A DNA stretch of 64,000 nt from a virus. The translations under genes were made by a program, and so were the position numbers. The stretch covers positions 119,296 through 183,295 of IMG/VR virus record IMGVR_UViG_3300047498_000060; one strand, given 5' to 3'. Positions 1 through 64,000 of the stretch are shown here, one piece after another. Below the pieces are notes generated by a model that saw only the letters and a list, made by a program, of their open reading frames with translations, had not been told where the DNA came from and ran no database searches. Every line of letters begins with the position of its first letter. The first letter of the stretch is position 1.

Positions 1-340
1 GCTCGGTCTTCTGGAAGACCTCGGAGCTGATCGTGTAGAAGCCGATCTCCGCCTTGGGGCCACGGATGAAGCGAGCCGTGGGGGTGCCACGGAAGTCCAT
101 CGTCATGGCCTTGGACTGGGGTTCGATGTCCACGATCTTGACCAGCGTGTCGTGGTTGACGGAGCGCTGGCAGTCCGTGCGGGTCACCTGCTCCGGCGGA
201 AGGATCTTCCGCGTGAACGAGACCTCGCGGAGACGGTCGCGGATGTACGAGCCGCCGTACTCTGCGAGCTTCTCCTTGATGTCGCTCGAGCCGAGCTTGG
301 TGCTGAACAGGCCGTTGAGAACGTGTGCCGGAACACTCAT
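1..340 (-). CDS. Major capsid protein-like, N-terminal part (gene runs off the window)
   Basis: Reading leftward from the ATG at 338-340, the minus strand is open for 113 codons to the window edge, so the C-terminus is missing. The N-terminus has a charged helical start, then a stretch beginning VDIEPQSKAMTMDFRG and ending FIRGPKAEIGFYTISSEVFQ. A conserved 'RG..AEI.FY.I' segment of this kind occurs in major head proteins of large tailed phages. It is the last visible gene of the late block, after a protease and a charged scaffold-like gene; protease, scaffold, capsid is the usual head-gene order. The ribosome site is weak (AGGAAAGAGG upstream). Capsid identity is inferred from context plus this short segment; another abundant head protein is possible. 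Confidence 0.55.
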   Translation of the reverse strand, partial: MSVPAHVLNGLFSTKLGSSDIKEKLAEYGGSYIRDRLREVSFTRKILPPEQVTRTDCQRSVNHDTLVKIVDIEPQSKAMTMDFRGTPTARFIRGPKAEIGFYTISSEVFQKTE

Positions 341-374
341 GTGAGTTGCCTCTTTCCTTTCCTGATGGTTCCGG

Positions 375-908
375 TTACTGCGCGTAACCCGTCATGAACC
401 GGAGTTGCCCGCCATTGCTGGAGGGTAGACGAGTGACGTACCCGACGATGGGGTCCGTGTCGGAGCCCACACCGCCGTGACCGACGAGCCCGCTGAACGA
501 GCGGGAGCTGAACGTGACCGTCGCGACCTTGAGGGGCTGCATGACGGTGGTGATGGCTGCGCCGCCGTGAATGGCAGCCGCCGCATCGAAGATGCGCGAG
601 TCGAACTCGTAGAAGCCGCCGAAGAGGAACGTCACCTTGTGCAGGGACATTGCCTGGGTGTCGTAGCGCCCCTTCTCGACGAAGACGGGGAAGCTGCGGA
701 CCGTCGCGTAGTTGGGCACCGGAGCTGCGACGTCCGACGTGGCGCGAACCAGCTGGTAGGCCGAGTTGATGGTGACCCACTCGCCGTCGGTGAGCGCGAT
801 GGCGTTGTTCGGGTTGCAGAGCGAACCATCCGCAAGCGGAAGCGCGCGGCGGTTGACGTCCAAGATGCTGGTGACGGGGGTGAAGTTGACCTTCTGCAGA
901 GTCGACAT
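375..908 (-). CDS. Virion protein of unknown function, possibly capsid decoration
   Basis: 177 residues, beta-rich and low in charge, with no membrane segment or Cys pairs. A clear AAGGAG lies upstream of the ATG. It is directly upstream of the capsid-like gene, with only a short gap. Small beta-rich proteins beside the capsid gene are often head decoration or stabilising proteins, but no family was recognised. The function is inferred from position only. Confidence 0.6.
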   Translation of the reverse strand: MSTLQKVNFTPVTSILDVNRRALPLADGSLCNPNNAIALTDGEWVTINSAYQLVRATSDVAAPVPNYATVRSFPVFVEKGRYDTQAMSLHKVTFLFGGFYEFDSRIFDAAAAIHGGAAITTVMQPLKVATVTFSSRSFSGLVGHGGVGSDTDPIVGYVTRLPSSNGGQLRFMTGYAQ

Positions 909-941
909 GACGTAACTACTCCTTGGTGGTGGGTGGGTCTG

Positions 942-1328
942 TCAGCCGACAGTACCGAGGATGAACCTCTCGAAGTCCGTGGTGCCTTGTGCGATGCCCT
1001 CCGACGAATCGGAGGTCAGCGACGCGACCTTCATCCCCATATCGGGACCGACGAGGTCCACGCCCTGCTCGATGGCGTCGAGCTTCTCGGGGGTCGCCGC
1101 CGCGAGCTTCTCGAGGCGGTCGGCAAGGGCCTCGACGGAGGTGTCGAGATCGATGCCCTTGTTGTGCATGCTCTGCGCGAGCTTCTCGACGCGGTCACGC
1201 GTTTCGCGCGCGGCGAGCTTGTCCTGGAGGTCGTGGATGACCTCCTGCTGCGAACGGAGGGTGGTCGCGGCGTCGGCCATGACTTCCGCGAACTGGCTGG
1301 CTGCTGTCTTGTCCATGGTCTCCCTCAC
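942..1328 (-). CDS. Small helical virion-block protein
   Basis: About 128 residues, almost entirely predicted helix with heptad-like spacing (repeated EKLA segments), so a coiled coil is likely. The longest reading starts at a GTG at 1328 that overlaps the stop of the upstream gene; an ATG at 1316, just behind GAGGGAG, is the other choice. It contains a DKTA motif near the N-terminus, like several neighbours in this block. No family recognised. It could be a scaffold or core component, since it lies between the scaffold-like genes and the capsid-like gene. Confidence 0.6.
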   Translation of the reverse strand: MRETMDKTAASQFAEVMADAATTLRSQQEVIHDLQDKLAARETRDRVEKLAQSMHNKGIDLDTSVEALADRLEKLAAATPEKLDAIEQGVDLVGPDMGMKVASLTSDSSEGIAQGTTDFERFILGTVG

Positions 1329-2662
1329 GCCCCCTGCTTGCTGGGGTCCGCGTTGATGCCTTCGATGAGGCGGCCGAGAAGAACGCGAGCTGCCGCTGTC
1401 TTCACCGGACCACCGGACTCTGCGCTCGCGAACTTGGTCCCCGCCTTGCCCGTGTTCTCGAGGACGTCACGGAGCGTGCTGTCGTGCGCCATGCTGAGCG
1501 CCGGTTCGTTGAAGTACTTCCCGAGCTCGGTGCGGCGCGGACCGTGCGACTGCCCCTTCGTGTAGTTCTGCGCAGCCTCGTTGCTGCCGACAAGAGAGGT
1601 GGGGCCCTGGGGTGCGCCGCCGACCGGCTCGCCGCCGGGCTGACCCGAAGCGCTGGTGTCCGGGGGAACTGCCTTGCCGGCGGAGATCTGCGCCGGGTTG
1701 ATGGCGTCCTCCGCGACCTTGATGTGTGCGCGCATGCCTGCGACGAGACCAGCCATCTTCGCGGAGGCCTCCTTGTTCTCGGACTCGTGAGCCTTCTCGG
1801 CTTCCTCCAGGCCCTTCTTGGCCTTGTCCATGCCCTCGGTCTCCTTCTTCTCCGCATCCGGGCTCGCGAGCTTGGCGCGGATGAGGGAGAGCGCACTGCC
1901 GCGCTTCTCGGAGACGATGTTCTTCGGCATCTCCTTGTGAAGCTGGGGCGCGTCGTTCTGCGTGTTCGCCATCTGCGTGGCGCCGTGCTCGGTGGGCATC
2001 GCCTTCTGCTCACCGGGGTTCTTGGGGACGACGTTGACGCCCTGGCCGTGGTGGTCCTTGAGCGTTGCGCCGCCCGCGGCCTCGGAGACGCCCGGGGGGT
2101 TGGTCACCTTCGATTCGACGATACTGGATGCCTCCTTGCGCAGAAGGTCCGCCCCGTAGTCGAGGGCAGCGGCGAGCTTGGTGACGGCTTCGTCGTCGAT
2201 GTACGCGAGCGCCGAGGCCATCTTGCCTCCACACGCGCACTTCTCCTTGCCGCACTTCTCGCACTTCTTCTTCTCACCGGCAGTCTTCACCGACTGGAGC
2301 TGCGCCTCCGTGGTGATGCGGACGCGCTCAGCGGTCTTGGCCACCGCTGTCTTCACCATCGAACTCAGACTCGCGCGACCTGCAAGGCTTCCCATGGACT
2401 CTTCTCCGTGTGCCAACTTCGGCAGCATCTCAGCACCCCGAGGGGGCGCACTCTTCTGTTCGCTTGCTCCCGCATCCGGAACGGAGGGGAGACCGGTGTT
2501 CACGCGCGAGTAGTTGGTCCGAGGCCCCATGCCTGCGGGCCCGCGCTTTCCGGGTGCCAGTGTGGGTTCGATGCTGGGTGTGGGGAGAGGGGCAGACGCG
2601 CTCATGCCCGTCGATGAAGGCATGGGGTTTTCCCCCGTCTTCACCAGCTTGAGCATGCTCAC
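1325..2662 (-). CDS. Low-complexity head-block protein with Cys cluster and repeated KTA motifs
   Basis: Up to 445 residues, rich in Ala, Lys, Glu, Pro and Gly and probably largely disordered. Near residue 130 there is a compact Cys cluster (CEKCGKEKCACG) that could bind zinc. A KTA tripeptide occurs four times (MVKTA, AKTAE, SVKTAG, PVKTAA). A helical Lys/Glu-rich segment lies near residues 270-320. The start is GTG 2662 or ATG 2656, behind AAGGAG. Its position between the scaffold-like protein and the capsid-like gene suggests a prohead core or internal head protein. No family was recognised. Confidence 0.6.
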   Translation of the reverse strand: MSMLKLVKTGENPMPSSTGMSASAPLPTPSIEPTLAPGKRGPAGMGPRTNYSRVNTGLPSVPDAGASEQKSAPPRGAEMLPKLAHGEESMGSLAGRASLSSMVKTAVAKTAERVRITTEAQLQSVKTAGEKKKCEKCGKEKCACGGKMASALAYIDDEAVTKLAAALDYGADLLRKEASSIVESKVTNPPGVSEAAGGATLKDHHGQGVNVVPKNPGEQKAMPTEHGATQMANTQNDAPQLHKEMPKNIVSEKRGSALSLIRAKLASPDAEKKETEGMDKAKKGLEEAEKAHESENKEASAKMAGLVAGMRAHIKVAEDAINPAQISAGKAVPPDTSASGQPGGEPVGGAPQGPTSLVGSNEAAQNYTKGQSHGPRRTELGKYFNEPALSMAHDSTLRDVLENTGKAGTKFASAESGGPVKTAAARVLLGRLIEGINADPSKQGA

Positions 2663-2682
2663 GACCGTCCATCTCCTTCTCC

Positions 2683-3609
2683 TCAGACTGCCGGAGTGTT
2701 CCAGGTAACGGGGTAGCCCGCGGCCTCGAGGATCTCGAGGGCACGAATGTCGACGCCAACCTGGTAGTTGGGGGCCGAGGCGACCTTCTCACTCTCACCG
2801 AGCAGCCCGAGCTCAAGGACCGCGGCGACCTTACGGCCCGCCTCATCGACATCGAAGTTGCCGTCCGCGGCCACCATCTCGATGGCGCGCTCTGCGCCAA
2901 GCTCGTCGAGCATTGATGCGTGCTTGCTGTGGTGGTGTGCAGCAGCTGCTCCACCGGCCACTGCCGCCGCCCCTGCCGCGTGAGCGGCTGCGCCGCGCGC
3001 CGCCGCATCGTTCGAGTGGCGGTACAGCGTGTTGGGCCCGTTGTTGCGTTCCGTCTTCCCGCCCAAGTGCTTCCCGGTACGCTCGAGGTGTTCCATCACG
3101 GGCTTCTTGACCTTGCTGGCCGCTTCGCTGACTGCCTCACGCGCCTTGTGGCCGAACGTGTGCGCCTTCGTGGCAAGCGTCGCCGGGTTGAGGGCCTTCG
3201 TCGAAGCCTCCTTGATGTAGCTGCGCTCCTGCTCGAAGGAATGCGCCATGACGCGCCCGAGGTAGTCCGCCTTCTGAATGTCGGCGGCCATCGCCTGCTT
3301 CTCGGCCCACTCCGCAGCGGCAGCTGCGTGTTTCTCCTCTTCCTTCTTCTTCTTCTTTTCCTCGTCCTCCTCGTCCTTGGGCTCTTCCTCGGACGCGAGC
3401 TTCGAGAACTCGGCCCGGAACTCGCCGTAGAGTGCCTGGACATCCGCGTCGGACATCGAGTTCAGGTCGATCTGCTGGTCGCTGGCGACTTTCAGAAAGA
3501 GTTCGACCGAGGCTGTCTTCTCGGCCTCCTCGTCGGTCACCGTGCTGGCTTGCTTGGTGCCGTAGAACTGTGCGAGGTGTTCGTTCATCTGGGGTTCGGT
3601 AGCGGGCAT
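2683..3609 (-). CDS. Charged scaffold-like / prohead core protein candidate
   Basis: 308 residues. Residues 70-110 form a very charged Glu/Asp/Lys run followed by an Ala-rich helix; a second Ala/His-rich low-complexity stretch lies near residues 205-235. The start ATG overlaps the stop of the protease gene by one base, so translation is probably coupled. A highly charged, helical, low-complexity protein encoded right after the prohead protease and before the capsid is the usual position and character of a scaffold. It carries an EKTAS motif near residue 30. Scaffold assignment is inference; no sequence family was recognised. Confidence 0.6.
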   Translation of the reverse strand: MPATEPQMNEHLAQFYGTKQASTVTDEEAEKTASVELFLKVASDQQIDLNSMSDADVQALYGEFRAEFSKLASEEEPKDEEDEEKKKKKEEEKHAAAAAEWAEKQAMAADIQKADYLGRVMAHSFEQERSYIKEASTKALNPATLATKAHTFGHKAREAVSEAASKVKKPVMEHLERTGKHLGGKTERNNGPNTLYRHSNDAAARGAAAHAAGAAAVAGGAAAAHHHSKHASMLDELGAERAIEMVAADGNFDVDEAGRKVAAVLELGLLGESEKVASAPNYQVGVDIRALEILEAAGYPVTWNTPAV

Positions 3610-6464
3610 CAGACTTCTCCAGTGGGCACGGGCCGAGTGTTCGAGGGTGTTCCCTCTACTGCCGTTGCGACGGTGTCAGACGGTACACCAACTTCGTCCC
3701 AGTAGGCCAGTTTGAGGAAGGCCGCTGAGAGGGGCGTGAACAGTGAATCAACGCTGACCGATGCCAGCTTACGCGTCTGTGCCGTCTTCGCCAACTGCGA
3801 AGAAGAAACAAACTCTTGAGCGTGAGTGACGAGGTCCATGATTCCAGTTCGATACCCGTTGTAGGCAGCTCCTATCTTACGCAGCGATACTGAAGGAAGG
3901 GAAGAAGTCGAACCACGCTTCTCTTTCGGAGAGTCGTGCGTAAGAAGAATCCGTTGTTCTACTTGCGGTCCAAAGGCAGAACGCTCTGAGAGAAGAGGCA
4001 ACAGTAGATGCGCCAGTGTCTCAGAGAAGAACTGCGGGCCCATAGGCACATCGAGCGTGTCATTCGTCTTAGGGAAGACCGTTCCTTTGCGCTCTAGTTC
4101 ATTCGCGAGAGGGCGTTGTCCCATCTGAATGAGGATGATGCGCTGGAACTCTCGCGGTCGAAGAACCATCCCCAGGCTCGTGGGTGTCGACAGTGCTTCC
4201 TCGAGGGGAGAGTCCGCCAGGATGTCGAGGATGTCCTTCGGGATGTCGCGCTCGTTCGCCGTGAGAACGGGTACGGCCTTGGCGGCGAACTGACTGGGCA
4301 GAACGTCCTTGGTGATCTCGGCGCCCTTGTCCTTGGCGCTCTTGAAGAGAGCAGCTGCAAGCTTCTCATCTTCGGGAATGGACTCGTCGTAGCCCAGCTT
4401 TTCAGCGAGCTCAGCACCGCCCATGAAGAAGTACGACTTACCCTCGCCGGCGATCTTCATCATCACCTTGGCGGTTTTGTCGGCGCCGATGAAGACGAAG
4501 CTGATGTCGAAGAAACGGGGGTAGTCGTTGAAGACGAAGACCTTACGCCCGTCCGGAAGAATCCGGTTCAGGTTCTTCCGGGTAAACTCGTCGTAGTCGT
4601 TGCGCGTGATGGATACGCCGGGGATGCCGTGACCCGTGCGCTTCAAGAGCTCCTTGTGAAACTCGAGGACCGCGTCACCAGGAGAACGATGTCGCTTCTT
4701 GTTGAAGGTGGCCTGCGCCTTCCGGTACATGTCCCAGTCGAGCGTGATGGACGACGTGTCGAATGGGACGCGCGTCCCCATGGAGACGTCGACGAACTGA
4801 CCGGCGTGCAGCTTGTCCCAGACACCGGTGCCGCCGAACTGCTGACACTTGTCCTGGTCGACGCGCACCACGAGCTCGACACGCTTCATGCGTGGATGCC
4901 ACGCAGCGAGCTCCACCTCACCGAACGCGCGCTTCGCATCCTTGTTCCGATGGTGGGCGAACGGGTGCGCGTTGTAGAAAGTCGGGAACCCGTACGCCCA
5001 GTCCCTCGCCTTGATCTTGTCGACGAGTGGATTGCCGGTCCAGTCATCCGGCTTGTGGATGAGGGACTCCTCAGTGAATGCGTCGCCGTTCACGTTTGAG
5101 TTATGCACGGCGAAGCCGCCCGCTGTATACGATGTATCCTCTGACACCTGCAGGTCGTACACGGGCAGCGCGACAGCACGTCGCTTCAGTTTCGTGACTG
5201 CCGACAGAATGAAGCCACCCGGATGTATGTAACTCTTCGAGCAGGTTTTCTTACCACGCAGCTGTGCCCCACCGACCAGCAAATTGAATACAGGCTTACC
5301 GGCGTACCAGGTCGCCTTCGTGTTGTGCCGTCCACTGATCGAAGACACGATACCCAGACGCGCCAGAAGCAGACGCATGCCACGCAGTAGTGCCTCTGAG
5401 GCCGACACGCAGGTGTTGCTGCCTGCACCCTTGGCCCCGACCTTGGCGGTACACCCGTCACCACCGGCATACGCGAAGAAGAACTCGCGCTGCCATGCAC
5501 GCGGCATACGAAGCAGCTCCTCGCTAAGGCACTTGTGTTCCGCGCCTCTGCCGATGTGCATCGCGCACGCGCTAGCGAAGGCCGACCACGCCAGCTCTAC
5601 GCGTATGGAGTGCGTCTTCTTGTTGTGTATCTCGCACACGGCGTGCCCGTACTGCGCCGCTACGGTACGCACACGCATGAGCGTGCCGATCTCCGTCTCA
5701 CCAATCACAAAGACAACCTTCGCGAGCGGACGCTCTCCACTGCTGTGCCGTGGGCTTCCGTCTCGCTTCGTCCTGAAGCACTCGTTGGCACACCCTTCGG
5801 CGGCGTACAGCCCGAACAAAAAAGCAAGGTCCTGGTTGGCCCAGACCGTACCCATGGCCTGCGGAGACTCTTCCAGCGGGAAGGGTTCCGAAACCATGTC
5901 CCCTGGGCGTAGGTCCCCGATGGGAACCCACGCGAATGCCAGGCCGCTCAACATGCGCTCACGACGCCACTCAACAGGCACGCACCGGTCTGCTCGATAA
6001 ACAAGGTCGCGTCTCTTCTTGCGGAACTCCTCACGCGGAACAACCCACAGCTCGTGGTTCGGCGTCGCCGATAGAGCAGGGGACAGGCGAGACAACCCGC
6101 AGACGGACAGGTCTATGAGCTCTCCGGTGAGGTCCTTGACCTGTACGCCCTCCACTACGCGCCAGCGATTGCGGTGTGTCAGCACCTGCGTGCCGACCGC
6201 TACCTGCTCGATCAGCATCGTACCGGCACGCGTCTGTACTGCAGTACCGGCAGGGAAGCAGCCCCACGTTTCGCTGGCGCCCATCGCGTTGACGAGAACG
6301 TACTGCGCATTCTTGCTGGGCTTCAGCGATGCGATGTACTGCGAGACCTCTGGCAGGAGAGTCGGCGCTGCTGTCTTCTCGAACACCGCGTCGGACGGAC
6401 CAAAGAGGGGGAACGTGTGGATCCCCGTCTCGTCCTCCCCACGGAATAGCGCGACCTTCAACAT
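3609..6464 (-). CDS. Prohead protease-like protein, interrupted by an intein
   Basis: 951 codons. Removing the intein (residues 69-455) leaves a 564-residue protein. The rejoined junction reads ETWG-SNVNGDAF. The NxNGD segment, the later HPFAHH histidine region, a 'F.EVELA' strand and the VDVSMGTR serine region follow in the order seen in phage prohead proteases of the herpesvirus-protease fold, which use His and Ser. These enzymes cut scaffold and head proteins inside the procapsid. The C-terminal half (about 300 residues) is unknown and holds ADKTAK and LAKTAQ motifs. It lies just upstream of the scaffold-like gene, which supports the call. Alternative: a virion protein with a similar fold but no protease activity. 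Confidence 0.6.
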   Translation of the reverse strand: MLKVALFRGEDETGIHTFPLFGPSDAVFEKTAAPTLLPEVSQYIASLKPSKNAQYVLVNAMGASETWGCFPAGTAVQTRAGTMLIEQVAVGTQVLTHRNRWRVVEGVQVKDLTGELIDLSVCGLSRLSPALSATPNHELWVVPREEFRKKRRDLVYRADRCVPVEWRRERMLSGLAFAWVPIGDLRPGDMVSEPFPLEESPQAMGTVWANQDLAFLFGLYAAEGCANECFRTKRDGSPRHSSGERPLAKVVFVIGETEIGTLMRVRTVAAQYGHAVCEIHNKKTHSIRVELAWSAFASACAMHIGRGAEHKCLSEELLRMPRAWQREFFFAYAGGDGCTAKVGAKGAGSNTCVSASEALLRGMRLLLARLGIVSSISGRHNTKATWYAGKPVFNLLVGGAQLRGKKTCSKSYIHPGGFILSAVTKLKRRAVALPVYDLQVSEDTSYTAGGFAVHNSNVNGDAFTEESLIHKPDDWTGNPLVDKIKARDWAYGFPTFYNAHPFAHHRNKDAKRAFGEVELAAWHPRMKRVELVVRVDQDKCQQFGGTGVWDKLHAGQFVDVSMGTRVPFDTSSITLDWDMYRKAQATFNKKRHRSPGDAVLEFHKELLKRTGHGIPGVSITRNDYDEFTRKNLNRILPDGRKVFVFNDYPRFFDISFVFIGADKTAKVMMKIAGEGKSYFFMGGAELAEKLGYDESIPEDEKLAAALFKSAKDKGAEITKDVLPSQFAAKAVPVLTANERDIPKDILDILADSPLEEALSTPTSLGMVLRPREFQRIILIQMGQRPLANELERKGTVFPKTNDTLDVPMGPQFFSETLAHLLLPLLSERSAFGPQVEQRILLTHDSPKEKRGSTSSLPSVSLRKIGAAYNGYRTGIMDLVTHAQEFVSSSQLAKTAQTRKLASVSVDSLFTPLSAAFLKLAYWDEVGVPSDTVATAVEGTPSNTRPVPTGEV
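5100..6260 (-). mobile_element. Intein with LAGLIDADG-type homing endonuclease domain, in the protease-like gene
   Basis: 387 residues in frame. It starts with Cys (CFPAGTAVQT, splicing block A) and ends with Val-His-Asn, followed by Ser as the first C-extein residue. This is a complete Cys1 / His-Asn / Ser+1 set, so it should splice. Two dodecapeptide-like motifs are visible (LFGLYAAEG and FFAYAGGDG), typical of LAGLIDADG homing endonucleases. The reading frame is intact. Insertion is immediately before the conserved NxNGD segment of the host protein. Confidence 0.9.
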
Positions 6465-6470
6465 GGGATG

Positions 6471-7229
6471 TCAGCGAGAGAAGTGGGCCTTCGGTCCGGA
6501 ACGTTGAGCCGCCGCTGCCTCCCATGCCTGGGAACGATCCTTGAACGGCCGGGGACTGCCTTCTCCTGTTCCTTCCTGCGCTTCTTGCGCTCGCATCGCC
6601 TGTACTCTCTCGTTACTGCGCCCAAGCTCCTCCCCTACTTCCCCAAACCCACCGACTCCCTGCCGGCGCACTGGCTTGTTCGTACGCATGAAGCCCACAG
6701 GGTCCTTGAAGGGCTTGCCCCCTCCCGGCGATGCCATGCCTTTCTGCGCGCCCTGCAACATCGCAGACCCGATCCCCTGCGGAGCGTGAGTGCCTCCGCC
6801 TAGCATCTTGTGTCGTGAGTCGAGCGCTCCGTTGATGAGACCGTTCACTCCCATGGGGTTGTCGACCATCTGACGCACGTAAGCGCCGGCGACGGTGGGA
6901 TCCGAAGAGAACTCCGGAGCGAACGTCCGTAGTGTCGAGAACATCCGGTTCACCTTGCGCGGGTCGCTCTGGTGCAGCTCTTGGAGGTCGTCGTTCTCGG
7001 CGAGCATGGCCTTGAAGTCGCGGGATTTGGTGGCCGCGTCATAGATGGCGTGTCCTGCCATGCCGACTGCGGCAACAGCGCCCGCGCCAAGTGCCGCTGC
7101 TCCGGCACCAACGATACTGCCGGCAAGGTTCTTCGGCGCCATCACAGCCTTAGCCGCCTGGCCGAAGGCCTGCCCGTACCCAGCAGCTTTCTTCTCGAGG
7201 TACTCCGTCAGCGGGTTCTCACTGGCCAT
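6471..7229 (-). CDS. Gly/Ala-rich virion-block protein with one hydrophobic segment
   Basis: 252 residues from the ATG at 7229, which overlaps the upstream gene's stop by 11 bases; the open frame continues further upstream but that part is antisense-like. Residues about 30-60 form a long Gly/Ala-rich hydrophobic stretch that could insert in a membrane. The C-terminal third is basic and Gln/Arg-rich. It starts with a KKAAG motif like its neighbours. Gly/Ala-rich hydrophobic proteins in head blocks are often internal or ejected proteins; that role is only inferred. Confidence 0.6.
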   Translation of the reverse strand: MASENPLTEYLEKKAAGYGQAFGQAAKAVMAPKNLAGSIVGAGAAALGAGAVAAVGMAGHAIYDAATKSRDFKAMLAENDDLQELHQSDPRKVNRMFSTLRTFAPEFSSDPTVAGAYVRQMVDNPMGVNGLINGALDSRHKMLGGGTHAPQGIGSAMLQGAQKGMASPGGGKPFKDPVGFMRTNKPVRRQGVGGFGEVGEELGRSNERVQAMRAQEAQEGTGEGSPRPFKDRSQAWEAAAAQRSGPKAHFSR

Positions 7230-8439
7230 TCTGGATTCTCCACTCGTGTTCTTGCTGCGCCTGAGTGCCGGGGACCTGTTGGGCGACGGTGCGAACCGTA
7301 GCGCGCGCCGCGCGCGCCGGGAGGCTGGGGCTGTTCTGGTAGTGGGTGTACGCCTCGTTGGCCGCGATTCCTGCCGCCATGTGCGGTGCGAACCTCGTAG
7401 CAAGTCCAGCAGCTGTGCCGGCGAGCGGATGAATGTGCTTGGAGACTGCCTTGTCGACAGCACCACCTGCGTCAGCCGCAGCGCCCGTGATCCCTTTGAT
7501 GATCTTCCCCGCGGTGGAGTCGGCCTGCTTTAGGATGCCGGTGAGTCCAGCGTGATTCGCGACCACATCCTTCCGCACCTCGCGTGCCTCAGCGAGCTTG
7601 TTGAGGATGCCGCAGAAGTCCGCGAAGTCGACGACAAGTTCGTGCTCGGGGTTCACTAGGCTGCCCTGGCTGGCCACCTTGTCGAGGGAGGAGAGCATCT
7701 CCTCGCCGCCGTGGAACACTCCCTCGCGCAAGAGGCGCGGGGTGAAGAGCTCGAAGGCGACCTTGACGTACTCCTCCGAGGGAGCCGTGCTTTCCCAGGC
7801 CTGCATGATCTGTCCGAGCGAGACGTTGCTGAGAGCCGCCTGCTTCACGTGGTGATAGACGCGGTCACCGCACTCGGCGTACGCGACCTCGAGGCCGCTG
7901 ATCTCGGTGAGGAGATGGTCCGCGGCGCCGGCTAGCTTGTCGCGCAGGTCGATGATGGGGCCGTATGGGTTGGCGAAGGGCTCCTCCGCTTCGGCTTCTT
8001 TGACCCCGAACGCTTCGCGCAGGAGCGCGTCGTCCTCATCAGCCGAGGCTGTCTTCGTGTGGCCCCCATGGGAGGGAGGCGAACTGTAGTCGAGCGTGCC
8101 GCGATCGAAAACAGAACCGCCACCGCCGGAATTGAGGTCCTTGAGGATCTCAGACGCATCGGCGGGTCCACCCTCGAACTCGATGACCCGGTGGGCCGAC
8201 CCTTCCTTCTTGAACTCCGACAAAAAAGCGGCGGTGTTCGTGAATTCGACGACGCGCTTGACCTGCTCCGGGCTGAACATCGCCTCCTTCACAGTGCCGA
8301 TCACAGCCTCCGTAAGGCTGGCGTACTTGCCGTTCGCCCAATCTGCGGCTGCCTTCTTCCCGAACACCTCCAGATGCTCACCCGAGATCGAACGAGCATG
8401 CTCTTGCTGGTGCGTAAAGGCGTTGGGTTGATCGCTCAT
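7219..8439 (-). CDS. Virion-block protein with hydrophobic C-terminus
   Basis: 406 residues if started at the ATG at 8439 (an in-frame ATG at 8463 adds eight residues; neither has a strong ribosome site). The N-terminal two thirds are soluble and helical, with recurring K-x-A patterns (GKKAAAD, HTKTASA, VKQAAL, DKVASQ). The last 130 residues are Gly/Ala-rich and hydrophobic. It lies immediately downstream of the terminase block and before the Gly/Ala-rich gene. No family recognised. Codon use is like its neighbours. Confidence 0.6.
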   Translation of the reverse strand: MSDQPNAFTHQQEHARSISGEHLEVFGKKAAADWANGKYASLTEAVIGTVKEAMFSPEQVKRVVEFTNTAAFLSEFKKEGSAHRVIEFEGGPADASEILKDLNSGGGGSVFDRGTLDYSSPPSHGGHTKTASADEDDALLREAFGVKEAEAEEPFANPYGPIIDLRDKLAGAADHLLTEISGLEVAYAECGDRVYHHVKQAALSNVSLGQIMQAWESTAPSEEYVKVAFELFTPRLLREGVFHGGEEMLSSLDKVASQGSLVNPEHELVVDFADFCGILNKLAEAREVRKDVVANHAGLTGILKQADSTAGKIIKGITGAAADAGGAVDKAVSKHIHPLAGTAAGLATRFAPHMAAGIAANEAYTHYQNSPSLPARAARATVRTVAQQVPGTQAQQEHEWRIQNGQ

Positions 8440-8534
8440 ACGCCGATAGTAGCGCGCACTCATGCTAAAGAGAAAGACCCCGCGACGGTTGGCGCCGTCC
8501 GAGGCCGAGACCAGCACCTGGATGAGAGGCACCG

Positions 8535-8926
8535 ATGTCCGAAGAAGTAACACGCGATCGGCACGCGCGTTGGCGCAACAAGCACAGGGAACGTTTGCGC
8601 GTCGAGGGAGCGGCCTACGCACGAGCCCATCCCGAGAAAGGCCGGGCACAGTGTCTGAGGCGCTACGGACTGACGCCAGAACAGTACACCGCCCTATTCG
8701 CCAGACAAGGTGGCCGCTGTGCCATCGACCGGAGATCGACATCGACAAGCGGTACGGCACGGTACGTCTGCTCGCCGTGGATCATGACCACGTCACGAAC
8801 AAAGTTCGCGGCCTTCTGTGTCGTCGATGCAACACTGCACTCGGACTCCTCAACGACAGTCCCTTCTTGATGCACGCCGCAGCCGACTATCTGGAGCACC
8901 ACCATGCCGAAGCCCGAACCAAGTGA
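8535..8926 (+). pseudogene. Frameshifted HNH (endonuclease VII-type) homing endonuclease
   Basis: The N-terminal half reads from the ATG at 8535 (GLTPEQYTALFARQGGRCAI), and the C-terminal half continues in the -1 frame (LLAVDHDHVTNKVRGLLCRRCN) to 8926. Together they match the phage endonuclease VII-like HNH layout: C-x2-C, DHDH, CxxCN. The break lies near 8715-8730, where the expected second Cys of C-x2-C is missing. No slippery heptamer is visible there, so this is probably an inactivating deletion or a sequencing error. It sits on the plus strand within a minus-strand late block, and its end overlaps the start of the next plus-strand gene. Confidence 0.75.
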
Positions 8927-9632
8927 GTACGTGACCAGGGATGAAGCGGCCGAGCTCCTAGAGGTCGACCTACGCACCGTTGTCCGATGGACGAAAAGCG
9001 GTCGCCTTGTGGCAGCCTCTTTGCAGAAGAGTGGTCCGAAAGGAGGGCGCCCCTCGGTCCTCTACAAGCGGGCCCACATCGTGGAGATGGCAGCGCTCCT
9101 CGCCGACCAGCCCGATCTGGCGAAGATGCACGCGCTCGGCTTGCGGAATGCCGCGTCTGTCTCAACCCTCGAGCGACGCACCGACGAAATCTATGACGCG
9201 ATGGGACTGGGTGTCGCAGCCCTGCGAACGGACGAGAGCTCCATGCACGCGCTGTTCAACGAGACGAACTACGCCCCGGATCGAACGATGCTCCGGACCG
9301 TTACGTGGGTCCGCATGTGGGGCTCGCACTTCTTCGGCATGAACACGTTCTACTTCGAGTTAGCCAGCCAGGTACTGCAGAAGCCGGACGTCTGGCAGTA
9401 CTACATCGCCTTTGGGGACCTCATCGAGTATCGCGCCCAGGACCTCCTTCAAGTTGTCATCCAGAATGACGCGGAGCTCGTGCGCGCGTATCGCTACCTC
9501 GCGGCGGCGAAGCGGCATCTCTTCTACCAGGGCTTCATGTACTGCGTGCAGCACCACGGCATGCAGGCGGCCGTCGCTAAGCTCGGTCGCCCACCGAACG
9601 CCATCACCGAAGTCACAGCGCTGCTGAACTAG
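8904..9632 (+). CDS. Helix-turn-helix DNA-binding protein
   Basis: 242 residues. Residues 10-60 form a MerR/excisionase-like winged helix (TRDEAAELLEVDLRTVVRW, then a Gly/Lys-rich turn and a strand). The remaining 180 residues are helical and unknown. It starts behind CTGGAG. It is convergent with the terminase gene: the palindrome CTAG at 9629-9632 supplies the stop codons of both. Two roles fit: a repressor or activator of the late block, or a terminase small subunit, given its place beside the large subunit and its DNA-binding domain. The opposite orientation to the terminase favours a regulator slightly. Confidence 0.7.
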   Translation: MPKPEPSEYVTRDEAAELLEVDLRTVVRWTKSGRLVAASLQKSGPKGGRPSVLYKRAHIVEMAALLADQPDLAKMHALGLRNAASVSTLERRTDEIYDAMGLGVAALRTDESSMHALFNETNYAPDRTMLRTVTWVRMWGSHFFGMNTFYFELASQVLQKPDVWQYYIAFGDLIEYRAQDLLQVVIQNDAELVRAYRYLAAAKRHLFYQGFMYCVQHHGMQAAVAKLGRPPNAITEVTALLN

Positions 9633-12541
9633 CCCTGGTTCGTCGGGCCGCTCCAAGTAGAACGGAGCGGGCCCACACCCGGGAGCTCGCGGTTCGGCGC
9701 GATTATGTCGGGGCGCGGGAACTTGAGCATCGAGGCGAGGAAGCAGTAGAGCACCGCGTGCATCGTGTCGTCAGGACGATCAGGACGATGGTCGTACTGG
9801 AGCATCCGCAGCGTGCTGTTGTACTTCGCGAAGATGTTCAGGAAGTCATTGCCGTGCGGGTCCTCGAACTCGTCCCAGTTCGGGAACTCGATCTGCTTGC
9901 GCTTCACGGCGTTGAAGAGGTCGCTCATCACCTCCGTGCGAACCGCCATGTAGCGGCGGAAGCCGGGGTGGAAGTAGAGCTTCTTCTTGCCACGCGGAAG
10001 GTACTGGTACTTCCAGATGCGCTTCGGTCCGAAGAGGCGTGTCAGGTGGTCGTTGGGGTGGAAGCCTCCGCCGTAGTCGGCGCCCACCAGGAGGACGTTG
10101 AAGTACTGGAGCATCTGCGAGATCTTCGTGAGCTGCGGCTCCGGGTTCACGTCCTCCCCGGTGAAACGGTGCGCATAGAAGATGCGGAATCGGTTGCCGA
10201 TATACGTGCCGAGAACGAGCACCGTGTACGTGTTCTCTCCGGTGTTGCCTTGATAGGCGATGCAGCCGTTGCGCTCCGTGACGATGTAACCGGTGGGGAC
10301 CGCACAGCAGTACACCTTGCCCTTGTAGGGTACGTGCTTCACGGCGTTGTGTGGAACATTCAACTGGTAGTCACGCCCCTCGGACCACAGCGCCCGCCAG
10401 CGCGTCTTGTGGTTGCCTTCTGCGGGCTTGTGGAGGCGGACGACACAGCGAAGGCCGAGGCGGATACAAATCTCCTGGAAGTCGTCGCACAGCCCCTTCG
10501 ACGTCGAGTAAAACGCGCCGCCGGTGCAGCCCTCCCGCGGGTCCGTGTAGCCGTCCCCGTCGACGAGCGCATGGAACAGGATGCGGAGCTGACGCGGCGA
10601 GAGCGATAAGAACTTCCGCGGGATGCGTTTCTCATCCCCCTCGACGCCGATGTTCTCCGCGTACCAGGACCAGTACTGCTTGCCGTAGATGGTCCAGTTC
10701 ACATCGCCGGTCTTCGGATTCGGGAACCGCGAATGAGGTACCGCCAGCTTGTCCAGGCAGCGCTGCATCTTCAGGTAGGTCTCGTGGTTGATGGTCTCAC
10801 GTTGAGACATCTTCACGCACGACATCCGGCCGTCGTCGAAGCACACGCCGCCCTCTGTGATGAGGTAGCCCAGCAACTCGAGCCAGTCGTCCATCGGCAC
10901 CGTGCGCGCATCCGACCCGCCATAGCCAGGAGACGCTGGAAGTCCGGGCAACGTGAATCGCTTGACCTCTTCCCCTACCCAGCTCACGTGCCCGACAAAC
11001 GACACGCAGCCGCCGCGCTCCGCTGTAACACCCGCGGACTCGGTGACCCACTGCTCTCGCCCAGCGACCGTGACGCGCATCCGATGCGTCGTTGTGACCA
11101 TCAGGTCCAGGCCGCCGCGGGTCTTGAAATGGCGCAAAGGCTTGTCCCAATCACGCACCGTTCGCGCTAGTGGGCGCACGAAGGTCATCGCCCGCGTCTC
11201 TGGATCCCACTGTGCCACACGGTCGTCGTCGACGAGGTCGCGGAAGTACTTGAAGCCGTCCTCCGTCAGGATGCGGGTCTCTTCGTCATGGCAACCCCAG
11301 TCTATGCCTGCGAAGACTGGCTGTCCCGCACTGAGAGTCTTGTACTTCTCCAGGCTGTGCGAAAGCATCGAGCCGCCCGTGCAGCACTCCTTCAGCTGCT
11401 GTCGCGTAAGAGGACGCAAGCCGGAGTCGTACGAGATGCCGAGCACTTCGTTGTGGAAACGCGCACGGTCATAGCGCGTGTAGTCCAGCATGATTTCTTG
11501 CCATGACCGCCACGGCACCATCAGCTGCGGGATGCGGTAGCTCTCGAAGATGCCCTTCGACTGGAGCATCGTCCACTGTGCGTCGCTGTGCGCGGGATCG
11601 ATGGGTTTGTGGCACTTCTCACAGGAGAGACCCTTCTTCTGGATGTTCGCCTCCCCAAGGATGTTCCAGTACCGGCCTGTCTCCCCACCGTGCCGGTCGC
11701 AAGGAACGGCCCACTCCCCCATCGTCGACATCGGGGTACCGTCCTTCGACGTCCCGCTGCGGTAGTACTCGATGGAGTTGTCTAGACCCTTGGGTGTACC
11801 TGCGTAGATGAAGCTCTTCCACTTGTCATCGGCGTGGCTGACGGCCTGCTCGATGACCGGGATGTTGTCCGAGAGGATGTCTTGGATCTCGTCGATGCAC
11901 AGACGCCAGGCAGAGATACCTCGGATGCGGTCGGCGTTGAGGAAGGCGTAGCGGAGCGTGATCTTCGAGCGATTCACGAACTGCTTCTCAAAGACGTTCT
12001 GCTGGAGGAGTGTTGTCGTGAAGCCTTTCAAAACGTCGCTGGTCTCGAGAGGTTCTTTCAGGCGGTCGACCGAGAAGGTCTTGGTCTGCGTCGCCGACGG
12101 GGAGACGTAAAGCGTACGGTACCCCGGGACCATGCAAGAGTACGCGACGGCCAGGTTCCCGAGCGCCGTCGACTTCTCGACCTGACGACCGCACATCAGA
12201 TGGATGCGCTTCGCTGGCGTGTCGTAGATGCGCCGCATGTGACGACGGCCGTTGAAGCTGAACGGCACGTGCGTAGGGTCAGTCTCCTTCTGGATGTTCG
12301 TGTTCGGCATCCGGAACGCGAACTCAGTGAACTCCGAAGGCATGACGCTCAGCATCCCCGCCGGTCGTGCGAGGGATGCGTCACCGAAGAGGTCGTAGTC
12401 GCCGCACGGGTCGTCTTCAGGAGCCCAGCCCGACGCGAGAATCTCGTCGATCAGTTCTTGCTCTCGCAGGTCTTCTTCAGCATCCTCGTCGGTGTAGGGC
12501 ACATCGTCCACTGCTACATCCGGTTCAATACCCATCGTCAT
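9629..12541 (-). CDS. terL: Terminase large subunit, interrupted by an intein
   Basis: 970 codons; 620 residues after removal of the intein (residues 417-766). The ATPase domain has a Walker A-like CGRQVEKST, a Walker B LCIDEIQD and the coupling motif AGTPKG. A Cys cluster (CDRHGG, CEKCHKPID) is inserted in the ATPase domain. The RNase H-like nuclease has acidic sites at GIDWG, VGADYGGG and DRPDDTMHA. This protein powers DNA packaging at the portal and cuts the concatemer. The small subunit is not certain; candidates are the flanking genes. The start is ATG 12541 (second ATG at 12535). Confidence 0.93.
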   Translation of the reverse strand: MTMGIEPDVAVDDVPYTDEDAEEDLREQELIDEILASGWAPEDDPCGDYDLFGDASLARPAGMLSVMPSEFTEFAFRMPNTNIQKETDPTHVPFSFNGRRHMRRIYDTPAKRIHLMCGRQVEKSTALGNLAVAYSCMVPGYRTLYVSPSATQTKTFSVDRLKEPLETSDVLKGFTTTLLQQNVFEKQFVNRSKITLRYAFLNADRIRGISAWRLCIDEIQDILSDNIPVIEQAVSHADDKWKSFIYAGTPKGLDNSIEYYRSGTSKDGTPMSTMGEWAVPCDRHGGETGRYWNILGEANIQKKGLSCEKCHKPIDPAHSDAQWTMLQSKGIFESYRIPQLMVPWRSWQEIMLDYTRYDRARFHNEVLGISYDSGLRPLTRQQLKECCTGGSMLSHSLEKYKTLSAGQPVFAGIDWGCHDEETRILTEDGFKYFRDLVDDDRVAQWDPETRAMTFVRPLARTVRDWDKPLRHFKTRGGLDLMVTTTHRMRVTVAGREQWVTESAGVTAERGGCVSFVGHVSWVGEEVKRFTLPGLPASPGYGGSDARTVPMDDWLELLGYLITEGGVCFDDGRMSCVKMSQRETINHETYLKMQRCLDKLAVPHSRFPNPKTGDVNWTIYGKQYWSWYAENIGVEGDEKRIPRKFLSLSPRQLRILFHALVDGDGYTDPREGCTGGAFYSTSKGLCDDFQEICIRLGLRCVVRLHKPAEGNHKTRWRALWSEGRDYQLNVPHNAVKHVPYKGKVYCCAVPTGYIVTERNGCIAYQGNTGENTYTVLVLGTYIGNRFRIFYAHRFTGEDVNPEPQLTKISQMLQYFNVLLVGADYGGGFHPNDHLTRLFGPKRIWKYQYLPRGKKKLYFHPGFRRYMAVRTEVMSDLFNAVKRKQIEFPNWDEFEDPHGNDFLNIFAKYNSTLRMLQYDHRPDRPDDTMHAVLYCFLASMLKFPRPDIIAPNRELPGVGPLRSTWSGPTNQG
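10244..11293 (-). mobile_element. Intein with LAGLIDADG-type homing endonuclease domain, in the terminase gene
   Basis: 350 residues in frame. It begins with Cys (CHDEETRILTEDG) right after GIDWG and ends with CIAYQGN, followed by Thr as the first C-extein residue. The penultimate residue is Gly rather than the usual His, so the C-terminal splicing step uses a variant motif. Dodecapeptide-like motifs LLGYLITEGG and LFHALVDGDGY mark a LAGLIDADG homing endonuclease. The frame is intact. It splits the first acidic motif of the nuclease active site from its following strand, so unspliced terminase should lack nuclease activity. Confidence 0.9.
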
Positions 12542-12860
12542 GTTTCCACCGAAGCCTACTCACAACCCGCAAGAGCTGCTGAACAATCTCTGGATGAGTG
12601 TTCAACGTGCTGGGCCGGTCTTCACCGCGGACGCGAACATCATCCCGAAGGGAGACAAGCAAAGCTGCTCCATCTGTCTCGCGCCTGGCACCCTGATGCA
12701 CGAGGTGAGACACGCCTTGCGGCGGTACATCAAGGCATACGCCAGGGACAGCGGCTGGCACTTGAGCGACATCCGCTTTGAGCGCAGCTACTTAGCCTTC
12801 TCCATCGAGCCCTCAAGCGCGGAATCGAGCCTGTCACAGAATCCAAGTGCGAAGCGCTGA
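12540..12860 (+). CDS. Small hypothetical protein on the opposite strand
   Basis: 106 residues with ordinary codon use and one Cys pair (CSIC). It fills the 247-base gap between the terminase start and the next minus-strand gene, then overlaps the 3' end of that gene by about 73 bases on the opposite strand. The ribosome site is weak. The protein reads like a real globular sequence (HALRRYIKAYARDSGWHL), but no family was recognised. It may be a small gene added between late genes, or a chance frame. Confidence 0.4.
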   Translation: MFPPKPTHNPQELLNNLWMSVQRAGPVFTADANIIPKGDKQSCSICLAPGTLMHEVRHALRRYIKAYARDSGWHLSDIRFERSYLAFSIEPSSAESSLSQNPSAKR

Positions 12861-13258
12861 GGGTCTAGCTTCATCCCGGCCCCCTTCGCGCGTAGCCACC
12901 AAGAGGCCTTCTCCTCCGTATACGCCGCGACCAGCCGGCGCTCGTCGGCGTCGAAGTACTCCTTCGCGACCTCCTCCATCACCTGCGGAAAGAGTTCAAG
13001 CCAGTACTTGTGCGGGGTCAGCGACAGAGTGAACGTTCCGTCAGGAGTCACCCAGTGCGGCAATGCGTTGGCTTCCTTGGTGACGTAGAAGTGATAGACC
13101 GCGTCCCCTTCCGTCACCGCCACTTCGGCAGAGAAGGTCGTGAGGTCCTCAACCCTCGTGAAGTGGAGGGGCAGAAGGGGGAGCACCCCCTTCTGTTCCC
13201 CCGAGACCGTCTGCGTCACCTGGGTCGGGGTCAACTTCGTCGCTGTCATCTTTCCCAT
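12788..13258 (-). CDS. Hypothetical late-block protein
   Basis: About 156 residues, alpha/beta, no membrane segment. It starts inside the end of the upstream gene (overlap of about 110 bases from GTG/ATG 13258, or about 100 from the ATG at 13249), in a different frame. The upstream gene's overlapping tail is Gly/Pro/Asp-rich, so that part is likely a flexible extension. It lies directly upstream of the terminase large subunit. No family recognised; a terminase accessory role is possible but unsupported. Confidence 0.55.
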   Translation of the reverse strand: MGKMTATKLTPTQVTQTVSGEQKGVLPLLPLHFTRVEDLTTFSAEVAVTEGDAVYHFYVTKEANALPHWVTPDGTFTLSLTPHKYWLELFPQVMEEVAKEYFDADERRLVAAYTEEKASWWLRAKGAGMKLDPQRFALGFCDRLDSALEGSMEKAK

Positions 13259-14186
13259 CGGGCATTCCCTTCATCGGCACGAGCTCTGCTGTGTGGTTTC
13301 CCGTACCCCCAGAGAGCTCGGCAATCGTGGGGACGGGAGTCGGGTCTGTGCGCAGAGCAATGGTCTCGAGGCCCTTGAGCCCGTCGTTCGGACGTCCCAG
13401 TGTCTGCTGGATGTTCGTGATCGTCTGGGCCGCGTTCAGCCAGGTCGCGTACTCCTCCGCTGCATGCGGTCCACCGATCATCAGCGCCTGGGCAGCTGCG
13501 TGGAAAGTCCGTGCTACGAGATCCTCGATGCTCTCCATGATGTTCCCCACAGGGGGCAGGAAGCCGAGAGCCTGCTGCACCGCGTACGCTGAGAACACCG
13601 AGTTCGGCATCGAGACGGCGAAGTAGCGGGGGTCCTTGTAGTAGGCGCGCCTCAGGATGTCGGAACGACCTTTGAGCTCCGGGATGGACTCCTCCATGAT
13701 CTTGTAGCGAATCTCCAAGAGGATGCGGAGCTTCGGTACGTCGAGCGCGGTGGTATCCCAGAAGTAGTGCTTGTACAACCCGACAGAATCAGGGGTCGCA
13801 AAGACCTGGTACGCACGCATCAACGCAGTGGCGATTGTCAGAAAGCTCTGCCCGCACATGAGCATCGCCTCGACCTGCAGCTTGGCGCGCGCGTGCTCGA
13901 GGATGGACCGGGACAACCGCATCGTCTGGTCCGGAATGTAGAACCGGTTGATGCCGTTCTCGCAGATGTACATGAACGACGGCTGATGACTCTGGTCCGT
14001 CGGATAGAAGATCCGCGGCCGAGGCGGCATCTTCTTTCGGAGGCTGTCGATGTACTCCGGCGAGATGAAGTCGAGCCCGTCATCGATGAGACGCTCCTTG
14101 ATGTCGGCCGAGGAGTACTCGTCGGGATGGACTACCAGCGCACGGATGTACCGCTCAGCAGGGCTGGTTAGGCGGAGTGATGCCAC
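13149..14186 (-). CDS. Hypothetical late-block protein, possible terminase partner
   Basis: About 345 residues from a GTG at 14186; the open frame extends to 14270 but that part overlaps the start of an opposite-strand HNH gene. The N-terminal segment (SSADIKERLIDDGLDF, ISPEYIDSLRKK) has the look of a helix-turn-helix. The middle is helical, and the C-terminal 80 residues are Gly/Pro/Asp-rich and probably disordered. It is two genes upstream of the terminase large subunit in the same direction, which together with the DNA-binding-like start makes it a candidate small subunit. No family match was recognised, so this is a guess. Confidence 0.55.
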   Translation of the reverse strand: MASLRLTSPAERYIRALVVHPDEYSSADIKERLIDDGLDFISPEYIDSLRKKMPPRPRIFYPTDQSHQPSFMYICENGINRFYIPDQTMRLSRSILEHARAKLQVEAMLMCGQSFLTIATALMRAYQVFATPDSVGLYKHYFWDTTALDVPKLRILLEIRYKIMEESIPELKGRSDILRRAYYKDPRYFAVSMPNSVFSAYAVQQALGFLPPVGNIMESIEDLVARTFHAAAQALMIGGPHAAEEYATWLNAAQTITNIQQTLGRPNDGLKGLETIALRTDPTPVPTIAELSGGTGNHTAELVPMKGMPDGKDDSDEVDPDPGDADGLGGTEGGAPPSAPPLHEG

Positions 14187-14268
14187 AGCCCGGTAATAGC
14201 GTCCTGACAGGCTTATGTAAAGGCTAACTTCGCTGTACCTTCGGCTATAAGAGACGAAGGAGAGCAAC

Positions 14269-14880
14269 ATGCCCTACGCCAGCGCAGAGACGCGTCGACT
14301 GTACAACATCTGGAACCAGATGCGTCTGCGCTGTACCGACCACAATCACGATGCCTACGTGATCTACGGTCACCGAGGCATCACAGTGTGCCCTCGTTGG
14401 CTGCCCGGCTTCGACAAGTACAACCTGAAGAAGGGCTTCGCAGCTTTCTGTGAAGACATGTCGCCGCACCCAGGTCCTGGTTACTCACTCGATCGAAAGG
14501 ACAACGATGAGGGGTACTCGAAGGAGAATTGCCGTTGGGCAACCAAAGAAGAGCAAAACAGGAACAAAAGAAACAATCACATCATCACATACAAAGGGCG
14601 CACTCAGACTGCCGTGGCTTGGGCGCAGGAGTTGTTCCCGGAGAATCCCGGACGCATCCAGACACGCCTAGCTAAAGGTTGGTCCGTAGAGGACGCACTA
14701 GGTACGCCCATCCGCCTGAAAACGGCCGCGCGGCGACGAGGTCCTTTGACGCACAAAGGGGAAACACTGTCCGTGCAGGAGTGGGCTACGCGGCTATTCC
14801 CCGAGAATCCAAGCATCCTACACGTACGACTAGGACGCGGCTGGGATCCTGAGCGCGCCTTATCGACACCAGCGCGCTAG
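14269..14880 (+). CDS. HNH homing endonuclease with two C-terminal DNA-binding modules
   Basis: 203 residues behind a good GAAGGAG. The N-terminal half has the pattern of intron-type/free-standing HNH enzymes: LYNIWNQMRLRC, YGHRGITVCPRW, SLDRKDNDEGYSKENCRWAT, EEQNRNKRNN. Residues 108-147 and 161-200 are two copies of one module (YKGRTQTAVAWAQELFPENP and HKGETLSVQEWATRLFPENP), probably DNA-binding helices. It lies on the plus strand between two minus-strand late genes and overlaps the possible 5' end of one of them. No group I intron was recognised around it, so it is called free-standing. Confidence 0.88.
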   Translation: MPYASAETRRLYNIWNQMRLRCTDHNHDAYVIYGHRGITVCPRWLPGFDKYNLKKGFAAFCEDMSPHPGPGYSLDRKDNDEGYSKENCRWATKEEQNRNKRNNHIITYKGRTQTAVAWAQELFPENPGRIQTRLAKGWSVEDALGTPIRLKTAARRRGPLTHKGETLSVQEWATRLFPENPSILHVRLGRGWDPERALSTPAR

Positions 14881-14904
14881 GCAAGGAGACTTCTAGCCTT
14901 TTGC

Positions 14905-17220
14905 TTAGCCAGCGGTGAAAGCAAGCTGCTGGAGACCCTCGATCACTTGCTCCACGGTGCGCATCGCCTTCTCGAGTGCGGGGACAGGAATGTTCCGCAG
15001 ACCGAGGCGTGCTGCCAGAAGGAGCTCGCAGATCTTCTCTTGCGCCTCGTCGATCTTCGGGAGGTACGAGATGAAGACGCCGAGGTTCTCTGCGTTGAGG
15101 AAGCCGAGGGAAAGAACCGCATCGACTGCCGTAGGGTCCGGGATGATCGCAGCCTCCTTCACGAGGTCACGCTTCAGCCAGGTTGCTGCCTCGGCGGCAG
15201 GCCCAGCCTCCGCAGCGAGTTTTGCCGCATCTATCTTTGTCTGAAACGCGGCGGGCTGGATGTAGTGCGCCACGCGCACGTCGACGGGCACGTTGTGGTA
15301 CTCCGCCTCGCCCATCTTCTTCTGAGCGTAGGCCATGTCCACGCCGAGGCCCGCGAGGAGGAAGAGCGTGTCGTCGATGCTCATGAAGGAGCGTTCGTCC
15401 GACGCGAGCTTGTCGACGGGGAAGCCGCTGACAGAGAAGGCCCCACCGCCACCGCGGAGGGTGACGGTCGCGAGCGCGCGCTGCGCCTGGGCTTCTTTGC
15501 TGAAGCCCTCCGGCTTCTCGACGAGCGTGGTGTCCTCCGCCTTGTCGAGCGGCAGCCAGGAGAACGTGTCGGGGATGAGCAGACGGTCGCCGTCGGGGGA
15601 CGGCATGACCTTCTGGATGTTCGGCTGCACCGAGATCTGCACTTCGCGGCCGTCATACGTGACGCAATGGAGCACCGCGCCGCCGTTCTGCTGGTCGTTG
15701 ACCGAGCCCTTCACGGTGACCGGGATGGTGGCCTCCGCCTTGCCGTTCTGGAGCACGTGGTAGAAGCACCCCACTCCCTTCGGAGTCCCCTCGAAGATGC
15801 TGCCTCCGTGGCCCGCGTGAACGCCGGCGATGTCGCTCTGGACCGCGTAGTGGCTGCCGTTGGTAAAGAGGGCGATGGGAAGTGACGTGCCGTCGACGTC
15901 GATGAGGTTCGGAAAGACGTAACCGACCAGGTGCCGGCCTTTCTCGTCCTGCACCTTGTACATCCCGAAGTGGTCGATGGGCATCGGCTTGTCTTCTTCG
16001 GGGCTCTCCGGCTCACCCACAGGCTTGTCGACGACGTTCTTGTCGGCTGCCTCGCCTTCCGCGGGCGGCTGATCCACGGTCATCGTTGCAGAACCCGTCT
16101 CGTCTGCCGCAAGGACGACCTTTCCACCGAGCAGCCTGTAGGCCGCGCCGCGGTCGAGGAGCTCTTCCTTCGGAGCCCAGCTGACGCGCGAGGCGGACTT
16201 CGCCAGGTACCCCTCGTCCACCTTCTGGAGTTGGATGACCGTCGGACGGATGGCATCTGCTTCGGCTGTCTTCGGGGTGTACTCCAGGAGCGCCTTCAGA
16301 GAGTCGCCCGATGCGTTACCGTTGGCGACGAACTGCCGCTGCAAGCCCATGTCGCTGCCCATCTTGGCGATGAACGCGTCGTAGTCCTTCTCGGCGATGG
16401 TCGGCAGGATGGCTGCGAGGACCGAGGCCGCCTTCGGCATCGCGGCCGTGGCCTTCGTTGCCGCGATGTTCGCGCCGGCCAGGTACTTCTGCCCCTTGGC
16501 TGCAGCAGCTCCACCCTCGCCCACCATCTGAGCTCCGCGCCCCATCATCGAGCGCGACGCGCCGGCGAGTGCCTGCGGATTCGTCTGCTTCTTCAGATAA
16601 CTACCGACGGTCGAGAGACTCAGCGCCTGCTTCACTTTGGCCTGCTTCGCCTCTGCGTAGGCCTCCTCGAGGAACGACTCGAACGCCGAGCCCTCTTTCC
16701 CCATGCCCACACTCATCGTGGCGCCGCCCCCGCCGAAGCCGTAGTTCTGACGGTACGGCGGGTAGAGCTGGCCGATGAGGGACATGTCGCCGGGCCCGCG
16801 GCCTGTGATGTCGAAGGCCTGGGGGCGGAAGATGGCCTGGCGCAGGCGCATCTCCGTGAGGGGCAGGAGCTTCGACTCGCCGGCGACCATCAGGTCGAGA
16901 GGCTGGAGCTTCTTGTCCTTGATGATGACGGGGACGCGCACCTTCTGGATGCCAGCCGCCGCGCTCCCCGCCGGGTCAGCGCCGTGCTGAATCTCGGTCT
17001 TGTTCTGGATCTCGAGATGACCGAAGCCGTACCCGCGCTCCCCGTCGACCTTGTCCATCGTGACCTGCGGCTCGAAGTCCGCAACGAACGGGCACTGCTT
17101 GTAGACCTCCTGCATGACCTCGGTCGGCCACTGGTTGGGGTCGTCGGAGAGCATCGTCTCCCCACCGGCGGTCTTCTCGAACTCGACATCGGGGGTGAGG
17201 AACAGCGGCTGCATCGTCAT
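14905..17220 (-). CDS. Large virion structural protein of unknown function
   Basis: 771 residues. It opens with MQPLFLTPDVEFEKTAGG, carrying the EKTA motif shared by head-block proteins. Residues 180-290 are Ala/Gly-rich helix, and residues 390-420 are a Pro/Glu linker. The C-terminal half is beta-rich, then helical. It is preceded by the hydrophobic 17273-17947 gene and follows the baseplate spike region, so it could belong to tail or baseplate assembly or be an internal virion protein. No family was recognised. Confidence 0.65.
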   Translation of the reverse strand: MTMQPLFLTPDVEFEKTAGGETMLSDDPNQWPTEVMQEVYKQCPFVADFEPQVTMDKVDGERGYGFGHLEIQNKTEIQHGADPAGSAAAGIQKVRVPVIIKDKKLQPLDLMVAGESKLLPLTEMRLRQAIFRPQAFDITGRGPGDMSLIGQLYPPYRQNYGFGGGGATMSVGMGKEGSAFESFLEEAYAEAKQAKVKQALSLSTVGSYLKKQTNPQALAGASRSMMGRGAQMVGEGGAAAAKGQKYLAGANIAATKATAAMPKAASVLAAILPTIAEKDYDAFIAKMGSDMGLQRQFVANGNASGDSLKALLEYTPKTAEADAIRPTVIQLQKVDEGYLAKSASRVSWAPKEELLDRGAAYRLLGGKVVLAADETGSATMTVDQPPAEGEAADKNVVDKPVGEPESPEEDKPMPIDHFGMYKVQDEKGRHLVGYVFPNLIDVDGTSLPIALFTNGSHYAVQSDIAGVHAGHGGSIFEGTPKGVGCFYHVLQNGKAEATIPVTVKGSVNDQQNGGAVLHCVTYDGREVQISVQPNIQKVMPSPDGDRLLIPDTFSWLPLDKAEDTTLVEKPEGFSKEAQAQRALATVTLRGGGGAFSVSGFPVDKLASDERSFMSIDDTLFLLAGLGVDMAYAQKKMGEAEYHNVPVDVRVAHYIQPAAFQTKIDAAKLAAEAGPAAEAATWLKRDLVKEAAIIPDPTAVDAVLSLGFLNAENLGVFISYLPKIDEAQEKICELLLAARLGLRNIPVPALEKAMRTVEQVIEGLQQLAFTAG

Positions 17221-17272
17221 GGGCGGTCTCCGTCGACAAGCGTACCAAGAACAGACTCTGCGTGGAACAACG

Positions 17273-17947
17273 CTAGCCGGTCAGGAAGATGGCGGACATT
17301 GCAGTCGCTGCCGTCGGGTCCTTCGTGATGAGCATGATACCGGCCACGTCATCCGTCGGAAGAATCGTCGTAGATCCGAAGGGCCCACTGCCTGTGATGC
17401 CACCGGCGGCGATCATTCCGTAGAAGTCCGCCCCTACGCTCTGCAGAGTCTCGGTGCCTTGAGCAGGGAAGCCGAAGGCGAGCAGCATCACCGGACCCGC
17501 AGACACGGCTGCGCTGATCGTAGCGATGAGGTCAATGATGGGGAGCTTGATCGCGAGCGAGGCGCTGATGAGTGCCTGGATGCCGGCCACCTGCACACCC
17601 AAGAGGGCGGTCAGTCCTAGAGACGCGGACAACGAAGCGCTCAGCTGCACCGAAATCGAGGGAAGTCCAAGCGAGAGAAGAACGCTGATGCTCGCCTGAA
17701 TCTGGATGCTGGCCTGGAGCTGAGCTTCGAGCGCCGCGATGGGGTTCGAGATCGAGAGGCCGACGTTCAACTGGAAGGAAAGCGACGCTTGTAACTGCAG
17801 AGACAGGCTGATGCCTAACGTGCCCAAGCCGAAGCTGCCCGTAAGCATCAGATCGAACTGCGCAAGCAGCGGCACAATGGCCGTGATGGAGCCGTCGAGC
17901 GCGACGTTGATGGCTCCGAGCGGAAGTGCGCCGATGACCGTCAGCAT
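17273..17947 (-). CDS. Hydrophobic Ser/Leu/Ala-rich repetitive protein
   Basis: 224 residues. Residues 30-135 alternate hydrophobic residues with Ser, Gln or Asn over a very long run (for example LSLQLQASLSFQLNVGLSIS), with almost no charge. This pattern suits an amphipathic beta structure or long amphipathic helices. The last 60 residues look globular. The start ATG overlaps the stop of the upstream HNH gene (ATGCTGA). It may be a virion or baseplate component, given its neighbours. No family recognised. Confidence 0.6.
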   Translation of the reverse strand: MLTVIGALPLGAINVALDGSITAIVPLLAQFDLMLTGSFGLGTLGISLSLQLQASLSFQLNVGLSISNPIAALEAQLQASIQIQASISVLLSLGLPSISVQLSASLSASLGLTALLGVQVAGIQALISASLAIKLPIIDLIATISAAVSAGPVMLLAFGFPAQGTETLQSVGADFYGMIAAGGITGSGPFGSTTILPTDDVAGIMLITKDPTAATAMSAIFLTG

Positions 17948-18522
17948 GCTGTGGTTACTGTACGCGCAGGCGGGTTCGTCAGGTAGCTGGCTGCACGTAA
18001 GAGGAGAGCTGGGTCGTCCTTGAAGCGGCCGATGCCCTGGTTACAATTTGTGCACAGTAGGCCGCGCACTTGTTTCTTCGAGTGATCATGGTCCACACGC
18101 CAACGTACCGGCTTTCCGTTCCGAACCTGCGGCTCTTTGCGCCCGCAGATTGCGCAGCATCCTCCCTGCATTCTCTCGAGCTCTTCGTACTGCTCGAGTG
18201 CGATGCCGTAGCTTGACTTGAGCTTGGAGGATACGACCTCACGTGGATGTGCTGCTGCATACTCCCGTTGGTACTTCGCAGCGCGTATTAGCTGCTTGGC
18301 GTGCTGTGCAGGATCTTCCTTACGCCGCTGCTCTTTCGCGCGCAGCTTCTCTGGGTTTCTAGCTCGCCACGCAGCATCTTGGGCGCGAGTAGCATCCGGG
18401 TGAGCTGCCCGCCACTCGCGCACCTTCGCTGCGTGCGCTGCGCGTCCCTCCGGTGTGACTCGCTGCTTTTGCGCTTGCTCCCGATTGTACCGACGACGCT
18501 GGTCTAGGTCTTTGAAAGGCAT
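17941..18522 (-). CDS. HNH homing endonuclease, endonuclease VII-type
   Basis: 193 residues from the ATG at 18522 (CGAAGG just upstream); an in-frame TTG at 18549 would add nine. The N-terminal half is a basic Arg/Ala-rich helix. The C-terminal domain has CCAICGRKE, RWRVDHDHSKK and RGLLCTNCNQG, the full Zn-binding HNH core of the phage endonuclease VII-like family. It is co-oriented with the late genes and overlaps the next gene by seven bases, so it is a well-adapted insertion between the spike gene and the hydrophobic gene. Confidence 0.9.
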   Translation of the reverse strand: MPFKDLDQRRRYNREQAQKQRVTPEGRAAHAAKVREWRAAHPDATRAQDAAWRARNPEKLRAKEQRRKEDPAQHAKQLIRAAKYQREYAAAHPREVVSSKLKSSYGIALEQYEELERMQGGCCAICGRKEPQVRNGKPVRWRVDHDHSKKQVRGLLCTNCNQGIGRFKDDPALLLRAASYLTNPPARTVTTAC

Positions 18523-18552
18523 GCCTTCGGGTACTGTTTCAGGCGGCAATCG

Positions 18553-19845
18553 TCAAGCGAGAACATCCGGGTTGCCGCCGGTGTTAGTACCAAACACCTT
18601 GCCTGTGAGGAGCAGGTTTCCTGGTGTCGGTAGGATCTGCATCGTGCCCGTCACAGGCCCTCCAGTAGGAGGAAACGCAGGCGCCGTAAATATGACCTGC
18701 ATCAGAGGTGAAGTCGCCGTGAATGGTTGCGTAGGATCTATGGGCGTTGTTACGACGTCACCCTGTCTGACTACCGGCAACGTTCCGGCGCCTAGGCGTA
18801 CAACCTTCCCCTTGATAGCCGTGTAGGACCCTCCGTCGATGTCGATGCCGTTGACGGCGGTCACCGAGATGGAGTCCTTGCACGTAAGCGTCACGGTGCC
18901 GGTGACGTCGAAGGTGAGATTCTTCGTAACCTGGAAGTAGAAGTTGCCGGCGAAACGCGCGAGCCCGTTGCCCTGCCGATCGAAGGTGAACTTCATCACC
19001 GAGGCTGCGACCGCACCGCTCAGGACCTCGCCCGTCTGGGTGTTGAAGCCCTTCGGTGAGACAGTCACCTCATAGACGATGGGGTTGCCCCCCTTACCGT
19101 CATCGCCAGCGCCCACGCCTGCGGTGCCGATGCCCGTCGAGTCGGGCTCGGGGATCGGGTTGGTCACGTAGCCGGACGCGATCTTGATGTCGGCAGCTGC
19201 GTCGTTCGCGAACACACGCAGCGTCTGCATGTACGTCGCGGGGTACTGCGAGATGGAGGGCCCCACCTGGATGCCCCACGCTATGGTGCCACCCGCGTTG
19301 TCGTGCTCGTAGTTCTGGCTGATGTCGATGACCTGGTTGTTCAGCGGAATGAAGATGCGCTGAGCGAGCTCGGTAGAGCCGATCTGCAAGACACCGCCGC
19401 GGCGCAGGATGACGAAGTTGTCGTCACGCGTACGCACCCAGATGTCCCCCGGGTTGGCCGGAGGACGCCCTCCTGCAAAGCTCGAGTCTGTTGAGTTCGC
19501 TACCGGAGCTCCGTGTGAGGCGGTGCCTTGCGGCGCGTCTTCCGTGGAGGCGTCGACGGTCTCCGACGCCATGACGAAGCACAGCACGAACGGCGGCGAG
19601 GTATCGCTGGGGAGGGCGACCATGACCGTCGCGTTCACCTCAGGCATCACGTAAACGCCCTCACCGTTCGAGTGGTGCAGGTAGGGCGAGCCGACCGAGA
19701 TGCCCTTGTAGAACGTACGATCGAACTGTCCCTGGACATCGACCGTCCAGTTGTTCAGGTTGTAGTTCACAACCTTGCCTTGGACGATCCGACCCGCATC
19801 GTGCCCCTGCCGGCCCGTGAAGGAGGTACGAAACTTCGAGGCCAC
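18553..19845 (-). CDS. Baseplate spike-like protein
   Basis: 430 residues from a GTG behind GAGGTAGAG. Residues about 18-95 look like the N-terminal OB-fold domain of gpV/gp5-type tail spikes (GKVVNYNLNNWTVDVQG, then VNATVMVALPSDTSPPFVL). The middle and end are beta-rich with short repeated strands, fitting a trimeric beta-helix or beta-prism spike (FYFQVTKNLTFDVTGTVTL). Such proteins form the membrane-piercing tip under the baseplate. It is the gene right after the RNA polymerase. A tail-fibre-like protein with an OB domain is the alternative. Confidence 0.6.
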   Translation of the reverse strand: MASKFRTSFTGRQGHDAGRIVQGKVVNYNLNNWTVDVQGQFDRTFYKGISVGSPYLHHSNGEGVYVMPEVNATVMVALPSDTSPPFVLCFVMASETVDASTEDAPQGTASHGAPVANSTDSSFAGGRPPANPGDIWVRTRDDNFVILRRGGVLQIGSTELAQRIFIPLNNQVIDISQNYEHDNAGGTIAWGIQVGPSISQYPATYMQTLRVFANDAAADIKIASGYVTNPIPEPDSTGIGTAGVGAGDDGKGGNPIVYEVTVSPKGFNTQTGEVLSGAVAASVMKFTFDRQGNGLARFAGNFYFQVTKNLTFDVTGTVTLTCKDSISVTAVNGIDIDGGSYTAIKGKVVRLGAGTLPVVRQGDVVTTPIDPTQPFTATSPLMQVIFTAPAFPPTGGPVTGTMQILPTPGNLLLTGKVFGTNTGGNPDVLA

Positions 19846-19859
19846 GGGCTGACTCTACC

Positions 19860-22800
19860 TCAGTAATGGTGCGGAGCGACGTCTTTGAGGTGACCTTGGC
19901 CCGGAACAAGAGAGTCCTTCTTCGTTAGGCCTACCTCAGCCCCAAACGCAAGGGCCGGGATCGGATGCGTGCCATGCACAAGGGAGACGCCATGGACGGC
20001 CGCAGCCTCCTGGAGCGTTTCGCGCAGGTGGTTGTGCTGCAACTTCGCCATCCAGTCCTCGTGGAGTCCGCGCGGCATGATGTCGATGCCTTTGAGAACG
20101 GGGCTGTGTTCGATGGGCGCCTTGCCGGCGCGAATGAGCTCCTCGTTCATCTTCCGAACAACAGGGAGCGGACGGAACTCTCCACGCAGGACAGTGTCGT
20201 GGTCACCTGGGTCTTCCACACGCGTGAGGCTGCCCATCGACTTCACCACCATCTCGATAGCGCGGCGCTTGAGACCCTCGTTCTTGTAAAGGTCAAAGAT
20301 GGCCCCGGTCAGATGGTTCTGGACCTTGTCCATAGAGCCCGTGGCCGCAAAGAGATGGTGCGGATTCACCACAGTACGATTCGGATCGGAGAGGTTCTGC
20401 CCGGCCTCGACCTTCATCCCCACCTTCGGCGGGAACCAGGACTTGTAGCCAGCGATCACCGAGGCCCCTGGGAGGTTCTCGTGCAGGGCAAAGCCGCCGG
20501 CGTCCTTGCCGACGTGGTGCTTGCGTCCGCCCACGAAGATGTCCACGCCCGTCGCAGTCGGCTGGATCTTGTCGATGGTTCCTGCAGCGCCGGCGATGGT
20601 CGCCTGATTCGCAAGCTTCTTCGGCAGCCGTAGGAGGTTGTCGAAGTGTGCGAAGGCGCTGAGCAGCTTCGAGCCACCCTGCTCGCTGACGCCTCCAGTG
20701 TGGAAGCTCTTGAGGGTAAGCTGCACCGCGCGCTCTCCGACGGCGTGTGCGGCCTGCACACCGACGTTGGTGCCGAGCTCGTAGTGCTGCCCGCCCGAGG
20801 TCAGGCCTGCACACTTCTGGCAAACGCCATGCTCTTCCTCGCATTTCAGCGGCGAACGCACCACGATGCTGGCATGCGGGTCAGCCGCGCGGATCTTCCC
20901 GACCTCCGCCGGCGTGAGCATCGTGCCCGCAGCGATGTGTGTGTTGCCGTGGTTGAAGTCCTGTTGGAGGTAGCGGTCGTGGACGTCGGGCTCGTTGATG
21001 TCGAGCGCAACGCCTTCCTTCGTCCCACAGTCGTGACTGTTGACAAGCACGTTCACCATGCTCTGCATCAGCACCTTCGAGAGGGCGCCGGGCTTCTCGA
21101 CTTCCTGCACCTTCATCACAGCGCCGCGGCGAGCTCCGTGCATCTGGGTCCAGTAGCTACCCATGTCGAGCCCCTCGGAGTAACTCTTCGTGACGGCGTT
21201 CGGGATGGGACGGTCGTGCGCGTCACGGTAGATCATAGGCGCCAGTACCATCTGCCGGTACTGATCCCACCCTGGCTTCACGCCGGCCTTGTACATCGTG
21301 AAGAGGTTGCTGGGATGTTCCTCTTGACTCTTCACGTGCAGCGCCTTCATCTCCGCAGCTGCCTCGTTGTACAGAGCGACGACCTGGTGATCCTTCTGCG
21401 CCTGCGTCAGCTTCGTGCTGGCTGCGACTTGCTTGACCTTCTCTTCGATCGGCTTGAGCGCCTTCTCTCGAGAAACCACGTCCGGTACGAAGTCCTTGAG
21501 TGAGAGGGAGTGCGTAGGCATCGGGACGAAGATGCTCTTGTGCGGATCAAGCGCAGCGTTGTGGACCCCTCCCTTCCCGAACTCGAACGGGTGACCCATA
21601 CCTGTGGGGCGCGGGACCAACACGGAGCCGAAGGCCGCCCCGTTGCCGAGGTCCTTGAGTTTGTTGACGGAGCTGTCGTAGCTCGCGGTGTGCTCACGCG
21701 CGATGCGGGTGAGTAGCTTGTCGAGCCCCTTCGTGCCGCCCTCTTTCGCGCCTGCGTTGTCCAGGCGGTATTTCATGTCGTGCATCATGTGCGACTCGAG
21801 GTCGGGCGGCACCGCGCTGGACAGGAGCACGCGCCCTGGCGTCGTCATGCCGCCAGGAAGGTGGACCTGGTCGGTCATCTCAATGTGGCCCTTCTGCACA
21901 GCAGACAGCACCTCCGCAGGGTTCCCGTACTTCTTCCCTGTGTCCTTGCCGACCACCGAGAGCTTGTAGAGACCGAGTGCGCTCTCGAGCGTGGGCTGGT
22001 ACATGCTCTTGCCCGAGGCATCGCTGAAGAGATTGTTCGAGGGGAACATCTTCCGCGCCTCAGCCTTGGCTGCCTCTGTGATGGGCACGTACGCGCTCAT
22101 CGTGTCGCCGTCGAAGTCCGCGTTGAAGCCGCCAGTCACGAGAGGGTGGATCTTGATGGCGTTGCCTTCGACCGCGCGCGCCTTGAAGGCCTGGATGCTG
22201 TACTTGTGCAGAACCGGATCGCGCTTCAGGAGCACGGGATGGTCTGCCATCACCTTGTCGAGCGCCTTCCAGACCTGCGGAGTTGGCTTCGCAAGCAGGG
22301 GCGGCGCATCGAGCTCCGAGCCAATGGCTCCCATCTCCTTGAGCTTCCGCACCACGAAGGGCCGAAACAAGTTGAGCGCGGCGTTCTTCGGCAGACCCAC
22401 CTCATCGAGACCGAGCGCAGGCTCAGGCACGATGGTGGAGCGCATCGAGAGATCCTGACGACGGCTCAGGAGCACATTCTGAAAGTAGCCGTACTTCGGT
22501 GAGCTCCCAGCGATGCGATGGAGGATACCCTTCTCCTTGGCGTCCGCGTACGGCGTGCCGACGCCCATGAGCGCCTTCACTCCGTCGTAGTAGTCGACGC
22601 GCAGGTCCCGCTTACCGGTCTCTAGGATGTCCCGCTTGATGACCGGATCCTTGAGCTCGTCGTTGACCTTCGCGAAGTCTGAATAGAGCTGGTTCAAGTC
22701 ATCTGGCTTCAGGCTTCCGTCGGGCATCGGGGTGATAGGGCGCATCACCGGGGGGAGCACAGGCAGGTGGTGGAGCACGTACGCCTCGCTGGGCTTCAGC

Positions 22801-25800
22801 TTGAGGTCATGAAGCGCTCGCAAGAACTTCACTCGCTTCAGCGCCGGGTCGATCTTCGCCCCCGTCGCGCGATCGAGCGCCACTTGGGCAGGGCCAATCT
22901 CCTTACGCACATCTACGCGATCGAGGAGGAGCTTGATGCCCGCGCCACCGGTGGTGCCCTTGTTGGGGTCGGTCAGCTGCCCAGTGGGAGTCACGCCCTT
23001 CTCCCCATGAACGATGGCCTGGAAGTCCTTCTTGCCGATCTGGGCCACACTACAGATGGCCTTCTCGAAGAAGGGATTGGGCAGCGGTTCCGCGAGCTCG
23101 ATGTGCGTCCAGTGACGCCCCCCGTGTCCGCCTGTAAGACGCTCGTCGAAGAGCCCCCCGGTGCGGGGCTTGAGTTCCCCCTTCGAGTCGAGCTTCGTGT
23201 TGAGCCGCTCGGCTGCGTGGGTCAATGCCTTTGGTGCGAGCTCGAGGACCTGCGCGTCCGTCATCGGAGAGAGCGAGATGCTGTGACCGACCTTGTCCAC
23301 ATTCACGCCGGTCGCCCGAAGCATGTCGGTGAACTTCTGGTAGGCGAAGGTCGGCTTCGGCGGTGGGATGAGTCCTCCCGACTGGATCGCCGCCCAGATC
23401 TTGTTGTGGTCGCTCGGCCATGCCTTGCGTGGGTCGGTCTGCGGGTCCACACCCTCGGACTTGTACGTCTGCATCTCGCGCAGGTTGGCTTTCGCTCCGT
23501 GCGCCAGGAGCGCGTAGAGATCGAGGCCACCGATGGAAGGACCGCCCGTGCCGGAGCCGCCCACGGGCTGCAGGTTCAGATCGTAGCCCTCAGGCTGCAT
23601 CCCCGGGATGTTCATCCCGCTGCGCACCGAGAGCTTCTTCTCGACCTGATGGACGAGCTTCAGTAGGTGTTGCGGACCCACGAGTGCCTTGCCCAGAGAC
23701 TGGTGCGTGTGGGGATCGAAGAGCTCCTCGGTGTCCTCGAGGCCGTGAGCCTTGAGGTCCGCGGTCACCTTCTCGAGCGCGTTGAACTTCGGCTGGAAGT
23801 TCTGGACGACGTACGGCTTGCCCGTCTTCAGCGCGATCTTCCCTGCGGCCGTCTCGAGGACCTGGCCCACGTTCATGCGACCGGGCACCCCCGAGGGATT
23901 GAGTGCGACCTCGACGTGCTTGCCGTCCTTTGTATGAGGCATCTCCTTGTCGGGGAGGATCATCGTGCAAATGCCTTTGTTGCCGTAGCGCCCGGCGAGC
24001 TTGTCGCCCACCTGCATGGGCTCGACAGTCCGCACATGCACCGTCACCCCCTCCTTGGTGTGGTGCACGCCGACGACCTGACCATCGAACTCACTGTCCC
24101 ACCGCAGACTCTTGTCCACGTGCGCAGCAGCCATCACCTTGCGGACCGCGGCCATCCCCGTGCGGTCCTTTAGCTGATAGGGCTTCATCGCGGTGATGAG
24201 CGGGTCACCTGGCTTGACCGTCTGGCCAACACGGATGACGCCCTTGTCGTCGAGCTTGTCGAACTGCTTCGTGTTGTAGAGCCCGTGGTGCTCCAACATG
24301 AAGCGCTTCTTGTCGAGCACCAGCGTGTCCTCGAGTGGCAACGAGGGCTTGTGCATGTGCGCGCTAGATAGGGCCTCTGCTGCACTCTGGCTGATGACGA
24401 CGCCGTCCTCGAAGTTGTACCCCTTGAACGGGATGTACGCGACGCGCAGGTTCGTGCCGAGCGCGAGGATGCCCTTCTTCGAGTAGTTCGTGTCCGCGAC
24501 CACCTGGTTCTTCTTCACGCGGTCGCCGACAGCGACGATGGGGGTGGAATCGAGCACCCCCTTCGCCTCGTTGACCGGGAAGTTGTGGTAAATCTGGACC
24601 TCGTGCTTCTCCCCTGTGTCGCTATGAATGGTCACGCCCTGTGGAGTCACTGCGACGACCTTGCCGTCCGCCGGCGACGTGTGTGAGGTGAGCCCTCCCA
24701 TGAGACGCTCGAAGGTCTGACCGCCTTCGGTGCTCGCCCCTGTGCCGACCTGTACAAGCGCGGGTTCGCGATGCACGAGAGAGATGGCCTGCTCCATGTG
24801 CCGGCTCGCCATAGAGGCGCGTCCACCAGAGGTGTTCGCCAGGAACGGCAGCAGGTTCGACGTCATGTTGAAGAGCTGGCTGGGATAGCGGACAGCGTAC
24901 TGCGCGTTCGAGAACTTCCCCTGCCGCACGTCATCCCCGCCACCAGTCATCTGCACCATGTCGCCGATGGGGTGCGGCCTGCCGTCTACCCAGTGCACCT
25001 GATCTGGCAGCACGATGTGGACCTTGGAGGCTTCCCCCGGAGAGACCAGATCGTACTTGCCGGTCTTTAGGTTGTAGAGACGAATGCGAGCTTCGCCGCG
25101 CGACTCTCCGCTCACAAGTCGATCGACTTTCTGCAGCCCGAAAGGAAGACGCAGTGTCACGCCAGTGGACGCGCCTTCGGGGGTGTTGATGGGATCGAGG
25201 AAGCCTAGGTGGCTGGCGTTGATGAACTTCACCTCGTCTTTGATCTGTCGGTCGCTCTGGATGCCGCCAGGCCCCATGACTGTGGTCTGGAAGGATGCGG
25301 CTAGCATCTCCACCGGGTTGATCTGCGCAGCCGGTCCGGCCGCTGCGTTCTTCTGGAACGTCTCCAAGATGGGCTTGTTGAACATCCCGATCTGGACAAC
25401 GTCACGGACATTCTTCGCTTGGTTGATCTTGGCAGAGATCTTCCGCTGGATGACCTTCCGTCCCGCCTCTAGAATACGGTCGTGCGCGAAGTCTCCTACC
25501 GAGCGCAGATCCTTGAAGATGAGCGACTCGCGATCGTCCTCCTTCGCACCGCCCTGCACGCGTAGGAGCTTCTCTGTCGCACGCTGCAGTGCATCCCCAG
25601 TTACGTGCTCGAACGGCTTGCCCAATGTGAGCTCCGTCGAATCGGGGCGCAGCACGGAGGCAGTCATCGTATCGTAGAAGTGAGCTGCCGCAGTCTCGTG
25701 ATCCGGAGCTGCGACTTTCTTCGTGCTCTTGTAGAAGGCAGCGAGAGCGCCGTCCTTCTTCGCGGCGTTCTTGTTCGCTTCGTAGACCTCTTTGCCCCAG

Positions 25801-26417
25801 GCCTTCTCGAGCTGCGCGTCATCGACGCCGAGCGTCTTCACAAGCTGATAGAGCGGGATCTTGCTTGAGCTCTTCCCGTACTCCATGTGGAAGACCTTGG
25901 TGTCGGGATTGAACACCACGTCGAAGCTCTTGCGGTTCTTGATGTTGAACTGCGTCTCGAGCTCTCCGTTGAGACGCCGCTGCGTGTACACGCCTGACTT
26001 CAGCTGCCACTGGTTGTTGACCTGATATTCCTTGGCGCCACTGCGCGACGAGACGATGTACGAGTACCGGTTCGTCATCTTCGGGATGTCGGCGATGCGC
26101 ATCTTGCGCGAGTCCACGACATTGCCCGTCGCGTTGTCACGCAGGGTGAGGTTGGCGTACACAGGCACGGACCACGTCTCGCCGGCGAGCTTGTGCGCGT
26201 GCTGGTCGCGGATGTCCGATGGATCCTTGTCGTCCTTGATGCTCAGCCCATCGAGGTGGAGCGACTGAGTCTTCCCCTTGATGACGCCATCCGGGAACTG
26301 ACTCTTGATCCCCTCGAGCACGCGCTGCTGGAGGTTCTCGGATGCTTCTTTGGGGTCCAGGTAGGCCAACGGATGTACCTCAGCTTCAGCGTACCGCGCG
26401 GCAGGAAAGCGGTGCAA
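19860..26417 (-). CDS. Single-chain RNA polymerase: fused beta and beta' subunits
   Basis: 2185 codons. Beta-type signatures come first: NASHLGFLDPINTPEG (near residue 414), SGGRASMASRHMEQ, VAYIPFKGYNFEDGVVIS, and GDKLAGRYGNKG followed by NPSGVPGRMNVGQ (near residue 810). Beta'-type signatures follow: GLFDERLTGGHGG, RDPVLHKYSIQAFKA, the metal-binding loop NADFDGDTM (near 1434), a trigger-loop region GARRGAVMKV, and CEEEHGVCQKC with AAHAVGERAVQLTLKSFHTGG. The order beta then beta' in one frame is direct. E. coli beta plus beta' total about 2750 residues, so this chain is compact; the usual N-terminal beta' zinc domain was not seen. The start is uncertain: TTG 26417 has no ribosome site, TTG 26369 follows GAGGT. 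No alpha, omega or sigma gene was recognised nearby. Confidence 0.95.
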   Translation of the reverse strand: MHRFPAARYAEAEVHPLAYLDPKEASENLQQRVLEGIKSQFPDGVIKGKTQSLHLDGLSIKDDKDPSDIRDQHAHKLAGETWSVPVYANLTLRDNATGNVVDSRKMRIADIPKMTNRYSYIVSSRSGAKEYQVNNQWQLKSGVYTQRRLNGELETQFNIKNRKSFDVVFNPDTKVFHMEYGKSSSKIPLYQLVKTLGVDDAQLEKAWGKEVYEANKNAAKKDGALAAFYKSTKKVAAPDHETAAAHFYDTMTASVLRPDSTELTLGKPFEHVTGDALQRATEKLLRVQGGAKEDDRESLIFKDLRSVGDFAHDRILEAGRKVIQRKISAKINQAKNVRDVVQIGMFNKPILETFQKNAAAGPAAQINPVEMLAASFQTTVMGPGGIQSDRQIKDEVKFINASHLGFLDPINTPEGASTGVTLRLPFGLQKVDRLVSGESRGEARIRLYNLKTGKYDLVSPGEASKVHIVLPDQVHWVDGRPHPIGDMVQMTGGGDDVRQGKFSNAQYAVRYPSQLFNMTSNLLPFLANTSGGRASMASRHMEQAISLVHREPALVQVGTGASTEGGQTFERLMGGLTSHTSPADGKVVAVTPQGVTIHSDTGEKHEVQIYHNFPVNEAKGVLDSTPIVAVGDRVKKNQVVADTNYSKKGILALGTNLRVAYIPFKGYNFEDGVVISQSAAEALSSAHMHKPSLPLEDTLVLDKKRFMLEHHGLYNTKQFDKLDDKGVIRVGQTVKPGDPLITAMKPYQLKDRTGMAAVRKVMAAAHVDKSLRWDSEFDGQVVGVHHTKEGVTVHVRTVEPMQVGDKLAGRYGNKGICTMILPDKEMPHTKDGKHVEVALNPSGVPGRMNVGQVLETAAGKIALKTGKPYVVQNFQPKFNALEKVTADLKAHGLEDTEELFDPHTHQSLGKALVGPQHLLKLVHQVEKKLSVRSGMNIPGMQPEGYDLNLQPVGGSGTGGPSIGGLDLYALLAHGAKANLREMQTYKSEGVDPQTDPRKAWPSDHNKIWAAIQSGGLIPPPKPTFAYQKFTDMLRATGVNVDKVGHSISLSPMTDAQVLELAPKALTHAAERLNTKLDSKGELKPRTGGLFDERLTGGHGGRHWTHIELAEPLPNPFFEKAICSVAQIGKKDFQAIVHGEKGVTPTGQLTDPNKGTTGGAGIKLLLDRVDVRKEIGPAQVALDRATGAKIDPALKRVKFLRALHDLKLKPSEAYVLHHLPVLPPVMRPITPMPDGSLKPDDLNQLYSDFAKVNDELKDPVIKRDILETGKRDLRVDYYDGVKALMGVGTPYADAKEKGILHRIAGSSPKYGYFQNVLLSRRQDLSMRSTIVPEPALGLDEVGLPKNAALNLFRPFVVRKLKEMGAIGSELDAPPLLAKPTPQVWKALDKVMADHPVLLKRDPVLHKYSIQAFKARAVEGNAIKIHPLVTGGFNADFDGDTMSAYVPITEAAKAEARKMFPSNNLFSDASGKSMYQPTLESALGLYKLSVVGKDTGKKYGNPAEVLSAVQKGHIEMTDQVHLPGGMTTPGRVLLSSAVPPDLESHMMHDMKYRLDNAGAKEGGTKGLDKLLTRIAREHTASYDSSVNKLKDLGNGAAFGSVLVPRPTGMGHPFEFGKGGVHNAALDPHKSIFVPMPTHSLSLKDFVPDVVSREKALKPIEEKVKQVAASTKLTQAQKDHQVVALYNEAAAEMKALHVKSQEEHPSNLFTMYKAGVKPGWDQYRQMVLAPMIYRDAHDRPIPNAVTKSYSEGLDMGSYWTQMHGARRGAVMKVQEVEKPGALSKVLMQSMVNVLVNSHDCGTKEGVALDINEPDVHDRYLQQDFNHGNTHIAAGTMLTPAEVGKIRAADPHASIVVRSPLKCEEEHGVCQKCAGLTSGGQHYELGTNVGVQAAHAVGERAVQLTLKSFHTGGVSEQGGSKLLSAFAHFDNLLRLPKKLANQATIAGAAGTIDKIQPTATGVDIFVGGRKHHVGKDAGGFALHENLPGASVIAGYKSWFPPKVGMKVEAGQNLSDPNRTVVNPHHLFAATGSMDKVQNHLTGAIFDLYKNEGLKRRAIEMVVKSMGSLTRVEDPGDHDTVLRGEFRPLPVVRKMNEELIRAGKAPIEHSPVLKGIDIMPRGLHEDWMAKLQHNHLRETLQEAAAVHGVSLVHGTHPIPALAFGAEVGLTKKDSLVPGQGHLKDVAPHHY

Positions 26418-26449
26418 GCAACGCGTGGATGCGGGGACAAGGATCTTGC

Positions 26450-26587
26450 ATGAAACAGACGCCTAAGCAGCAACCACCTACACAAGGCGCTCGCTTCGCA
26501 GACCTCATCGCGGAGATGTTCGAGCCCAGAAAGAACAACAAGCAGAAGACAGAAGAAGAAGAGAAGCGAGATAAGAAAACTGCGTGA
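26450..26587 (+). CDS. Small charged protein
   Basis: 45 residues from the ATG at 26450, behind AAGGA. The first half is polar with Gln/Pro; the second half is a highly charged Lys/Glu tail (NNKQKTEEEEKRDKK). It is the first gene of the plus-strand block that diverges from the RNA polymerase gene. Its stop overlaps a GTG start of the next frame (GTGA). No family recognised. Confidence 0.5.
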   Translation: MKQTPKQQPPTQGARFADLIAEMFEPRKNNKQKTEEEEKRDKKTA

Positions 26588-26775
26588 ACACGCTCTGGAA
26601 GTTCTTCATCGCGGGCCTTCTGAATGGACTCATGATCTGGATGCGCGAACGACTCAAGGAGGATGATGCTGCTCAACGTTTACGAAACGCGTCCGGAAGT
26701 AGTTCCGGGAACGCGTCGACTGGAGGCGGACTTCGGGATCCAAGGCCAACGCCTCCGGGACCTGTACAACGCTGA
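26584..26775 (+). CDS. Possible small membrane peptide
   Basis: Frame of 63 codons starting at GTG 26584, coupled to the previous stop. Residues 4-20 (LWKFFIAGLLNGLMIWM) are a good single membrane segment, followed by a basic and acidic helix. However, its second half overlaps the next, much better supported gene by about 110 bases and becomes low-complexity there. It may be real but short-lived in evolution, or only a chance frame. Confidence 0.35.
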   Translation: MNTLWKFFIAGLLNGLMIWMRERLKEDDAAQRLRNASGSSSGNASTGGGLRDPRPTPPGPVQR

Positions 26776-27253
26776 ACGGTACTGGGAGGTGGGCGAGTCC
26801 TACCTTCCTTTCTACGGCCGCGCTCTCGGCGGCATACGCGTGAAGCTCACGGACCAGAAGGGCTTCATCACGTTCTGCAACCAGCGGGACTTAGAGGTGC
26901 TTCTGGGAATGGCCCGCCCCGGCGATTGGTGCCGCTGGGCGGGCGAGGAATACGTGGCGCCTGACCACGAGAAGTGGATGGGCCTCTGCTGCGATGATGC
27001 TGACGTGGAGGACGTGTTGTTCGGAGCCGAGATGACGCTCCGACAGTACAGCCAGTACAACGGCTGGCTCGTTCCTCCGATGGACGTGGAGTTCCGTATC
27101 CACGTCGAAACTGGGTACGACGTCGAGGAGACGCACGTACTCGTCATGGACCACGACCCCACGACGGGGTTGGGTCCGGACACACAGCTCGAGACGCTCT
27201 ATCGCCGATGGGCGCGCTCAGAAAGGAGGCGTATTCAATGGAACCGGGTCTGA
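26663..27253 (+). CDS. Hypothetical protein upstream of the MoxR/VWA pair
   Basis: 196 residues behind a perfect AAGGAGG; two ATGs in tandem (26663, 26666). It is globular, rich in aromatic and acidic residues, with Cys at CNQRD, DWCRW and LCCDD. No membrane segment or known motif was seen. It belongs to the plus-strand run that ends with the MoxR and VWA genes and overlaps the start region of the next gene, so a shared transcript is likely. A substrate or cofactor of the MoxR/VWA machine is possible but unsupported. Confidence 0.65.
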   Translation: MMLLNVYETRPEVVPGTRRLEADFGIQGQRLRDLYNAERYWEVGESYLPFYGRALGGIRVKLTDQKGFITFCNQRDLEVLLGMARPGDWCRWAGEEYVAPDHEKWMGLCCDDADVEDVLFGAEMTLRQYSQYNGWLVPPMDVEFRIHVETGYDVEETHVLVMDHDPTTGLGPDTQLETLYRRWARSERRRIQWNRV

Positions 27254-27834
27254 CTCTTCCCCCTGCGCCCCGGCGCGATTCGGGCAACAACTGCGTCGAT
27301 CCTGACTGCGACGCAACTTTGTTCTACGGCAACGAAGTCGTCCGCATTCAAGTCGTCCTCGTGCAACGAGGAGACGGCGAGATGCACCAGTACCCGGTCA
27401 TCGACGAGGACGACCCTGCTCGGGACTTCTTATTCGAGCCGTACTACTTCTGCATGGACTGCTGGAGCAAAACCTACGAGTTCGCGAAAACCGAACTCAA
27501 GGATCAGCTCCCAATCACTGACGCATACAGCGTCTTCGACTGCTCCTTCTGCGCGAGCGGCATCCGCGAAGTGAAAGAGTACACGGGCGTCGCCGAGATC
27601 GGAGAGTTCGAGCTCTCCCGGCGTGCGCCGGACGGCCTGAGAGGGCCGCTCTTCGTAGTCACAGCAAAGCCGATGCTCCTCTGCATCAGCTGCCTCCAGC
27701 TCGTCAACGAGGGTTACATCGAGCTCTGGTCGAACCTCTCGCAAAACGGCGAGTGCATCGACTGCTGCACCGCGCGCTGCTGGCGCGCTCCCTGTTCCTG
27801 TACCTGCCACTCCGACGAAGAGACCTCCGCATGA
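27238..27834 (+). CDS. Cys-pair-rich zinc-ribbon-like protein
   Basis: 198 residues from the ATG at 27238, behind AAAGGAGG. It has at least five Cys pairs: CVDPDC, CMDC, CSFC, CISC and CIDCC, then a Cys/Arg-rich tail (ARCWRAPCSCTC). Two or more structural zinc sites are likely. The stop overlaps the ATG of the MoxR gene (ATGA), so the two are translationally coupled, which suggests they act together. No family was recognised. Confidence 0.7.
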   Translation: MEPGLTLPPAPRRDSGNNCVDPDCDATLFYGNEVVRIQVVLVQRGDGEMHQYPVIDEDDPARDFLFEPYYFCMDCWSKTYEFAKTELKDQLPITDAYSVFDCSFCASGIREVKEYTGVAEIGEFELSRRAPDGLRGPLFVVTAKPMLLCISCLQLVNEGYIELWSNLSQNGECIDCCTARCWRAPCSCTCHSDEETSA

Positions 27835-29057
27835 ACCTCAAGCTCCTCATGTACATCTGCCTCCTCACCCCCGCAAAGCCCGTCGACAAAGAGTGGCGTT
27901 GGGGCGTTCCTTACCTCCTGATGGGAGCGCCTTCGACCGCGAAGACGAGCAGCATCATCCAGGTCTGTGAGCGCATGCAGGCTCCTAGCGAGACGCTGTA
28001 CCTAAGTACCCACATGCCGGAAGACCTCTCCGGCATCCCGGTGGTGTTGAACGGGAAGGGTCAGCGCGTGAACTTCATGTCCGAGGTCGAAGCACTGGCG
28101 GCAAAGGGCTGCGGTGTGCTGGTCTTGGACGAGCTCACCACAGCGCGAGAGACCACCCAGAACGCCGCGATGGGGCTCGTTCTCGAACGCGTACTGGCTG
28201 GGACGAAGCTACCCAACGGCTTGCGCATCGCCGCCGCAGCGAACCCGCCCGAGCAAGCCGCTGCAGCACGTGACCTGTCCCTCCCGGCCGCAAACCGCTT
28301 CCTGCACTTCGACGTGACCGAGGAGAACAGGCTGGGCTTCGACGAGACCCTCGAGCGCAGCTGCGCGCTGGCTCGCGGCGAAGCACCAGCGGCCTACACC
28401 GAAGAAAACGAGCTCGGCACGCTCAAGGACGGGGAGAAGATGGTCCTGAGTCGTTGGGGCGTGGCGCTGCCGCGCACCTGGCGCCTCGTGAAGCGCTTCC
28501 TCGACAGTGCGCCTGACCGGCTGACGGTCATTCCGCCTGTTGGGAATCCGTCGCGCGGACGCGCTTGGGCTTCCAAGCGGAGCTGGGAGATGGGAACCAT
28601 GGCGATGGCTGCTGCCGAGGCACTTGCCCACCCCGAATGCAACGCAGACCTCCTCACCGCCGCCATTGGGGAAGACATCGCAGGCGAGTACATCGAGTTC
28701 GTCACGAAGCTCAACCTACCCCATCCGACGGACGTCATCAGTGGTAAGTGGAGCCCCGACAAGACGCGCCTCGACACCGCTGCGACTGCCTTCGAGTCCG
28801 CGACGCTGTTCATCCTCGGCACGACAGACAAGGCGGTGCAGGCGCAGTACGTCAGTCAGTACTGGGGCGTACTCCACAAGGCTGCCGTCAAGCACAACTT
28901 CCTAGACGTCGTGCGCGGCAGCATCGAGTCGATGGTGCAACGCGGCTTCGCCTCACAGAGCATCAACCCGGACTTCCACAAGGCAGCCAACCCGCTGCTC
29001 ACCGCTCTGGGCGAGAAGTTCCACGAGCACCTGAACTTCCCGACGGCCGCACCGTGA
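27831..29057 (+). CDS. MoxR-type AAA+ ATPase
   Basis: 408 residues. Walker A is GAPSTAKT (residues 32-39) and Walker B is VLVLDELTTA (near 100), followed by a sensor-like ANPPEQA and ANRF. The Walker A in a GxPxTAKT context and the 'N.....A...P.A.RF' run are typical of MoxR AAA+ proteins. These form rings that use ATP to remodel or insert cofactors into partners carrying a VWA domain. The gene overlaps both neighbours by four bases (ATGA at its start, GTGA at its end); the downstream gene encodes exactly such a VWA protein. Residues about 215-408 are a helical C-terminal domain. Confidence 0.85.
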   Translation: MNLKLLMYICLLTPAKPVDKEWRWGVPYLLMGAPSTAKTSSIIQVCERMQAPSETLYLSTHMPEDLSGIPVVLNGKGQRVNFMSEVEALAAKGCGVLVLDELTTARETTQNAAMGLVLERVLAGTKLPNGLRIAAAANPPEQAAAARDLSLPAANRFLHFDVTEENRLGFDETLERSCALARGEAPAAYTEENELGTLKDGEKMVLSRWGVALPRTWRLVKRFLDSAPDRLTVIPPVGNPSRGRAWASKRSWEMGTMAMAAAEALAHPECNADLLTAAIGEDIAGEYIEFVTKLNLPHPTDVISGKWSPDKTRLDTAATAFESATLFILGTTDKAVQAQYVSQYWGVLHKAAVKHNFLDVVRGSIESMVQRGFASQSINPDFHKAANPLLTALGEKFHEHLNFPTAAP

Positions 29058-30352
29058 TAGACACGAACGAAGCCGAGGCAAAGATTTCCCTCGCTCGTAC
29101 CATCGTCCGCTCCAAGGGTCCCTACTACTCAAAGGCGATGGCCAGCCTGGTGTTCATACCCGTCCAGGGCATCCAGACCATGTGCGTGACCACGAACCTG
29201 ATCCTTGGCTACGACCCGGAGTGGGCGCTCATGGCGCCCGCTACGGTACTCGCTGCAGACGTTGTTCACGAGATCAACCACTTCATCCGACGGCATCTCC
29301 ACCGCATTCCTGGTGGAGATCCTCACTTGAAGAACATCGCTGGCGACTTGTCCATCAACCCTGACCTCCTCATCGGAGGCTGGGACCTGGCGGACAAGAC
29401 CTCGCCACGACCCGTCATCTTACCGAAGGACTACAACTTCCCTGACGGCCTCTCCATGGAGGAATACTACGCGCTCCTGATGAAGGAGCAGGAGAAGAAG
29501 AACAGCAAGCTGCAGGAGCTCCTCGATGCGCTGCGTGACGGTGGTGACGGCAAGGGTGGTGGCGTCGGCAGCGGTGCCTGTGGAGGTATCGCCCAGGGCG
29601 CGGCATCTTCCGCTGTCGAGAAGGCACTCGAGGCCATCCCAGGAGTCGGCCGCTCCAAGGCCGAGGTCAAGAACGTCGAGGTCATCGCCGCGAAGCAGAT
29701 CAAAGACTACGTCGCGCAGAAGGGACGTGGGTCCGTCCCCGAGAAGCTCATTCGCGATGCTGAGCTCTCGAAGGAGATCTCGAGGATCCGCTGGCAGGAC
29801 ATCCTGTCGCGCGTCATCCGCACCGCCACCGGCCAGGTCATGCTGGGCGGTGAGGTCGAGCCCTCGTACATCCGCCTCTCGCGGCGTATGCAACCGGAGA
29901 CGGGTATCATCCGTCCCAGCTACATCACGCAGATGCCGGAGATTGCCATCGTCCGAGACACCTCGGGCTCGATGGGACCGAAGCAGCTACAGGACTGCGT
30001 GCGTGAGTCGTACGCCATCGTGAAGAGTCTCGGCATCGATGAGGTCTGGTTCACGGACGCGGATGCTGCTGTGTCGATGCCCTGGCAGCGCGTAAAGAAG
30101 GAATTCTTCGACAAACTGAGCACGTCATGCGGCGGAGGTGGGACGCACTTCGCCCCCGCCATCAAGGACGCGCTCAAGCTCCATCCGAAGCCCGACCTCC
30201 TCATCTACTGCACCGATGGTGATGGTAGTGCTGGCGATCCGCCGCGGGGAATGGGCGTTGTGTTCGCGGTCGTCCCGTCCTACCACAACAAGGCCCCGTG
30301 CGAATGGGCCACCACCGTCTTCATCGAAAATCCGGAGAAGAGCACGTCGTAG
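29054..30352 (+). CDS. Metallopeptidase-like / VWA domain protein (DUF2201-like), MoxR partner
   Basis: 432 residues from a GTG that overlaps the MoxR stop. Residues 1-130 hold a zincin-like HEINH motif (72-76) in a helix, as in the putative metallopeptidase domain of DUF2201-type proteins. A Gly-rich linker lies near 160-190. The C-terminal 140 residues are a VWA domain with a MIDAS motif DTSGSMG (near 302), then FTDADAA and YCTDGDG. In bacteria this domain pair is regularly encoded next to a MoxR ATPase, as here. Whether the HEINH site is active is unknown. Confidence 0.85.
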   Translation: MIDTNEAEAKISLARTIVRSKGPYYSKAMASLVFIPVQGIQTMCVTTNLILGYDPEWALMAPATVLAADVVHEINHFIRRHLHRIPGGDPHLKNIAGDLSINPDLLIGGWDLADKTSPRPVILPKDYNFPDGLSMEEYYALLMKEQEKKNSKLQELLDALRDGGDGKGGGVGSGACGGIAQGAASSAVEKALEAIPGVGRSKAEVKNVEVIAAKQIKDYVAQKGRGSVPEKLIRDAELSKEISRIRWQDILSRVIRTATGQVMLGGEVEPSYIRLSRRMQPETGIIRPSYITQMPEIAIVRDTSGSMGPKQLQDCVRESYAIVKSLGIDEVWFTDADAAVSMPWQRVKKEFFDKLSTSCGGGGTHFAPAIKDALKLHPKPDLLIYCTDGDGSAGDPPRGMGVVFAVVPSYHNKAPCEWATTVFIENPEKSTS

Positions 30353-30354
30353 TG

Positions 30355-30380
30355 AGGAAGGGCCTCGTGCCCTTCTTCTT
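30355..30380 (+). terminator. Intrinsic terminator after the MoxR/VWA operon
   Basis: GAAGGGC-CTCGT-GCCCTTC hairpin (30357-30375) followed by TTCTT, three bases after the VWA stop. It lies between convergent genes (VWA and portal). The U-rich side favours the plus direction. Confidence 0.75.
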
Positions 30381-32421
30381 AGGTACCGCCTGCTCGACGA
30401 GGGGGACGCTGCTGCGGCATCGGGCGCGTGTCGACGCCGGCCACCTGCGACCCGGTGTTCCCTGAATCGTCTCCGCCCTCGCCTCCCATCTGGGCCAGGT
30501 ACTGACGCACCAAGTCCGCGAGCTCGGGACTCTGGAAGCTGAGGTTGGTGATGGCCTGCGTCTGCTGCTGCTTCGGCAGAGTCGCGATGGTGCGCGCCTG
30601 CATCATCGCAAGAGAAGGCAGGTCGATGTTCTGCTTCGCCTGTCCACCGCCCGCGCCCTGCATCCTCTGCCCGCCTGAGAGTTGGCTGCCGATCTGCTGC
30701 AGGAAGTCTGCTGGGGATGCTCCGTTCGCGGGCTGCTGTGGAACCTGCTCTCCTGGCTGGGGTGCCTGCCCTTGCTCAGGAGGGGGAGGCGCCATGCCTG
30801 TCGCTTGCGGGCCTTCGGCACCACCAGGTTCCCCCGGTGCCTGTGGGGCCCCCATCGCGGTCTGGGTCTCCTGCTGCGCACGCGTCTGGTACTTCACCAT
30901 GACGAGTTGGGACTCGCCCTGGATGGTCGCCATCGCGAGCTGCTGCTTCTTCGTGGCCTCGAGACGTGTGTCGGTCTCGCGGATCATGATCTGATTCTCG
31001 TCTTCTTGGGACATATCGCTGTCCGCAAGAAGAGTCGTATCGCTGATCTTGCCGGCCGAGTTGAGCTGGAAGTTGAACGCCTTGCGCTGCAGGTCATCCG
31101 CCATCTTGAACGGCTTGAAGCGGATGTTCGCGAGGGGCCAGCCGAGGAACGAGGAGACCTGCCGCATGATGAAGCGCGCGAGGTCACGCTGACGCTGGAG
31201 GTAGCCAATGAACATGTTCTCGAGCATGCGCATCGAGACGTTCGTGCCAGCGTAACTCATGCCACCCTTGATGAACTCGAGGGGAACACCCATGCCGTTG
31301 AGGATCTGCTCCGACCAGGTCGTGATCTCCTGCGTGAGAAGGAGCGCGCGGCCGTCACCGCCGATGGTCTGGTTGCCAATGGGCAACGGGAGGATGGGGA
31401 TGTAGTTGCTGTCCGTCCTCCACCGCGCGATCTCTTGAGCGATCTGGTCGCGCCAGTCGATGAGATTGATGGTGGTGTAGGGGTCTGAGCTCCCCGAGCC
31501 TGCCTGCGGGAAGATGACGCGGAGCGGGACGATGTGCTCGACGAGGATGGCCTCCTGCGCCTTCTTCATGATCTGCAGGTAGAAGGTGTCCTTCAGGACC
31601 GGCAGGAGAAGCGGGACACCCACGCCGCGGTCCTGCCCTGCCAGGGTCGGACGGCGCATGTGGAAGAAGTTGTCCTTCGAGAAGATGACCCCCTTCTGCT
31701 CACGCATCGCCTGGATGAAGACTTGCGGGATGCCGTCGACGACGTCCTTGCGCCCAATGACGATGTCGTTCCGGATGATCGCGGGGATGTCGTAGAAGTA
31801 CGTGTAGTCCCCGGTCATGTCGTTGTAGCGAACTTCGACGTCCTCCGGGTTCCAGCGGATCGTCTTGATGCCGCTCGCGTTCTTGTAATAAACGTCCTTC
31901 GGCGTGGCATCACCGACGCGACCACAGCGTGGACAGGTGAGCCGGAAGTTGAAGTTCGTGAAGATCCAGTTCGTCCGGATCTTCGACGCCTCATCGCGGA
32001 AGTTGCACGCGTTGCAGAAGAGGAACTTCTTGAACGGGAACCCGAGCGAGACGTAGCCGTTGCCGTACGCATGGAAGTCGAGACCAGACTCGACCTGGAA
32101 CGAGCGGTAGCGGAGGTGATCTTGGAAGTACTCCGTCCAGCGCTTCTTCACCTCCGGATCTTCGTGGTCGATGATGATGTCGGTGACGGGGTACTCGCTC
32201 AGCTTGAACACCGTCGCATTGATGAGCGGGTTCGTGAGGAAGTAGTAACGGCACCACTTGAAGAGCTGCTTGACCGTGACCGGCAGGTACGTGTGCGCGA
32301 TGTCGAAGAACGGCGAAGGGTAGTTGACCCCTTGGATGTTCGAGCCGTTGATGCGCCCGCGTGTTGTGGCAAAGCGAAGCCCGCTTGCCGGGCCCGTCGC
32401 CATTCCTCCCATGAAGCTCAT
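30379..32421 (-). CDS. Portal protein
   Basis: 680 residues. The first 480 residues have portal character: a hydrophobic crown start, helical stem and clip, and segments such as FFHMRRPTLAGQDRGVGVPLL, GGMSYAGTNVSMRMLENMF and a long helical wing. A Zn-binding-like insertion (CNACNF, CPRCGR) lies near residues 135-170. The last 180 residues are Pro/Gln/Gly-rich and probably disordered. The portal forms the dodecameric vertex ring that the terminase docks on. It starts with an ATGA overlap with the upstream gene. It is about 18 kb from the terminase, on the same strand. Confidence 0.8.
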   Translation of the reverse strand: MSFMGGMATGPASGLRFATTRGRINGSNIQGVNYPSPFFDIAHTYLPVTVKQLFKWCRYYFLTNPLINATVFKLSEYPVTDIIIDHEDPEVKKRWTEYFQDHLRYRSFQVESGLDFHAYGNGYVSLGFPFKKFLFCNACNFRDEASKIRTNWIFTNFNFRLTCPRCGRVGDATPKDVYYKNASGIKTIRWNPEDVEVRYNDMTGDYTYFYDIPAIIRNDIVIGRKDVVDGIPQVFIQAMREQKGVIFSKDNFFHMRRPTLAGQDRGVGVPLLLPVLKDTFYLQIMKKAQEAILVEHIVPLRVIFPQAGSGSSDPYTTINLIDWRDQIAQEIARWRTDSNYIPILPLPIGNQTIGGDGRALLLTQEITTWSEQILNGMGVPLEFIKGGMSYAGTNVSMRMLENMFIGYLQRQRDLARFIMRQVSSFLGWPLANIRFKPFKMADDLQRKAFNFQLNSAGKISDTTLLADSDMSQEDENQIMIRETDTRLEATKKQQLAMATIQGESQLVMVKYQTRAQQETQTAMGAPQAPGEPGGAEGPQATGMAPPPPEQGQAPQPGEQVPQQPANGASPADFLQQIGSQLSGGQRMQGAGGGQAKQNIDLPSLAMMQARTIATLPKQQQTQAITNLSFQSPELADLVRQYLAQMGGEGGDDSGNTGSQVAGVDTRPMPQQRPPRRAGGT

Positions 32422-33350
32422 GTAGACTCCGGCGCCTGTCCGGCAGCAGCGGGACTCATGACGCGTTCAGTGGCGGTTTGCTGTGCCTCAGTCGGCTCCA
32501 TCGTGGGGGTCGGAGCATTGTGAAGACGGCGCCCACGGAGACGATCCACTCCACGACCTGCCCACGCGCCGACCTGAGAAGACCCTGCGCTGAGTGCGAC
32601 CCGTCCGCCCATCGGCACCATGCCACCAGCGATGTCACCAACAGCACCTCCAAGAGCACGTCCTACGGATTCCCCTCGGCCCTGCCCCTCTTCGGTAGGA
32701 GCCAACGCACCTGCTGCTAGAGGGAGGCCGACAGTCGCTGCCGTCAGCAAGGGCTGATTACGGATCTGTTCCTCGGCACTTGTACGCAGCGTCTTACCTA
32801 CTCCGTTGTTCTTCATCGACTTGAGATAGCCAGGGATGCTGGTCAGGCCCATGTCCTCCGCCTTCTCAGAGGCCTTCAGCGCTTTCTCCAGCCGTGGGAC
32901 ACTCTTGCTGCCTTCGGCCTTTGCCGCATCGAGCGCTTGACGAGCGTCATGTGCGCCTCCGCGCACTCCCTTGACCTCTGCAGGGGAAAGCACTCCGGTG
33001 AGGCCGTGAACTTGTCGTTGGCCGAAACGCGACGCCGCACCCAGCGCGCCCGGAGTCTGCGTAAGGTGGCTGAGATCCTTCTTGACCAGGCCGCCAGCTG
33101 CTCCGCCAACAAGGCCGCCAGCCATCCCGCCCACCGTCGCACCGTGAACAGCGCCTCCGAGAGCTCCTGAAACACCACTCTGTCCGTTCTCCTCTGCATG
33201 CTGGTAACCATGGATGCCGCCGAGGATTGCTCCACCGCCGGCGCCAAGCAGGGCACCACGCCCACCAAGCGAGCCGACGTTCTTCAACGTGAAGCTAGCC
33301 TCCTTGCGGAGTTCGTCGCGGAACGCGAGCAACACGGCCTCATCGAGCAT
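32418..33350 (-). CDS. Glycine-zipper virion protein, possible ejection protein
   Basis: 310 residues. Residues 25-90 are a run of glycine-zipper helices (GALLGAGGGAILGGIHG, then GGMAGGLVGGAAGGL) that can insert in or cross a membrane; a second such region lies near 225-265. Charged helices lie between them. It overlaps the portal start by four bases and the upstream gene by eleven, so it is co-translated with head genes. Gly-zipper proteins next to the portal are often internal or DNA-ejection proteins; this is inference. Confidence 0.65.
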   Translation of the reverse strand: MLDEAVLLAFRDELRKEASFTLKNVGSLGGRGALLGAGGGAILGGIHGYQHAEENGQSGVSGALGGAVHGATVGGMAGGLVGGAAGGLVKKDLSHLTQTPGALGAASRFGQRQVHGLTGVLSPAEVKGVRGGAHDARQALDAAKAEGSKSVPRLEKALKASEKAEDMGLTSIPGYLKSMKNNGVGKTLRTSAEEQIRNQPLLTAATVGLPLAAGALAPTEEGQGRGESVGRALGGAVGDIAGGMVPMGGRVALSAGSSQVGAWAGRGVDRLRGRRLHNAPTPTMEPTEAQQTATERVMSPAAAGQAPEST

Positions 33351-34134
33351 GGAACAGCCCCAGCTGGTTCATGAGTTGCTCGCGGTTCTCGTTGAGGTGA
33401 TGCTGCGCCACAAGGAGGCGGTTCAGCTGCACAGCAACAGGTGTTGTAGCAGGAAGAGGTTTGCCTACGCGCAGGACCTCATCGCAACGATCACGGACGG
33501 CCTTGATGTCGAGACCCTCCGGAACATCGGGGGTGACAAAGTTCACTGGCGGCAGCGTCTGGTAGAGACCGTCATGCTCGTAGACGGTCTTGACGTACGC
33601 CTTGAGCTCTTCCGACCAGGCGGGCACGGCCTCCGTGCGCGCATGAGCGGCTGTCGAACAGGCGATGAGCACCTGCCCCACCGTCGGTACCTGCATCATG
33701 ACGAAGTCTGGGAACTCACCGTTGAACGGCATGCAGCACGCAAGAAAGACTTCCCAGCGTTCCCAGAAGGCGTCGGAGAGAAGAAGCGTACGCACCGCCT
33801 GGACCTTCGACAGATTCAATGCGCTTAGCCCAACGCCCAGGAACTCTTCGGTGATGCGTGGGGCGAATGTCTCGGCTTCCCACTCGAGCCAGTCGTCACC
33901 GAAGGCGCCGCGAAGAAGAGCCTGGAGTACCACAGGATGCGCCTCAGGGTGTCCCCAGATGTTCTGCTTCGTCACTGCGGCGAGCGGCAACGGGACGGTC
34001 GTCGTGGTCGCCGCAGAGACAGGCGGAGTCGACTCGAGATGCTCGGTGACGGCGTCCTCCAGCGGGAGGTGGGGGGCGCCGACATCCTTGAGGATCTCGA
34101 GGAAGGTCTCCTCGGAGATGGGCAGAGGGGCCAT
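33340..34134 (-). CDS. Hypothetical virion-block protein
   Basis: 264 residues, acidic, mostly helical and globular, with a Thr/Pro-rich linker near residues 35-50. It lies in the portal operon, overlapping the Gly-zipper gene by 11 bases and following the 480-residue gene by 11 bases. Tight packing and shared orientation suggest a head completion or connector-related role. No motif or family recognised. Confidence 0.6.
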   Translation of the reverse strand: MAPLPISEETFLEILKDVGAPHLPLEDAVTEHLESTPPVSAATTTTVPLPLAAVTKQNIWGHPEAHPVVLQALLRGAFGDDWLEWEAETFAPRITEEFLGVGLSALNLSKVQAVRTLLLSDAFWERWEVFLACCMPFNGEFPDFVMMQVPTVGQVLIACSTAAHARTEAVPAWSEELKAYVKTVYEHDGLYQTLPPVNFVTPDVPEGLDIKAVRDRCDEVLRVGKPLPATTPVAVQLNRLLVAQHHLNENREQLMNQLGLFHAR

Positions 34135-34145
34135 CGCGCCCCTCT

Positions 34146-35588
34146 CTAGTACGCCGGCTCTGCGCCTGGTGCGGTGCCCTGCGCCATGTGAATGACCATC
34201 TTCTTCTGGTCGCGGGGCAGGCTCTCATAGACGCCGATGGGGTCCTTGCGGAACTCCTCCTGGAAGTCCTCTCCGAAGGTGTCACGCACAGTGTGCGTGC
34301 CGACGTGCGCGAGACGCCTCAAGTCCGCGTAGGTGATCATGTCGTTGCCGACGATGTCCGACCACGCCGCCTTGCTTGCGGTCTTCTCGCCGAAGATGGA
34401 GAAGTACGGGTCGGGGATCGTCCTGTCATAGGAGCGGTTCAGCCCGGTGTCCTTGTCGAACTCCGAGAGCAACGCGCAGGCCTCGATGGGGTGAAGAGCC
34501 AGCGACGCAAGCTTCGCACCACCCTGAGTGAGGATGACGTCTTCGACGGCGTCGAGAACGCGGAGCACATCAGGGTACGCCTGGAGCTCCAGTCGACGTG
34601 CGTCGAAGGCGATCTTGATCTCGAACTCTGGAGCGAGACCCTCGGCACCATACTTGCGCGCAATGTCGGGAACGTCGATGGCCATCGCCGATGCCTGCTT
34701 CACCAGATTCACGGCATACTCGCGGCGCTCCTCAGGAGCGAAGAGCTTGTAGTGCTCGCCGAAGTAAGCCCCAGCTGCCTTCACCTGCGCGTAACTGTCG
34801 ATAGGGTAGCGGGACGCGCTCGGCAGAGCGTAGAGGCTCGCCTTCTTCTCCGTCACGTATGTCGGGGGCTTCGCGTTGGTGACATCCACCGTCGGGCGCA
34901 GATGCTTCGTCTGCGGTAGCGACTTCAGCCCTTCGCCGGCGATGGCGCTGTTCTCCTGCAGCATCTCCTCGTGGTCGCTCTTCGAGGCCGAGACCAGGTG
35001 ACCGACGCGCGCGGTCTTGTTGATGGTCGTCTTCGATGGGGTCGGCGAGAGCTTGCCCGGTTCCTCCATCGGGGCCGTCATTGTGCCATTGACCTCGCCC
35101 GCCTTGATGAGCGCCGGGTTGAGAAGCTGCCCGCCCGCCTGACCCGCAGCTGCCATGTTGTTCTTCACGGCCTTGCCTGCACCGAGCAGCGTGCTGCCTG
35201 TCGATAGAGCGCCCATCGCGGAGCCGAGGAGGCCCGCCTTCTTCACGAGCTCCTCCGGGACCGCGAGGTCGTACCAGCCCGAGGCGGTGATGAGGTTCTC
35301 GGCGGCCGTCTTCTGCGCTTCGACGGGGAGCTTGTGCGCGTTCTTGAGGAAGTACGCGACGGAGAGCTCGGTGTTGCCCGGATCCACGCAGGCATACTTC
35401 CGCAGCTTTTCTCCGTTGTTCACCATGACGAGCGCGAAGACGTCGTCCGGCAACTGATCGCGCGTGCCGTTGAAGTTCGACGCGGTCTTCACGCCCTCTG
35501 GCAGCGTGTCCAGCGTGGGGTAGAGAGAACGCAGAGTCTCCCCGTTGAAGTCGTCGTAGACGTCGAGAACAAGACCGGAGGTCTGCAT
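34146..35588 (-). CDS. Virion-block protein with repeated KTA motifs
   Basis: 480 residues, the first gene of the portal operon, starting at ATG 35588. KTA tripeptides occur four times (GVKTASN, AQKTAAE, NKTARVG, GEKTASK), plus EKKASLY, as in the head-block proteins near the protease. The N-terminal 60 residues are acidic and the middle is Gly/Ala-rich. Its operon and motif content suggest a head protein that may be processed. No family was recognised. Confidence 0.65.
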   Translation of the reverse strand: MQTSGLVLDVYDDFNGETLRSLYPTLDTLPEGVKTASNFNGTRDQLPDDVFALVMVNNGEKLRKYACVDPGNTELSVAYFLKNAHKLPVEAQKTAAENLITASGWYDLAVPEELVKKAGLLGSAMGALSTGSTLLGAGKAVKNNMAAAGQAGGQLLNPALIKAGEVNGTMTAPMEEPGKLSPTPSKTTINKTARVGHLVSASKSDHEEMLQENSAIAGEGLKSLPQTKHLRPTVDVTNAKPPTYVTEKKASLYALPSASRYPIDSYAQVKAAGAYFGEHYKLFAPEERREYAVNLVKQASAMAIDVPDIARKYGAEGLAPEFEIKIAFDARRLELQAYPDVLRVLDAVEDVILTQGGAKLASLALHPIEACALLSEFDKDTGLNRSYDRTIPDPYFSIFGEKTASKAAWSDIVGNDMITYADLRRLAHVGTHTVRDTFGEDFQEEFRKDPIGVYESLPRDQKKMVIHMAQGTAPGAEPAY

Positions 35589-35694
35589 GCCCTCATCCTA
35601 CACGCCACGCTGCGCAAAGGGTACTGCATCTTCGGCAAGTTAGGCGCAGGCAAGGAGATAAGAAACCTGCCACGTCACTATGCCAGGAGGCTGC

Positions 35695-36384
35695 ATGAAC
35701 ATGTCTGTTGCACCGACACCGGGCGTCTCATCAGGAGCGCCCAGTTGTTTCGGGAATGAGTGGGACAGTCGAGAACCCGCATGTACTGGAGGAGCCGACC
35801 CGAACTTCCGGGACGAAGAAGGCAGGCACGTCCGCCCACGCTGCGGATGGTTCGCAACATGCGGGGCCGTGACTCAATCCTCGCAAAGACTCATCGCACC
35901 ACAGACCTTGATCCGCCCACACACGCCAGCGCCCGCACCGACGTTCACGCCAACACCGCAGGTGTCCCCCCCGGGCATGCCCCCGCGCCCAGCGTGGACA
36001 CCGCCCGTCTCTCACCCACCCACTACGCCGCAGTCTGTGCTGCCGGAGTGGCAGCGCATCGAGCAGCAACGGCAGGAAGGGCTACGTCGCGCACAGGCCG
36101 CACCGTCGTTCGCTAGCAGCGTTCGGTATGATGCACCCGCACCGTACCAGCACTCGCCGCAGCAACCTACGCAGATGCAGGGGCCCATCCACTACCCGGC
36201 GCAAACCTGGCAAGTCGGTTACGGAATGCCTGCCTATCTTACGCAGGAAGAGATGAGGCAGCCTGGAGAGTCCTGGTGGTCTGTGTTCGTCCGTGAGATC
36301 TTTCGCGGCGCACTGAAGGCGTTGTTTCACTCGGGCGCGCGTTACATAGACGTCAACCCGTTCAAGGGCCCACCCAGGAGCTAG
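35695..36384 (+). CDS. Proline-rich protein with N-terminal Cys cluster
   Basis: 229 residues from the ATG at 35695, behind AGGAGG (a longer frame begins at 35680). Residues 15-60 contain CFGNEWDSREPAC and RCGWFATCG, a compact Cys cluster that probably binds zinc. Residues 75-190 are Pro/Gln/Thr-rich and disordered. The C-terminal 45 residues form an amphipathic helix (WWSVFVREIFRGALKALF). It is the first gene of the replication block and is followed directly by the helicase. Function unknown. Confidence 0.7.
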   Translation: MNMSVAPTPGVSSGAPSCFGNEWDSREPACTGGADPNFRDEEGRHVRPRCGWFATCGAVTQSSQRLIAPQTLIRPHTPAPAPTFTPTPQVSPPGMPPRPAWTPPVSHPPTTPQSVLPEWQRIEQQRQEGLRRAQAAPSFASSVRYDAPAPYQHSPQQPTQMQGPIHYPAQTWQVGYGMPAYLTQEEMRQPGESWWSVFVREIFRGALKALFHSGARYIDVNPFKGPPRS

Positions 36385-38166
36385 ATGGAGCTGATCGTAC
36401 GGAAACCGGACACGGGGTACCTGGACACGAACCTTTGGGTACCCAAGGCCGCGGTCAATGCCGAGGGAGTGAGGCGCGTTCTCACCTTCGAGTTCTTTGA
36501 ACGCGACAAGATGAACGTGCTCACGCTCTACAAGGAGACGGACCACCACCTCATCGTGCCGCGCGAGTTCTGGCCACCCAACACCTTCCAGTTTCCGGTC
36601 ATCGACTGCCGCCCCCTCCGCTACACGCGGACGGGGGTGGTCAGTCACATCAAACTCGACCACGAGTTCGAGGACGGCAAGCTACGTCCCACCGGAAAGA
36701 CAACGCAGCACGACGCTATGGAGGCGTTGCTGAGCACACGGGGCGGCGTTCTTCAGCTGGCCTGCGGTCTCGGGAAGACAGTCATCGCGCTCGACTTTCT
36801 AGCTAGGCGCGGCTTCCCTGCCCTCATCATCCTCGACACTACACAGCTGATGCACCAGTGGGCGAAGGAGATCAACGAGCACCTCATCGTCCCGGGCGGG
36901 GTCGGCCTCATCCAGGGGCAGACATTCGACTGGAAGAAGAGCGTCGTCATCGCCACGTATCACACGCTGGCAGAGCGAGCAGCCTCGCTGCCCGAAGAAG
37001 TACGCCAGTGGTTCGGAACCATCATCTGGGACGAGGCACATCACCTTGGTGCGCCGAAGTTCTCGCGTACGGCCGACCTTTTTTACGGGTTACGCCTCGC
37101 GCTCACGGCAACTCCGGACCGTGAGGATGGCACACATGTCATCTACAACTTCCACCTCGGCCCCGTCTTCTACAAGGACCTGAAGCAGGAGCTCACACCG
37201 GACATCTTCTTTAGGTGGACGAGCGTAGGGCTCGACATGACAGACAAGGCCGTCGCCGCTGCGGTCAACGACTGCAACGGAGAGATGCACATCGGGAAGG
37301 TCGCAGGGCACCTGGGTCGTCAGCCTGCGCGTATCCAGTTCGTTCTCGACGAGGTGAAGCAGGCCATCGACGCCGGCCGCAAGGTCATCGTCCTCTCGAA
37401 GAGCGTCGACGCGCTCGTGAACATGTTCGCTGCGTGGAACCAGCAGCAGGCCCTCATCACGGACATCCCCTTCCCAACCGCGGCCGAGGTCGGGGAGACA
37501 GTGCCGCCCCGTGAACTCGACGGAGATGCGGTGAGCAAGCTGATGGGGCAGATCATGGTGGCGAAGAAGGAACTCGAGAACCCACTCCTCCCTCCGCAGA
37601 AGCGCATCGAGCTCCAGACGAAGAAGGAACACTTCGACCAGGCATGGCAAGCCCACCTCGTCTTCAAGAAGTGCGAGGCCCTCTACAAGGCCAAGCGCGC
37701 GGCGTACCTGAAGGAGCTCATCACCCTGCCCAGCAACGCCGGGCTGATGATCTACAAGGTCAAGCCGGCGATGCGCGACAAGATGCTACGCGAGAGGCAG
37801 GTCACCTTCGCGGTCATGAAGTATGGACGTGAGGGCCTCGACGACCGCAACCTCGACACCATCATCATCAACGAGCCTATTTCAAGCCGCAACTCACTCC
37901 AGCAGATAATGGGGCGCGTTTTGCGGAAGAAGAAGGGTAAGCAGACGTCCGTCGTCGTCTTCCTCGAGGACAACATCGGACCCTTCATCGGCATGTGCCA
38001 GAAGCTTCGCAATCACCTCCGCACCTGGCCCCCCGAAGAGGGCGGACCCTTCGACTACGAGAACATCGGACAACCCGTTTCCCTGCGCACCAAGAAGAAG
38101 GCCGTACTCCAAGCCACGGCCTACGCGCAGTCCACCTCCATCCGACCCGCCACAAGGACCACATGA
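36385..38166 (+). CDS. Superfamily 2 DNA helicase (XPB/RAD25-like)
   Basis: 593 residues, starting on the base after the previous stop, with CAGGAG as ribosome site. Motif I is ACGLGKT (near 130), motif Ia LIILDTTQLMHQW, motif II DEAH (near 215), motif III LTATP, and motif VI QQIMGRVLRKKKGK. A 110-residue N-terminal domain precedes the core. Such helicases unwind branched or duplex DNA at the cost of ATP; a role in recombination or in origin opening fits the block. The insertion between motifs III and VI (near 350-440) is charged and helical. Confidence 0.88.
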   Translation: MELIVRKPDTGYLDTNLWVPKAAVNAEGVRRVLTFEFFERDKMNVLTLYKETDHHLIVPREFWPPNTFQFPVIDCRPLRYTRTGVVSHIKLDHEFEDGKLRPTGKTTQHDAMEALLSTRGGVLQLACGLGKTVIALDFLARRGFPALIILDTTQLMHQWAKEINEHLIVPGGVGLIQGQTFDWKKSVVIATYHTLAERAASLPEEVRQWFGTIIWDEAHHLGAPKFSRTADLFYGLRLALTATPDREDGTHVIYNFHLGPVFYKDLKQELTPDIFFRWTSVGLDMTDKAVAAAVNDCNGEMHIGKVAGHLGRQPARIQFVLDEVKQAIDAGRKVIVLSKSVDALVNMFAAWNQQQALITDIPFPTAAEVGETVPPRELDGDAVSKLMGQIMVAKKELENPLLPPQKRIELQTKKEHFDQAWQAHLVFKKCEALYKAKRAAYLKELITLPSNAGLMIYKVKPAMRDKMLRERQVTFAVMKYGREGLDDRNLDTIIINEPISSRNSLQQIMGRVLRKKKGKQTSVVVFLEDNIGPFIGMCQKLRNHLRTWPPEEGGPFDYENIGQPVSLRTKKKAVLQATAYAQSTSIRPATRTT

Positions 38167-38669
38167 TCACGCCCAAGCTCGACGAACTGTTCCAGCCCGA
38201 GAAGCACACCTGGGTCATGGCGTATCGCCACTCCGCGAAGTACTTCGGTCGCCTCATCGACATCGACGGCGCCAAGCCGCCCGAGGGGAAGACCAACGTC
38301 TTCGCCATCCGCAAGGCCAGGAACGTCGCGCTCAGCCCCATCTTCCAGCTCATCACGGCGCAGCGACAGGTGCACCTCGACGCACAGGGCAAGCCCGTCC
38401 GCTTTGACGAGGCAGGGCGCCCCATGAGCAAGCCGGTGAGTACAGGCATCACGACCGAGCCCTTCGTTCAGCTCGTCGAGTTCTGCGACTACATGACCCC
38501 GATGCATTTCGAGGGTGCTGACATCCAGCGCTTCTTCAGCGAGATGACCAAGGACGACGTGAAGGGATACCGCGAGCTCCTGGAGGGTGTCGTGAACGCG
38601 GTACAAGCCGCGTCTCCCATTACGCTCGCAACGCCGGCGGAGACCCAGCAGGTAGTCCGTGGACGTTGA
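38163..38669 (+). CDS. Hypothetical protein of the replication block
   Basis: 168 residues from the ATG at 38163, coupled to the helicase stop by ATGA. It is alpha/beta and globular, without Cys pairs or membrane segments. Its 3' end overlaps the glycosylase start by 11 bases. Tight coupling on both sides suggests it works in DNA metabolism with them. No family recognised. Confidence 0.65.
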   Translation: MITPKLDELFQPEKHTWVMAYRHSAKYFGRLIDIDGAKPPEGKTNVFAIRKARNVALSPIFQLITAQRQVHLDAQGKPVRFDEAGRPMSKPVSTGITTEPFVQLVEFCDYMTPMHFEGADIQRFFSEMTKDDVKGYRELLEGVVNAVQAASPITLATPAETQQVVRGR

Positions 38670-39516
38670 CGCGCGCAAGCCGCTCGGCCAACTGCAGTCC
38701 GAGTGGAGCACCTGCCAACGCTGCCCTCTCGGAGAGCGACGCCTGCACGTGGGAGCACGCTTCGTCCCTGGCGTGGGCTACCCGCGCTCCGTCATGCTCA
38801 TCGGCGACGGACCGAACGAAGAATCCGAGCAGACAGGTGCGCCCTTCGTCGGACGCTCAGGAGGAATCCTACGTGCCATCCTCGCTCGACTGGGGCTGAA
38901 AGAGTACTACCTCACCAACCTCGTCGCCTGCCGCTCCTGCGTGCCGCAGACCAACGCCTCCGGCGAACCAATGCAGCGCCGCATCGGGGGCGTGATGACC
39001 CCCGTCTACAAGGACGAGACGCCCATCCCGGCACACATCGCGGCGTGCCGTCCGCGCCTCAACGAGGAGATCTACCTCGTCGACCCCACGGTCATCGTAG
39101 GACTCGGTCCCAAGGTCTGTGAGGCCCTCACAGGACGAGCAGCCAATCTGGCACGGGACAATGGCGAGGCGCGCCCCATCTCCACCCCCGGTGCGACCCG
39201 CGTAGCCGAGCTCACCGACAAGGGCGCTTGGCTCCGCAAGGTGAAGGGCCAATGGATCCAGCCGGTCGCCCGTAGTGAGGTGCGTTACCACTTCGTCCCC
39301 ACCTACCACCCGTTTGATGTTGAGCGCGTGATGGACGACATGAGCCCGAACAGCATCTTCAACAAGTTCATCGCCGCGCTCCGTACAGCAGTGCAGACGC
39401 ACGAGGCCTACCTCGAGGGGGCTTACGGCATGACGCCAACGAATCGCGGGCAGGCCACCGACCTCGATCTTCAACACGTAGCGCAGCAGGAAGCACAGAC
39501 CCATGAAGAAGCGTGA
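38659..39516 (+). CDS. Uracil-DNA glycosylase, family 4-like
   Basis: 285 residues from a GTG at 38659. The family 4/5 motif A is GDGPNEESEQTGAPFVGRSG (residues 49-68), and the later HPF at PTYHPFDVER stands for the usual HPS motif. Four Cys (CQRC at 19-22, one in ACRSC, one in AACRPRL) match the layout that binds a 4Fe-4S cluster in family 4. The enzyme would remove uracil from phage DNA, or act in a modified-base pathway. There is an insertion of about 45 residues before the last motif compared with standard family members. Confidence 0.85.
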   Translation: MDVDARKPLGQLQSEWSTCQRCPLGERRLHVGARFVPGVGYPRSVMLIGDGPNEESEQTGAPFVGRSGGILRAILARLGLKEYYLTNLVACRSCVPQTNASGEPMQRRIGGVMTPVYKDETPIPAHIAACRPRLNEEIYLVDPTVIVGLGPKVCEALTGRAANLARDNGEARPISTPGATRVAELTDKGAWLRKVKGQWIQPVARSEVRYHFVPTYHPFDVERVMDDMSPNSIFNKFIAALRTAVQTHEAYLEGAYGMTPTNRGQATDLDLQHVAQQEAQTHEEA

Positions 39517-39937
39517 AGCGAAGCCCGTCACCGTCGACGAGGTCCCCGAGCTGATGGCGTACGAGCTCGCGAAGCGGAAGCTCGACAACTTCAAGAACAA
39601 GCACGCAGCCCTCATCGAGGAGCTCACATCCTTGGCCGAGGCGCACAACACTGCCCTCGAAGCGGCAGACAAAGCCATGCGTGCGAACAGCTACACCTGC
39701 GCTCCGTTCAACCTTCAGCATTTCACGACGAAATACAACGCGGACGAAGCTTTCGTTCTGCTGGGCCGCAACGGATTCCTCGCTGCTGGTGGCAAGGTCG
39801 AGACGAAAGAGGTCTACGAGATCGACAAGGACCGCTTCGAGGCTGCAATCTCGCAGGGCAAGATTGCCGACGAAGTCGTCGAGAAGGTCCGTACCGAGAC
39901 GCCGACCTACAAGAAGCCCAAGCCGCTGGCCGTCTGA
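39503..39937 (+). CDS. Hypothetical helical protein
   Basis: 144 residues, overlapping the glycosylase end by 14 bases. Residues 20-60 form a likely coiled coil (KRKLDNFKNKHAALIEELTS). The C-terminal half is alpha/beta with a basic tail. No motif recognised. It belongs to the replication transcript by position. Confidence 0.6.
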   Translation: MKKREAKPVTVDEVPELMAYELAKRKLDNFKNKHAALIEELTSLAEAHNTALEAADKAMRANSYTCAPFNLQHFTTKYNADEAFVLLGRNGFLAAGGKVETKEVYEIDKDRFEAAISQGKIADEVVEKVRTETPTYKKPKPLAV

Positions 39938-40237
39938 GTGGTGAACTCTGCACGACTCACCATCGAACGCGATGACATCATCATTTATGAGAGGATCGAA
40001 CCGATGGACAAGTTCCAGTCTCTGCGACAGACAACGGGCCCCGAGGCGCACGTCGGGATGAACATGGGTGTGAGTCAGGACTTCGGGAAGCTGAAGGTCG
40101 GCGCATCCGTCACACTCAGCTGCGACCAGAACGAGCAGGCCATCGAGGCGGCCGGCTACCAGGCACTCAACAAGTGCATGGAGTTCGTCACCCAGGGGAT
40201 GCGGTACCTCGCACAGAGCCCGGAGGTGCCACAGTGA
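39938..40237 (+). CDS. Small hypothetical protein
   Basis: 99 residues from the GTG at 39938, directly after the previous stop, or 77 from the ATG at 40004, which has GAGAGGA upstream. The C-terminal 75 residues look beta then helical (LKVGASVTLSCDQN, then a helix with one Cys). The stop overlaps the next GTG. No family recognised. Confidence 0.6.
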   Translation: MVNSARLTIERDDIIIYERIEPMDKFQSLRQTTGPEAHVGMNMGVSQDFGKLKVGASVTLSCDQNEQAIEAAGYQALNKCMEFVTQGMRYLAQSPEVPQ

Positions 40238-40563
40238 TTCGTGGTCACATGAAGGCCGACGGTATCGCGCTCGGCGAAGCCAGCTGCAGCTTCATGAGCT
40301 CGGGCGGCGTTGTTCTCGAGGCCAAGGCTGCCTTCGTCAGCACGAAAACAGGCGACACGTTCGGCTGGACGAAGAACGCCGTCTGGTCGCCGCCCACCAT
40401 CGAGAAGCTAAAGGAGCTCCGCGCATTGATGGAGATCGACCTCGGGCGCATCCATCTCGAAGAAGGCGGCGAGCCGCTCACTGGCATGCCGGCCCCGACC
40501 GAGGGGCGTGGACTCGGTAGCATGCCGAAGAGTGGGATCGGCGAAGAAGTTGGGTCAGTCTGA
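40234..40563 (+). CDS. Small hypothetical protein, last gene before the structured intergenic region
   Basis: 109 residues from a GTG coupled to the previous stop (GTGA); an ATG at 40249 is the alternative. Its N-terminal 60 residues are beta-rich (GEASCSFMSSGGVVLEAKAAFVS), and its C-terminus is Gly/Pro-rich. It is followed at once by a CCCCTA/TAGGGG hairpin, so it probably ends a transcript or segment. No family recognised. Confidence 0.6.
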   Translation: MIRGHMKADGIALGEASCSFMSSGGVVLEAKAAFVSTKTGDTFGWTKNAVWSPPTIEKLKELRALMEIDLGRIHLEEGGEPLTGMPAPTEGRGLGSMPKSGIGEEVGSV

Positions 40564-40564
40564 C

Positions 40565-40580
40565 CCCCTACTGCTAGGGG
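40565..40580 (+). terminator. Hairpin after the small-gene run, possible weak terminator
   Basis: Perfect CCCCTA-CTGC-TAGGGG stem-loop starting two bases after the preceding stop codon. There is no U-tract after it, so it may instead protect a 3' end or act as a processing site. Confidence 0.4.
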
Positions 40581-40622
40581 CGTAACCGTTCGTCCATACA
40601 GCTAATAGAGAAAACGCGGAGG

Positions 40623-40717
40623 CGATTGACGTAGGCCGCACCAGCAGCCACGGTGATCGTCCCCCGCGTGTCCACTTTTGTTAGCCGTGGGGGATAAGAG
40701 GCCCACCTACGTCATCG
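40623..40717 (+). ncRNA. Candidate structured RNA / leader with a three-way junction
   Basis: Non-coding 95 bases in a 175-base gap before the DnaB-like helicase gene. The outer stem pairs 40623-40635 (CGATTGACGTAGG, one bulged T) with 40706-40717 (CCTACGTCATCG), 12 pairs. Inside are two arms: CACC 40639-40642 with GGTG 40652-40655, and TCCCCCGCG 40660-40668 with CGTGGGGGA 40686-40694 (one G-U pair). The closing stem ends about 20 bases before the helicase ATG, with the ribosome site GAGGTG right after it. This fits a leader that regulates the helicase, a processed small RNA, or a replication-origin structure. No known riboswitch core was recognised. Confidence 0.55.
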
Positions 40718-40738
40718 ATCCTTGCTCTCCGAGGTGCA

Positions 40739-42205
40739 ATGTCTCACCAGCTCACGCTCTGCTCGCGCATCATCAGGACCGGTTGCCTACCCGAGGTGCT
40801 GGACTACGGCATCACCGCCGAGGACTTCACCACTCCCGAGGGCCGCGGCCTCTGGTCCCTCATCCAGAACTACCATACGATGGCACAAACCCGAGGGTCT
40901 GTGCTCGACATGAGGGGGCTACTGGAGCAGTACCCCTCCTACGTCTTGACGCCGGATCGCCTAGACAGCTCGACACATGCGCTTTGCTTCGCCGTCCGCC
41001 GAGAGCGCATCCAGTCCGGGGGCCTGAAGGCCCTCGGCGATGCGGCCAGTCTAATCTCCACGGGCATTGACCCGATGGTCCCGCTTGCGCGCCTGCAGGC
41101 CGAGGTGAGTGCGTACCTCGCGCTGGGCTGCACCGCCAACGCAGACATCGGATTCGGTCGCGGTCTCGCCAGCGTCATGCAGCGCATGCAGTTGCAGCGC
41201 GATGGCGTGGACATCTCGCTCATGAAGTGGCCATGGGCGGCGATGAACAAGGCTACACTCGGGCTTCAACGCGACGACTACGTCGTCTTCTACGGACGGC
41301 CCAAGTCAATGAAGACTTGGGCGCTCGCGTACCTCGTAGCCTGGTGTTACGAGAACGAGAAGAAGCTGGTCCTTTACACGAAGGAGATGACGCCGGACAA
41401 CGTCTACCAGCGTGTGCTCGCCTGCATCTGCCGCATCATGTACGAGTTCGTTCGCGACGCGTACACGATGTCCGACAACGACTGGTATGCCATCCAGAAG
41501 CTGTATCACCAGCTTACGCTGGACCCGGTCCTCGCGAGCACGATCGTGGTCCTCAACGGCCGCGACGCCCCTCCAGGAGGGGACACTGTCTCGTGGTTGA
41601 ACAGCAAGATCGACAAGCACAAGCCGGTCGTGGCCTTCATTGACGGGCTCTACCTGCTCAGCGACCAGAACAAGAAGAGCAAGGACCACGAACGCGTGAC
41701 GAGCATCAGCCGTGACATCCGTGGCATGGTCCTCGGCAGCGGCGTGCCCGTCATCGCCACGATGCAGGCCAACCGCAAGGCTGCAGGACACACCGACGCG
41801 AACCTCGACGAAATCGCGTACTCCGACTCCCTCGCGCAGGACTGCACTGCGGCCATTCGCACCATCCAACGCAAGGTCAGCCCCACCGAAGAAGAGAAGA
41901 GCAAGAACCCGCAAGCTGCGCCCAAGCAGTACATCGACCTCATCTTCGGCGGCAGCCGCGAGTACTCCCTGCACGGCATCCGCCTGAACGCAGTGCCGGC
42001 ACGCAACTTCTCTCAGCTGAAGGAGCTCACCGAAGCTGACGTACTCGCCTCCAAGGAAGCAGATGCCGAGGAAGAAGAAGAGCGCAAGGCAGCCCGCGCT
42101 ACGAAGCGTCGCACAGCGAAAGCGAAGGCCGCACAGAACGCCGCGCAGGGAGACATCAAAGGACAGCAAGCCGAAGGTGAGAAGCTAGTCGCCGCACGCA
42201 TGTAA
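40739..42205 (+). CDS. Replicative DNA helicase, DnaB-like
   Basis: 488 residues. The N-terminal domain is helical. The RecA-fold core has Walker A GRPKSMKT (near 186-193), a Walker B-like VVAFIDGLYLL, and an ATMQANR motif like the DnaB H4 region. The C-terminal 60 residues are a Lys/Glu/Ala-rich tail. It should form the hexameric ring that unwinds DNA at the fork, with the primase encoded next (stop and start overlap as TAATG). The gene follows the structured RNA candidate, so its expression may be controlled there. Confidence 0.88.
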   Translation: MSHQLTLCSRIIRTGCLPEVLDYGITAEDFTTPEGRGLWSLIQNYHTMAQTRGSVLDMRGLLEQYPSYVLTPDRLDSSTHALCFAVRRERIQSGGLKALGDAASLISTGIDPMVPLARLQAEVSAYLALGCTANADIGFGRGLASVMQRMQLQRDGVDISLMKWPWAAMNKATLGLQRDDYVVFYGRPKSMKTWALAYLVAWCYENEKKLVLYTKEMTPDNVYQRVLACICRIMYEFVRDAYTMSDNDWYAIQKLYHQLTLDPVLASTIVVLNGRDAPPGGDTVSWLNSKIDKHKPVVAFIDGLYLLSDQNKKSKDHERVTSISRDIRGMVLGSGVPVIATMQANRKAAGHTDANLDEIAYSDSLAQDCTAAIRTIQRKVSPTEEEKSKNPQAAPKQYIDLIFGGSREYSLHGIRLNAVPARNFSQLKELTEADVLASKEADAEEEEERKAARATKRRTAKAKAAQNAAQGDIKGQQAEGEKLVAARM

Positions 42206-43194
42206 TGACCGACCACATCCAGAACGCTGTAGCTCCCTACCTGAACCGGATGCGTCGGGCAGGACCTGAAGAGGTCTCCTCGGTGTGCCCGTTTCACCGG
42301 CGTGCCGACGGGTCGGAGGGAGGTGCCTCGAACTTCTTCATGAACGTGTACAGCGGGTTGTGGTTCTGTCACTCCTGCCACGCTCGTGGGAACCTCTACA
42401 CCTTCCTCCGCGACGTCGGTCTCTCACGTGACCAGATCAAGCTGCAGTATCAGACGGCCCTGGACGAGGCTGGGAAGTACGCGCCGCCACCACCAGATCC
42501 TATCAACCCCGTCGAAGCTGTACTCGAACCCCTAGACGAGGGCTTCCTTGGGCACTTCGACTATTGCCCCCAGCAACTTCTCGACGAGGGCTTCCCGATG
42601 GGGCTCCTCCGAAGGTTCGACATCGGCTACGACTGGAAGCACCACCGCATCACCTTCCCGCTGCGCGACTGGCGGGGGCGACTCGTCGGCATCAGCGGGC
42701 GTGCAGCACAAGATGGGGTCCAGCCGCGGTACAAGCTGTACGACAAGGAGTACCTCGCGTTTGGTCTGCCTGTCCGCAAGACCGAACGCCGGCCGATCAT
42801 CTGGAACATCCACAACGTACTCCTCAAGCAGCACTTCACCACCAAGCCGGAGGTACAACCCCTCGTCGTTGTCGAGGGCTACAAGGCCGCTCTGCGCGTC
42901 GCGCAGGCCAACGTGGAGGTGGGGGCGCTGCTCGGCTCTCACATCACGCAGGAACAGATCTGGTTGCTTCAGAAGCTAGACTGTCCTCTTCTGTTCATGT
43001 TCGACAATGACGATGCCGGAAGAATGGGCCAGCTCGATGCCTGCCACCGACTGTCTCAGACTGGCTCTGTAGGACACCGATTATTCGTCGTCGATTATGC
43101 CGCCCGTCAGCCCAGTGATCTCACCCCACACGCCGTCCTAGAAGCATTGCTCGCACCACAGTCGTTCATGGAATGGTTCATCCGCAACTCATAG
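42205..43194 (+). CDS. DNA primase, CHC2 zinc finger and TOPRIM type
   Basis: 329 residues. The zinc finger is CPFH (28-31) with CHSC (55-58). The TOPRIM region has VVVEGYKAA (Glu near 224) and MFDNDDAGRMG, the conserved acidic sites for metal-dependent primer synthesis. It is shorter than bacterial DnaG and lacks a clear helicase-binding C-terminal domain. It overlaps the helicase stop by one base, as expected for a helicase-primase pair. Confidence 0.9.
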   Translation: MTDHIQNAVAPYLNRMRRAGPEEVSSVCPFHRRADGSEGGASNFFMNVYSGLWFCHSCHARGNLYTFLRDVGLSRDQIKLQYQTALDEAGKYAPPPPDPINPVEAVLEPLDEGFLGHFDYCPQQLLDEGFPMGLLRRFDIGYDWKHHRITFPLRDWRGRLVGISGRAAQDGVQPRYKLYDKEYLAFGLPVRKTERRPIIWNIHNVLLKQHFTTKPEVQPLVVVEGYKAALRVAQANVEVGALLGSHITQEQIWLLQKLDCPLLFMFDNDDAGRMGQLDACHRLSQTGSVGHRLFVVDYAARQPSDLTPHAVLEALLAPQSFMEWFIRNS

Positions 43195-43206
43195 TCAGGA
43201 GCCCAC

Positions 43207-44598
43207 ATGTCATACGGTAAGAACGAAAAAGATCAGGAGCGCGTCAGCTCATTCCGCAAGGAGAGCGCCGCCTTCTCCAAAGCGCAGCCACGCACGGGAG
43301 GGAAGGCCAAGATCCCGGCGTTCCTCGATGAGTACAAGCCCAGCGCCAGCTGCGTCGACACGGTGCGCCTCATCCCCGGTTCCTACGCTCAGGACAAGAT
43401 CATCCTGGCACCCGACGCCGCAGGGCAGCTAACACCAACACTCACGCAGACCACCTGCGACTTCATCAAGATCACCGAGCACTACGACGGGTACTACAAG
43501 AAGGGCTGCATCTGCAGTGCTGGCCCGTTCAACGACCGCGAGCACCGCAAGCCCTGCCACGGCTGCGACATCTACTTCGAGACCGGGGCCCGCAACGAAA
43601 ACGGACGCTTCGAGTCCTCGCGGATGAGCAAGCAGAACAAGTTCGTCTTCTCGGTCTGGGACTACGGGTACTACCACAACAACTACCAGCTCGATGAACA
43701 CGGCAACGTCCGCTCAAACCGGACAACGAACAAGCCGTACATGCAGTGGCAAAAGTGCATCGGCCAGGGCTGCCCCAGCTGCCGTGCGGGCAACATCGAG
43801 ACGAAGCAGGGCTGCATGCGTTGCTGGCCGCTGAGCTACACCTGGTTCCAGGTACTGCGGCAGCAGGACATCAACGTCATCGGCCGCAACTGCGTCCGCT
43901 GCTTCGGGCAGAATTGCATCAGCAGTATCGCCTGGAACACGGCCTGCTGCGGAGCGTGCGTCATTGACATGCGCACTACGCAGATGACGACGGAAGAGAT
44001 CAACAAGCTCACCAACGACGAGTTTACCTGCCAGCGCTGCCACGTCACCAACATGCTCAACGAGGTGTACGAGTGCGGGAACTGCGTACAGCGTGGTCAG
44101 TACGGCGTGCGCGCGTCACTCTTCGACGTTGACCTCAACATCACCGTCGTACCGAGCGGCGTGAACAAGATGCTCCAGGTCGTGGGTTTCACGGGACCGA
44201 ACGTCATCCCCGACAACTGGAAGGAGGTCCTCAAGCCGATGGACCTGCTCGCGCGCTACGCCCCGGACTCTCTCGAGTTCCAGGCCAAGCGCTTCAACGT
44301 TCAGCCTCCGCCCCCACAGCTGGGCCCTCAGCCGCAGCAGTACCCGCAGCAGCCGCAAGGATACCCGCCGGCTCCCCAAGGCTACGCCCCGCCGCCCCCG
44401 CAGCCGGCCTACCAGCCTCCGCCTCAGCAGCCCTGGGCACCGCAGGCCACGCCGGCGCCGATGTACCCGCCGCAGCCTAGCTTCGGGCAGCCCCCGCAGC
44501 AGCCGCAGTACGCGCCGCAAGCGCCTCAACAGGGATACCCGCAAGGGTTTCCCCAGCAGGTCGCACCGTCACCTGCGACGCCCTACGGTCGTCGCTAA
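43207..44598 (+). CDS. Cys-rich candidate single-stranded DNA-binding protein with Pro/Gln-rich tail
   Basis: 463 residues. Residues 40-330 contain more than twenty Cys, many as CxxC pairs (GCPSC, GCMRC, NCVRC, CQRC, ECGNC), mixed with beta strands and aromatic residues. Residues 360-463 are almost only Pro, Gln, Tyr, Gly and Ala. A zinc-bearing beta core followed by a long flexible tail, encoded between primase and polymerase, suggests an ssDNA-binding protein; this rests on context and composition, not on a recognised family. A strong terminator follows directly. Confidence 0.6.
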   Translation: MSYGKNEKDQERVSSFRKESAAFSKAQPRTGGKAKIPAFLDEYKPSASCVDTVRLIPGSYAQDKIILAPDAAGQLTPTLTQTTCDFIKITEHYDGYYKKGCICSAGPFNDREHRKPCHGCDIYFETGARNENGRFESSRMSKQNKFVFSVWDYGYYHNNYQLDEHGNVRSNRTTNKPYMQWQKCIGQGCPSCRAGNIETKQGCMRCWPLSYTWFQVLRQQDINVIGRNCVRCFGQNCISSIAWNTACCGACVIDMRTTQMTTEEINKLTNDEFTCQRCHVTNMLNEVYECGNCVQRGQYGVRASLFDVDLNITVVPSGVNKMLQVVGFTGPNVIPDNWKEVLKPMDLLARYAPDSLEFQAKRFNVQPPPPQLGPQPQQYPQQPQGYPPAPQGYAPPPPQPAYQPPPQQPWAPQATPAPMYPPQPSFGQPPQQPQYAPQAPQQGYPQGFPQQVAPSPATPYGRR

Positions 44599-44613
44599 TC
44601 CCACAACCAGTAC

Positions 44614-44643
44614 ACGGCCCCCACGTAGGGGGCCGTTTCTTTT
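44614..44643 (+). terminator. Strong intrinsic terminator just before the DNA polymerase gene
   Basis: Perfect ACGGCCCCC-ACGTA-GGGGGCCGT hairpin followed by TTCTTTT. It lies only about 12 bases before the polymerase ATG, and the ribosome site AGGTG abuts its U-tract. It should stop most transcripts from the upstream genes. Confidence 0.9.
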
Positions 44644-44654
44644 AGGTGCCCCAC

Positions 44655-46721
44655 ATGGCGACGTGGAACATCGAGCTTCCGACTGCCGACTGGTATCTGC
44701 CTGGTGACGAACGCATGGATGGCCTCGTGCGCGAAGTCACGGATCAAGACATCACTGCCATCGACACTGAGACCACCGGTCTCTGCGTCTTTCGCGATGT
44801 CCCCCTATACTGGTCGCTGGCGTGGGGCGAGAACCGCCGCTGCGCAATGCCCATCGCGACGCTCCCGTACTTCGAGCGCGCCTTCCGTGACCCCAGTCAT
44901 GCCTGGGTCTTCGCCAACGCGAAGTTCGACGCGCACATGCTGGCCAACCGCGGCGTTGTTCTCGCAGGCGACTGGTACGACGTGGCCGTCATGCACGCAC
45001 TCCTCTACGAGGAGGAATCGCACAAGCTCAAGGACATGGCCAAAGAGGTCCTTGGCTGGACCTGGCGAGACTTCTTCGACGTCTTCAAGCGCCTGGCTCT
45101 CCCCGACTACTCGCAGGCTCCGAAGATCCTTCGTGGAGGCCGCTTGGGTGCGCAGCCCACGCGCCCCGAGACCAACGCAGAGATGTTCATGCGCACGGAG
45201 CGCGACAACCTCTACGAGCTTGTCGACTACGCCTCGAACGACGCGTTCGGGACGCTGAAGATCTTCTGGGCGCTGCTCAAGGAGCTCCAGGCCTGCAACA
45301 TCTACACGCTCTACCCCGAGTGGCTGCGGACGATGGCAGACCTCTTCTTCAAGACCGAGGTGCCGTACACCAAGGTCCTCTGGCAGACGGAGCGCAACGG
45401 CTTCTACGTCGACAAGGACTACTTGGTCGGTGTCGGAACGCCGATGGGGGAGGAGCTCAACGACCTGAACCGCGAGATCACCCGTCTTGCTGCGCAGGTG
45501 GGGATAGTGGGCTTCAACCCCAAGTCCGTGGACGACCTGCGGAAGTACTTCATCGACATCAAGGGGCTCCGGCCGCTGATGATGACGAAGGGCGGCAAGA
45601 GCGGGAACAAGCAGGCCTCCATCGACAAGGGATTCCTCGAGCACTACGAGCACGAGGACGACATGGCCCACGTTCTCATGCGCCACCGTCAGCTCTCGAA
45701 GTTGAAGGGCACGTACATCGACAACATCGACGAGTTCCGCGACAACAACGGGCGCATCCACACGAAGTACAACCAGGACGTGGCACGTACGGGTCGTCTC
45801 TCCTCAAGCGAGCCCAACATCCAGAACATCCCGAAACCCGACAGCGACAAGTTCAAGTTACGCGGAGCCTTCAAGCCCCAGCCGAACGCCGGCACCTGCC
45901 TCATCGTCGGAGACTACAGCGCACTCGAGATGCGTCTTCTCGCGTGCGCCACGGTCACGAGCGAGCTCCCCAAGGGCGCTGAGGACATGATTCAGATCTT
46001 CCTCGACGGCAAGGACATCCACATGGGCAACGCGGCCATGGTGTTCGGGCCGCTAGTGAAGCAACGCTACGGCTGGGACCTGACCTACGACTTCATCAAG
46101 GAAGCGAAGAAGATCGACGGCCAGGTGAAGGAGGGCAAGCTGCCTGCGGAGGCGATGACTGAGCGGCACCAGATGGCGCTCACCTTCCGCTCACAGATCA
46201 AGGCCACAGCCTTCGGGATCAACTATGGACTGAAGGAGGGCAAGCTCGGTCGTCAGCTCGGCATCACCAAGGCCGCCGCGAAGGACGTCATTGACCAGTA
46301 CATGGCGGCCTACCCGGCGGTGGACAAGTTCTACAAGGACGCCATCGCCGAGGCGCGCAAGCTCGGTTCTTCGTGGACCGTGCTCGGCCGCCGTCGCACG
46401 CACAACGCCATCAACTCTCCGAACACGATGGACCGGTGGTCGGAAGAACGGAAGGCAGTGTCGATGGCCATCCAGGGGACGGCCGCCGACGTCGTGCGCC
46501 TCGCCATGATCAACATCAGCAACGCGCGCCTCGACTACAAGTACGGCTGCCACATGATCCTCCAGGTGCACGACGAGCTCGGCTTCGAGTGTCCTCGTGA
46601 GACCGCGGAGGAGGCGCGCAAGGAGATCCAGTACCTCATGGAGCACGCCCTCCCCACGCAGCTGGCGGTACCCCTCGAGGTGTCGCTGGGCATCGGTGAC
46701 GCATGGAACACGGCGAAATGA
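44655..46721 (+). CDS. Family A DNA polymerase with 3'-5' exonuclease
   Basis: 688 residues from the ATG at 44655 (a GTG at 44646 would add three). The exonuclease domain has AIDTETTG (near 37), NAKFDAHML and DYASNDAFG. The polymerase domain has motif A DYSALEMRLLA (near 420), motif B KATAFGINYGLKEG (near 516) and motif C ILQVHDELGFE (near 637). No 5' nuclease domain is present, as in T7-like enzymes. It is the likely replicative polymerase and follows directly after a strong terminator. Confidence 0.95.
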   Translation: MATWNIELPTADWYLPGDERMDGLVREVTDQDITAIDTETTGLCVFRDVPLYWSLAWGENRRCAMPIATLPYFERAFRDPSHAWVFANAKFDAHMLANRGVVLAGDWYDVAVMHALLYEEESHKLKDMAKEVLGWTWRDFFDVFKRLALPDYSQAPKILRGGRLGAQPTRPETNAEMFMRTERDNLYELVDYASNDAFGTLKIFWALLKELQACNIYTLYPEWLRTMADLFFKTEVPYTKVLWQTERNGFYVDKDYLVGVGTPMGEELNDLNREITRLAAQVGIVGFNPKSVDDLRKYFIDIKGLRPLMMTKGGKSGNKQASIDKGFLEHYEHEDDMAHVLMRHRQLSKLKGTYIDNIDEFRDNNGRIHTKYNQDVARTGRLSSSEPNIQNIPKPDSDKFKLRGAFKPQPNAGTCLIVGDYSALEMRLLACATVTSELPKGAEDMIQIFLDGKDIHMGNAAMVFGPLVKQRYGWDLTYDFIKEAKKIDGQVKEGKLPAEAMTERHQMALTFRSQIKATAFGINYGLKEGKLGRQLGITKAAAKDVIDQYMAAYPAVDKFYKDAIAEARKLGSSWTVLGRRRTHNAINSPNTMDRWSEERKAVSMAIQGTAADVVRLAMINISNARLDYKYGCHMILQVHDELGFECPRETAEEARKEIQYLMEHALPTQLAVPLEVSLGIGDAWNTAK

Positions 46722-47236
46722 AGGGCAAGAACATGGCCAAGAAGACCACAAGAACGACGGCACCCAAGCGTGCGCCAATCAGCAGTCAGAACGAGATTGA
46801 CACGTTCCTCCACTGCGGCCTCTGCTTGGAGGAGCTAAATGCGGGGGTAGGGAAGTTTCCTGCCGGTGTCCCGCGTACCGCGCAGCACTACGCCAGGCTC
46901 GAAGTGGGTTACACACCCACCGGGCTGCAGGTGCGTTGCGTACGGCATGACGTGAACGTCATCCACCTCGATTTCGCTGGACAGAAGTTCCACGCGAACA
47001 CCTCGCGCGCCTGCTGGGCGTGTCCCGAGTGTGGTGCCGGCTTTCAGAAGCACGGCACCGGCCCCAAGGCGCGCGCCGCGTGCAAGTTCCCCCCGGAGGA
47101 GAAGCGCACCTGCATGGGGTTCCGCTGCTACTGCCGCAACGACGTTCCGCACTCACACGCGAAGAACAAGGACTGTCCCAAGGCCCACTGCGGATGCTGC
47201 GGGTACTTGGGACCCTTCACGGAGAAGAAGGCATGA
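46718..47236 (+). CDS. Cys-rich zinc-finger protein
   Basis: 172 residues from an ATG coupled to the polymerase stop (ATGA); an ATG at 46733 is also possible. Cys pairs occur as CGLC, CWACPEC, CRCYC-like (GFRCYC), CPKAHCGCC. Two or more zinc sites are likely in the C-terminal half. The N-terminus is basic. Its coupling to polymerase suggests a DNA-binding accessory, but no family was recognised. Confidence 0.65.
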   Translation: MKGKNMAKKTTRTTAPKRAPISSQNEIDTFLHCGLCLEELNAGVGKFPAGVPRTAQHYARLEVGYTPTGLQVRCVRHDVNVIHLDFAGQKFHANTSRACWACPECGAGFQKHGTGPKARAACKFPPEEKRTCMGFRCYCRNDVPHSHAKNKDCPKAHCGCCGYLGPFTEKKA

Positions 47237-47397
47237 CCGTCTACGAAGAGTATCGCTGGCACACAGTGATGGTTTTCATGGCCATCGGTGCCCTCATTCT
47301 GGGCGGCATGTACATCAACAACTGCGGTGAGTGCGAGGCCAGGGGCGGAGCCTACGTTCAAACCGCCTTGGGCTTCGCCTGCGTGGAGAAGAAGTGA
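47233..47397 (+). CDS. Small single-span membrane protein
   Basis: 54 residues from an ATG coupled to the previous stop. Residues 9-28 (WHTVMVFMAIGALILGGMYI) form one membrane segment, followed by a short domain with three Cys (NNCGECEARGG, GFACVE) that could form a disulfide outside the cytoplasm. The stop overlaps the GTG start of the HU/IHF-like gene. No family recognised. Confidence 0.65.
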   Translation: MTVYEEYRWHTVMVFMAIGALILGGMYINNCGECEARGGAYVQTALGFACVEKK

Positions 47398-47729
47398 ACA
47401 AGAACGAGCTCGACAGAAGAACCTCCAACCAGATCGACCTGCCCATCCACAAGGTGCGTGAGATCACCACTGAGTTCTTGAGGCAGATCATCAAAGGCCT
47501 CCTCGAGCGCGGCGTCGGGGGCATCGTGCAGCTCGACGACTTCGGCACCCTTCACATCTCTCGTCGCGTAGGTCTCCTAAACGACAACCCGGTCGTGAAG
47601 TACTATGTGAACCTACGCAGAGCCGAGGCTCTCACGCGTGCGTTACGCGCGAAGTTCGGCAAGACACAAAAGGAGATTCGTCATAGCCGAGCAGTTCGTC
47701 AAAGAGCAATGAAGCGCACAGAGAAGTAG
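47394..47729 (+). CDS. HU/IHF-like DNA-binding protein
   Basis: 111 residues from a GTG coupled to the previous stop. The helical dimerisation half (VREITTEFLRQIIKGLLE) is followed by the conserved GGIVQLDDFGTLHISRR strand-turn, the landmark of HU/IHF. A basic tail of about 35 residues extends the family's usual 90. It would bend phage DNA during replication, recombination or packaging. A perfect inverted repeat overlaps its stop codon. Confidence 0.75.
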   Translation: MNKNELDRRTSNQIDLPIHKVREITTEFLRQIIKGLLERGVGGIVQLDDFGTLHISRRVGLLNDNPVVKYYVNLRRAEALTRALRAKFGKTQKEIRHSRAVRQRAMKRTEK

Positions 47730-47747
47730 CGCGCGACTTCTCTGTGC
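47716..47747 (+). repeat. 12-bp perfect inverted repeat before an HNH gene
   Basis: GCACAGAGAAGT (47716-47727) and ACTTCTCTGTGC (47736-47747), separated by AGCGCGCG. It spans the stop of the HU/IHF-like gene and ends 11 bases before the HNH start. No U-tract follows, so a terminator is less likely than a hairpin that limits HNH translation or an endonuclease/protein binding site. Confidence 0.6.
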
Positions 47748-47758
47748 TACACTAAGGC

Positions 47759-48232
47759 ATGGCTGCCGAATCCGAGAGAAAGAAACGTCAGTACCTACGC
47801 AGCGTGGCTCTGGGTCTGTGTCCCAGGTGCAACCAACGAAAGCCCGCCAAGAGCAAGAAGACGTGTCGGACCTGCAGCAATGACCGTCTCGAGCGGTACT
47901 ACGAAAACAAGGAACACCAGCTACTGCAGCAACGTGCGTATCGGCAGCGACTGAGGGATGAAACGTACGCCGTGTATGGAACTCACTGCTCTTGCTGCGG
48001 AGAAGCACGCGTAGAGTTCCTTCAGATCGATCACGTGCACGGCACGGGAGCAATCCACCGCAGAACGATCGGACGTGCATCCCATTCCCTGTTCATCTGG
48101 CTACGGCGTAACAACTACCCGGCCGGGTTTCGCATACTCTGTGCAAACTGTAACTTCTCCAGAGGAACCAAGGGCTATTGCCCCCATGAAAAGGAGCAAG
48201 AAGATGAACGAAACAGAAAAGTACGCCGTTGA
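47759..48232 (+). CDS. HNH homing endonuclease
   Basis: 157 residues, ribosome site TAAGG. The N-terminus has a Cys zinc knuckle (LCPRCNQRK, CRTCSN). The HNH core is CSCCGEARVEFLQIDHVHG, and LCANCNFSRG closes it, a complete zinc-bound HNH of the phage type. It is inserted in the replication block between the HU/IHF-like gene and a small zinc-ribbon gene, whose start it overlaps by about 29 bases. Confidence 0.88.
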   Translation: MAAESERKKRQYLRSVALGLCPRCNQRKPAKSKKTCRTCSNDRLERYYENKEHQLLQQRAYRQRLRDETYAVYGTHCSCCGEARVEFLQIDHVHGTGAIHRRTIGRASHSLFIWLRRNNYPAGFRILCANCNFSRGTKGYCPHEKEQEDERNRKVRR

Positions 48233-48371
48233 TGAGAACGTCGATCAAGAGCAGCTCGAGAAGCAGGCCGCAAGCGGATGCCCCGTGTGCGGTAAGAAGG
48301 TCGAACGCCACGGCAACGTGCTGATGTGCCCAACCCATGGGTCTGAACCCTTCGAGAACAAGAGGAAGTAG
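48204..48371 (+). CDS. Small zinc-ribbon protein
   Basis: 55 residues from the ATG at 48204, behind AAGGAG (an ATG at 48186 is also in frame). The C-terminal half has CPVCGKKVERHGNVLMCPTHG, a treble-clef or ribbon zinc site. The stop abuts the RecA-like start. Small zinc-ribbon proteins are common in phage operons; the role here is unknown. Its 5' end lies in the HNH gene, so the HNH insertion probably carried or shaped this start. Confidence 0.65.
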   Translation: MNETEKYAVDENVDQEQLEKQAASGCPVCGKKVERHGNVLMCPTHGSEPFENKRK

Positions 48372-49622
48372 ATGAGCCGACTGTCCGTCGCCGAGATCAG
48401 CAAGCAGGTTGCAAAGCTACAAGCAGGTCTGAACCGCACCGCCGCCGAGAAAGGAGCGACGGTGTGCACCAGCATCGACCTGGCTCCCAACGTCTACTTC
48501 ACGCGTCGGCCGAGTGGGATTCCTGAGCTTGACATCCACCTCGGCGGCGGACTTCCGGCGGGAGGGCTCTCGTATCTGAGCGGCCCGGATGGAAGCTTCA
48601 AGTCGAGTTTGCTCTACCACTTCATCGCGGAAAACCAGCGCATCTGGGGCGAGCGCTCCTGCGTGGCCCTCGGAGTGAGCGAGGCCGCACCCGACCACTT
48701 CTGGATGCGGAAGTGCGGCGTGCAGATCGCCATCCCCGAGGAGATGATTGCCGAGCGCGTAGTGATGCGGAAGCACAACGGGCTCCCACCCTTCACGAAG
48801 GACGAGCTCAAGGCCTTCCGTGCACCCACCGTCGGCAAGGTCATGCTCCTGCGTGGGGCCACCGGCGAGGAGCTCCTCGAGGCCATCCTCCAGTTCTTCG
48901 ACTGGGGTGGCTGCGACCTCCTGATGCTCGACTCTGTGTCCGCTGTCCTCCCCGAAGCCGACGCCGACAAGAGCCTCGACGAAAACCAGAAAAGAGCCGC
49001 GGCAGCTGGCCTCCTCACCAAGTTCTTCCAGCACTACCTGAACGGGACGACCGGCTACAGCGGCGCGAACAAGACCACGGTCATCTTCACATCGCAGGTG
49101 CGCTCGAACTCGAAGAAGGCCGAGGCGCCGGCGCACATCGCGAAGTACCTCTCCGACTACGCCCCCCAGGGCGCGTGGGCCGCGAAACACGGCAAGCTCA
49201 TCGACATCCTGATGAAGCCGGGCGAGAAGGAGAAAGAGAAGGTCGCCAACGAACCGCTGTCCCTGGGCGCCGCCGTCGAGCAGAAGAAGCGCCTCACCCA
49301 GACCGGCAAGCTGGTGCGGTACGAGATCCTCAAGGGCAAGGCCGGCATCCACGAGGGCATCACCGGCGAGTTCCCGTTCTCCTTCTCCGAGAACGTGGAC
49401 AAGCAGCGCCTGCTCATCATGACGGGCCTCCGTCTCGGCATCGCTGAGGAGAAGAACGGGCTCGTGACGTACTACGACTTGAAGAGCCGAACTCCCATCC
49501 CCGAGCTCGAGAAGCGTCCGATGGACGAGCTCGCTGCCATGCTGCGCGCGAACTTCGAGATGGAACTCTCGCTCCGCCTCATGACTCTCGCCAGCGTGGG
49601 CATTGAGTGCGCCTATCGCTGA
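48372..49622 (+). CDS. RecA-like recombinase
   Basis: 416 residues. Walker A is GPDGSFKSS (71-79) and Walker B is LLMLDSVSAVLP. The loop region and the FTSQVRSNS segment match RecA/UvsX-type strand-exchange proteins. The conserved RecA core is followed by a C-terminal domain of about 120 residues. It should form filaments on ssDNA and drive recombination-dependent replication and repair. Two resolvase genes and a Cas4/RecB-like nuclease follow, in keeping with a recombination module. Confidence 0.9.
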   Translation: MSRLSVAEISKQVAKLQAGLNRTAAEKGATVCTSIDLAPNVYFTRRPSGIPELDIHLGGGLPAGGLSYLSGPDGSFKSSLLYHFIAENQRIWGERSCVALGVSEAAPDHFWMRKCGVQIAIPEEMIAERVVMRKHNGLPPFTKDELKAFRAPTVGKVMLLRGATGEELLEAILQFFDWGGCDLLMLDSVSAVLPEADADKSLDENQKRAAAAGLLTKFFQHYLNGTTGYSGANKTTVIFTSQVRSNSKKAEAPAHIAKYLSDYAPQGAWAAKHGKLIDILMKPGEKEKEKVANEPLSLGAAVEQKKRLTQTGKLVRYEILKGKAGIHEGITGEFPFSFSENVDKQRLLIMTGLRLGIAEEKNGLVTYYDLKSRTPIPELEKRPMDELAAMLRANFEMELSLRLMTLASVGIECAYR

Positions 49623-50167
49623 GCCTGGAAGCGCACGAGGGGGAGTGCAGCCGCTGCGAGGCGAAGGGTCAGGTCATCCTTCACTTTGCAGTGACGACCG
49701 AGGAGGAGGTCGGTGACCTGCCGGCCTTGTGCGTGGCCTGCGCCATCAAAGGCGGCGAGATCACCACCTTCCTGGCGCCTCTCGTCGAGAAGCCCTCGAG
49801 AAGGAAGGCGTTCAAGAAGGCGAAGAAGACCTCACTGAAACAGGAGGTGGAGGTCTGCGAGCTCCTTGGCGCGCGCACTCAGCCCGGCTCCGGCAACCAG
49901 GCCGGGGCCAAGGGAGACGGCAGAAGGAAGGGTGAGCTCCGCATCGAGGCGAAGTTCACGAAGGCCGAGTCTTACAGCCTAAAGCTCGAGGAACTCGGCA
50001 AGCTAATGGGTGAGGCGGCACAGGGAGAGCTCCCAGTGTTCGTCATAGACTACCTCGATCCGGGGACAAGCAAGCTGCGGGACCGCTATGCAGTCCTTCC
50101 GTTCGCAGACGCACAGGAACTCATCGAGCTCAGGAGAGAGAAGAATGCCACTACGAAGCATCGCTGA
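49607..50167 (+). CDS. Holliday junction resolvase-like nuclease (Hjc/PD-(D/E)XK type)
   Basis: 186 residues from a GTG that overlaps the RecA-like end by 16 bases. The N-terminus has a zinc knuckle (CSRCEAKG, CVACAIKG). The nuclease core reads QEVEVCELLGARTQPGSGN, then GDGR and RIEAKFTKAESYSLKLEEL, the layout of Hjc-like resolvases (E, D, ExK). It would cut recombination or packaging junctions. Start is inferred from overlap; no ATG fits better. Confidence 0.75.
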   Translation: MRLSLSLEAHEGECSRCEAKGQVILHFAVTTEEEVGDLPALCVACAIKGGEITTFLAPLVEKPSRRKAFKKAKKTSLKQEVEVCELLGARTQPGSGNQAGAKGDGRRKGELRIEAKFTKAESYSLKLEELGKLMGEAAQGELPVFVIDYLDPGTSKLRDRYAVLPFADAQELIELRREKNATTKHR

Positions 50168-51026
50168 CCTAAACGGTCCGCCTGACGAGATCGCCCGGCG
50201 GATCAACCAAGCGAAGCAGCTGTCCGTCCTCTACGACACCTACGTCAACACAACGCAGGACGGCCACGAGCGCGAGCCCGGCATCCACGCCTCAGAGCTC
50301 TACCCCTGCCTGCGCCAGCCGGTCTACTCGTTGACCAACACCCCACGGAAGCCGAATGTCCGGAAGTACTGGAAGCAGCGCTTCAAGATGGGGCAGAAGA
50401 TCCACGACCTAGTGCAGGAGGACTTCGAGAAGATCTCTAAAGCCACTGTGCAGACCGAGGCTTTTCGCATCGCCACAGCGATGGCACTCCAGATGAACTG
50501 CCGCATCGAGTTCCAGAAGGAAGCCAAGGTCCATCCCAGACTTCAGGCCATCGCCGCGTACTGGAAGATCTACTCTGCGTGTGACGGCATCTTCACCTTC
50601 ATCGATCTGGACACCAACGAGGTCGTGCTCCGCGTTGGCCTCGAGATCAAGTCGGAGGCAATGGACGGCTACGCCGCACTCAAGGCTCCGAAGTTCGAGC
50701 ACATGAGGCAGGGCCACCTCTACATGGGCTGCTACGACCTGCCGCTCATGTGGTTCTTCTACATGAACAAGAACAACCAGAACAACACGAAATCAGAGTC
50801 TCCCTTCCTCGTAGTGTTCCAGCCGGAGATCTGGCAGGAGCTCGAACAGCGCTTCGTAGAGATCCACACGCACGCGGCCAACAGGACCCTCCCCGAAAGG
50901 ACTGAGACCATCATCTGCGAGTTCTGTGCGTGGAACTACACCTGCGAGCCCAAAGCCGAGAAGATCCAAGCGAAGCAACTCGTACGAGGCAAGAACGAAT
51001 CCCTCCGTCCACAAGGAAAGGTCTGA
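50145..51026 (+). CDS. Cas4/RecB-like PD-(D/E)XK nuclease with Fe-S type Cys
   Basis: 293 residues from the ATG at 50145, behind AGGAGAGAG. An N-terminal Cys lies in HASELYPCLRQP, and a C-terminal trio is in CEFCAWNYTCEP. This one-plus-three arrangement binds 4Fe-4S in Cas4/AddB-type nucleases. The active site is visible as a CDGIFTF strand (Asp) and GLEIKSEAM (ExK). It would resect DNA ends for the RecA-like protein. It overlaps the resolvase end by 23 bases. Confidence 0.78.
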   Translation: MPLRSIADLNGPPDEIARRINQAKQLSVLYDTYVNTTQDGHEREPGIHASELYPCLRQPVYSLTNTPRKPNVRKYWKQRFKMGQKIHDLVQEDFEKISKATVQTEAFRIATAMALQMNCRIEFQKEAKVHPRLQAIAAYWKIYSACDGIFTFIDLDTNEVVLRVGLEIKSEAMDGYAALKAPKFEHMRQGHLYMGCYDLPLMWFFYMNKNNQNNTKSESPFLVVFQPEIWQELEQRFVEIHTHAANRTLPERTETIICEFCAWNYTCEPKAEKIQAKQLVRGKNESLRPQGKV

Positions 51027-51027
51027 C

Positions 51028-51714
51028 ATGCGCGAACCTAGGCCGGCCCACAGCCCTCCCCCTCTCGACCAGCCGTACCCGCAACCTGGCGGGCTGCAGC
51101 TACCCCGAGACGTGGGCATCGCAGAGAGTACTGCAGCAGCCGTCGAACAGCGATGGAGCGCCACCATCGAACGAGTAAACGCGCGACTGCACGCTCAGGG
51201 CTTCTATGACGTCGCTCAGCCACAGCTTCAATGCCCCGAAGTCTCGACCGAGGCGCTGCTGTCCACGGACCTCCGCAGCTACACGGTCACCTACGCCGGG
51301 CAGCTGCAGTGGTACCGCTACACGGTGGTGCTGCTGGCGAAGGTGCGCGCCACGCTTCTCGGCGTCGAAAATGAGATGTCGGACATCGCTGCCAAGAAGC
51401 GCATCGAGTTCCGAAAACAGAACCAGACTGCGGCGAAGGCCGACAAGCTGGGCACCCAGGAGATGGCGGACCTCATCGATCAAGACCCCATCTACAACGA
51501 CCTCAAGCTCCAGGAGCAAGAGCTCACGCAGTACAAGCTACAGATCCAGGTGCGGGCCGAGACGCTCGAGGAATCGCTGAAGGTGGTCTCCAGGCAGATC
51601 GAGAATCGCAAAATGGAGACGAGCGCCGGCGGACGCGAACAGAATATGCCGTACGGCAACCGACCTCCAGGACCACAACCGCAGCCAGTTCAAGGGTGGA
51701 AACCGCACGGATGA
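51028..51714 (+). CDS. Coiled-coil protein of the recombination block
   Basis: 228 residues from the ATG at 51028, with AAGGAAAGG upstream. It has a Pro-rich start, then residues 110-205 form a long charged coiled coil, and a short Pro/Gly/Gln-rich tail ends it. Its stop overlaps the RusA-like start (ATGA). A recombination mediator or loader role is possible by position, but no family was recognised. Confidence 0.6.
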   Translation: MREPRPAHSPPPLDQPYPQPGGLQLPRDVGIAESTAAAVEQRWSATIERVNARLHAQGFYDVAQPQLQCPEVSTEALLSTDLRSYTVTYAGQLQWYRYTVVLLAKVRATLLGVENEMSDIAAKKRIEFRKQNQTAAKADKLGTQEMADLIDQDPIYNDLKLQEQELTQYKLQIQVRAETLEESLKVVSRQIENRKMETSAGGREQNMPYGNRPPGPQPQPVQGWKPHG

Positions 51715-52157
51715 TTCGACTCGAGCTGCCGTTCATACCGCCGTCGTCGAACAAGGCGTACTTCAACCTACCGACCGGAGGGCGCGGGCTCGCTACTGCG
51801 GGCAAGAAGTTCAAGAACGAGACCACGGCACACCTCGTGCGCACCTACCCGCAGGAGCTCCGCTTCTTCCAGGACAACAAGCCCTACCTAGTTCTAATCC
51901 GTTTCTTCTTCGAGGATGTGGAGACGAAGGGCTTCTCCAGCGGCAAAGCGAAGAACCGGTACAAAGTGTTCGACGGCGGCAATCGAACCAAGCTACTGGA
52001 AGACGTCCTCAAGGACGTGGGCGGCATCGACGACTCGCAAACGCTGACGTCGATCTGGGAGAAGAAGCAAGGTCTCCCTGAGCGCACGCTGCTTTGGGCC
52101 TGGAATATCGAGGAGGAGGCAACGCCGTTCGATGGAGCACTCGCAAGTCTCACCTAG
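51711..52157 (+). CDS. rusA: RusA-like Holliday junction resolvase
   Basis: 148 residues from the ATG at 51711, coupled to the upstream stop (a longer frame begins at 51696). The N-terminus PFIPPSSNKAYF and the central DGGNRTKLLEDVLKDVGGI followed by DDSQ match RusA, where conserved Asp residues bind the metal. It would cut Holliday junctions made by the RecA-like protein. It is the second resolvase type in this block. Confidence 0.85.
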   Translation: MIRLELPFIPPSSNKAYFNLPTGGRGLATAGKKFKNETTAHLVRTYPQELRFFQDNKPYLVLIRFFFEDVETKGFSSGKAKNRYKVFDGGNRTKLLEDVLKDVGGIDDSQTLTSIWEKKQGLPERTLLWAWNIEEEATPFDGALASLT

Positions 52158-52521
52158 CCTCGCAGTCGAGTACCTCTACAGCCTCTACGAGGGATGCAAT
52201 CACACCGAGCTCTACCAGATCGCGAGGGCCGCTGGCCACAACGTCCTACCCAGCCTCGATCGAGAAGCACTCATCCGCATCATCATCGGCGCCGAACAAC
52301 CGCCACCGCTCTTCGAGCACATCGTCGACGAGTATCGGCGCGCCATCATGGCCTTCGTCATCGACCACCGGAAGGCACTGGAAACGCAGATCAAGTGCCC
52401 TGCGCGTTCTTTCAAGCCCGACGCGTGCTTCGGATGTCTCGACCAACAGGTCTTCAGCTGCCTCGTAAGCAACCCCAATCAGCAACGACTCATCCAGCTC
52501 TACAAGAGAAAGCTCACGTAA
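52132..52521 (+). CDS. Small protein with C-terminal Cys cluster
   Basis: 129 residues, overlapping the RusA-like end by 26 bases. The first 85 residues are helical. The C-terminus has CPARSFKPDACFGCLDQQVFSC, a compact four-Cys cluster likely to bind zinc. Similar Cys-rich ends occur in small phage proteins, but no function was recognised. It is followed by the Pro/Gln-rich frameshift gene. Confidence 0.65.
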   Translation: MEHSQVSPSLAVEYLYSLYEGCNHTELYQIARAAGHNVLPSLDREALIRIIIGAEQPPPLFEHIVDEYRRAIMAFVIDHRKALETQIKCPARSFKPDACFGCLDQQVFSCLVSNPNQQRLIQLYKRKLT

Positions 52522-52536
52522 GGAGACCACCCCCGC

Positions 52537-53649
52537 ATGTCTGACGATTCACTCGCGCCGCTCACCATTCAAACGGCACCTCGCAATGCACAGGTGCTGA
52601 TGGAACAAACCTCTCACACTCTCCGAACGCTGGCGTACGACCTCGGGCGGCTCACCAGCGGTGAGCAGATGCTGGCGTGGCATCCGCTCACGCATCAGCA
52701 GCGCGCCGAACTCGTGCTCGTTGGTCTCCAAGAGTGGGACAAGCAGAATCCCGGAGCCTACGCAGGTCCCGCCATCACCCCAGGCCCTCAACCCCAACAG
52801 TCTGTACAACCCCAGGAGACCGCCGCACCCATGAACCAGCCTCCCCCGTACCCGCCCCAGCAGTTCCAGCAGCCCCCGCAGCAGCCCCAGTTCCAGCAAC
52901 CCCAGTTCCAGCAGCAGGCTTCTCAGCAACCGGGCTTCGGGCAGCAGCAGGCGCCCCAGGGGTACGGAGCTCCGCAGCCTGGCTTCGGACCGCCGCAGGC
53001 TCCCCAGCAAGCGCCCCAGTATGCGCCGCCCCAGGCTCCGCAGGGCGGGCCTCCCCCGCCGCCGGCGTTCACCCCACAGGCCCAGCCGTACCCCCAGCAG
53101 CAGGTGGCGCCCATGATGCAGCAGCAGATGGCGCCGCAGTACCCGCAGGGGAACTTCCCCCAACAGCCCGCTGCGGGGCAGCTGCAGGCTCCGCAGCTCC
53201 AGCAACCGCCGTCCTTCCAGCCGAACGGAGCTCCGCGTCCTGCGGGCTTCCAGCCTCCGGCCATCGTCCCCCCGCCGCAGCCTGCGACGCCTCCCCAGGC
53301 CCCGCCTATGCAGCAACAGCCGATGTTCCCCGCCCCTGCTGGAGCTCCTCAGGGGTTCGCCGGCGCAGAGACCGAGGCACTGGGCAAGACGCGTGGCAAA
53401 CGCGAACCCAAGGCCGCAGCAGCTGGAGCTTCGGGTGACCTCCTCCAGCTCCTCACCAATCTCACGGCACTGGTGCAGCAGCAGGGCGAAGAGATCGCCG
53501 TGCTGAAACGCCTGGCAGGCGTGGCGGCTGCAGGCGCGGTCACCACCTACTGCTCCACCTACGGCACACGCGACGCCGCGGCTGCGTTGCAGAGCCTGCT
53601 CAACGAGGGCTCGGTCATCACGCAGCAGCTCACTCCGGGAAAAGACTAG
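52537..53649 (+). CDS. Pro/Gln-rich protein, probably extended by -1 frameshifting
   Basis: 370 residues in the zero frame, behind AAGGAG. Residues 80-290 are nearly all Pro, Gln, Gly, Ala, Phe and Tyr, a prion-like disordered tract. Residues 1-70 and 310-370 are helical. The frame ends at TAG 53647, four codons after the heptamer GGGAAAA. The -1 frame stays open to a TGA at 53844, giving a 436-residue fusion. Its Phe/Tyr/Gln/Pro tract resembles the tail of the candidate ssDNA-binding protein, so both may meet in one replication assembly. No family recognised. Confidence 0.75.
   Translation: MSDDSLAPLTIQTAPRNAQVLMEQTSHTLRTLAYDLGRLTSGEQMLAWHPLTHQQRAELVLVGLQEWDKQNPGAYAGPAITPGPQPQQSVQPQETAAPMNQPPPYPPQQFQQPPQQPQFQQPQFQQQASQQPGFGQQQAPQGYGAPQPGFGPPQAPQQAPQYAPPQAPQGGPPPPPAFTPQAQPYPQQQVAPMMQQQMAPQYPQGNFPQQPAAGQLQAPQLQQPPSFQPNGAPRPAGFQPPAIVPPPQPATPPQAPPMQQQPMFPAPAGAPQGFAGAETEALGKTRGKREPKAAAAGASGDLLQLLTNLTALVQQQGEEIAVLKRLAGVAAAGAVTTYCSTYGTRDAAAALQSLLNEGSVITQQLTPGKD
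53637..53643 (+). promoter_or_regulatory. Programmed -1 frameshift site GGGAAAA
   Basis: Canonical X-XXY-YYZ heptamer, read as G-GGA-AAA in the zero frame, two codons before TAG. Slippage gives GGG-AAA and then AGA in the -1 frame. A downstream stimulatory structure was not clearly seen by eye. Confidence 0.65.
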
Positions 53650-53846
53650 TCGCCGTCCTCGACGACCCGTGGCCCGGCTCTGTCCGTGATGGCGCGGAGA
53701 TCTTCTCCATCTCCAGCAGTATCGTGGACACGCTGGACTACGGGTCGCTCGTCGAGCTCGCACGGCAGCTCGGTCTCCTTGTCCTCGAAGAACAAGGGTA
53801 CCCGGAGATGATCCGGACGCGACTGAGGCGCTCGCAACAACTGTGA
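53643..53846 (+). CDS. C-terminal extension reached by -1 frameshift
   Basis: 67 codons in the -1 frame relative to the upstream gene, from the slippery site to TGA. It reads as a normal protein with a helix at its end (VELARQLGLLVLEEQG, IRTRLRRSQQ). In this frame no ATG, GTG or TTG lies between the upstream stop at 53436 and the extension; the first candidate is GTG 53724, without ribosome site. This supports frameshifting over separate initiation. Confidence 0.6.
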   Translation, partial: RLVAVLDDPWPGSVRDGAEIFSISSSIVDTLDYGSLVELARQLGLLVLEEQGYPEMIRTRLRRSQQL

Positions 53847-53850
53847 GAAG

Positions 53851-53879
53851 AAGGGGAGAGATGCTCTCCCCTTTTTTTT
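53851..53879. terminator. Bidirectional terminator between replication and tail blocks
   Basis: AAGGGGAGAG-ATG-CTCTCCCCTT hairpin followed by an eight-T run. It sits between the stops of convergent genes. The plus direction has a full U-tract; the minus direction has a TTCTTC-type end. Confidence 0.9.
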
Positions 53880-53880
53880 C

Positions 53881-54270
53881 TTAGCTGTTCGGCGGAGGCG
53901 GATCCGAGTCACCCGGCAACGACACGTTCCACTTCTTCTTCAGGATGGCGGAGATGCCACGGTAGGCGCCTGAAGAGAACCAGCCGAGCGAGAAGCCGTA
54001 GAGCACTAACGACAAGCGCGTAACCGAAGCCACTGGCGGGTACGGGTAGTACTGCGGGGACACGGCCAGACAAAAGAGCGTGCCGAGGAACGCGGGAAGC
54101 GCAGGCAAACAGAACATCTCCCAGACACGCTGCGCTCGCGACATCGGCGTACTATTCGATAACGTCGGCCACAATGCCTCCGCGAGTCGACGGATGAGCA
54201 ACGTGAGCACTGCCAGAGAGACGATAAGGGACGCGGTCGGCAACGTGAGAATGTCGTCGAGCTTGTTCAT
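53881..54270 (-). CDS. Three-span membrane protein, holin candidate
   Basis: 129 residues. Membrane segments lie near residues 10-30 (LPTASLIVSLAVLTLL), 50-70 (MFCLPALPAFLGTLFCLAV) and 82-105 (VASVTRLSLVLYGFSLGWF). The tail is basic then Pro/Ser-rich. Small multi-span proteins at the end of tail blocks are often holins, which time lysis. No endolysin was recognised next to it, so the call is tentative; an inner-membrane superinfection-exclusion protein is an alternative. Confidence 0.55.
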   Translation of the reverse strand: MNKLDDILTLPTASLIVSLAVLTLLIRRLAEALWPTLSNSTPMSRAQRVWEMFCLPALPAFLGTLFCLAVSPQYYPYPPVASVTRLSLVLYGFSLGWFSSGAYRGISAILKKKWNVSLPGDSDPPPPNS

Positions 54271-54271
54271 G

Positions 54272-54799
54272 TCAGAGGATTTTACCGAAGACCACGCAGC
54301 GTATGTAGCCGGCTGTCGTGACAGCGCTGCCCGGCGTGACCTGGATGTTTGCCCAGGTGGGATCGATGGTGACGCCAGGCACTGGGAGTGGCGAATTGAC
54401 GCTGTGATTCAGCGAGTACTGAGGCGATGACGCGGCGGTGAACGCGACCGTGGCGATGCTGGGCGTCGACCCGTCTCCGTGCCTAGCTGCACACAAATTG
54501 ACATCGATAGTGCCTCCGCCAGCGATGGGCGTTCCAGGGACAGGCGCAAACGGCCCCCACAGGACATCGAAGTCTGTGACGAAAAGCAAGTAGCTGGTCG
54601 GAGGGGTCAACGCAGGACTCGCGTCGAGCAGCGGACTGCCGTAGTCCCAGATGTCAACGGAGATGCCGCCAGACCCTACCGGCACGAGGATGTCGAAGGT
54701 CGCCTTGAAGAAGCTACCCCCACCCTCGAAGATACGCTGAATAGCGCCCGCACTCGTGCGGTGAAGAATTTGGGGTTCGCGGTTCGAGCCAGTATTCAT
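54272..54799 (-). CDS. Beta-rich virion or tail protein
   Basis: 175 residues, mostly beta strands with Gly/Pro/Thr turns, low charge and one late Cys pair region. It sits between the tail fibre-like gene and the holin-like gene. A role in tail fibre tip or assembly is inferred from position; no family recognised. Confidence 0.6.
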   Translation of the reverse strand: MNTGSNREPQILHRTSAGAIQRIFEGGGSFFKATFDILVPVGSGGISVDIWDYGSPLLDASPALTPPTSYLLFVTDFDVLWGPFAPVPGTPIAGGGTIDVNLCAARHGDGSTPSIATVAFTAASSPQYSLNHSVNSPLPVPGVTIDPTWANIQVTPGSAVTTAGYIRCVVFGKIL

Positions 54800-54807
54800 A
54801 GAGACTC

Positions 54808-57006
54808 CTAGTACCTTTGGACGTTGCCGAGGACCGTAGCGAGCGGCAACACCTCGAGCTCATAGATGTCGACGGCCCCGGCGGTGCCCTGGAGCGGAGG
54901 AGCTCCACCCGTCCCCCAAGGCACAGGGTACTTGACCGACGTGCTGGTGTAGTGCGACAGGAAGCCGCCGCCCGTCAGCGCGCAACCCGCGGCGATCTGG
55001 AGGATGACGACGCGGATCTTCCGGCCAACCTGCAGCGGATACCCGGATGGCGTCGCGCTTCTGGTTGTCTGGGGGCTGGTCACATTGATGAGCAACGTGC
55101 AGCCGGAGGCGTTCGACAGATCGATGAAGAAGTCGTCGAAGTGATCCAAGTCGAGAATGACCGACTGCGTGCCAGTGCCGCTGACAGTGATTCGGTTGCC
55201 TCCGTAAGAAGTGTCGCCGGTGCCCTGCGCCACCCAGATCTGCTGGCGGTAGCCCGCCTGCACGCCGCCGTCGCTGGTGAGGTAGCCGAGTTCAAGCCAA
55301 CGAGACCCGAGGCCCGTGATGCTGTTCTGCGCAAAGGAACCCCAGCCGAGCACGCGGTTGCCGTCAGTGAGATCCGTATCCCGGCCCATGTAAGCCAGCG
55401 ACACATCCCCACGCACTGCGCCGCCGGGACCGTTGTACTGGGTATACGCGCCGGCCGACGGTGACGTCGATGGGATCGAGTTCACATCTGTTGCCGGCGG
55501 AGGCATGACCAAGTAGAGGCCGTCGTCGTTGTAGAGCTCGGTCGCCAGACCCAGAGGGTTCCCGAGGAACGACTGCTTCGATCCCAGAGCTCCGTTCCCC
55601 TGCACGAACGTCGGTGTCACCCAGCGAAGAGACGTGACCGATACGGGCAGAGATGCGAGCTCCGTTGAGGGGCCGCCGTCCGGTGCGGTGACGTAGATGG
55701 CCTTCGCGGTACCGGAGTGCTGCATGGCACGAACGGTGATCTTCTTGCCGGTGGACAGCGTCAGCTCGAACAAGTCCCGTGAGAGGGCGACGGCCGAACG
55801 AGGGATGTTGCTGTTGTTGGCGTCGTCTTTCCAGAAGTAGGACTCCGAAGTGTTGTCCAACGTGAGGAGGTAGAGGCCAGGGAAGGCACCCGTGGTGATG
55901 GTCGCGCTCGCGTCCGCAGAAATGCGCGTCCAGTAGCCCATGCCGACACTTGGATCGGCGATAGGATACTCACGGCGCAACGCGCTCATGATAGGTGCAA
56001 CAGCCGGAGCCGCGGGCGTCTCTCCGAAGAGAGACCAACGCGTGAAGTAACTGATGAACCCCGTAGATCCGAGCGCGCCGTACCCCCCATTGGTGGCGAC
56101 AGTTGCGTCACCCGTCAAGTCTGCGAGCCACTCCGCATTGAAACGGTCAACCATGGACCGGTCCGTGAGCGCTGTCTCCATCGTGAGCGCCTGCGCTGTG
56201 CGCGTAGCTACTGCTCCAGCACCCGGCGTGTTTTCCGTCCCTCCTCCGCCAGTCGTCGACAGGTTGTAAAGCCCGTTCAGTCCGCGCGTCGTGAGATCGA
56301 AGATGGTCGAATCCCAAGAGGCGTTCCAGGCCTCGCTGTTACCGTGCAACTGACGCAGAAGTTCTTGCGCATTGAAGATCGTCTTGTAGGAGCGCTCGGC
56401 TCCTCGAATCAGCGCGTCAGCCGGTAAGCTAGCGAGTTGCGTCCGCCGACCGAAGATGATGTTGTACACCACACCCGCAGGGATAACGACGTTGTACGTC
56501 AGCTGGACATCACCAGTAGAGAACCCTCCGCTACCTGCGGTAACAGGCGTAGACCCTAGATCCGTGGCCGTGTGCACCACAGCCACCGTGCCGGCAACGT
56601 TGATCTGATCTCCGGCCGCATCGAGGATGATGAAACCGAAATTCTTATCTTGGCTGCCCCCCATGAAAATGGGACCAGTGAGTGCAAACGGGATCGTCGC
56701 ACCCGTATCACCACCCCCAGCCGAGGTGATGGTGGCGGAAGGCCACTCAACCGCCAAGTCAGCGTGCAGGATGTTGTCAATGAAGTCAGTGTTCTGCGCA
56801 AGTGCTTGCGCAGGTCGATTCACGTTGCTGCTCGTAGCGTCGTCCGTGAAAGCAACGAAGTACGTCCCGTCGTTCACGCCGCTGCTGCGCTGACCGTCCG
56901 CCGCTGCGGGGACACCTGACGTCGCGTTGTTGATGTAGTCGAAATTCGACGGCAGACCGCCGAAGTAGGTCGGCACAGTCAGGCGGTGGAAGACGGGCGT
57001 AGTCAT
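54808..57006 (-). CDS. Tail fibre or appendage protein
   Basis: 732 residues, rich in Gly, Ala, Thr, Ser and Asn, with long beta stretches, few Lys and little helix. Pattern segments such as GGGGTENTPGAGA and many Asn/Asp-Gly turns suit a trimeric fibre or spike. The N-terminal 100 residues may be the virion-binding part. It lies downstream of the large baseplate-type gene. No receptor-binding family was recognised. Confidence 0.6.
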   Translation of the reverse strand: MTTPVFHRLTVPTYFGGLPSNFDYINNATSGVPAAADGQRSSGVNDGTYFVAFTDDATSSNVNRPAQALAQNTDFIDNILHADLAVEWPSATITSAGGGDTGATIPFALTGPIFMGGSQDKNFGFIILDAAGDQINVAGTVAVVHTATDLGSTPVTAGSGGFSTGDVQLTYNVVIPAGVVYNIIFGRRTQLASLPADALIRGAERSYKTIFNAQELLRQLHGNSEAWNASWDSTIFDLTTRGLNGLYNLSTTGGGGTENTPGAGAVATRTAQALTMETALTDRSMVDRFNAEWLADLTGDATVATNGGYGALGSTGFISYFTRWSLFGETPAAPAVAPIMSALRREYPIADPSVGMGYWTRISADASATITTGAFPGLYLLTLDNTSESYFWKDDANNSNIPRSAVALSRDLFELTLSTGKKITVRAMQHSGTAKAIYVTAPDGGPSTELASLPVSVTSLRWVTPTFVQGNGALGSKQSFLGNPLGLATELYNDDGLYLVMPPPATDVNSIPSTSPSAGAYTQYNGPGGAVRGDVSLAYMGRDTDLTDGNRVLGWGSFAQNSITGLGSRWLELGYLTSDGGVQAGYRQQIWVAQGTGDTSYGGNRITVSGTGTQSVILDLDHFDDFFIDLSNASGCTLLINVTSPQTTRSATPSGYPLQVGRKIRVVILQIAAGCALTGGGFLSHYTSTSVKYPVPWGTGGAPPLQGTAGAVDIYELEVLPLATVLGNVQRY

Positions 57007-57018
57007 GGTATCTCCGGC

Positions 57019-57717
57019 TCAGAAACGAATCGTCCACTGTATCTCGAGGTCGAACGCGTCGGTCTTCGAGATGGTGTCGAAGGTGTCATAGGCGATGGGC
57101 GCGTTGTTGTAGATGTTCGGGTTCACTGCCGCGGTGAAGAGGCCGACCTCCGAGAGAGGGACGAGCAGGTACGGATTATAACTCACGTCCGTCTGCTGAA
57201 AGAGTACCGAGAAGGTCGCGTCGTAGGGCACGTCATCGACGGACCAGGCCGGAGCCTGGACCTGCGAGAGCCACACATCCGTCGGATAGTAGGGGTACGG
57301 CAGAACCCCGCCACTCACACGCACCGGTCGCTCAAGAGCGATAACCGTCGGGTCTGTGTCGGTCTGGGCGTTGGTGCCTGGGTAAGCCCCGCTCGGCGAC
57401 GGAGGAGACGCTCCTAGAGGGGATGCATTCGCCACACCCAACGCGATCTGCTTGTTGCCTCCGATGCCGAGGCCCATGTACTGCACGCGGTCGTTACGTA
57501 GCGGCGTACCGACGCTACCTACGAACGAGTTGTACGTGATGAGCTGGGCAAGGTACTGCCGCCCGAGGTTCAGCCAGATGTTGTGCCCCTTACGGCGCGC
57601 AACGATCTTGCCTCTCTCGCGCATCGTGAGCTCGAGGTTGCTGCGAACCGTGAGCTTGTCGGTGATCTGGCACCCGCCACGACGACGGCCGGGTGTGTTG
57701 GTCCTACGTGTTCGCAT
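57019..57717 (-). CDS. Tail protein with basic N-terminus
   Basis: 232 residues. The N-terminal 45 residues are very basic (GRRRGG, TMRERGKIVARRKGH), followed by a conserved-looking IWLNLGRQYLAQLITYNSF and VQYMGLGIGGNKQ. The rest is beta-rich with many Tyr, Pro and Asp. This profile is seen in tail proteins of some large tailed phages. It overlaps the upstream gene by 14 bases. Function not known. Confidence 0.6.
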   Translation of the reverse strand: MRTRRTNTPGRRRGGCQITDKLTVRSNLELTMRERGKIVARRKGHNIWLNLGRQYLAQLITYNSFVGSVGTPLRNDRVQYMGLGIGGNKQIALGVANASPLGASPPSPSGAYPGTNAQTDTDPTVIALERPVRVSGGVLPYPYYPTDVWLSQVQAPAWSVDDVPYDATFSVLFQQTDVSYNPYLLVPLSEVGLFTAAVNPNIYNNAPIAYDTFDTISKTDAFDLEIQWTIRF

Positions 57718-58237
57718 GGGAGCTCCAGATCGTGGTCAACTCGTCGACGAAGCCAGCGTACATCGCGGACGAGATCTTCGTGAGGGTCTTCTTTTCCGAG
57801 AGTAGCGCCTTCAGTCGCTCCATGGGTACTTCCTTGATCGGACCCAGAAACCTGTCGGTGTTGTAGTGGGCCAGGTAGAGCCTACGGGCCTCGTCGAGGC
57901 TTCTGCAGCCCAGCATAACCTTGTCCTCGTCGTAGCTGCCGTCGTCTTTATTCTGGTGCACCACGAAGGCGCTGGCTGCGTTCTTGTTCGGCCCAACGTA
58001 GCAGTCGACGCCCTCGTCATCCGCTCCCTTGCTCCCGACGATGTACCCATAGGGCGCCTTCATGAGGGTGTGCCAGGGCTTGCCGTCCTTGTCGTGGCCG
58101 GAGCGCGTGCTGCCTTTCTTGTTCTCGACGGCGATACGCAAGCCCTGGAAGGACATGTGCCCCTCGAGTTTGTACTTCTTGGGCGAGTGCTTCTTGTGCG
58201 TCGCCTTCTCGAGAGCTTGGGATGTGTAAACGCCCAT
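57704..58237 (-). CDS. Phage-type pyrophosphatase-like domain protein
   Basis: 177 residues. The core resembles the inorganic pyrophosphatase-like domain found in phage multidomain proteins: APYGYIVGSKGADDEGVDCYV, VVHQNK, DEDKVMLGCRSLDEARRLYLAHY and PIKEVPMERLKALL. Acidic residues that could bind metal are present. The gene lies in the tail block, overlapping the large baseplate-type gene by one base, which is an odd place for an enzyme. It may be packaged or act at the virion. Activity is not shown. Confidence 0.6.
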   Translation of the reverse strand: MGVYTSQALEKATHKKHSPKKYKLEGHMSFQGLRIAVENKKGSTRSGHDKDGKPWHTLMKAPYGYIVGSKGADDEGVDCYVGPNKNAASAFVVHQNKDDGSYDEDKVMLGCRSLDEARRLYLAHYNTDRFLGPIKEVPMERLKALLSEKKTLTKISSAMYAGFVDELTTIWSSHANT

Positions 58238-61200
58238 CAGAGCGACCTATAGCTGACGTACGTGCCAGCGGCCAGATCGGTGTCGAAAGCCCAAGCCACC
58301 GACTGCCCCATCGTGATGAGAACGTTCTCCCAGAGAACCTCTACGTCCGACGGAGATCCCGCCGTCGAATGGATGTAGCAGGCCAAAGTGTCACTGCCCG
58401 TCACCGCGACGCTGACCGCGCTCTCAAGAATGAAGTCACCCGCGGTGGTCGTGAAGGGGATAGTCTCGATGGTGACGTTGTTCTGCTGGATGATGAGCGC
58501 AAAAGAGTTCTGTGTGTAGAGCGCGTTCACTCGGATCTCTATGGAGATCGAAGTAAGCGTACCCGACGAGAGCAGCACTATCGGCTCACCGATCATCTTC
58601 CCCGGAGCTGCGATGGGGATGTAGTCCGTGAGCCCCGAGTCGAACGCTGCGACCACCGAGTTGTAGATCGGAAGATCGAACACGAAAATACTGTCGAAGG
58701 TGGGCTTGCTGGCCCCGATAGTCGTCGTTAGTGTAACGAACGCCGCATCCTCGGGGCAGAGGTACTTCTTGTCGAAGCCCCAGAGGATGGGGAGCGTAGG
58801 GTTGGGCCACGTCGCGTCTGCGAAGGGACTCTGGTCGAACTGGTTGCGCCATCCGCCGCCGGCCGAGTTCGGCTGGTCGAACATGGTGGCTACGCCGATG
58901 TAGCCGTTCGTGCAGGCACCGTCATAGATGTAGAGCGTCCCCGTCGCTAGCACCGAGTCGGAGACTGAGACCGACGTCGACGGAACCGTCTCGAGCACCA
59001 CGAAGAGCGGGTACGTGTACGTCGGCTTGATGCGTCTGATGAACGTCTGACAGAAGAGCAGCGCTTGGAGATTGAAGGCCGATGCATCGACCTGCACCAG
59101 GAACTTGAAGAACTTCTCGACCTCGAAGAAAGCCCCCTGCTCGAGGTACCCCTGAAACCACGTCGGGTCGCTAACATAGTCTTCGACCCGCACTCCGGTG
59201 ACGAGCGGGGAAAATTGCTGAACCGTATCCCCAACAGCGTACGGCTTTCCTGTGACGGGGTTCGTCTCAAGATTGAGCGAGACCGGGTACGTATACGAGC
59301 GCACGATGGCCGCAGTGCTCGCGTCCTCCACGAGGATGCGGCCCTGTGTCTGACTGAAGTCGCTGCGGATCTCAACGATGACGCCTGTCTGGTCTGCGAA
59401 CGGCAGCCCCAGCAGGATCTGGGTGCCGACGCGAAGGTTGAAGACCGTCGGGCCATTCCAGTACGCGTACCAGAGCCCCTGTACCGACGAGAGATAGTCG
59501 ACGTTCGAGGGGAGCTGTGAAAGGTCGTCCAGGGTGAACTCCGCCGGGATGCCGAAGTTCGCCTCAATGGTCGGACGATTGTCGAGGTAACTCGTCTCGG
59601 CCCACATCCGCGCCGGCGGCGGTGCTCCCTCCCAAACGTCGGGGCCACCCGCGTTCGCGGGCACCGGCGTAACAAAGGAGATGGCCGAGGCACCACGGAA
59701 CGTCGTGAAGAAGAAGTCGACGTTCCGGCGAAGCACCTGTGAATCGTCGGTGTTGACGATGAGCTCCTGAAGGAGCGGGATGTCGACGATGAGCGGGTCG
59801 AGCGGGATGTACTTACGGCGCAGAACACTCGCCAGTGAGACGGTGTACGTTGAGGGTTGTGCCAGGTAAACGCCGACAGGTGTAGCATCGACCGGCAGGC
59901 TTCCCGTCACCTGCGAGCTCGAGCCGAGCACCAGTGACGTGATCGTTATCGGCACCTGTGTCGAGTTCTGCACTACCTGGAAGCTGACGATGTCCCCGGC
60001 CTCGCACATCCCGTTCCAGAAGTCGAGGTCAGTGGAAGTGGCCGTGCCCGAGATGGACCAAGAGGTTCCGCACGGAAGCGGAAGAGGATCAAGCAGCGTG
60101 ACGCGCTGGAAGTAGAATGGGTCACTCGGAACGTCCACGATCCGCGCAATGCGGTACGCCACTCCATCTACGCAAAGAAACGAACCTGCGGGGATGCTGA
60201 GGAACTGCAGGCTCGAATCAACATAGTAGGTGTTCGTGCCAAGAGCTGCGCCCGCCATACCGCTGGGCGCCGCGATCGTCTCCCCGACGGAGTAGAGCGG
60301 GGAGGTGCTCGAGGAAAGTACTGTGATCGGATAGTCCGCATCGATGCGAAGAATCGTCGAGGTGCCGAGACGGTTATCGATGGCACTGACAACGATGGAA
60401 CTGTCGTACTGCTGCAGGATGTTCTGGATCACCTGCTGGACCGTCGACGGAGTGTACGGATCGGCGTGCACGAACGGGATGACGACCGGCGTAGTGCGCG
60501 TCGCGAGCTGCAGGTCCAGGTGTGTCCCAGCGACGCCGGACATCCCCCCATTCGGGATGGGGATGCTCGGGAGTCCTCCAAAGATGGCGCTTACCGAAGT
60601 CACGCCGATGAGGTTCGGGTTCTCCTGCATGAGGAGGTCGTAGTGAAGCCAGCGCCGCTGAAACGTGCGCTGGATGTCCCGTAGGCTCTTGCCGTAGTTC
60701 ACCTGCCAGAGTGTCAAGAGCTCGGCAGCGGCGACCTGGGCCAGGCCTTGCCAGAACGCCGTGATGCGCTCAGTACCGTCCACCAAGCTCCAGAAGTCGG
60801 AGAGGTAATTCCAGACGAAGGAGAGGTCTGGGATACATCCACGCGCGATGGCAGACTCAACGACGTTCACCACCATCGTTGTCGGCACGGAAAAGACGGC
60901 GCCGTCGTAGACGGTGAGCTGGAACTTGAAGAACCCCGGAACGTCGGGGTAGAACGTTGGCGTCGGACTAGTTGGCGTGTTGATGCCGTTCTGCGGCAAG
61001 TACGAGAACGTCGTCGCAGAGCTGAGGCTGTCAGGCAGGTCAAACTCAGTGATCTGCGCGTAGAAACCGTGGAGCATGTCGATGCCCACAGTGACGATGG
61101 AGTACGGGATGCCGCCCACAACAAGAACGCCACCCGGCTGAATCGGACTGAGTGCGTTTACATCTGCGAGCGACGCCGAGTACAGGAGGTTGGTGAACCC

Positions 61201-62160
61201 CGTAGGCATCGAAAGCGGATACGTGAAGCCGTCCGTCAGCGTGTGGATGTACTGACTGGGCGGCGGAGCATCGATGAGCTCCCAGTAGTAGGTGAGGGTT
61301 GCCCCTTGTGGATCCGTGCTTGCGGTTCCGTCGAGCTGAAGAATCTCGCAAAGCTGGATGGCCTGGTCGGGCCCCGGATCTGCGCTCGGAGGGATAGCAG
61401 GGATGAGCACGCCCGCACCAAGGGCGATGCTCTGGATGGCCACTGTGACCGGGGCCGGGTTGCAGCGCACGGAGACCACCGAAAGACTCAGCGGAGTCTG
61501 AGCTGCACTCGAGGACGGAATGACCGGGAGGATGTACCTGAGCTGATGACCGAGCAACTGGTAGTCCGCCTCCGGAGTGATGTAGAGGTAGACCGTGCCG
61601 GTGGACCAGCTGACCGCCGCAAGAACAACGAAGAGCTCGCTTTCTCCGACCAGCGTTTGGCTGTTCGGCAGCGGCATGACCGGGGTATCGAGGACGATGT
61701 TACCGTCCGTGTCGAAGTGCACCGAGCCGGTGTAGGCGATGCCCTCTTGTGAGAAGAACAGCCCCATGCAGGCAGCCGACGGGCAGAACGACCCGAAGTA
61801 CGAATGCGTGTTGATGATGTCGCTGAAGTCCGCGGGCAGGTCGGGCCACGACACGACGAACTGCATCGTGAAGTCCTGCGGAACATCCACCTCGAGGAGG
61901 AGGGCGGCTGTGCCCGTGTCTGTGCCTCCCGACGTCAGATCCTGAAAGTTGTCGTCATCGATCGGGAACTGGTCGTCGCCGCCGAGTACAACAACCTGGT
62001 CGTATGTCAGAAGAAGCGTGACGTCATTGTAGTCGCCGACGTAATAGACGTTGAACGGGTCAACGAACGGGAGCGGGCCGCTCGAACCCTCGCCCGATCC
62101 TCCCCATGGCGCCGAGCCCCACGGGGATCCACCCCACCCAATCGGCGTGCTTGGCGACAT
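58237..62160 (-). CDS. Large baseplate/tail protein with a PKD-like domain
   Basis: 1307 residues. Residues about 260-430 look like a PKD/Ig-type domain (LDGTASTDPQGATLTYYW, then FFKFQLTVYDGAVF). Residues 440-520 are helical and aromatic-rich (FVWNYLSDFWSLVDGTERITAFW). The long C-terminal part is beta-rich with repeated Val/Pro/Thr segments. The size and mixture fit a baseplate or wedge protein that joins tail and fibres. The N-terminal Gly/Trp-rich 30 residues are short and flexible. No exact family was recognised. Confidence 0.6.
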   Translation of the reverse strand: MSPSTPIGWGGSPWGSAPWGGSGEGSSGPLPFVDPFNVYYVGDYNDVTLLLTYDQVVVLGGDDQFPIDDDNFQDLTSGGTDTGTAALLLEVDVPQDFTMQFVVSWPDLPADFSDIINTHSYFGSFCPSAACMGLFFSQEGIAYTGSVHFDTDGNIVLDTPVMPLPNSQTLVGESELFVVLAAVSWSTGTVYLYITPEADYQLLGHQLRYILPVIPSSSAAQTPLSLSVVSVRCNPAPVTVAIQSIALGAGVLIPAIPPSADPGPDQAIQLCEILQLDGTASTDPQGATLTYYWELIDAPPPSQYIHTLTDGFTYPLSMPTGFTNLLYSASLADVNALSPIQPGGVLVVGGIPYSIVTVGIDMLHGFYAQITEFDLPDSLSSATTFSYLPQNGINTPTSPTPTFYPDVPGFFKFQLTVYDGAVFSVPTTMVVNVVESAIARGCIPDLSFVWNYLSDFWSLVDGTERITAFWQGLAQVAAAELLTLWQVNYGKSLRDIQRTFQRRWLHYDLLMQENPNLIGVTSVSAIFGGLPSIPIPNGGMSGVAGTHLDLQLATRTTPVVIPFVHADPYTPSTVQQVIQNILQQYDSSIVVSAIDNRLGTSTILRIDADYPITVLSSSTSPLYSVGETIAAPSGMAGAALGTNTYYVDSSLQFLSIPAGSFLCVDGVAYRIARIVDVPSDPFYFQRVTLLDPLPLPCGTSWSISGTATSTDLDFWNGMCEAGDIVSFQVVQNSTQVPITITSLVLGSSSQVTGSLPVDATPVGVYLAQPSTYTVSLASVLRRKYIPLDPLIVDIPLLQELIVNTDDSQVLRRNVDFFFTTFRGASAISFVTPVPANAGGPDVWEGAPPPARMWAETSYLDNRPTIEANFGIPAEFTLDDLSQLPSNVDYLSSVQGLWYAYWNGPTVFNLRVGTQILLGLPFADQTGVIVEIRSDFSQTQGRILVEDASTAAIVRSYTYPVSLNLETNPVTGKPYAVGDTVQQFSPLVTGVRVEDYVSDPTWFQGYLEQGAFFEVEKFFKFLVQVDASAFNLQALLFCQTFIRRIKPTYTYPLFVVLETVPSTSVSVSDSVLATGTLYIYDGACTNGYIGVATMFDQPNSAGGGWRNQFDQSPFADATWPNPTLPILWGFDKKYLCPEDAAFVTLTTTIGASKPTFDSIFVFDLPIYNSVVAAFDSGLTDYIPIAAPGKMIGEPIVLLSSGTLTSISIEIRVNALYTQNSFALIIQQNNVTIETIPFTTTAGDFILESAVSVAVTGSDTLACYIHSTAGSPSDVEVLWENVLITMGQSVAWAFDTDLAAGTYVSYRSL

Positions 62161-62204
62161 GTTCCGGCTCGCAGTCTAGGCTACAACGCGGGCGTATCCA
62201 AGGA

Positions 62205-62576
62205 TCATAGATTCGGGGCGATGGTGAGCCTTGCGGTCTCCACTGTCGTGACGGTGCCCGTCAGATCCGTGAGGACCCAGGTGAAGGTCATCGGGATGCG
62301 AACATTAGGGAAGCCGCTGGTCATCCCGGGCTGAATCGGGAAGATGCCGATGCCGGCAGGCCCATTCGTGATGACGACCGAACCATCATCCGTCGTGCCA
62401 TCGAGACTCACAGACGGACTACCGCACACAGCCCTGAAGACAAGCCTGCAGCCCGTGATGTCAGCCGGCTTCCCGTTCAGCAACACCGTGACTTGTAGCG
62501 TTCGCGAGTCTCCTCGGTACATCCAGAGGTCGGCGATCTCTACGGGCTTCTTCGGCCACTGCCTGGTCTTGTTCAC
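62205..62576 (-). CDS. Beta-sandwich baseplate-type protein
   Basis: 123 residues. The pattern MYRGDSRTLQVTVLLNGKPADITGCRLVFRA resembles the N-terminal beta-sandwich of baseplate upper proteins, and the end is one more strand set. Its start overlaps the stop of the repeat protein (ATGA), so it is co-translated. It lies upstream of the large baseplate-type gene, matching a tail role. Confidence 0.55.
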   Translation of the reverse strand: MNKTRQWPKKPVEIADLWMYRGDSRTLQVTVLLNGKPADITGCRLVFRAVCGSPSVSLDGTTDDGSVVITNGPAGIGIFPIQPGMTSGFPNVRIPMTFTWVLTDLTGTVTTVETARLTIAPNL

Positions 62577-64000
62577 AGGATCCTCGTTGTTCCTACTGCC
62601 GACGGGAGCATCGTGGTCATGCTGTAGGGTACCAGAGAGGGCACAGGTGCAGGTACTACGGGGAGAGGCGGGCCTGCGGGAAGCGCCCTGCCGGAGAACG
62701 AGAACTGGGGCGACAAGAAGGTTCCGATCCGCAATGCGCTCTGTCCCTGCGCCACGTCTACCAGCGCCGTTGAGCTGCGAGGAAACGGCAGAGCAACCGT
62801 GTGCGCTCGCGCTTCGCCAAGGTCACGGTGCACCACCACCGTGACCGTGTCGTACGGATCCTGGATGCTCTCGAATAGACCACGCGCTCCGGCAAAGCTC
62901 CGGGCCAAGGCGTCGAGAGGCTCGCTAATGAACTCCGCTACGATCCGTCCCCCTACCGAGATCCGAGTGACCGAATCAGAAGGGACCGGCACGAACTCAC
63001 TCAGAGCCTCATTGAAGGCCACCACACGAGAAACCTGGTCGATAGGGACAGCGATGGCCTCTGCCGTAAAACGATTGCCGCCAGACGTGCGCACGACGGC
63101 ATCGAACGGCAACAGCAGGCTTTCCGTGAATGAACGCGGAGCAACGTAGGTTCTCGCTACCGCATCACTGGGCGCGGAAACGTTCTCAGCGACCACTCGG
63201 TTGCCGACGAACACTCTGGCAATCGACGTGACCGGAGTAGCGACGATCTCCGCGATCCTCTCGGAAACCCCAGTAGCCCTGACGATTGCGTCGGTCGGCG
63301 TAGTGATTGACTCACCGAGCGCTCGATAGGCCCCGTAAGCTCGCGACACCGCGTCATCTGGAGAGCTGATGAGCTCGGTGACAGCTCCCATATAGGCAGC
63401 CGTCTTAGTGGGCGTATCAGTGGGCGTCGCGATCAGCTCGAAGACCGACTGATACGCCCCGTAGATGCGCGCTACTGAATCGAACGGTGTCGCGACGTTC
63501 TCCACAACGGATCGGTAGCCCGTGAACTGCCTAGCCACTGAGTCGGATGGGGTAGAGAGCGTCTCGGGGGTAACCCTTGAGAAGGTACCGACGCGCAGCA
63601 ACGCACCAGTGGGGGGCGTAATAGCCTCCGAAACGGCACGTCGGCCGACGAACCGCCGAACAACGGAACCAACAGGTGCCGCCACAGTCTCTGCAATTCC
63701 TCGGCGGCCCGTGAACTGTCTAGCAGGCGTACCAGTAGGAGTAGATAGAATCTCCGCAACGGCCCTCGAGAGGACGCCACCATGAACCACTGAATCAGTA
63801 GGAGTAGAGAACGTCTCTGGGATAGCCCTCGACAAGACTCCACCATGAACCACTGAATCGATAGGGGTCGTAAGAATCTCTGGAATAGCCCTCGACAAGA
63901 CTCCGTTGCGAGCCACTGAGTCGGATGGGGTAGAGAGCGTCTCGGGGGTAATTCTAAAGAGGACTCCGTTGCGAGTCACAGAATCGGTAGCGGTCGTAAG
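62573..64000 (-). CDS. Repeat protein of 21-residue units, 5' end beyond the window
   Basis: At least 475 codons, open to the window edge (the reading continues LTTATDSVTRNGV through 64000), so the start is outside. Residues are arranged in 18 visible 21-residue repeats with a D/G-x-[VA]-x-R and E-x-[IL]-x-x-P frame. After the repeats come about 90 residues of Pro/Ser-rich end. Such tandem strands suggest an extended fibre or collar-like protein in the tail block. No family recognised. Confidence 0.6.
   Translation of the reverse strand, partial: LTTATDSVTRNGVLFRITPETLSTPSDSVARNGVLSRAIPEILTTPIDSVVHGGVLSRAIPETFSTPTDSVVHGGVLSRAVAEILSTPTGTPARQFTGRRGIAETVAAPVGSVVRRFVGRRAVSEAITPPTGALLRVGTFSRVTPETLSTPSDSVARQFTGYRSVVENVATPFDSVARIYGAYQSVFELIATPTDTPTKTAAYMGAVTELISSPDDAVSRAYGAYRALGESITTPTDAIVRATGVSERIAEIVATPVTSIARVFVGNRVVAENVSAPSDAVARTYVAPRSFTESLLLPFDAVVRTSGGNRFTAEAIAVPIDQVSRVVAFNEALSEFVPVPSDSVTRISVGGRIVAEFISEPLDALARSFAGARGLFESIQDPYDTVTVVVHRDLGEARAHTVALPFPRSSTALVDVAQGQSALRIGTFLSPQFSFSGRALPAGPPLPVVPAPVPSLVPYSMTTMLPSAVGTTRIL
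62852..63985 (-). repeat. 63-bp tandem coding repeats (21-residue units)
   Basis: Eighteen 63-base units, in frame. Units near the window end are nearly identical (for example DSVVHGGVLSRA twice, and ETLSTPSDSVAR shared between distant units), while units toward 62900 have diverged. The array continues past 64000. Confidence 0.85.

What the first reader, a model, noticed from the sequence alone, without database searches (positions are those of the whole stretch)
19860..26417. Phage-encoded single-chain beta-beta' RNA polymerase beside virion genes
One frame carries the beta signatures and then the beta' signatures, including NADFDGDTM and the trigger-loop region. Known phage multisubunit-type polymerases of the phiKZ group split beta and beta' into several proteins; fused rpoB-rpoC chains are known in some bacteria such as Helicobacter. 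Here the fusion is in a phage, is compact, and sits at the front of the late block with no alpha, omega or sigma seen. Inference: it could be a virion-packaged or late-gene polymerase with its own promoter rules.
Basis: partly seen in the sequence, partly recalled or inferred. Interest (0 to 1): 0.88.

Follow-up and report, generated by a model that had tools for sequence, protein, structure and literature searches.

The report
Phage one-piece RNA polymerase with sigma
This bacterial virus carries a complete cell-type RNA polymerase as a single protein, with its own start-site (sigma) factor elsewhere in its genome, and relatives package both in the virus particle, which suggests that it brings its own two-part transcription machine into the cell.

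Summary
The gene lies on the minus strand (ORF 19860-26417; best start 26369; 2169 aa). It is a complete bacterial-type beta joined directly to beta', with all catalytic residues, under strong purifying selection (dN/dS about 0.05). About 95 distinct IMG/VR contigs carry the same unbroken chain, mostly between portal and terminase/head genes. The lineage matches, or is close to, the published "mReC" phages, called "multimeric" there; here it is one chain. In a sister group (Arash and kin) the gene is broken into 2-3 pieces, but the beta/beta' junction stays fused, so fusion looks ancestral.

No alpha or omega is detectable, but a divergent sigma-70-like gene lies outside the window (contig 61426-62265) and occurs in every related record tested of 180 kb or more. 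Its Arash homologue (gp10) and the Arash polymerase are in purified virions by published mass spectrometry; the polymerase is the most detected protein.

Best reading: a virion-packaged single-chain polymerase that uses its own sigma for early phage genes. Sequence, fusion, partner and context are shown; packaging here, sigma dependence and promoters are inferred. The lineage is known; the single-chain-plus-sigma anatomy appears undescribed in the papers I could search.

The parts
19860..26369 (-). Single-chain beta-beta' RNA polymerase gene, 2169 aa (ORF open to 26417; TTG start at 26369 preferred)
23280..26369 (-). Beta half (about 1030 aa); AlphaFold model pLDDT 81.7, best PDB match cyanobacterial beta (E 3e-66)
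19860..23279 (-). Beta' half (about 1140 aa), joined to beta with no recognisable linker; model pLDDT 81.1 (segment 19863-23414), best PDB match Thermus beta' (E 9e-60)
23973..24008 (-). Beta active-site motif GDKLAGRYGNKG (lysines equivalent to E. coli K1065 and K1073)
23088..23162 (-). Start of beta' where the N-terminal zinc-binding domain (E. coli C70/72/85/88) is replaced by a short loop; absent in all 69 phage representatives (approximate limits)
22563..22709 (-). Beta' clamp helices (sigma region 2 dock), kept, but residues invariant in 34 bacteria (R275, E295, Q300) are replaced (approximate limits)
22104..22124 (-). Catalytic NADFDGD motif
20811..21029 (-). Second zinc site, four cysteines kept (E. 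coli C814/888/895/898)
20613..20768 (-). Trigger loop region (QLTLKSFHTGG, His equivalent to H936), no SI3 insertion (approximate limits)
30379..32421 (-). Portal protein gene, upstream of the polymerase (homologue of Arash gp204, E 1e-81; of D69_0259, E 3e-91)
   Evidence: same side and strand in 90 of 107 related loci
18553..19845 (-). Conserved gene directly downstream of the polymerase (430 aa, function unknown; 85 of 107 loci)
14905..17220 (-). Conserved downstream gene (771 aa; 82 of 107 loci; weak C-terminal match to Arash virion protein gp218)
9629..12541 (-). Large terminase subunit with an apparent intein (970 aa), downstream in 56-58 of 107 loci
3609..8532 (-). Virion protein genes homologous to Arash gp221-gp222 and D69 counterparts
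1..340 (-). 5' end of the major capsid protein gene (homologue of Arash gp226, E 1e-34), running off the window

Best explanation
The gene encodes a complete, catalytically competent DNA-dependent RNA polymerase core in one polypeptide. The C-terminus of beta runs straight into beta', so alpha and omega are not needed to bring the halves together. Promoter recognition is supplied by a separate phage sigma-70-like protein (g090, contig 61426-62265) that docks on the retained but rewritten clamp helices and flap. Both are made late with the virion proteins, packaged, and delivered with the DNA. In the new cell the two-component holoenzyme transcribes the first phage genes without host RNA polymerase. 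Shown: intact fused gene, catalytic residues, purifying selection, lineage-wide fusion, virion-gene context, sigma homologue, no detectable alpha or omega. Shown by others in a distant relative: polymerase and sigma in virions. Inferred: packaging in this phage, injection, sigma dependence, early-gene role.
For: Domains and catalytic residues; AlphaFold halves match bacterial beta and beta'; a profile built from phage sequences only matches solved bacterial beta' at E 3e-203. Same unbroken frame in about 95 IMG/VR contigs, none splitting at the junction; dN/dS 0.046 and 0.10. Portal upstream in 90 of 107 loci and conserved genes/terminase downstream. Sigma family: homologue of Arash gp10, hhalign to sigma-70 97.6%, E 4e-12, collinear through region 4, in 14 of 29 related records including every one of 180 kb or more. 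Alpha and omega models find nothing above cut-off in this record and seven large relatives. Arash virions: polymerase gp206 3516 spectra (most of all), gp216 1210, sigma gp10 467 (PMC10585845).
Against: Arash is distant (about 32% and 24% identity to its two polymerase pieces) and its preparation contained 116 proteins, including metabolic enzymes, so carry-over is possible, as its authors say. No promoter motif emerged upstream of genes. The sigma protein's own Pfam score is below cut-off. The contig is linear and may be incomplete, so an unfound subunit cannot be ruled out.
Confidence: 0.6

Rival explanations
1. It is a non-virion, late-gene polymerase: made in the infected cell after host-driven early transcription, reading late promoters with the phage sigma, and found in virion preparations only as carry-over.
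For: The gene sits in a structural block; many non-structural enzymes also appear in the Arash preparation; only one cell-type polymerase was found in the contig.
Against: In Arash the polymerase is the most detected protein of all, above the major capsid protein, which is hard to explain by carry-over alone; spectral counts do favour large proteins.
Confidence: 0.25
2. The chain is only a core that borrows host factors (host sigma, or host alpha/omega) to form a hybrid enzyme.
For: Clamp helices and a flap are retained; Iyer et al. infer that other large phages use phage sigma factors with host polymerase (PMC7824862), so mixing of host and phage parts has precedent.
Against: Sigma-contact residues invariant in 34 bacteria (R275, E295, Q300 of beta'; L901 and F906 of beta) are replaced in most of the phage family, Q300 by Y in 67 of 69, and a phage sigma is present.
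Confidence: 0.08
3. The polymerase drives replication priming or DNA packaging, or is a structural or inactive remnant, rather than mRNA synthesis.
For: Virion gene context.
Against: All catalytic residues are invariant across 69 phage representatives apart from one intein-affected row, and dN/dS is 0.046.
Confidence: 0.05
4. It is a bacterial rpoBC fusion (Helicobacter type) on a host contig, or a recent host capture.
For: It has bacterial-type domain order and clear similarity to bacterial beta and beta'.
Against: The contig is a virus with portal, terminase and capsid genes. Phage beta and beta' each form one group separated from 18 bacteria by long stems, support 100. The zinc-binding domain is lost in all phage representatives.
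Confidence: 0.02

Closest known systems
mReC: multimeric RNAP-encoding Caudovirales (Weinheimer & Aylward 2020, PMC7481178)
   Same: Tailed-phage contigs, beta and beta' recognisable by cellular models, NADFDGD, RNAP beside structural genes, clade separate from cells.
   Different: The main text describes beta and beta' as subunits of a multimeric enzyme and does not mention fusion within mReC or a sigma partner. Here capsid and terminase do not match the Pfam families given for mReC (PF07068, PF03237) in single-sequence scans.
Salmonella phage Arash (gp206, gp216, gp10; PMC10585845) and Vibrio phages D69, D148, D181
   Same: Homologous polymerase with the beta/beta' junction fused, portal gene upstream, sigma homologue; virion presence shown by mass spectrometry in Arash.
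   Different: The chain is broken inside beta' (about 1525 + 606 aa); some uncultured kin break it into three. The window's phage has one chain.
phiKZ-group virion and non-virion polymerases (AR9, phiKZ; PMC7598289)
   Same: Phage-encoded relatives of cellular polymerase, no alpha or omega, virion form.
   Different: [quoted passage not shown] here one chain plus a sigma-70-like protein.
crAss-like phage single-chain polymerase, and YonO of SPbeta
   Same: Single polypeptide in a phage; the crAss-like enzyme is a virion polymerase (from general knowledge).
   Different: Those are so divergent that cellular beta/beta' models do not readily find them (PMC7481178); this one matches bacterial beta and beta' throughout.
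Thermus phage P23-45 tape-measure-fused virion polymerase (PMC10770324)
   Same: Virion polymerase related to cellular enzymes.
   Different: There the polymerase is fused to the tape measure protein; here beta is fused only to beta'.
Helicobacter-type bacterial rpoBC fusions
   Same: Beta and beta' in one chain (from general knowledge).
   Different: Host enzyme with alpha, omega and host sigma. No Helicobacter sequence was in my tree; the phage group lies outside all bacteria sampled.

Membership tests
mReC (Weinheimer & Aylward 2020) | Recognisable beta and beta' each of 800 aa or more, with NADxDGD | tested here: met
   Beta about 1030 aa and beta' about 1140 aa; Pfam Rpb2/Rpb1 domains; NADFDGD. 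Pfam models stood in for COG0085/COG0086.
mReC (Weinheimer & Aylward 2020) | RNAP clade separate from cellular polymerases | tested here: inconclusive
   Separate from 18 bacteria with support 100 for beta and beta', but no archaea, eukaryotes or published mReC sequences were in the tree.
mReC (Weinheimer & Aylward 2020) | Major capsid protein of PF07068 | tested here: not met
   Capsid homologue g161 has no PF07068 match at E <= 0.05; single sequence only, and the paper found capsids in only 8 contigs.
mReC (Weinheimer & Aylward 2020) | Terminase of PF03237/VOG01069 | tested here: not met
   Terminase matches PF05876 instead; VOG not available here. The paper reports exceptions.
phiKZ-type multisubunit phage polymerase | Beta and beta' each split into several proteins; no sigma homologue | tested here: not met
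   One chain; sigma homologue present.
crAss-like / YonO single-chain polymerase | No ready sequence match to cellular beta/beta' models | tested here: not met
   Strong matches to bacterial beta and beta'.
Bacterial rpoBC fusion | Nests within a bacterial phylum; carried on a host genome | tested here: not met
   Outside all bacteria sampled; virus contig.
Active cell-type RNA polymerase core | DxDGD aspartates, two beta lysines, bridge helix, trigger-loop His | tested here: met
   All present.
Virion RNA polymerase | Present in the particle and injected | not testable with these tools
   Only the Arash homologue has published virion mass spectrometry.
Sigma-70 family (partner g090) | Regions 2, 3 and 4 in order | tested here: met
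   hhalign 97.6%, E 4e-12, collinear; single-sequence Pfam region 3 only, below cut-off.

The most novel reading that the evidence does not exclude
A widespread phage lineage carries in its virion a minimal two-component, alpha-less and omega-less transcription machine: one fused beta-beta' chain plus its own sigma. The fused chain is the ancestral form of this deep polymerase branch, and the split forms in Arash-like phages are secondary.
Probability: 0.45. Interest if true: 0.78.

Novelty: new variant of a known kind. Interest (0 to 1): 0.62.

Why it matters
A single-polypeptide bacterial-type polymerase with a paired sigma would be among the simplest sigma-dependent transcription systems of this fold. 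It would show that the alpha assembly platform can be replaced by covalent fusion, and would offer a compact tool enzyme predicted to resist rifampicin (the pocket residues D516, H526 and S531 are replaced). It also suggests that the polymerase of a published phage lineage, described as multimeric, may really be one chain in many members, which bears on how that deep branch is aligned and rooted.

Tried and rejected
Promoter motif: k-mer and spaced-pair counts in 91 upstream regions; GTACA and TGTTC words looked mildly enriched but had no fixed position or pairing, so rejected. Sigma Pfam models on the whole record: region 2 gave nothing and region 4 pointed to g158, an HNH endonuclease with helix-turn-helix repeats, not a sigma; the real sigma came from homology to Arash gp10. 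Omega: one sub-threshold 17-residue hit, taken as chance. T7-type polymerase PF00940: no hit, but the control rang nowhere, so uninformative. The PDB profile search with A1 was discarded as not independent because A1 contained E. coli beta'; the phage-only alignment replaced it. Genome-contig scan for integrated relatives or hosts: it returned cellular rpoB and rpoC, used only as references. Downstream genes g176 and g175 matched none of the Arash or D69 virion proteins compared.
Full report
WHAT IS THERE. The start is most likely TTG at 26369 (GAGG just upstream; relatives align from the same residue), giving 2169 aa. Pfam domains fall in order: beta (Rpb2 domains 3 and 6), then beta' (Rpb1 domains 1, 2, 5). 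The NADFDGD motif is at 22104-22124 and is not expected by chance. The window is bases 119296-183295 of a 183,295-bp virus record. That size is close to Arash (180.8 kb), D69 (186.7 kb) and the longest related contigs, so the record may be nearly complete, although it is linear.

ANATOMY. Aligned with E. coli, the chain keeps both active-site lysines of beta, the three catalytic aspartates, R425, the bridge helix, the trigger-loop histidine, and the second zinc site. It has lost the N-terminal zinc-binding domain of beta' and the large E. coli insertions. The C-terminus of beta continues directly into beta' with no recognisable linker. Across 69 phage representatives the catalytic residues are invariant (one row differs at an intein) and the zinc-binding domain is absent in all. 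AlphaFold models of the two halves (mean pLDDT about 81-82, built only from phage sequences) match bacterial beta (best E 3e-66) and beta' (best E 9e-60). dN/dS is 0.046 against a 95% identical relative and 0.10 against an 84% one.

FUSION IS A LINEAGE TRAIT. Two scans of IMG/VR brought in 105 distinct related contigs (duplicates between the two scans removed by hand). About 95 hold the full or nearly full chain as one frame, and the others are cut by contig ends; none separates beta from beta'. The set is biased towards the nearest relatives (best 80 kept). Cultured relatives are Salmonella phage Arash and Vibrio phages D69, D148 and D181, where the gene is broken inside beta'. A further scan found 27 loci of Arash kin: some in two pieces, others in three, with the extra break about 75-100 residues into beta'. 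In all that reach it, the first piece still runs across the beta/beta' junction. The parsimonious reading is that fusion came first and the breaks later. Trees of the beta and beta' halves agree and put all phage sequences on one side of a branch with support 100, far from 18 bacteria. Long branches meet there, no archaea were included, and the root is unknown, so I make no claim about age.

NEIGHBOURHOOD. The same-strand gene upstream is the portal protein, found on the same side in 90 of 107 related loci. Two conserved genes lie downstream in 85 and 82 loci, and terminase in about 57. Genes further on match Arash and D69 virion proteins up to the major capsid protein. The polymerase is therefore inside the virion-protein block.

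THE MISSING PARTNER. No alpha or omega was detected above cut-off in this record or seven large relatives, while the control genomes rang. The absence of sigma was an artefact of the window. Gene g090, at contig 61426-62265, is homologous to Arash gp10, annotated as a sigma factor. Its family aligns with sigma-70 profiles from about region 1.2 through region 4 (97.6%, E 4e-12), although a single-sequence Pfam scan gives only a sub-threshold region 3. It occurs in 14 of 29 related records, including all four of 180 kb or more, and in the cultured phages. In the polymerase, the sigma docks (clamp helices, flap) remain, but residues invariant in 34 bacteria are replaced, for instance Q300 by Y in 67 of 69. 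This suggests a private sigma rather than the host's.

VIRION. In purified Arash particles the homologous polymerase was the most detected protein (gp206, 3516 spectra), with gp216 (1210) and sigma gp10 (467) also present (PMC10585845). The authors themselves offer both early transcription and carry-over as explanations. That is the only experimental evidence, and it comes from a distant relative.

MECHANISM AND LIMITS. The best-supported reading is a virion-delivered two-component holoenzyme acting on early phage genes. Not shown: that this phage packages the protein, that it initiates with g090, or at which promoters. My motif search found none.

KNOWN OR NEW. The lineage corresponds to, or lies close to, the mReC phages of Weinheimer and Aylward (PMC7481178), whose main text calls the enzyme multi-subunit and does not mention fusion within mReC. 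A later paper treats a viral beta-and-beta-prime gene as distantly mReC-like (PMC10159854). Two mReC marker tests, capsid and terminase Pfam families, were not met, so I do not file it as a formal member. It differs from phiKZ-type (split, no sigma) and crAss-like/YonO (too divergent for cellular models) enzymes. I found no description of the single-chain-plus-sigma anatomy in the open-access library searched; most subscription papers are not in it.

Noticed in passing
window 9629-12541 (-): The large terminase gene is 970 aa with a LAGLIDADG domain at 655-723: an apparent intein.
   Followed up: partly
window 3609-6464 (-): Virion protein gene (951 aa, Arash gp222 homologue) carries Hint and LAGLIDADG domains: a second apparent intein.
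   Followed up: partly
L020, L038, L039 (relatives): Large insertions, apparently inteins, sit exactly at the catalytic NADFDG(D/N) motif of the polymerase; L021 and L038 have further ones in beta. L269 and L271 have 2829-aa chains.
   Followed up: partly
window 26666-30352 (+): Four opposite-strand genes, including an ATPase and an HNH endonuclease, lie between portal and polymerase in 33-38 of 107 relatives.
   Followed up: partly
L237-L263 (Arash-like contigs): The polymerase gene is progressively broken into two or three pieces, with the beta/beta' junction always kept.
   Followed up: yes
window 36385-53649 (+): Replication genes: two helicases (one DnaB-like), family A DNA polymerase, UvsX-like recombinase, Cas4-like exonuclease.
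   Followed up: no
L090:3-4895 (+): A cellular metagenome contig (bacterium CSMAG_1505) has a 1631-aa frame that runs from beta into beta', suggesting a bacterial rpoBC fusion.
   Followed up: no
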